18,446 bases of DNA. Source: Paracoccaceae bacterium (lineage in GTDB: Bacteria > Pseudomonadota > Alphaproteobacteria > Rhodobacterales > Rhodobacteraceae). The first letter of the stretch is position 1; each line of letters begins with the position of its first letter. The translations under genes were made by a program, and so were the position numbers. The stretch is from NCBI GenBank assembly GCA_007128865.1, contig SKWP01000482.1, positions 1 to 18,446 on the forward strand, given 5' to 3'. Positions 1 to 18,446 of this stretch are shown here, piece after piece. Under the pieces are notes generated by a model. It made no database searches, was not told where the DNA came from, and saw only the letters and a program-made list of their open reading frames with translations.

Positions 1-95
1 GCAAAGCGGGAAAGCGGGCGGACGGGGGCCCGACCGCAGCACCGGTGGCCGGGGGTTCCGACAAGGCCAGCCAGACTTCGGGACGCCGGACAATC

Positions 96-851
96 ATGGA
101 TCTCAGCGCGTTCTCTGCCGGCGAGCTTGCAATCATGGTCGGCGCGCTGGCCCTTGCCGGCTTTGTCAAGGGCGCGATAGGGCTGGGCCTGCCCATCGTT
201 TCGGTGCCGGTGCTGGCCGCCTTCGTGGGGTTGCCGCATGCCGTGGCACTGGTGGCCGCACCCTTGATTCTGACCAATCTGCAGCAGGTCTGGCAATTCC
301 GCGCCGAACGTCACCACGCGAGGGTGATGCGGCCGCTGCTGGTTTCCTGCGCCATCGGCATTGCGATCGGTACCAGCCTGCTGGTGCAGGTGGACGAACG
401 CTACCTGTCCGCCGTGCTCGGGCTGCTGATCCTGGTCTACGGCGGATTGTACGTGCTCAGGCCGGATACGCACCTGGGGGCCCGGGCCGCGCAGGGCCTT
501 GCAGTGCCTGTCGGACTGACCGGCGGTGCTCTGCAGGGGATGACCGGTATTTCGGCACCGGTGAGCCTGGTATACCTGCACGCCTTGCGCTGGCCGCGAC
601 CGAAATTCATGTTCGCGGTCTCGGCGACCTACCTGACTTTCGGCGTTGCGCAGTCGGTATCGCTGACCCTGGTCGGGTTGATGACACCGCAGATATTCCT
701 GCTGTCTTGCCTCACCATGGTACCCATTGGCGTCTGCATGGCCGTGGGGCAGCGTCTGGGGCGGCATTTCAGCAAGGCGTTGTTCGAGCGTCTGGTGCTT
801 GGGCTCATGGTGCTTCTCGGCCTGCGGATGCTCTGGGTGGCTTTCGCCTGA
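96..851 (+). CDS. TauE/SafE (TSUP) family membrane permease
   Basis: Polytopic inner-membrane protein of 251 residues with about eight hydrophobic segments (roughly residues 8-30, 33-60, 79-97, 103-121, 133-160, 170-196, 198-219 and 230-250). The two halves carry the related glycine-rich segments FVKGAIGLGLP (23-33) and TGGALQGMTGISAP (142-155), which is the internal duplication typical of the TSUP family. Family members export or import small anions such as sulfite, sulfoacetate and other organosulfur or organic acids; the substrate here cannot be read from sequence. The frame is open back to a GTG at 45, but ATG 96 starts just before the first membrane segment and is preferred; no strong ribosome-binding site is visible. 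The rpoN-like gene follows 156 nt downstream on the same strand, and I see no convincing terminator between them. Family call is secure, function is not. Confidence 0.85.
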   Translation: MDLSAFSAGELAIMVGALALAGFVKGAIGLGLPIVSVPVLAAFVGLPHAVALVAAPLILTNLQQVWQFRAERHHARVMRPLLVSCAIGIAIGTSLLVQVDERYLSAVLGLLILVYGGLYVLRPDTHLGARAAQGLAVPVGLTGGALQGMTGISAPVSLVYLHALRWPRPKFMFAVSATYLTFGVAQSVSLTLVGLMTPQIFLLSCLTMVPIGVCMAVGQRLGRHFSKALFERLVLGLMVLLGLRMLWVAFA

Positions 852-1007
852 CCGGACATGCTGCAGCCTTGCGGGCCTTTCGGATTGGCGCCCGCGGGCA
901 AGCCGTGCAAGCCGGATTGCTGGCGTCTCGGCCGCCGGTTGCGGCGCAGCAACGGGCGGCCTAATCTGCGGGCGCCTCATTCCATGTGGCAGGGCGGGGT
1001 TTTTGCC

Positions 1008-2384
1008 ATGCAGATCGGCACCAGAAGCGGCCTCGAACTGCGCCAGACCCGGCGGCTGGCCATGACCGGGGATTTGCGCCGCGCCATCGGGTTTTTGCGC
1101 CTCGACAACGCCGAGCTTGGCGCAGAGCTGGCAATGGTGGCGCGCCGCAACCCGGCGCTGGTGCTTGCCGTGGCGAGCGATCCGACCGCAACGCGGGCCA
1201 GGGGGCCGGCGCATTCGCGGCAGGGGGTCGGGATTGGCGGCGGTACTGCGCAGGCCGAGGCGATGCCGGCTGCGGGCAGCAGCGGGCTCGAGGCCCATGC
1301 TGCCGGTCAGGTGGCCCTCATCCTGCACGATCCGGAGCCGCGCCGCATCGGCCTGATGCTGGCCGAAGCTCTTGAGCCTAGCGGCTGGCTGGGTATGCCG
1401 CTGGGCGATATCGCCCGTCGTATCGGCTGCGATGTCGCCAAGGTCGAGACGGTGCTGGTCAGACTCCAGAACGGCGTCGAGCCGGCCGGGTTGTTCGCGC
1501 GCAATCTTGCCGAATGCCTGCGCATCCAGGCCGCAGACCGGGGGATGCTGGATGCGCCGATGGAAGCGCTGTTGTGCCATCTCGATCTGCTTGCACGAGG
1601 CCGCCTTGCCGCGCTGGCCGAGCTTTGCGGCGTTTCCGAAGCCGATGTCGCGGCACTGGCCGGCCGGTTGCGCCGGCTCGATCCGAAGCCCGGAGCGGCT
1701 TTTGGTGCCGGCCCTGCACCGGTTCGCCCGCCGGACGTGATTGTCACCGCGGCCGAGGGCGGGGGATGGCATGTGGACATGAATGACGCGACAACGCCGC
1801 GGGTTTCCGTGCAGGCGCCCGGTGACGCAACGCCGGACACTGCGGCCGAGCGCGAGGCGGCGCTGGCCGAGGCGCAACGCCTTTGCCGGGCGGTGGCGCG
1901 GCGCAATGCAACCGTGCTTGCGGTGGTTTCGGCCGCAGTTGCCCTTCAGGATGGTTTCCTGCGCCATGGTGCCGCAGCGATCCGGCCGCTGACCAGGGCA
2001 GCGGTTGCGGAACGCGCAGGCGTACACGAGACGACCGTGTGCCGGGTCGCTGCGGGGCTTCTCGTGTCTGCGCCGCTGGGCACGTATCCGCTGCGGGATT
2101 TCTTCGGGGCATCGCTGGCCGCTACCGGTGACGGTGCCCCGGTGGCGGCGGGTGCGGTGCGCCACCGGATTGCCGCGCTGATCCGGGAAGAGTCGGGAGT
2201 ACGGCCGCTGAGCGACGCGGCGCTGAGCGCGCGCCTGCACGAGGAAGGGATCGTGGTGGCGCGTCGGACGGTGGCCAAATACCGCGAATCCCTCGGTCTG
2301 GCGTCGGCGTCCGTAAGGCGCGCGCGTGCGCGGCTGAAGACCGCAGCGGCACGGGTCGGGCAACGCGTGAATCCTTCACGCTGA
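1008..2384 (+). CDS. rpoN: RNA polymerase sigma-54 factor, divergent RpoN paralogue
   Basis: Sigma-54 directs core RNA polymerase to -24/-12 promoters and needs an AAA+ activator. The 458-residue protein has region I at about 8-50 (LELRQTRRLAMT at 9-20), a low-complexity acidic/Gly-Ala linker at about 55-105, the core-binding region at about 110-230, a helix-turn-helix near 333-352 (AERAGVHETTVCR) and a perfect RpoN box, ARRTVAKYRE, at 418-427, which reads the -24 element. It is divergent: region I has few of the usual glutamines, and the normally conserved segment after the helix-turn-helix (KY..TP.G...LK.FF) reads LLVSAPLGTYPLRDFF. This suggests a specialised paralogue rather than the housekeeping copy. 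ATG 1008 is chosen because GGGCGGGG lies 8-16 nt upstream and the protein then begins at region I; ATG 984 and codons back to 858 are also open. Its stop codon lies inside the enhancer-like repeat cluster. A weak TTGCGG-N17-TAATCT at 939-967 could be its promoter. Confidence 0.9.
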   Translation: MQIGTRSGLELRQTRRLAMTGDLRRAIGFLRLDNAELGAELAMVARRNPALVLAVASDPTATRARGPAHSRQGVGIGGGTAQAEAMPAAGSSGLEAHAAGQVALILHDPEPRRIGLMLAEALEPSGWLGMPLGDIARRIGCDVAKVETVLVRLQNGVEPAGLFARNLAECLRIQAADRGMLDAPMEALLCHLDLLARGRLAALAELCGVSEADVAALAGRLRRLDPKPGAAFGAGPAPVRPPDVIVTAAEGGGWHVDMNDATTPRVSVQAPGDATPDTAAEREAALAEAQRLCRAVARRNATVLAVVSAAVALQDGFLRHGAAAIRPLTRAAVAERAGVHETTVCRVAAGLLVSAPLGTYPLRDFFGASLAATGDGAPVAAGAVRHRIAALIREESGVRPLSDAALSARLHEEGIVVARRTVAKYRESLGLASASVRRARARLKTAAARVGQRVNPSR

Positions 2385-2392
2385 TGCGTGAA
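2365..2392. promoter_or_regulatory. Alternating GCGTGAA/TTCACGC repeats, candidate activator (enhancer) sites
   Basis: Three 7-nt half-sites alternate in orientation: GCGTGAA at 2365-2371, TTCACGC at 2375-2381 and GCGTGAA at 2386-2392. They make two overlapping perfect inverted repeats (7-3-7 and 7-4-7). The two direct copies are 21 bp apart, two helical turns. The cluster covers the rpoN stop codon (2382-2384) and lies about 130-160 bp upstream of the start predicted from the -24/-12 promoter, the usual range for binding sites of sigma-54 activators. The natural candidate ligand is the activator encoded at 9142-10173. It could also fold as an RNA hairpin at the end of the rpoN transcript, but no U-run follows, so a terminator is less likely. 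Pattern is directly seen; binding is inferred. Confidence 0.6.
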
Positions 2393-2463
2393 TATCGCGC
2401 TGCACTGCATCGATCGCAATGGGCGTCACCGCCGCGGATTCATCAAACAAGGCGTAAAGCAGG

Positions 2464-2517
2464 GTGAATGCCGGGCTACTTGCAGAAGGCGCAACATGGC
2501 ATGAAATCTGCATTCAC
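2464..2517. repeat. 8-bp inverted repeat GTGAATGC/GCATTCAC around the -24/-12 promoter
   Basis: GTGAATGC at 2464-2471 and its exact complement GCATTCAC at 2510-2517 bracket the sigma-54 promoter; the right arm overlaps the -12 element and the bases just after it. The hexamer GTGAAT is also the core of two of the upstream half-sites (2367-2372, 2388-2393), so the same protein might bind at the promoter as well. It may be a repression or autoregulation site, or coincidence. Confidence 0.35.
2497..2512 (+). promoter_or_regulatory. Sigma-54 (-24/-12) promoter for the peptide-type ABC operon
   Basis: The sequence TGGCATGAAATCTGCA matches the consensus TGGCACG-N4-TTGCA at 10 of 12 fixed positions, including the essential GG (2498-2499) and GC (2510-2511) with exactly 10 bp between them. 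Transcription would begin near 2523, about 77 nt before the binding-protein ATG. It lies in the 215-nt intergenic gap between an rpoN gene and an operon that ends with a sigma-54 activator gene, which strongly supports the call. Confidence 0.8.
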
Positions 2518-2523
2518 TGGGGT

Positions 2524-2576
2524 GTGAACGCTCGCTGCGTTCGCCCAGGAATGGCCGCGACGCCGGCGTCGGGCCA
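2524..2576 (+). promoter_or_regulatory. Structured mRNA leader with two adjacent hairpins
   Basis: Beginning at the predicted transcription start, GTGAACGC (2524-2531) pairs with GCGTTCGC (2537-2544) around a 5-nt loop, with one G-U pair. Seven nt later TGGCC (2552-2556), a bulged G (2557) and CGACG (2558-2562) pair with CGTCG (2567-2571), G and C bases following, and A2576 around a CCGG tetraloop. The ribosome-binding site AGGGAG (2585-2590) is left just outside the second stem. No U-tract follows, so these are not intrinsic terminators. They could protect the mRNA 5' end or modulate translation. Confidence 0.45.
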
Positions 2577-2599
2577 CAAGCAACAGGGAGATTCGGACC

Positions 2600-4138
2600 A
2601 TGAAAATGCTTCACCGGACCCTCGTGGCATCAGCGCTTGTGCTGGCCACGGCGGCGCCCGCGGTGCAGGCGCAGACGCTGATTGTCGGCTTCACCCGTGA
2701 TGCCGATACGCTCGATCCTGCAAACCATCGCAACCGCGAAACCGAAACGATCATCCGCAACATCCACGACGGGGTCGTGACCCGTTCGTCGGACATGATG
2801 ATTCACCCCGAGATCGCCGAGAGCTTCACCCAGGTCTCGCCCACGGTCTATGATTTCGTCATCCGCGCGGGCGTGAAGTTTCACGACGGCACCGAGATGA
2901 CCATTGACGATGTCAAGTTCACCTTCGACCGGCTGCTGAACGAGGGCGGCATGGGCGATGGCCAGACCAGCCCGCGCGGCGCGCTGCTCGGACCGGTCGA
3001 ATCGGTCGAGATTGTCGAAGGCAACACGTTGCGCTTCACCCTGTCCGAGCCCTGGCCGCTGCTGCCGGCGATGCTGCCGCATCAGCAGATCGTTTCCAAA
3101 GCGCATGTCGAGGCAGTGGGCTCAACAGCCCTTGCGACCGATCCTGTCGGTACCGGGCCTTTCCGGCTGGCCGAATGGCGGCGTGGCGAGTCGGTGGTGA
3201 TGGAACGTTTCGACGACTATTACGGTGGCGCGCCCGGAATTCCCGAAGCCGGCCCTGCCTGTGTGGAGCGCGTGATCTTCCAGGTGATCCCGGAATCCGC
3301 CTCGCGGGTGGCGGCGTTGCTTTCGGGCGATGTCCACATCATCAACGAACTTCCGCCCTTCTCGATGAATCAGGTTGCCAACAGCCCCAATACCGAGGTG
3401 ATGACGGTCAACGGCACCCGCAGCTTCTTCCTGGCGATGAACAACCAGGGCGACATCTTTGACGATGTGCGGGTCCGGCACGCCGTCGCCCATGCCATCG
3501 ACCGTGACCTGATCATCGACCGCATCCTGAACGGAACCGCCTCGCGGATCGACGGAATCCTGTCGCCCGATGCCTTCGGCAAGAACCATGACCTGCCCGC
3601 ATACGAGTTCGACCCCGAGCGGTCGCGCGCGCTGCTGGCCGAAGCCGGATACCCGGACGGCATTTCGGTGACGCTCGACACCACCGGGCCGATGCGCGAC
3701 ATTGCCGAGGCGATTGCGGCGCTTCTGACCAACGCCGGCATCAATACCCAGGTGCAGGTTGGCGAAGGCACGCTGATGAACCAGAAATGGCAGACCCGCG
3801 GCGGTCCGAAGGAAGGCGACATGTTCCTCAGCTCCTGGGGCAACAGCACGCTCGATCCCTTCGACATCTTCGGCCCGACGCATGGCACCGACGCCCGCGG
3901 CAACTCGGCTGGCTATTCCAACCCCGAACTCGACGCGCTGCTTGACGCCGCCGCGGTCGAGTTGGACCGCGCACGCCGCGGCGAGATGTACCGCGAGGCC
4001 GAGGCGATGGCGAGCGCCGACCTGCCCTATGTCTACCTGTGGGTGCCGCAGGACATCTATGGCGTGTCGACCCGGCTGAGCAACTGGTCTCCCAGCCCCG
4101 ACAGCAGGATCAACCTGCACCGCGCCTGTCTGGACTGA
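2600..4138 (+). CDS. Peptide-type ABC transporter substrate-binding protein (SBP family 5)
   Basis: Periplasmic receptor of 512 residues that delivers ligand to the permease pair encoded next. A Sec signal peptide is clear: basic start (MKMLHR), hydrophobic core at 8-19 and a probable cleavage after AVQA (residue 24); there is no lipobox cysteine. The mature part begins with TLIVGFTRDADTLDPA, the usual opening of DppA/OppA-like proteins, and has the family signatures near FHDGTEMTIDDVKFTFDR and DPVGTGPFRL. ATG 2600 has AGGGAG nine nt upstream. It is the first gene of a compact seven-gene operon and has the only large upstream gap, which holds the sigma-54 promoter. Family members bind peptides, opines, nickel, haem or oligosaccharides; the ligand here is unknown. 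Sigma-54 control and the C45 hydrolase gene downstream make a nitrogen-containing amide or peptide plausible, as inference only. Confidence 0.93.
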   Translation: MKMLHRTLVASALVLATAAPAVQAQTLIVGFTRDADTLDPANHRNRETETIIRNIHDGVVTRSSDMMIHPEIAESFTQVSPTVYDFVIRAGVKFHDGTEMTIDDVKFTFDRLLNEGGMGDGQTSPRGALLGPVESVEIVEGNTLRFTLSEPWPLLPAMLPHQQIVSKAHVEAVGSTALATDPVGTGPFRLAEWRRGESVVMERFDDYYGGAPGIPEAGPACVERVIFQVIPESASRVAALLSGDVHIINELPPFSMNQVANSPNTEVMTVNGTRSFFLAMNNQGDIFDDVRVRHAVAHAIDRDLIIDRILNGTASRIDGILSPDAFGKNHDLPAYEFDPERSRALLAEAGYPDGISVTLDTTGPMRDIAEAIAALLTNAGINTQVQVGEGTLMNQKWQTRGGPKEGDMFLSSWGNSTLDPFDIFGPTHGTDARGNSAGYSNPELDALLDAAAVELDRARRGEMYREAEAMASADLPYVYLWVPQDIYGVSTRLSNWSPSPDSRINLHRACLD

Positions 4139-4160
4139 CCACCGGACCGGGAGCACGGGC

Positions 4161-5174
4161 ATGAGCGTTACACGGCTGATCGAACGACTGCTGCAGCTTG
4201 TGCCCGTTCTGCTTGGCGTGAGCGTCATCGTCTTCGTGATGATGGCGCTGACGCCGGGCGATCCGGTCGAGATCATGATCGGGGATCAGCTGGTGACCCC
4301 CGAACAGGAAGAACGCATGCGCCGCGATCTGGGCCTCGACCGGCCCATGGTGGAGCGGTATTTCGTTTTCCTCGGCAACGCGCTGCAGTTCGATTTCGGA
4401 ACCAGCTTCTATCATCGCCGGCCGGTTTCCGACGTGATCATCGAACGTCTTCCGGCCACCATCGAACTGACCCTGATGGCGATGATCATCGCGCTTGTGA
4501 CCGCGATCCCGCTGGGCGTTCTTGCAGCGGTAAAGAAGAACTCGATCTTCGACCGCATCGCCACGGTGGGCTCGCTTCTTGGCGTCTCGCTGCCGGGGTT
4601 CTGGTTCGGTATCCTGCTGCTGATGCTGTTTGCGGTGCAGCTCAATCTGCTGCCGGTGGCCGGGCGGGTGGCCTATGAGCATGGCGTCACGGTGCGGCCC
4701 ATCACCCATTTCCTGCTGATCGATTCGCTAATCCAGGGGCAATTCGCGGCCTTCCGCAACGCCCTGGCGCATATCATCCTGCCCGCCATCACGCTTGGCC
4801 TGCCGATGACGGCAATCCTCATGCGTGTGACACGAACCGCCATGCTGGAGGTCCTGCGCGCCGATTACATCACCTTCGCCGAGGCCAAGGGGCTGAACCG
4901 CCAGCGCATCCTGTGGCGGCATGCGCTGAAGAATGCGCTGATCCCCACCGTGACCGTGGCGGCGATGGAAACCGGCTCGCTTCTGGGCGGCAACATGATC
5001 GTGGAAACGGTGTTCGGCTGGCCGGGGCTTGGCCGGCTGGTGGTGGAAAGCATCTTCGTGCGCAACTATCCGCTCGTCCAGGCGGCAGTCCTGCTTTACG
5101 CGGTGACCTATGTGTTGCTGAACTTCCTTGCCGATATCCTGTATACCGTCCTCAACCCGCGGGTGAAGCTGTGA
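4161..5174 (+). CDS. ABC transporter permease, DppB/OppB type
   Basis: Inner-membrane channel subunit of 337 residues. It has an N-terminal membrane helix (about 10-31), a periplasmic segment with GDPVEIMIG and LGLDRPM as in DppB-like proteins, then five further helices between about 100 and 330. The EAA coupling loop that contacts the ATPases is at about 239-262 (FAEAKGLNRQRILWRHALKN). The C-terminus ends LADILYTVLNPRVKL, close to the usual DPR ending of this family. ATG 4161 has GGGAG seven nt upstream and lies 22 nt after the binding-protein gene. Its stop overlaps the next start by 4 nt (GTGA), which points to translational coupling. It should pair with the DppC-type permease that follows. 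Family call is very secure; the transported compound is not known. Confidence 0.93.
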   Translation: MSVTRLIERLLQLVPVLLGVSVIVFVMMALTPGDPVEIMIGDQLVTPEQEERMRRDLGLDRPMVERYFVFLGNALQFDFGTSFYHRRPVSDVIIERLPATIELTLMAMIIALVTAIPLGVLAAVKKNSIFDRIATVGSLLGVSLPGFWFGILLLMLFAVQLNLLPVAGRVAYEHGVTVRPITHFLLIDSLIQGQFAAFRNALAHIILPAITLGLPMTAILMRVTRTAMLEVLRADYITFAEAKGLNRQRILWRHALKNALIPTVTVAAMETGSLLGGNMIVETVFGWPGLGRLVVESIFVRNYPLVQAAVLLYAVTYVLLNFLADILYTVLNPRVKL

Positions 5175-6061
5175 GCTTTGCGTCCGACGCCCGCGCACCG
5201 GCGGATTCGCTCTTCCGTCGCAACCTGCGTGCCTTTGCGGCAAACCGGCTGGCCTTTGGCAGCGCAATCGTGGTGCTGATCTTCGTTGTCATGGCGGTCT
5301 TTGCGCCGTGGATCGCGCCGCATGATCCGGCTGCCACCGATCTGTTCCGCCGCCTGCAGCCGCCGGCATGGATGGAGGGCGGTGACTGGGCTTTCCCGCT
5401 GGGTTGCGATGCGCTGGGCCGCGATATCCTGTCGCGCATCATCTATGGCGCGCGAATCTCGATCTTCATCGGTGTCGCGGTGATCCTTGTGGCGACCGTG
5501 GTCGGCATTCTCGCCGGGCTCGCCGCGGGCTATCTTCGGGGCTGGGTTGATATCGTGATCTCGCGCATCGTCGATATCCTGCTGGGCTTTCCCTATCTGA
5601 TCTTCGCGATCGGTCTGATGGCGATGATGGGGCCGGGGCTGGCCAACATCATCCTGGTGATGGCCTACAAGGAATGGGTCATTCCCTGCCGGGTGGTGCG
5701 GGGCGAGACGCTGGCGGTGCGCGAGCTGGAATATGTCGAGGCCGCACGCGCCGTGGGAGCATCCGACCGCCACATCATGCTGCGCGAGATCCTGCCGAAC
5801 ATCCTGTCGCCGGTGCTGGTTGTGGCCACCATCCGCATGGCCGATGTCATCATCCTCGAGGCAGCCCTGTCCTTCCTCGGTCTCGGGGTGCAGCCGCCCA
5901 CCGCCTCCTGGGGGGCGATGGTGGCAGACGGCCGCGCCTTCATCCTCGAAAGCTGGTGGGTTTCAACCTTTCCCGGTGTGGCGATCCTGCTGCTGGTGCT
6001 GGCGATCAACGTCGCCAGCCAGGGGCTGCGCGATGCCTTTGACCCGCGGTTCAGCGAATGA
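5171..6061 (+). CDS. ABC transporter permease, DppC/OppC type
   Basis: Second channel subunit, 296 residues. Features in order: a short cytoplasmic tail with FRRNLRAFAANRLAF (15-29), the first helix at about 30-49, the conserved periplasmic motif PLGCDALGRDILSRIIYGARIS (77-98), helices through to about 283, and an EAA loop at about 190-213 (EAARAVGASDRHIMLREILPN). It ends GLRDAFDPRFSE, the standard DppC ending. The frame is open well upstream inside the preceding gene, but GTG 5171 is chosen because it overlaps the upstream stop as GTGA and gives the normal family length and N-terminus. The stop overlaps the following ATPase start (ATGA). It forms a heterodimer with the product of 4161-5174. 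Confidence 0.92.
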   Translation: MSFASDARAPADSLFRRNLRAFAANRLAFGSAIVVLIFVVMAVFAPWIAPHDPAATDLFRRLQPPAWMEGGDWAFPLGCDALGRDILSRIIYGARISIFIGVAVILVATVVGILAGLAAGYLRGWVDIVISRIVDILLGFPYLIFAIGLMAMMGPGLANIILVMAYKEWVIPCRVVRGETLAVRELEYVEAARAVGASDRHIMLREILPNILSPVLVVATIRMADVIILEAALSFLGLGVQPPTASWGAMVADGRAFILESWWVSTFPGVAILLLVLAINVASQGLRDAFDPRFSE

Positions 6062-7056
6062 GCAGGCCGCTGCTTCAGGTGCGCGGATTGCGCACGGTTT
6101 TCGACACCAGGGCGGGGCGCGTCTGTGCCGTCGATGGCGTGGACGTGACGGTGGAGCCGGGCGAATGCCTGGGCGTGGTTGGCGAATCCGGCTCGGGAAA
6201 GAGCGTGACCTTCGCCTCGGTGATGGGGCTTATCCGCCCGCCCGGCAGGATAGAGGCCGGCGAGATCCTTTTCGACGGGGTCGACCTGCGCCAGCTTTCG
6301 CGGCGCCAGATGCAGGCGGTGCGCGGCCGCGATATCGCCATGACAATGCAGGATGCGCTGACCGCGCTGAACCCGGCTCTGACCGTCGGCACCCAGATTG
6401 CCGAAATGCTGGAGGCCCATGACGATGAACTTCCGCGCGGCGGTCCGGCCCGTGCGCGGGCCATCCGTGCCCGCGCGGTCGAGATGCTGGGCCTTGTCGG
6501 CATCCCGTCGCCCGATGACCGGCTGAAGCAGTATCCGCATGAATTCTCGGGCGGGATGCGCCAACGCATCATGATCGCCATCGCGCTGGCATCCAAGCCG
6601 CGCCTGCTGATCGCCGACGAGCCCACAACCGCACTCGATGTCACCATCCAGGCACAGGTGCTGGAGCTGATCGACGATATTCGCGCGCGCCTTGGCATGT
6701 CGGTGGTGCTGATCACCCATGACCTGGGCGTGGTGGCGCAGCACTGCGACAGGGTGATCGTGATGTATGCCGGCCAGGTGGTGGAGGAGGGGCCGACGGC
6801 CGCCGTAATCGGCAGTCCGAGGCATCCCTATACCCGCGGCCTGCTGGCGTCGATTCCGCGGCCGGCGCTGCGCGGCCAGCCGATCCGCCCGATCGAGGGG
6901 CAGGTGCCCGAGCTGATCGATCTGCCGCCTCAATGCCGCTTTCACGCCCGCTGCCCCGAAGCCGGCCCCGACTGTCTGCGCCCGATCGAGATGCGCCGGG
7001 TCGGGCCCGGGCGGCAGGTCCGATGCATCCGGACCCCGGCGGAGGCGGGGCCATGA
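6058..7056 (+). CDS. ABC transporter ATPase, DppD/OppD type
   Basis: Cytoplasmic ATP-hydrolysing subunit, 332 residues, that powers import with the DppF-type partner. Motifs visible: Walker A GESGSGKS (42-49), Q-loop glutamine 98, signature SGGMRQR (164-170), Walker B LLIADE (183-188), D-loop ALD (192-194) and H-loop histidine 221. The C-terminal oligopeptide-transporter domain includes HPYTRGLL (256-263) and cysteines 293, 299, 306 and 323; an equivalent cluster in some Dpp/Opp ATPases binds iron-sulfur. The start overlaps the DppC stop by 4 nt and the end overlaps the next ATPase start, so expression is coupled. It looks intact and typical. Confidence 0.94.
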   Translation: MSRPLLQVRGLRTVFDTRAGRVCAVDGVDVTVEPGECLGVVGESGSGKSVTFASVMGLIRPPGRIEAGEILFDGVDLRQLSRRQMQAVRGRDIAMTMQDALTALNPALTVGTQIAEMLEAHDDELPRGGPARARAIRARAVEMLGLVGIPSPDDRLKQYPHEFSGGMRQRIMIAIALASKPRLLIADEPTTALDVTIQAQVLELIDDIRARLGMSVVLITHDLGVVAQHCDRVIVMYAGQVVEEGPTAAVIGSPRHPYTRGLLASIPRPALRGQPIRPIEGQVPELIDLPPQCRFHARCPEAGPDCLRPIEMRRVGPGRQVRCIRTPAEAGP

Positions 7057-8072
7057 CCGGGGCACTTCTTCAGGTCGAGGGGCTGAGCAAGACCTATGTC
7101 GGCCGCATGAGTCTTGTCGGGCGGCTCTTGGGTCGCAGGCCAACTGCGGTTCGGGCGGTGTCGGATGTATCGCTGGATATCGAACGCGGCGAGATCCTCG
7201 GTCTTATCGGTGAATCGGGCTGCGGCAAATCAACGCTTGGCCGGGCGATCCTTCGCCTTCACGAACCCAGCGCCGGGCGGGTGACATTTGACGGAACCGA
7301 CGTTACCGCCCTGTCGCCCGCGGCAATGACCGCCATGCGGCGGCGCATGCAGATCATCTTTCAGGATCCCTATGCCTCGCTCAATCCGCGCCGCACGGTG
7401 GCCGATATCGTCGGGCTTCCGTTGCAACTGCACGGGCTTGCTTCGGGGCGCGCCGCGCAGCGCGAGACGGTCGCGGAGATGCTGGAAAAGGTCGGGCTGA
7501 AGGCCGGGCAGATCGACCGCTATCCGCATCAGTTCTCGGGCGGGCAGCGCCAGCGCATCGGTATTGCAAGGGCGCTGATCTCGCGGCCCGACTTTGTGGT
7601 CTGTGATGAGCCGGTATCGGCGCTGGACGTGTCGATCCAGGCCCAGATCATCCAGCTTCTTCAGGATCTCAAGCGCGAGTTCGCTCTGACCTACCTGTTC
7701 ATCTCGCACGATATTTCGGTAATCGGCTATCTGGCCGACCGGGTTGCGGTGATGTACCTGGGCGAGATCGTGGAACAGGGGCCGGTGGAGGCCGTGCTTT
7801 CCAGGCCCCGCCACCCCTATACCCAAAGCCTGTTGTCGGCAGTGCCGAAGGTCGAGGCTACGGCCAGGACCGACCGGGTGCGGTTGACCGGCGATCTTCC
7901 GTCGCCGCTGAACCCGCCTTCGGGCTGCAAGTTTCACACCCGCTGCCCGCTTGCCATCGACATCTGCCGCAGATCGGCGCCGCACCGCGAAACGGTCGGG
8001 CAGGGCCATGATGCGGCGTGCCATCGGTTGCACGAGGGGCTTTCGATCACCGATGGGGGGTCTGCCGCATGA
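7053..8072 (+). CDS. ABC transporter ATPase, DppF/OppF type
   Basis: Second ATPase, 339 residues. Walker A GESGCGKS (53-60), Q-loop glutamine 104 in [10 protein letters not shown], signature SGGQRQR (162-168), Walker B FVVCDE (181-186), D-loop ALD (190-192) and H-loop histidine 219 are all present. The C-terminal domain has HPYTQSLL (254-261) and cysteines 292, 298, 305 and 323. Its SGGQRQR signature and [11 protein letters not shown] are typical of the F-type partner, so it complements the D-type subunit encoded just before. ATG 7053 overlaps the upstream stop (ATGA) and has GGAGG seven nt upstream; the longer open frame from 6933 is rejected. Its stop overlaps the C45 hydrolase start by 4 nt, tying that enzyme to the transporter. 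Confidence 0.94.
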
Positions 8073-9169
8073 CTGGTCTTTCCGTCGTCCCGGTTGCGCC
8101 GGAGCTGTTTTCGGGAAGCCCGCGGGAACGTGGACAGGCGCAGGCGGCCGGCGCGGATGATGCACTGTGTGCCCAGGTGCGGCGCGCCACGCTTGGCAGG
8201 GTGGAAACCGCCCGTGCCGAAGGTCTGATCGATGAACGCGCTCTGGCCTATGTCGCAGGTCAGCGGCGCTTTGCCGAGGATGCCGACCCCGAAGGCATGG
8301 CCGAGCTTGCGGGTATCGCCGAGGGCTTCGACCTGCCGCTGGACGAGCTTTTCCTGCACCTGCATCTGGGTACCCTGCGCGACCTTGCCGGCGGTGCCGT
8401 CACTGACGGTGACGGTTGCAGCGCCTGGGCCGTGGGCGGCGGGCCGGACGGGCCGCTGGTGGTCAAGAACCGCGATTTCGGCGGCGTCCATCTCGGGGTG
8501 CAGCGGGTCGCCTGGCATAGCGGGCCCGATATCGTGACCGGCGGCATGTTGTGCATCGGAAGTCTGGGCAGCCCCGGCGCCTATTCCAGCGGCATGAATG
8601 GCGCGGGGCTGGCACTGGCCGATACCCAGATCGGTGCCCGCACCCATGCAATCGGCTGGCTGCGGTATTTCGTCATGACCCGGGTGCTGGCCCGCTGCGC
8701 CACGGTGGCCGAGGCGCTGGACTGGCTGGGCTCGGTCGCTCATGCCGGCGGCGGGTCGCTGGTGCTTGCCGATGCCGCCGGCGCCTGCGCGGTGGTCGAA
8801 CTGGGCGCGCGGACGGTGGCCTTCGACCGCGGCGATCCTGTCTGGCGCACCAATCATTTCCTGTCATCGGCCTTGTCTGCCGATACTTTCCTGCGTGACG
8901 GCATGCGCATCGACGGCAATTCGGCGGCGCGCCTGCGCCTGCTGTCAGAAAGGCTGCCCGCCCGGGCCTGGGATGCCGTTGCTGCGGCGCGCCTGATGGC
9001 CACCCATTCGGGCGATGCGGGGGGGGCGCCGATCTGCCAGCATCCCGGGCCCGGCGAGGATACCGCGACCCTCTCCAGCGCCATCTTTGCAATCCGCGAT
9101 CGCTGCGTATACTTCCACCCTGGCAATCCCTGCGCGGGAGAATGGCAGGCCATTCGCATTCCGGCCTGA
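8069..9169 (+). CDS. C45-type autoproteolytic acyltransferase/hydrolase (Ntn fold)
   Basis: 366-residue protein resembling the peptidase C45 family, whose best known member is fungal isopenicillin N acyltransferase. These enzymes cut themselves before a cysteine, which becomes the N-terminal nucleophile that hydrolyses or transfers acyl groups on amides. Here the site is G116-C117 (DGDGCSAWAV), followed 19 residues later by aspartate 136 in the KNRDF motif (133-137); in the fungal enzyme the corresponding spacing is 18. Cleavage would give chains of about 116 and 250 residues. The segment before the cut (EGMAELAGIAEGFDLPLDELF, residues 75-95) is also family-like. No signal peptide is seen, so it probably acts in the cytoplasm on an imported amide, N-acyl amino acid or peptide-like compound (inference). 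ATG 8069 overlaps the ATPase stop (ATGA). Its 3' end overlaps the activator gene by up to 28 nt. Confidence 0.82.
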   Translation: MTGLSVVPVAPELFSGSPRERGQAQAAGADDALCAQVRRATLGRVETARAEGLIDERALAYVAGQRRFAEDADPEGMAELAGIAEGFDLPLDELFLHLHLGTLRDLAGGAVTDGDGCSAWAVGGGPDGPLVVKNRDFGGVHLGVQRVAWHSGPDIVTGGMLCIGSLGSPGAYSSGMNGAGLALADTQIGARTHAIGWLRYFVMTRVLARCATVAEALDWLGSVAHAGGGSLVLADAAGACAVVELGARTVAFDRGDPVWRTNHFLSSALSADTFLRDGMRIDGNSAARLRLLSERLPARAWDAVAAARLMATHSGDAGGAPICQHPGPGEDTATLSSAIFAIRDRCVYFHPGNPCAGEWQAIRIPA

Positions 9170-10173
9170 CCCGCGCCATGGCGGCGGGCGATGGCATGGC
9201 GGAATACGGGCGCCAGTTGGTGGGCGAATACCCCGGCATGCTGGCATTATGCCAGCTTGCCGAACGTGTGGCGCGCAGTGCGGCCCGAACCGTGCTGATC
9301 TACGGCGAGACCGGCACCGGCAAGGGTTTGCTGGCGCGCCTGATCCACAATGCCTCGGCACGGGCGGCAAAGCCGTTTCTGGACATCAACTGCGCCGCGA
9401 TTCCCGGCAGCCTGATGGAATCGGAATTCTTCGGCCACGAGAAGGGCGCCTTTACCGGCGCCTCGGAACGCAAGATCGGGCTTGTGGAGGCTGCAAACGG
9501 CGGCAGCGTGTTTCTTGACGAAATCCGCGAAATGGACCCGCATCTGCAGGCCAAGCTCCTCAGTCTGCTGGACACCCACCAGTTCCGGCGTGTGGGTGCG
9601 GTGCGGTCGACATCGGTCGATGTGCGGTTCATCGCCGCCACCAACAAGGTGCTTCTGTCCGAGGTCACGGCAGGGAACTTCCGCGAGGATCTCTATTACC
9701 GGCTGCAGGTGGTGGCGCTGAACATCCCGGCCCTGCGCGACCGGGGTGACGATGTTCTGGTGCTTGCACGGCATTTCATTGACGGCTTCAACGCCGCCTA
9801 CGGACGACGGATTCGGGGTCTTTCGCCCGAGACCGAGGCGATCTTCCGGAAGTATCCCTGGCCCGGGAACGTTCGCGAACTGGAAAACCTGCTGGAACGC
9901 ATCTTCATCCTTGAAGAGGACGAGGTGATCCTGCCGCGTCATCTGCCTGACAGGATTCTGCGTACGGTGCGTGCCGGGGCACGAACCGTCCCGCCGGCAC
10001 CGGACCCTAGGCACGTCCAGGAAGCGGGCTTTCACGAGGCGACGGCAGCATTCCAGCGATCGCTGATCGCACAGGCGCTGGATGCTGCGGCAGGAAACCA
10101 GCAGGCTGCTGCCCGCAAGCTCGGCATCAGCCGGCATGCACTGCGTCACCAGATGCAGAAGCTGGGGCTTTAG
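9142..10173 (+). CDS. Sigma-54-dependent transcriptional activator lacking a sensory domain (Fis family)
   Basis: AAA+ enhancer-binding protein that remodels the sigma-54 holoenzyme. In 343 residues: AAA+ domain at about 25-265 with Walker A GETGTGKG (55-62), the sigma-54-contacting loop GAFTGA (102-107), Walker B VFLDE (123-127), REDLYYRL (181-188) and WPGNVREL (240-247), then a linker and a Fis-type helix-turn-helix at about 317-340. The usual N-terminal receiver, GAF or PAS domain is absent, as in PspF, so the signal must act through another protein, ligand binding elsewhere, or expression level. The start is uncertain: ATG 9142 overlaps the C45 gene and has GGGAG only one nt away, while ATG 9178 and ATG 9196 lie after the C45 stop but have poor ribosome-binding sites; all keep the AAA+ domain. 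As last gene of the operon it may activate the promoter at 2497-2512, a positive loop. Confidence 0.92.
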   Translation: MAGHSHSGLTRAMAAGDGMAEYGRQLVGEYPGMLALCQLAERVARSAARTVLIYGETGTGKGLLARLIHNASARAAKPFLDINCAAIPGSLMESEFFGHEKGAFTGASERKIGLVEAANGGSVFLDEIREMDPHLQAKLLSLLDTHQFRRVGAVRSTSVDVRFIAATNKVLLSEVTAGNFREDLYYRLQVVALNIPALRDRGDDVLVLARHFIDGFNAAYGRRIRGLSPETEAIFRKYPWPGNVRELENLLERIFILEEDEVILPRHLPDRILRTVRAGARTVPPAPDPRHVQEAGFHEATAAFQRSLIAQALDAAAGNQQAAARKLGISRHALRHQMQKLGL

Positions 10174-10198
10174 GCCGCGAAGGGCCTGCGTTGTCGTC

Positions 10199-10213
10199 CG
10201 GGGTATTCCCCCG
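10199..10213. terminator. Possible hairpin between two convergent operons
   Basis: CGGGG (10199-10203) and CCCCG (10209-10213) can pair around a 5-nt loop in the 58-nt gap between the activator gene and the convergent permease gene. No T-run follows on either strand, so it would be a weak or Rho-assisted site at best. Confidence 0.3.
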
Positions 10214-10231
10214 ACACGGGGCATTGCCGGG

Positions 10232-11158
10232 TCAGCGCCCGCCTGTATCGCGGGTGCTGTGCTGGCGCGGGTCGATCACGTCGCGCAGCCCGTCGCCCAT
10301 CAGGTTGAGCCCCAGCACCGCGACCGCGATGACAAGGCCGGGGAAGACGGTGATCCACCAGGCCTCCTGAATATAGGTGCGCCCGTCGGCAATGATGTTG
10401 CCCAGCGACGGCGCCGGCGGAGGCGGGCCGACGCCCAGAAAGCTCAGGATCGCCTCGGCGATGATCGAGACCGCAAAGACAAAGGTCAGCTGCACGATCA
10501 GCGGCGACAGGGCGTTGGCCAGGATATAGCGAAACACGATCCGGCCGTGCCCGGCGCCGACGGCGCGCGCGGCCTCGATATACTGCATCTGCTGGACCAC
10601 GATCACGCTGGCGCGAACGATGCGCGCGGTGCGCGGCGTGAAGGTCACCGTCAGCGCGATGATGGCGTTGGTTTCCGACGGGCCCAGCGCAGCGGCCAGC
10701 GCGATGGCCAGCAGCACGCCGGGAAAGGCCATCAGCCCGTCAAGCCCGCGCATGATCAGCCCGTCAAGCCAGCTGATGTAACTGGCCAGCGTGCCGAGGA
10801 TGGTTCCCAGGATGCCGGTGAACAGCACCACGAAGATGCCGATACGCAGCGAAACCCGCGTGCCATGGATGATCCGGCTGAGGATATCGCGGCCGAAACC
10901 GTCGGTGCCCAGCCAGTGGTCGGCCGAAGGGGGCGCGAGGATGGCGCGAAAGTGGATCCGTGTGGGGCCGTAGGGCGCCAGCCAGTCGGCCAGCAGCGCG
11001 GTCATCACGAAGGCCAGCAGGATCACGAAACCGATCAGAAACGAAGGATGCCCCAACAGTCGCCGCAGGAAGACGATGCGCCGGCGCCGGCGGGCGCGGG
11101 CGACTTCCTGCGCCAGCGACAGGGGCGGCGCGGCCGTGGTCCCGGGCTCAGCGGTCAT
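10232..11158 (-). CDS. ABC transporter permease, DppC/OppC type (second system)
   Basis: 308-residue inner-membrane channel subunit of the second importer. An arginine-rich cytoplasmic segment (21-33) precedes the first helix at about 40-59; the periplasmic motif HWLGTDGFGRDILSRIIHGT lies at 81-100, the EAA loop at about 195-218 (EAARAVGAGHGRIVFRYILAN) and the DPR ending near 296-298. The chosen ATG at 11158 overlaps the end of the upstream permease gene by 11 nt, which is usual for coupled permeases; the open frame continues to 11218 but that extension has no family similarity. It is the last gene of a three-gene - strand unit, so the ATPases must come from the + strand genes at 14763-16771. 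Confidence 0.92.
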   Translation of the reverse strand: MTAEPGTTAAPPLSLAQEVARARRRRRIVFLRRLLGHPSFLIGFVILLAFVMTALLADWLAPYGPTRIHFRAILAPPSADHWLGTDGFGRDILSRIIHGTRVSLRIGIFVVLFTGILGTILGTLASYISWLDGLIMRGLDGLMAFPGVLLAIALAAALGPSETNAIIALTVTFTPRTARIVRASVIVVQQMQYIEAARAVGAGHGRIVFRYILANALSPLIVQLTFVFAVSIIAEAILSFLGVGPPPPAPSLGNIIADGRTYIQEAWWITVFPGLVIAVAVLGLNLMGDGLRDVIDPRQHSTRDTGGR

Positions 11159-12095
11159 TGCGCACCCTCGGGTCGAACCATGCATACAGCATGTCGACCA
11201 GGATGTTGACGAATACAAAGACGCAGGCGGTCACCAGCAACCCGCCCTGGATGATGGGAAAGTCACGCCGCTGGATCGCACCGATGATCAGCCGCCCCAC
11301 CCCGGGCAGCGAAAAGACGGTTTCGATCACCACCGCGCCCGAAAGCAGCACCCCGGTAATCACGCCGACAACGGTCACGATCGGGATCATGGCGTTGCGC
11401 AGGCCATGGCGAAAGATCACCGTGCGGCGGCGCATGCCCTTGGCGCGGGCGGTGCGGATGTAATCCTGGCTCAGCACGTCGAGCATGGCCGAGCGGGTCA
11501 TCCGCGCGATAACCCCCATCTGGGTGACCGCCAGGGTAAAGGCGGGCAGCGCCATGCTGCGCGCCCATCCGACCGGATCCTCGGCCAGCGGCACGAAGCC
11601 GCCGGTCGGCAGCCAGCCCAGCCAGACGCCGAACAGGATGATCAGCACCACCCCCAGCCAGAAATCCGGGATCGACAGGCCAATGAGCGCCGTCACCATG
11701 GCGCCCTGATCGACGGCGGTGTTGTGGCGCACTGCGGCCAGGATGCCCAGCAGCATGCCCATGGCCGTGGCCAGCGTCAGCGCCAGAGCGGTCAGCGAAA
11801 GCGTCACCGGAAGCCGTTCGAGAACCGCCTCGACGACCGGTCGGTTCAACAGATAGGAATAGCCCAGATCACCGCGGAACAGGTCGCCGTACCAGGCCAG
11901 CGCGCGCACCCAGATCGGCCGGTCCAGGCCCAGCCGTTCGCGGATGGCGGCCAGTTCGGCGGCGGTGGCGTCGGGACCGGCGATTTCGGCGGTTATGTCG
12001 CCGGGTACCAGCCACATGATCAGGAAGGTTACCAGCGTTACCACGAACAGCACCGGAATGGCACTGAGTAGGCGGCGGATCAGGAATGCTGTCAT
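11148..12095 (-). CDS. ABC transporter permease, DppB/OppB type (second system)
   Basis: 315-residue channel subunit. The first helix is at about 9-30, the DppB-like periplasmic part contains PGDITAEIAGPDAT (31-44) and LGLDRPIW (55-62), and the EAA loop is at about 216-238 (ARAKGMRRRTVIFRHGLRNAMIP). The C-terminus ends LVDMLYAWFDPRVRNDR, typical of the family. ATG 12095 is directly supported by the N-terminus MTAFLIRRLLSAIPVL; the ribosome-binding site is weak. It follows the binding-protein gene after an 84-nt gap with a GC-rich hairpin, and overlaps the DppC-type gene by 11 nt. It should form the channel with the product of 10232-11158. Confidence 0.93.
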   Translation of the reverse strand: MTAFLIRRLLSAIPVLFVVTLVTFLIMWLVPGDITAEIAGPDATAAELAAIRERLGLDRPIWVRALAWYGDLFRGDLGYSYLLNRPVVEAVLERLPVTLSLTALALTLATAMGMLLGILAAVRHNTAVDQGAMVTALIGLSIPDFWLGVVLIILFGVWLGWLPTGGFVPLAEDPVGWARSMALPAFTLAVTQMGVIARMTRSAMLDVLSQDYIRTARAKGMRRRTVIFRHGLRNAMIPIVTVVGVITGVLLSGAVVIETVFSLPGVGRLIIGAIQRRDFPIIQGGLLVTACVFVFVNILVDMLYAWFDPRVRNDR

Positions 12096-12135
12096 GTCGG
12101 GCGCCCGGGGTGTTGCAGGGCGGCAGCGGCAGGGA

Positions 12136-12156
12136 CGGCGCCGGTCACAGGCGCCG
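12136..12156 (-). promoter_or_regulatory. Intercistronic hairpin between binding-protein and permease genes
   Basis: CGGCGCC (12136-12142) and GGCGCCG (12150-12156) form a perfect 7-bp stem with a 7-nt loop inside the 84-nt gap between the binding-protein stop and the DppB-type start. No T-run follows in the direction of transcription. In ABC importer operons a hairpin at this place often keeps the binding-protein mRNA more abundant than that of the permeases; that role is inferred here. Confidence 0.4.
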
Positions 12157-12179
12157 CCCCGATCGCGCAGGGATCGCCG

Positions 12180-13757
12180 TCAGCCTTCGATCCAGACGTC
12201 ATGAACGCGCGGGAAACGGTAGGGCACGAACCCCTTCACATTGGCACGGCCGGCCTGCATCAGGCCCGAGTCGCCGATCTTGATCGAAGCGAAGATCTCG
12301 TACAGCCGCGCCTGGATCCGCTTGTGGGTTTCCTGGCGCTCGGCCACCGTCATGCCGGAAATGAGTTCCTGATAGAGCGCATCCAGTTCGGCATCGGGCA
12401 CCGCGAAATGGGGCCGTGCGGGCGATGCCAGCGTTGCGATCATGGCCACCGGCCCCTGAACCGGCTCGATACCCATCTGCAGGGTCCAGCCGTTCCAGCC
12501 TTCGTCCTGCAGCCGGATGTTCAGCGCCGTCGGCCAGTCGACCTGGTTGATCACCGCGTTGATGCCGACGTTCTGAAGCTGTTCGGCTATCACCACCGCG
12601 GCGCGCCCGTGCTGGGGAATGTTGCTGTCGGTCAGGATCGAGAACGGTTCGCCGTTGTAACCGGCCTCGGCCAGCAGCGCCCGCGCGCGCTCGGCGTCGG
12701 CAAGGTTGTAGTATTCCAGCCCGATGTCGCCGGCCCAGTAGGTCGTATCGGGATACTGCCAGCCGTGGTTGAGCTCATAGAGCCCTTCGGACGAGATCGC
12801 CATGATCTCTTCCATCTGCAGCGCGACCTGGATCGCCTCGCGGAACTTCACGTTGTCGGTGGGCGGTTCGGCAAGGTTGAGGTGAAAGGTCGTGAACGCC
12901 CAGGGCATGTTTTCATGCAGGACGATATCGGGGTTGGCGTCAAGCCGTCGTGCCGCGGGCATCGGGATCTGTTCGACCAGATGCACCTCGCCGGCTTCCA
13001 GTGCAGCAACCTGCGCGCCCGGCTCGGGGATGACGCGGAAGATCACCCGGTCGAGATAGGCGGTCTTGAAGCCTCCGAAGCCGTCCACACTGTCGTGGCG
13101 GGTATCGGCCGAATAATCGTCAAAGCGTTCGATCGTCACATGGCTGTCGGGGACATATTCGACGAACTTGTAGGGTCCGGTACCGACAAAGCTGTTGCGT
13201 CCGGCTTCGGTGTCGGCGTCCTCGACCGGGATGATCACCGCCGGCGCCCGCGGCGACGAGAAGGATTCGAGAAACGTCGGCGTCGGCCCCACCATGTGGA
13301 AGGTCACCTCGTAACGCCCGGTAATCTCGATATCGCGTACCGGGTCGAGCTTGTTGGCGGTGGCGCCGACCCGGCGGTAGCGTTCCATCGACGCCTTGAC
13401 GTCTTCCGAGGTCATCTCCTTGCCGTTGTGGAACAGTACCCCCTGCCGCAGGGTGAAGACATAGGTCTTCCCGTCGTCGGAAACCTCCACACCCTCGGCC
13501 AGGATGGGGATCGGGCTGATGTCCTCGCTCAGGCCATACAGCGTCTCGTAGATGTTCATGGTGATGTTGCGCGAGGCCTGCGACGAGGTCGCCATGCCAT
13601 CGAGGCTGGGCGGGTTCGACCCCTGGACAAAGACCAGTTCGCCGCCATGGACCTGCGCCATTGCGCCGGGCGCTGCCAGGCTGCCGGCCGCCAAGGCCAG
13701 AATTGCAGTCGTGCTGAGGGTCCGGAGGAGCCCGGCCTGCCGAAGTCTCGGTCTCAT
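12180..13757 (-). CDS. Peptide-type ABC transporter substrate-binding protein (second system)
   Basis: 525-residue periplasmic receptor of SBP family 5. A long Sec signal peptide is seen: basic MRPRLRQAGLLR, hydrophobic core about 17-29 and probable cleavage after AMA (residue 34). The mature part has GGELVFVQGSNPPSLDGMATSS and the family segments VLFHNGKEMTSEDVKASMERY and FVGTGPYKFVEY. The open frame continues upstream to 14009, but ATG 13757 is clearly right: AAGGGAGAAGGA lies a few nt before it and the signal peptide starts there. It is the first gene of the - strand unit and is divergent from the GntR-type regulator gene. Its sequence differs greatly from the binding protein at 2600-4138, so the two importers probably take different ligands; neither ligand can be named. 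Confidence 0.92.
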   Translation of the reverse strand: MRPRLRQAGLLRTLSTTAILALAAGSLAAPGAMAQVHGGELVFVQGSNPPSLDGMATSSQASRNITMNIYETLYGLSEDISPIPILAEGVEVSDDGKTYVFTLRQGVLFHNGKEMTSEDVKASMERYRRVGATANKLDPVRDIEITGRYEVTFHMVGPTPTFLESFSSPRAPAVIIPVEDADTEAGRNSFVGTGPYKFVEYVPDSHVTIERFDDYSADTRHDSVDGFGGFKTAYLDRVIFRVIPEPGAQVAALEAGEVHLVEQIPMPAARRLDANPDIVLHENMPWAFTTFHLNLAEPPTDNVKFREAIQVALQMEEIMAISSEGLYELNHGWQYPDTTYWAGDIGLEYYNLADAERARALLAEAGYNGEPFSILTDSNIPQHGRAAVVIAEQLQNVGINAVINQVDWPTALNIRLQDEGWNGWTLQMGIEPVQGPVAMIATLASPARPHFAVPDAELDALYQELISGMTVAERQETHKRIQARLYEIFASIKIGDSGLMQAGRANVKGFVPYRFPRVHDVWIEG

Positions 13758-13801
13758 GGTATGTCCTTCTCCCTTGTTGGTCTCGCGCCGGATGAGTTGA
13801 C

Positions 13802-13830
13802 TTGCCGCCGGCGAAGGCTGCGCATATACG
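13802..13830 (+). promoter_or_regulatory. Possible promoter of the GntR-type regulator gene
   Basis: TTGCCG (13802-13807), a 17-nt spacer and TATACG (13825-13830) give a plausible sigma-70-type promoter on the + strand. Transcription would start around 13837, just before the palindrome at 13848-13861, which would then be an autoregulatory operator. Confidence 0.35.
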
Positions 13831-13847
13831 GACACCCGTGCGGGAGT

Positions 13848-13861
13848 GTATAAGCGTATAC
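13848..13861. promoter_or_regulatory. GTATA-AGCG-TATAC palindrome, candidate GntR/FCD operator
   Basis: A perfect 5-4-5 inverted repeat in the 145-nt divergent region between the binding-protein gene and the regulator gene. It fits the GTAT-N6-ATAC form shared with 14714-14727 and is of the TGTATAC-like type common for FCD-subfamily GntR regulators. It lies next to the possible -10 region of the - strand promoter and just downstream of the possible regulator promoter, so binding could repress both directions. Confidence 0.55.
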
Positions 13862-13888
13862 GATGTCCGCCAGACCGCAGCATGTCAA
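13860..13888 (-). promoter_or_regulatory. Possible promoter of the second importer's binding-protein operon
   Basis: Read on the - strand, a perfect -35 hexamer TTGACA (13888-13883) is followed after 17-19 nt by weak -10 candidates (CATCGT to TCGTAT) that overlap the GTATA-AGCG-TATAC palindrome. The -35 is good and the -10 poor, so exact placement is uncertain. The leader would be about 90 nt. Confidence 0.4.
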
Positions 13889-13902
13889 GAAGTTTGCACA
13901 GC

Positions 13903-14640
13903 ATGACCACAAAGCCGCCCGAAAGCCCCCGCCCGCGCCTGTCGCGACTGGCACCGCTGGCCGCGCGGACGCTGGTCGACCAGGTGGTCGACGCCATCGT
14001 CGAGGCCACGGCCCGCGGTGTCTTCCTGCCCGGCGACCGGATCGTGGAGGCCGAAGTCGCGCGGGCGCTGAATGTCAGCCGGATACCGGTGCGCGAGGCG
14101 CTGCGGCTGCTGGAAAGCCAGTCGGTGGTGGTGAGCGAACGCTATCGCGGCATGCGGCTGATGAGCGTGGATATCGAGGGGCTGGAAAAGATCCTCAAGG
14201 TCAGGCTGGTGCTCGAACAACTCGCCGGCGCCGAGGCCATGCCGCGCATCCGCAAGGATCCCGGCGTGCTGGCCCCGCTCGAAGCCGTCCTTTCCGACAT
14301 GCATGATGCCGCGCGGGATGGCGATGATCTTCAGGTCGCGACGCTCGACACCGCCTTTCACCGCTGTCTGTGCGAACTGTCCGACAACGAGGCGCTGGTG
14401 CGCAGTTGGGAACCCCTGGCGCGCCAGCTGACGATCATCTTCGGCCTTGCCACCCGCCGCAAGACCCTGACCAGTATCGTCGCCGAACATGACGACGTGA
14501 TCGTGGCGCTGCGCAGCGGCGACCGCCCCACCTTCGACCGGCTCATGGAGGTTCATATCCTCGAATACACGCGGGCGGTGGATTACGAGGCGCTGGTCGC
14601 GCAGCTGCGCAGGATCGCCGAGGACCGCAAGGCAGGCTGA
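13903..14640 (+). CDS. GntR-family transcriptional regulator, FCD (FadR-C) subfamily
   Basis: 245-residue DNA-binding regulator. The N-terminal winged helix-turn-helix spans about 23-88, with the GntR signature LPGDRIVEAEVARALNVSRIPVREALRLLE (42-71). The all-helical FCD ligand domain follows (about 92-235) and keeps the metal/ligand residues: D149 and H153 in LDTAFHR, H196 in EHDDV and H218 in EVHI. FCD regulators usually respond to small carboxylic acids or related catabolites and repress neighbouring uptake genes. The frame is open from GTG 13846, with ATGs at 13882 and 13903; 13903 is preferred because AAGAAG lies about ten nt upstream and the palindrome then stays outside the gene. It sits between the two halves of the second importer, with candidate operators on both sides, so it is the likely local regulator. 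Confidence 0.9.
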   Translation: MTTKPPESPRPRLSRLAPLAARTLVDQVVDAIVEATARGVFLPGDRIVEAEVARALNVSRIPVREALRLLESQSVVVSERYRGMRLMSVDIEGLEKILKVRLVLEQLAGAEAMPRIRKDPGVLAPLEAVLSDMHDAARDGDDLQVATLDTAFHRCLCELSDNEALVRSWEPLARQLTIIFGLATRRKTLTSIVAEHDDVIVALRSGDRPTFDRLMEVHILEYTRAVDYEALVAQLRRIAEDRKAG

Positions 14641-14660
14641 GCCTTGCCAAACCTTTCGCC

Positions 14661-14675
14661 CCGGGCCGCGCCCGG
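14661..14675. other. GC-rich hairpin after the regulator gene
   Basis: CCGGGC (14661-14666) and GCCCGG (14670-14675) form a perfect 6-bp stem with a 3-nt loop, 20 nt after the regulator stop. No T-run follows, so termination is uncertain; it might only slow transcription into the ATPase genes. Confidence 0.25.
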
Positions 14676-14689
14676 CGCCGCCACCGGGG

Positions 14690-14727
14690 TTGCGCTGCGC
14701 GAATTGGAAAGTAGTATACGATCATAC
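14690..14727 (+). promoter_or_regulatory. Possible promoter with overlapping GTAT-N6-ATAC operator before the ATPase genes
   Basis: TTGCGC (14690-14695) is followed by 16-17 nt and a TAGTAT/AGTATA -10 candidate (14712-14718). The motif GTAT-ACGATC-ATAC (14714-14727) overlaps that -10. It shares the nine bases GTATACGAT with 13856-13864 in the divergent region. Located 36 nt before the ATPase ATG, it is well placed for repression by the regulator encoded upstream. Confidence 0.5.
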
Positions 14728-14762
14728 CAACGATCGACGCAGGGAACAGGTCAACAGCCACG

Positions 14763-15767
14763 ATGCCCGAATCTGCTGCCTCCGACCAAAGCGCGCCCCT
14801 TCTGGAGGTCGAGGATCTTTCGGTGTCCATCGGCGGCCTGCCAATTCTGAACCGGGTGTCGTTCCGGCTCGAGGCCGGCGAAAATCTCGGCATCGTGGGC
14901 GAATCCGGAAGCGGCAAGAGCATGACCGCGCTGGCGCTGATGCGCCTTTTGCCTCCGGGCGGAAAGATCACCGCGACGCGGCTGCGGCTACTGGGCGAAG
15001 ACCTGCTGACCGCCCGCGAAAGCCGGCTCGAGGCGCTGCGCGGTTCGACCATGGGCATGATCTTTCAGGAACCGATGACGGCGCTCAACCCGGTCTTCAC
15101 CATCGGCGACCAGATCGCCGAAACGGCACGCAGGCACCTGAAGCTGCGCCCGCGCGAAGCCCGCGACCGCGCAATCGAGGCGCTGCGCCGGGTCGGCATT
15201 CCCGCCCCCGAGGCGCGGGTCGATGACTATCCGCACCAGTTGTCCGGGGGAATGCGCCAGCGGGTCATGATCGCCATGGCCCTGATCTGCCGACCGAAAC
15301 TGCTGATTGCCGATGAACCGACCACGGCGCTTGACGTCACGATCCAGGCCCAGATCCTCGACCTGATGCTCGATCTGCAACAGGAATACCGGATGGGCGT
15401 TATCCTGATCAGTCATGATCTTGGCGTGGTGTCGGCCTTCACCGACAGGGTGTTGATCATGTACCTCGGCCAGGTACTGGAATCAGCACCGGCCAGCCGC
15501 ATCTTTTCGGAACCGCGCCATCCCTACACCGAGGCACTGCTGGCCAGCATCCCCGATATCGGCCGCGAAGAGGAACGCCTGCGTGCGATACGGGGGGCCG
15601 TTCCGCCGATCTTCGACCTGCCGCCGGGCTGCCGGTTCGCCCCGCGCTGCGACCATGCAAGGCCGGTCTGCGAAACCGCGGTGCCGCAACTGGTCGCGGT
15701 CGGCCCCGACCACCGGGCAGCCTGCATCCGCAACACCGGCTACCGGTTCGGGGAGGGCACGCCTTGA
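14763..15767 (+). CDS. ABC transporter ATPase, DppD/OppD type (second system)
   Basis: 334-residue cytoplasmic ATPase. Walker A GESGSGKS (46-53), Q-loop glutamine 102 in [10 protein letters not shown], signature SGGMRQR (161-167), Walker B LLIADE (180-185), D-loop ALD (189-191) and H-loop histidine 218. The C-terminal oligopeptide-transporter domain has HPYTEALL (253-260) and cysteines 290, 296, 303 and 321. ATG 14763 has only a weak ribosome-binding site (ACAGG 12 nt upstream); the N-terminal extension [12 protein letters not shown] before the ABC domain is not conserved-looking. The stop overlaps the next gene's TTG start by 4 nt. With no permease on this strand, its partners must be the - strand products at 10232-12095, although a role with other permeases cannot be excluded. 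Confidence 0.93.
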
Positions 15768-16771
15768 CCGAAGGGCCATTCCTGTCGGTGCGCGGCCTGC
15801 GCAAGGAATTCCCGACCCGCGGCAAGGGGCTGACGGGCGCGAAGGGCAGCATCCTGGCCGTGGATGATGTCAGCTTCGACATCGACCGCGGCGAGGTGCT
15901 GGGGCTGGTGGGCGAATCGGGTTGCGGCAAGACAACGACCGGGCGGCTCGTGTTGCGGCTGATCGAGCCCACGGCCGGCAGCATCCGTTTCGACGGCATC
16001 GACATTCGCGCCCTTCAGCCGGCGCCGATGCGGATGATGCGGCGGCGCATGCAGATCGTCTTTCAGGATCCGTTCGGCTCGCTCAACCCGCGCATGACAG
16101 CCGGAGAGCTGATCACCGAACCGCTGGTGGTCCATGGCGTCGGCACCGCGCTGGAGCGCGAGGCGCGGCTGCGCGACCTGATGGACAGGGTGGGGCTTTC
16201 GGCCTGGCAGGCCGGGCGGTTTCCGCATGAATTCTCGGGCGGCCAGCGCCAGCGCATCTGCATTGCGCGGGCGCTGGCGCTGGAACCCGAGCTTCTGGTC
16301 TGCGACGAGGCGGTTTCGGCGCTGGATGTCTCGGTCCAGGCGCAGATCCTGAACCTGCTGCAGGATCTGCGGCGCGATCTGGGTCTGACCTATCTGTTCA
16401 TCTCGCACGACCTTGGTGTGGTGCACCACATCTCGGACCGGGTGGCAGTGATGTATCTGGGCCAGATCGTCGAGATCGGGCCGCGCCGCACGATATTCTC
16501 CGACCCGGCGCATCCCTACACGCGGGCATTGCTGAACTCGGTCCCATCGGCGCAGAAGGGCCGCAAGAGCTTCTTTACCATCGCGGGCGACGTGCCCAGC
16601 GCCGCCAGGCCGCCGCCGGGGTGCCGGTTCCATACCCGCTGCCCCATCGCAGTCGACCGCTGCCGAAGCGACCCGCCGGCGCTGCGCAGCCTTGGAGCCG
16701 GTCGGCAGGTTGCCTGTCATCTGGCCGGGACAGAGGCTGCCGCCTACCCGTCCAGCGGCGGCGTGGCATAG
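15764..16771 (+). CDS. ABC transporter ATPase, DppF/OppF type (second system)
   Basis: 335-residue second ATPase. Walker A GESGCGKT (50-57), Q-loop glutamine 101 in [10 protein letters not shown], signature SGGQRQR (158-164), Walker B LLVCDE (177-182), D-loop ALD (187-189) and H-loop histidine 215. The residue after the Walker B glutamate is alanine (DEAVS) where the usual sequence is DEPVS; this should not abolish activity. C-terminal cysteines 287, 293, 300 and 318 are present. The start is TTG at 15764, overlapping the upstream stop (TTGA), with GGGAGGG seven nt before it. Its last 28 nt overlap the end of the convergent enolase-superfamily gene. Confidence 0.93.
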
Positions 16772-17925
16772 ATCACCCGGCTGCCAACCCGGATTTCGAC
16801 ATCCACAAGATAGGGCGCCAGCGCCCGGGTAGCGACCTCGATACCCAGACCCGGCGCTTCGGGCGCGCGGATGGTGCCATCGCCAGCCCGACGCAGCGGA
16901 TTGGCCGCTACCGCCACCGCCAGCGGGCGCGGGTCGGCCGGGTATTCGCAGATGCGGTGGTCGGCCAGCCCGGCATAGGGTTGCAGCGATGCGCTCAGCG
17001 CCAGATGGGTGGTGAAGGTGTGGTTGACGTAGGTGACGCCGCGCGCCACCGCCAGCTGCGCGACCGCGTGCGCCGGGCCGATCCCGCCGATCCGGCCGCA
17101 ATCGATCTGGACAAAGCGCACCTTGCCGAAGTCCATCAGATGCCGGGCCATGGCAACGTTGTGCGCCGCCTCGCCCCCGGCGATTCCGACATCCGGGCTG
17201 CGGGCGGCCAGCGCCGCATAAGCCTCATAGGCGTGGCCCGAAAACGGCTCTTCCAGCCAGTAGGCATTCGCGGCGGCCAGCGCCGGCAGGCGGGCGGCAG
17301 CGGCCTCCACGTCTTCGGCAAAGATCTGGCCGACATCGACCATCACATGTGCGTCCGCGCCCATCCCCTCGCGTGCGGCGGCGAACTGGTCGGCATCCTG
17401 CGCCACGCTGCCGGTGCCGATCGGTCCCCAGCCGAACTTGGCGGCCAGAAAGCCGGCTGCCCGCGCCTTGCGCGCGCGTTTCAGCGTTTCCTGCGCGGTA
17501 TCGGCAAACAGCAGCGAGGCATAGGGCAGCTTCGGTTCGCTGCGCCTGTAGCCCAGCATCTGCCAGACCGGCTGATCACGATGGCGCCCCAGCAGATCCC
17601 AGAGCGCCATCTCGATGCCCGAAAGCGTGTGCGCGGCCTGCAACAGGTCCATGCTGTCATGCGCGACCCGCGCCGAGATGGCGGCAATATCCTCGGGCCG
17701 GTCCAGCCGCGCGCCCAGAACCGATGCCGAAACCGGCCGGCAGGCGCCGTGCGACATCGGGCAGACGAAGGCGGCGATGGACGGCAGCGGCGCGGCTTCG
17801 CATTCGCCCCATCCGACATGGCCACCCGCGGCGACCCGGACCAGCAGCGCGTCCTGGCTGCCGTCGGCGTCTGTGGTGACCTCGGGCATCGCCAGGTAGA
17901 AGAAATCGACCGCCTCGATCCTCAT
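16744..17925 (-). CDS. Enolase-superfamily enzyme, mandelate racemase-like subgroup
   Basis: 393-residue protein with an N-terminal capping domain (about 1-120) and a TIM-barrel with the expected metal ligands: D197 (MVDVG), E225 (WLEEPF) and E252 (GGE). The D275-H302 dyad (QIDCGRIGG, VNHTF) is that of the mandelate racemase subgroup. Aligned by eye with mandelate racemase, K163 falls at the first lysine of the KxK motif, but the second, catalytic lysine is glycine 165, and the asparagine of DxN is glycine 199. Loss of the second base argues against a two-base racemase and for a one-base reaction such as acid dehydration; this is inference. ATG 17925 is chosen since it begins MRIEAVDFF, the normal family start, and overlaps the upstream stop (ATGA); the frame is open back to 18024. 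It may process what the second importer brings in. Confidence 0.85.
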   Translation of the reverse strand: MRIEAVDFFYLAMPEVTTDADGSQDALLVRVAAGGHVGWGECEAAPLPSIAAFVCPMSHGACRPVSASVLGARLDRPEDIAAISARVAHDSMDLLQAAHTLSGIEMALWDLLGRHRDQPVWQMLGYRRSEPKLPYASLLFADTAQETLKRARKARAAGFLAAKFGWGPIGTGSVAQDADQFAAAREGMGADAHVMVDVGQIFAEDVEAAAARLPALAAANAYWLEEPFSGHAYEAYAALAARSPDVGIAGGEAAHNVAMARHLMDFGKVRFVQIDCGRIGGIGPAHAVAQLAVARGVTYVNHTFTTHLALSASLQPYAGLADHRICEYPADPRPLAVAVAANPLRRAGDGTIRAPEAPGLGIEVATRALAPYLVDVEIRVGSRVIYATPPLDG

Positions 17926-18446
17926 GCGTTGTCCCGACGGTAGACAACCGCCTGCGGCGTGAATGCGGTGTCGGGTTCCATCGGGTACATCGGGCGGGCG
18001 CAGATGGTGTGGCCAAGGCTGCACAGATCGGCCGAGGTCGAGCCCGGGACGTCGATGTTGAAATTCTTCTCCACCCAGGCGTCGTACATATGGAATTCCG
18101 TATGCGGCGATTTGACCACGGTCAGGTCGAAGTCCTTCGGGTTGCAGCCGTTGGAATAGTAGAGCGCGCGGTCGAACAGGCTGACCGTACGGCTGAGGAC
18201 AACGACGGTGAAGTTGCCGAAGCTCAGCACCGCAGTCGGCCCGGCATCGAGGGGAGTGCCCATCGTCTCCAGCCGCGTGGCGCCGTCCGACAGCAGCCTG
18301 ACCCGCGCCTCGACCTGCATCGGGGCATAGCGGCCGGGGTCGATCGCAGCGCCCAGCGTGGTGCGGATGGTGGCGACCACGCCGGCCTTGTGCGCCGCCG
18401 CCGCCGGGCCCGGGTCCACGATCTGGGCCAGCACCCGGCCGGGATA
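17922..18446 (-). CDS. M81 family (MlrC-like) metallopeptidase homologue, C-terminal part, cut by window edge
   Basis: The frame is open through the right edge, so only the last 174 or so residues are seen. They match what I know of the MlrC C-terminal domain: TVVVLSRTVSLFDRA, a middle segment LTVVKSPHTEFHMYDAWVEKN, and the ending NIDVPGSTSADL, followed by a short tail. MlrC of microcystin degraders is the founding member; most homologues are of unknown substrate and often sit beside peptide-type ABC importers. The proposed zinc-binding N-terminal domain is outside the window, so activity cannot be judged. Its stop overlaps the enolase-superfamily start (ATGA), so the two are one transcription unit whose promoter lies beyond the edge. 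Confidence 0.75.
   Translation of the reverse strand, partial: YPGRVLAQIVDPGPAAAAHKAGVVATIRTTLGAAIDPGRYAPMQVEARVRLLSDGATRLETMGTPLDAGPTAVLSFGNFTVVVLSRTVSLFDRALYYSNGCNPKDFDLTVVKSPHTEFHMYDAWVEKNFNIDVPGSTSADLCSLGHTICARPMYPMEPDTAFTPQAVVYRRDNA

Follow-up and report, generated by a model that had tools for sequence, protein, structure and literature searches.

Sigma-54 is generally regarded as a global factor. The DNA analysed here, a stretch of 18,446 nucleotides (the window), raises the question of whether such a factor can be devoted to one locus, since it seems to carry a private sigma-54 copy beside the uptake operon that it apparently serves, together with its activator. An earlier note on this DNA had listed a sigma factor, a five-gene peptide-type importer, a C45 hydrolase and a GAFTGA activator, and all of them were found with Pfam, TIGR02395 and NF040521 (Table 1). 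It had also described rpoN as divergent, which is wrong, as the gene lies on the same strand as the solute-binding protein (SBP) gene and the rest of the module.

Table 1. Positions of the module's genes and candidate control sites in the window
Feature	Position	Strand	Remarks
rpoN, sigma-54 factor	1008..2384	+	458 aa from ATG 1008, start uncertain; ORF opens at 858
Candidate UAS (enhancer) half-sites	2365..2400	+	GCGTG 2365, CACGC 2377, GCGTG 2386
Best dyad GCGTGAATATCGCGC	2386-2400	+	begins 111 nt upstream of the -24 element; conserved in relatives
P1, candidate -24/-12 (sigma-54) promoter TGGCATGAAATCTGCA	2497..2512	+	
SBP, family 5 extracellular solute-binding protein	2600..4138	+	PF00496; PDB relatives
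Permease B, inner membrane, DppB/OppB type	4161..5174	+	PF00528 + PF19300
Permease C, inner membrane, DppC/OppC type	5171..6061	+	PF00528 + PF12911
ABC ATPase D	6058..7056	+	PF00005 + PF08352
ABC ATPase F	7053..8072	+	PF00005 + PF08352
C45-type Ntn amidohydrolase/acyltransferase	8069..9169	+	NF040521 148.5 bits, cut-off 85
bEBP, PspF-like activator	9142..10173	+	PF00158 + HTH_8, GAFTGA; Fis-type HTH

The window RpoN is a sigma-54 factor. Matches to PF00309 (26.6 bits), PF04963 (129.9 bits) and PF04552 (144.3 bits) all exceeded the cut-off, as did TIGR02395, and the AID, CBD and DBD domains are all present by Pfam. Its recognition helix reads HETTVCR and its RpoN box ARRTVAKYR. The importer (2600-8072) is of the Dpp/Opp type, with a family 5 SBP, whose N-terminus resembles a signal peptide by eye, two permeases and two oligo_HPY ATPases (Pfam). 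No signal peptide was seen by eye in the hydrolase, whose C45 fold is supported and whose nucleophile Cys117 (DGC), with putative autoproteolytic cleavage, is invariant in all eight aligned sequences. The activator and C45 frames share 28 nt. With a PF00158 match of 216 bits, HTH_8, the Walker A motif GETGTGK and GAFTGA, its product is a bEBP, and PspF structures match its residues 5-254 or 19-254. It has no N-terminal regulatory domain: in each of the 58 loci where both are present, the stretch from the projected C45 end to the AAA+ start spans just 11-28 codons.

The -24/-12 promoter and the enhancer-like repeats of the earlier note were borne out mainly by comparison with relatives. P1 matches TGGCRYRNNNNYTGCW without a mismatch, as no other site in the window does. 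When one mismatch was allowed, 5 matches were found against 3.9 expected, so the P1 site alone would be weak. P1 is also the only place in the window where a promoter of at least 9/12 has a dyad of at least 9/10 within 230 nt upstream, and by sequence it fits a sigma-54 promoter (TGGCACG-N4-TTGCW consensus, GG-N10-GC, enhancer site upstream). A GG-N10-GC site scoring at least 9/12, with 4 of the 12 positions required by the search itself, was found 40-140 nt before the SBP start in 51/51 regions. The best score was at least 11 in 35 of these regions (330 nt each), compared with 49 of 2000 random windows. The dyad GCGTG-N5-CRCGC reached at least 9/10 in 79 of the 93 upstream regions from which the motif had itself been derived (104 regions less 11 at P2 whose loci break off ahead of the SBP), compared with 139 of 3000 random windows. 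It scored at least 9 in 6 of 8 regions from four held-out loci.

These relatives came from a scan of genome contigs with a C45 alignment, which gave 61 named loci from at most 59 genomes; a single-sequence C45 scan gave none. Duplicates with the same contig numbers and coordinates (G245=L033, G279=L057, G335=L039, G412=L050, G532=L088, G584=L066, G581=L063) were counted once. The earlier note had proposed to check whether the neighbourhood is conserved across genomes, and its gene order and orientation are indeed kept: rpoN, SBP, two permeases, two ATPases, C45 hydrolase and GAFTGA activator, all on the same strand. In 32 of the 61 loci, mostly from Rhodobacteraceae, rpoN lies directly upstream on the same strand. 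Another 18 have the SBP start with no same-strand rpoN there (L061 has a divergent one, and L038 shows only 0.5 kb upstream), and the remaining 11 break off ahead of the SBP start. The C45 and activator genes are adjacent in 58 of the 61, the exceptions being two at a contig edge and one truncated. The importer-C45-activator operon is present in Alpha- and Betaproteobacteria.

In relatives, a second -24/-12 site, P2, precedes an AtuA/DUF4387 operon just downstream of the module (53/57). The AtuA-like gene behind P2 matches CmlA over 440 residues (E 6.6e-72) and was followed by DUF4387 in all five loci checked. The held-out loci L283, L285, L286 and L288 showed the same gene order, P1 and P2. 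In the window, no P2 or AtuA was found beside the module. An AtuA gene elsewhere in the window genome as the P2 target was unsupported, as the closest relative is 48% identical and has no such site upstream; this genome is 67% complete, so such a gene may lie in the missing part. A scan of ten genomes with the pattern TGGCAYRNNNNYTGCA gave 0-11 matches each and 0-3 with reversed-pattern controls. The other six matches in the window genome are on C375 and C422, contigs that look flagellar by eye. The genome G146, which has no rpoN, gave 7 matches, so most such matches may be chance. With such possible chance matches, and with missed variants such as that of G245, the scan leaves room for sites other than P1 and P2.

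Counting rpoN copies had also been proposed. The window genome has three: the module copy, one on contig C459 that adjoins genes named by eye as LptB, Hpf and PtsN, and one on C375 within a flagellar locus (named by eye). The housekeeping position, LptB-rpoN-Hpf-PtsN, is occupied by the C459 copy; the module copy has different neighbours and is not the housekeeping one. In the tree, from which the L032 rpoN fragment was omitted, the housekeeping rows, with two other rows on their side, split from the module RpoN at 100/98, and module rpoN was not resolved as one clade (2 label changes). Among the 32 genomes with a linked rpoN, comparison of coordinates showed that the linked copy is the sole rpoN found in 13, and the other 19 have a further rpoN. 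Maritimibacter sp. HL-12, M. fusiformis and Thetidibacter halocola are strains with a single rpoN, and Thioclava marina has several. Exactly one rpoN was found in each of 13 counted genomes without a same-strand linked copy. In G425, outside the 32, the only rpoN is on a different contig from the module.

Linkage could also exist without specificity. The local RpoN would then be an ordinary paralogue, P1 could be served by any RpoN present, in the window genome that of C459 or C375, and only the importer-activator operon would be conserved. The three rpoN of the window genome favour this reading, as do the 18 loci that have this operon with its UAS and -24/-12 sites but no same-strand linked rpoN, and the single rpoN in each counted unlinked genome. 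The separation of module RpoN from the housekeeping clade, with the two other rows noted above, and the 13 linked genomes with no other rpoN found speak against it.

The promoters themselves bear on this point. In 30 linked loci, P1 and P2 agreed around the -12 element in 102 cases against 74 expected (0/3000 shuffles), and the agreement persisted when each of 8 rpoN clades, drawn by hand from the tree, was represented by a single locus. No agreement was seen in the spacer bases of these loci. Such agreement was also found in the 12 unlinked loci with both promoters (30 against 23 expected; 2/5000 shuffles), so P1-P2 co-variation needs no private sigma. Base -11 is A in 32/33 linked P1 (T in L086) and 30/30 linked P2, compared with 2/18 unlinked P1 and 8/12 unlinked P2; this difference may reflect one event in one clade. 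Co-variation of the -12 elements by lineage and the A at -11 in 62 of 63 linked promoters add to the case against linkage without specificity, which we regard as unlikely. In the window genome, cross-talk of the other two RpoN at P1 might occur.

A relation between the recognition helix of RpoN and the promoter base was noticed on reading the alignment after the fact and is exploratory; the helix did not stand out when RpoN columns were ranked by mutual information. On P1, 10 of 11 same-motif lineage pairs agreed (22/20000 shuffles; 13 lineages drawn by hand, with L041 assigned to its P-type clade). On P2, the base was C in 7/7 ETT loci and G in 13/15 P/R/V loci, where one of the two misses, L069, is possibly a wrongly chosen site; the EST class fitted poorly, with T in 2/5. 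Held-out P1 sites fitted in 6 of 7 cases, including L089, which is near the training rows, and L288, which has the new residue Q. It is quite possible, if somewhat short of probable, that the private sigma evolved its own -12 specificity and that the whole sigma-54 system shrank to one locus in some Rhodobacteraceae, with a single sigma and a single activator for the two promoters of adjacent operons. This specificity would be readable in the helix (H-ETT with C, H-EST with T, and H-P/V/R/Q-ST mostly with G at -15).

The activators were surveyed by reading GAFTGA among PF00158 matches at E <= 1e-25; the genome-wide survey covered genomes other than G381 and G456, and in G014, G062, G088 and G100 it covered the matches with a fetched locus. 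In the family sample (n=17), 15 module activators read GAFTGA and one GSFTGA, all in rpoN-bearing genomes. The remaining one, in G146, reads GSFAGA: the enzymes are kept there, and rpoN, the promoter sites and the UAS are absent at the module. This agrees with the co-occurrence of rpoN and activator that was to be checked. Rhodobacter NtrC works with sigma-70 polymerase, and the module activator might do the same, leaving the -24/-12 sites as relics. The persistence of an activator in G146 and the GAFPGA found in many other activators of these genomes could be read in this way. It is hardly credible, however, as the sole module activator without the T is the one in the rpoN-less genome and the promoter sites are conserved in position. 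In 9 of the 13 genomes whose linked rpoN is the sole one, the module activator is the only exact-GAFTGA activator found. G279 has module rpoN only and yet an additional GSFTGA activator, so the module sigma is probably not exclusive there. The PF00158 match L237 of G297 has no GAFTGA-type motif in any frame.

The module is patchy, being found in 17/394 genomes of the family. Of 292 genomes of the order, 70 were found to have sigma-54; in this sample rpoN was present in 9 of 10 module genomes compared with 61 of 282 others (p = 1.4e-5, not independent of linkage). Thioclava atlantica has kept rpoN with a C45 gene cut short, and neither activator nor AtuA was found there. Since sigma-54 is rare in the order, an operon dependent on it would need its own sigma to spread horizontally, and portability might drive the linkage with dedication as a by-product. 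The patchy distribution is in line with this, as are the linked copies in two genomes from other families, those of Aquamicrobium defluvii and of a Hoeflea MAG, and Paenochrobactrum gallinarii, whose sole rpoN found sits divergently beside the same operon, suggests repeated linkage (no LptB, Hpf or PtsN was seen beside it; the contig starts 1.1 kb beyond). The Hoeflea row, on the other hand, comes from a MAG and could be a binning error, and Aquamicrobium sits on a long branch. We consider portability as the driver possible but rather doubtful; it is compatible with a dedicated switch, not opposed to it.

The conserved linkage, copy numbers, coupled loss and -12 co-variation are comparative support for the dedicated sigma/activator pair of the earlier note. 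A dedicated single-locus sigma-54/activator switch with positive feedback is thus the likely explanation, with a circuit, signal and substrate that we infer. The local RpoN would be made from a promoter of another type and direct RNA polymerase to P1. No sigma-54 promoter or dyad stood above control in 32 regions upstream of rpoN, so autoregulation by sigma-54 was rejected and the sigma gene would lie outside the feedback loop. The activator would bind GCGTG-N5-CRCGC upstream of the -24 element, and its GAFTGA loop would open the complex, giving importer, C45 hydrolase and more activator. The positive feedback is predicted from gene order, the activator being the last operon gene. In nearly all relatives the same switch would also drive P2 and the citramalate-lyase-like operon behind it. 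The imported compound may be an acylated (amide) one, cleaved in the cytoplasm, with the released hydroxy-acid then split. The operon with its enhancers is more widely spread and probably older than the linked rpoN; in Rhodobacteraceae a specialised RpoN paralogue would have been inserted ahead of it, after which RpoN and promoters would have diverged together.

Where the only rpoN and the only exact-GAFTGA activator found in a genome adjoin their apparent targets, nature provides a minimal system for asking why sigma-54 is kept or lost. Such genomes also offer a way to study the joint divergence of sigma factor and promoter and the control of a sensorless activator, and the natural variants among the co-varying promoter pairs allow a direct test of how sigma-54 recognises the -12 element.

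No publication on the rpoN-importer-C45-activator module was found in the literature searched, where subscription papers were mostly beyond reach. PspF of the enterobacterial psp operon has no N-terminal sensory domain, is encoded by a separate divergent gene and is inhibited by PspA. The module activator likewise consists of AAA+ plus HTH only, but is encoded inside its operon and is not known to have an inhibitor. The C45 hydrolase belongs to the same family as acyl-CoA:isopenicillin N acyltransferase (2x1c, 2x1d), with 18% identity, and differs in being bacterial and importer-linked. The AtuA-like gene behind P2, not beside the window module, resembles citramalate lyase subunit A (CmlA, AtuA family; 9erq, 9evf). 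The closest parallel is Cereibacter (Rhodobacter) sphaeroides. It has specialised RpoN paralogues, RpoN1/NifA (nif), RpoN2/FleQ-FleT (fla1) and RpoN3/AprX (xrpA), with base -11 taking part in RpoN1 versus RpoN2 discrimination (PMC11999139, PMC7277832). Each RpoN studied is paired with its own activator, and rpoN2 lies inside its target locus fla1. The comparative evidence suggests a dedicated RpoN/bEBP pair of this kind in the module. The four rpoN of G094, possibly C. sphaeroides, fall outside module rpoN in the tree. Unlike the C. sphaeroides pairs, the module has a single uptake/hydrolase operon as its target, its activator is the last operon gene and has no sensory domain, and its rpoN is the sole one found in 13/32 genomes.

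The sigma factor, importer, C45 hydrolase and GAFTGA activator named in the earlier note all lie on one strand of the window, with enhancer-like repeats and a -24/-12 promoter between rpoN and SBP that are conserved in relatives. Its description of rpoN as divergent was wrong, as rpoN and the operon share orientation. No TauE match is listed among 61 module loci of relatives. A second importer locus lies 3' of the operon, and the dehydratase-like and MlrC genes beside it probably form a separate catabolic locus.

Features of the sigma-54 module and its neighbours in the window
Feature	Position	Strand	Remark
TauE/SafE-type permease gene	45-848		5' of rpoN
rpoN	1008-2384	+	sigma-54 factor gene
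Enhancer half-sites	starts 2365, 2377, 2386		between rpoN and SBP
-24/-12 site (P1 candidate)	2497-2512		between rpoN and SBP
SBP	2600-4138	+	
Permeases B and C	4161-6061	+	
ATPases D and F	6058-8072	+	
C45 hydrolase	8069-9169	+	
GAFTGA activator	9142-10173	+	
Second Dpp/Opp-type importer locus	10232-16768		convergent with sigma-54 operon
Its permeases and SBP	10232 to about 13910	-	
GntR-type regulator	13900-14640	+	
Its two ATPases	14763-16768	+	
Enolase-superfamily dehydratase-like gene and MlrC C-terminal part	16744-18434	-	adjoin second importer

C45 relatives gave 10 hits in 292 genomes of the order (the window's own included) and 61 loci, from at most 59 genomes, in the named GTDB collection. 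The neighbourhood search suggested earlier bore out the layout: importer-C45-activator order is conserved in the named loci from Rhodobacteraceae to Rhizobiales and Betaproteobacteria (taxa by record title), and 32 have rpoN immediately 5' of the operon in the same orientation, 18 have none there and 11 are cut too short to tell. The single -24/-12 hit in 18 kb is weak evidence taken alone, and P1 is judged to be beyond chance because relatives conserve it. A GG-N10-GC site scoring at least 9/12 was found 40-140 nt before SBP in 51/51 regions, and the best score was at least 11 in 35/51, versus 49/2000 random windows. The dyad GCGTG-N5-CACGC, a motif derived from the same regions in which it was scored, reached at least 9/10 in 79/93 regions versus 139/3000 random windows, and in 6/8 regions of four held-out loci. 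Because the dyad is present both with and without linked rpoN, the enhancer probably belongs to the activator and predates the rpoN linkage.

Relatives carry a second -24/-12 site (P2), about 95-330 nt 3' of the activator and ahead of an AtuA-family gene, which is absent from the corresponding place in the window. AtuA is downstream of the activator in 57/58 activator-bearing loci and upstream in one (L086). P2 scored at least 9 in 53/57, and the remaining four have just 39-82 nt before AtuA. The AtuA-like protein is clearly related to citramalate lyase subunit A (E 6.6e-72). DUF4387 follows AtuA in 5/5 loci checked, with genes for an acyl-CoA dehydrogenase and a CoA-transferase next in L033 and L057. 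At L056, a TRAP transporter, an amidase and a UbiD-like gene lie 3' of AtuA (15349-21043).

Around the -12 element, P1-P2 agreement in 30 linked loci that have both promoters was 102 within loci versus 74 expected (0/3000 shuffles), and it persisted with one locus per rpoN clade (8 clades); the spacer bases showed no such agreement. Position -11 is A in linked promoters (P1 32/33, with T in L086; P2 30/30) and in fewer unlinked ones (P1 2/18, P2 8/12). In C. sphaeroides, -11 is reported to discriminate RpoN1 from RpoN2 (PMC11999139). In an exploratory comparison, the RpoN recognition helix appears to vary with the -15 base, with a better fit on P1 than P2. The window genome fits this relation: the module RpoN has HETT with TCTGCA, and the flagellar-locus RpoN has HEST with CTTGCA, which occurs at 6/6 pattern hits (the pattern's choice was limited to C or T) in contigs C375 (L177) and C422 (L245), both named flagellar by eye. 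C375 has its own RpoN and GAFTGA activator. A dedicated RpoN/activator pair with feedback is the likely arrangement. The alternative, linkage without specificity in which any cellular RpoN serves P1, is improbable; it draws on the 12 unlinked loci, which also agree (30 versus 23, 2/5000 shuffles), so that such agreement does not depend on a linked rpoN, on the L086 exception at -11 among linked P1, and on the weak fit of the EST-class helix at P2. These three points somewhat weaken the case for the dedicated pair, and also that for a system reduced to one locus. In the rpoN tree, a split (100/98) sets the specialised copies apart from the housekeeping ones and two other rows; 2 label changes are required for the module rows, and a single origin may be compatible with this.

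Sigma-54 DNA-binding domains occur in 70/292 genomes of the order. Co-occurrence of rpoN with the module, which the earlier note had proposed checking, held in 9/10 module genomes versus 61/282 others (Fisher p 1.4e-5), a statistic partly built in because rpoN is part of most modules. In 13 of 32 linked-rpoN genomes (9 from the order sample, 19 and 4 added from two further surveys), the linked copy is the only rpoN found; completeness is 94-100% where given, as it is for all but those carrying L036 and L041. In nine of the 13 (G087, G245, G291 and the genomes of L036, L039, L041, L050, L066 and L088), no exact-GAFTGA protein besides the module activator was found either (PF00158 hits, E ≤ 1e-25); the G291 linkage spans a contig break, where L157 displays rpoN-SBP-permB. 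The others are G279, which also encodes a GSFTGA protein, G381 and G456, outside the activator survey, and Thioclava atlantica (G100). Genomes without same-strand linked rpoN (13/34 in one survey) have exactly one rpoN each. The whole sigma-54 system may have been reduced to one locus with private -12 specificity in some Rhodobacteraceae, a possibility that falls somewhat short of even chances. The T. atlantica module (L248/L089) is decaying: C45 is truncated, rpoN and importer are retained, and module activator and AtuA both went undetected. In Paenochrobactrum gallinarii, one of the genomes without same-strand linkage, the sole rpoN found (L061, 1132-2451, minus strand) is divergent and adjoins the same operon, with no LptB, Hpf or PtsN seen alongside; it groups with housekeeping rows (84/54) and is possibly a second, independent linkage.

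No sigma-54 domain match (E ≤ 1e-3) was obtained in one genome, G146, which is 100% complete. This genome retains importer, C45, activator and AtuA (L249) in the permuted order C45-activator-AtuA-SBP-B-C-D-F, and its activator has GSFAGA in place of GAFTGA. The coding strand of the 20 kb covered showed no -24/-12 site scoring at least 10, and the module genes showed no dyad scoring at least 9; only about 0.3 kb of contig lies ahead of C45, leaving that flank unseen, and the stretches before SBP and AtuA were seen. Judged from sequence, G146 is a natural knock-out in which the sigma-54-specific features were lost together. No second case of this kind occurs among the 17 module genomes of a 394-genome family sample; the other 16 activators comprise 15 GAFTGA and one GSFTGA.

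In the proposed mechanism, polymerase with the local RpoN would wait at P1 and, in relatives, P2, and the activator would bind the upstream dyads and open both promoters. In the window the dyad starts 111 nt ahead of the -24 element; in linked relatives the distance is for the most part 53-129 nt to P1 and 64-108 nt to P2. Since the activator is the last gene of the P1 operon, the loop would be self-reinforcing. The activator has no sensor domain (room for 11-28 codons only, 58/58 loci) and rpoN shows no sign of sigma-54 control, so the signal would have to come in by way of rpoN expression, a putative inhibitor or a basal promoter. Isopenicillin N acyltransferase is the first match of the C45 model, followed by N-acylethanolamine amidase and acid ceramidase, and therefore amide cleavage probably takes place inside the cell. 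From the AtuA/DUF4387 pair, a citramalate-like acid is tentatively, and rather doubtfully, predicted among the products.

Literature searches turned up no precedent for the pathway, for the compact arrangement of two adjacent operons, for genomes in which no other sigma-54 parts were found, or for sigma factor and promoters drifting in concert. Dedicated RpoN/activator pairs are already known in C. sphaeroides, and the module would therefore extend that type of pairing.
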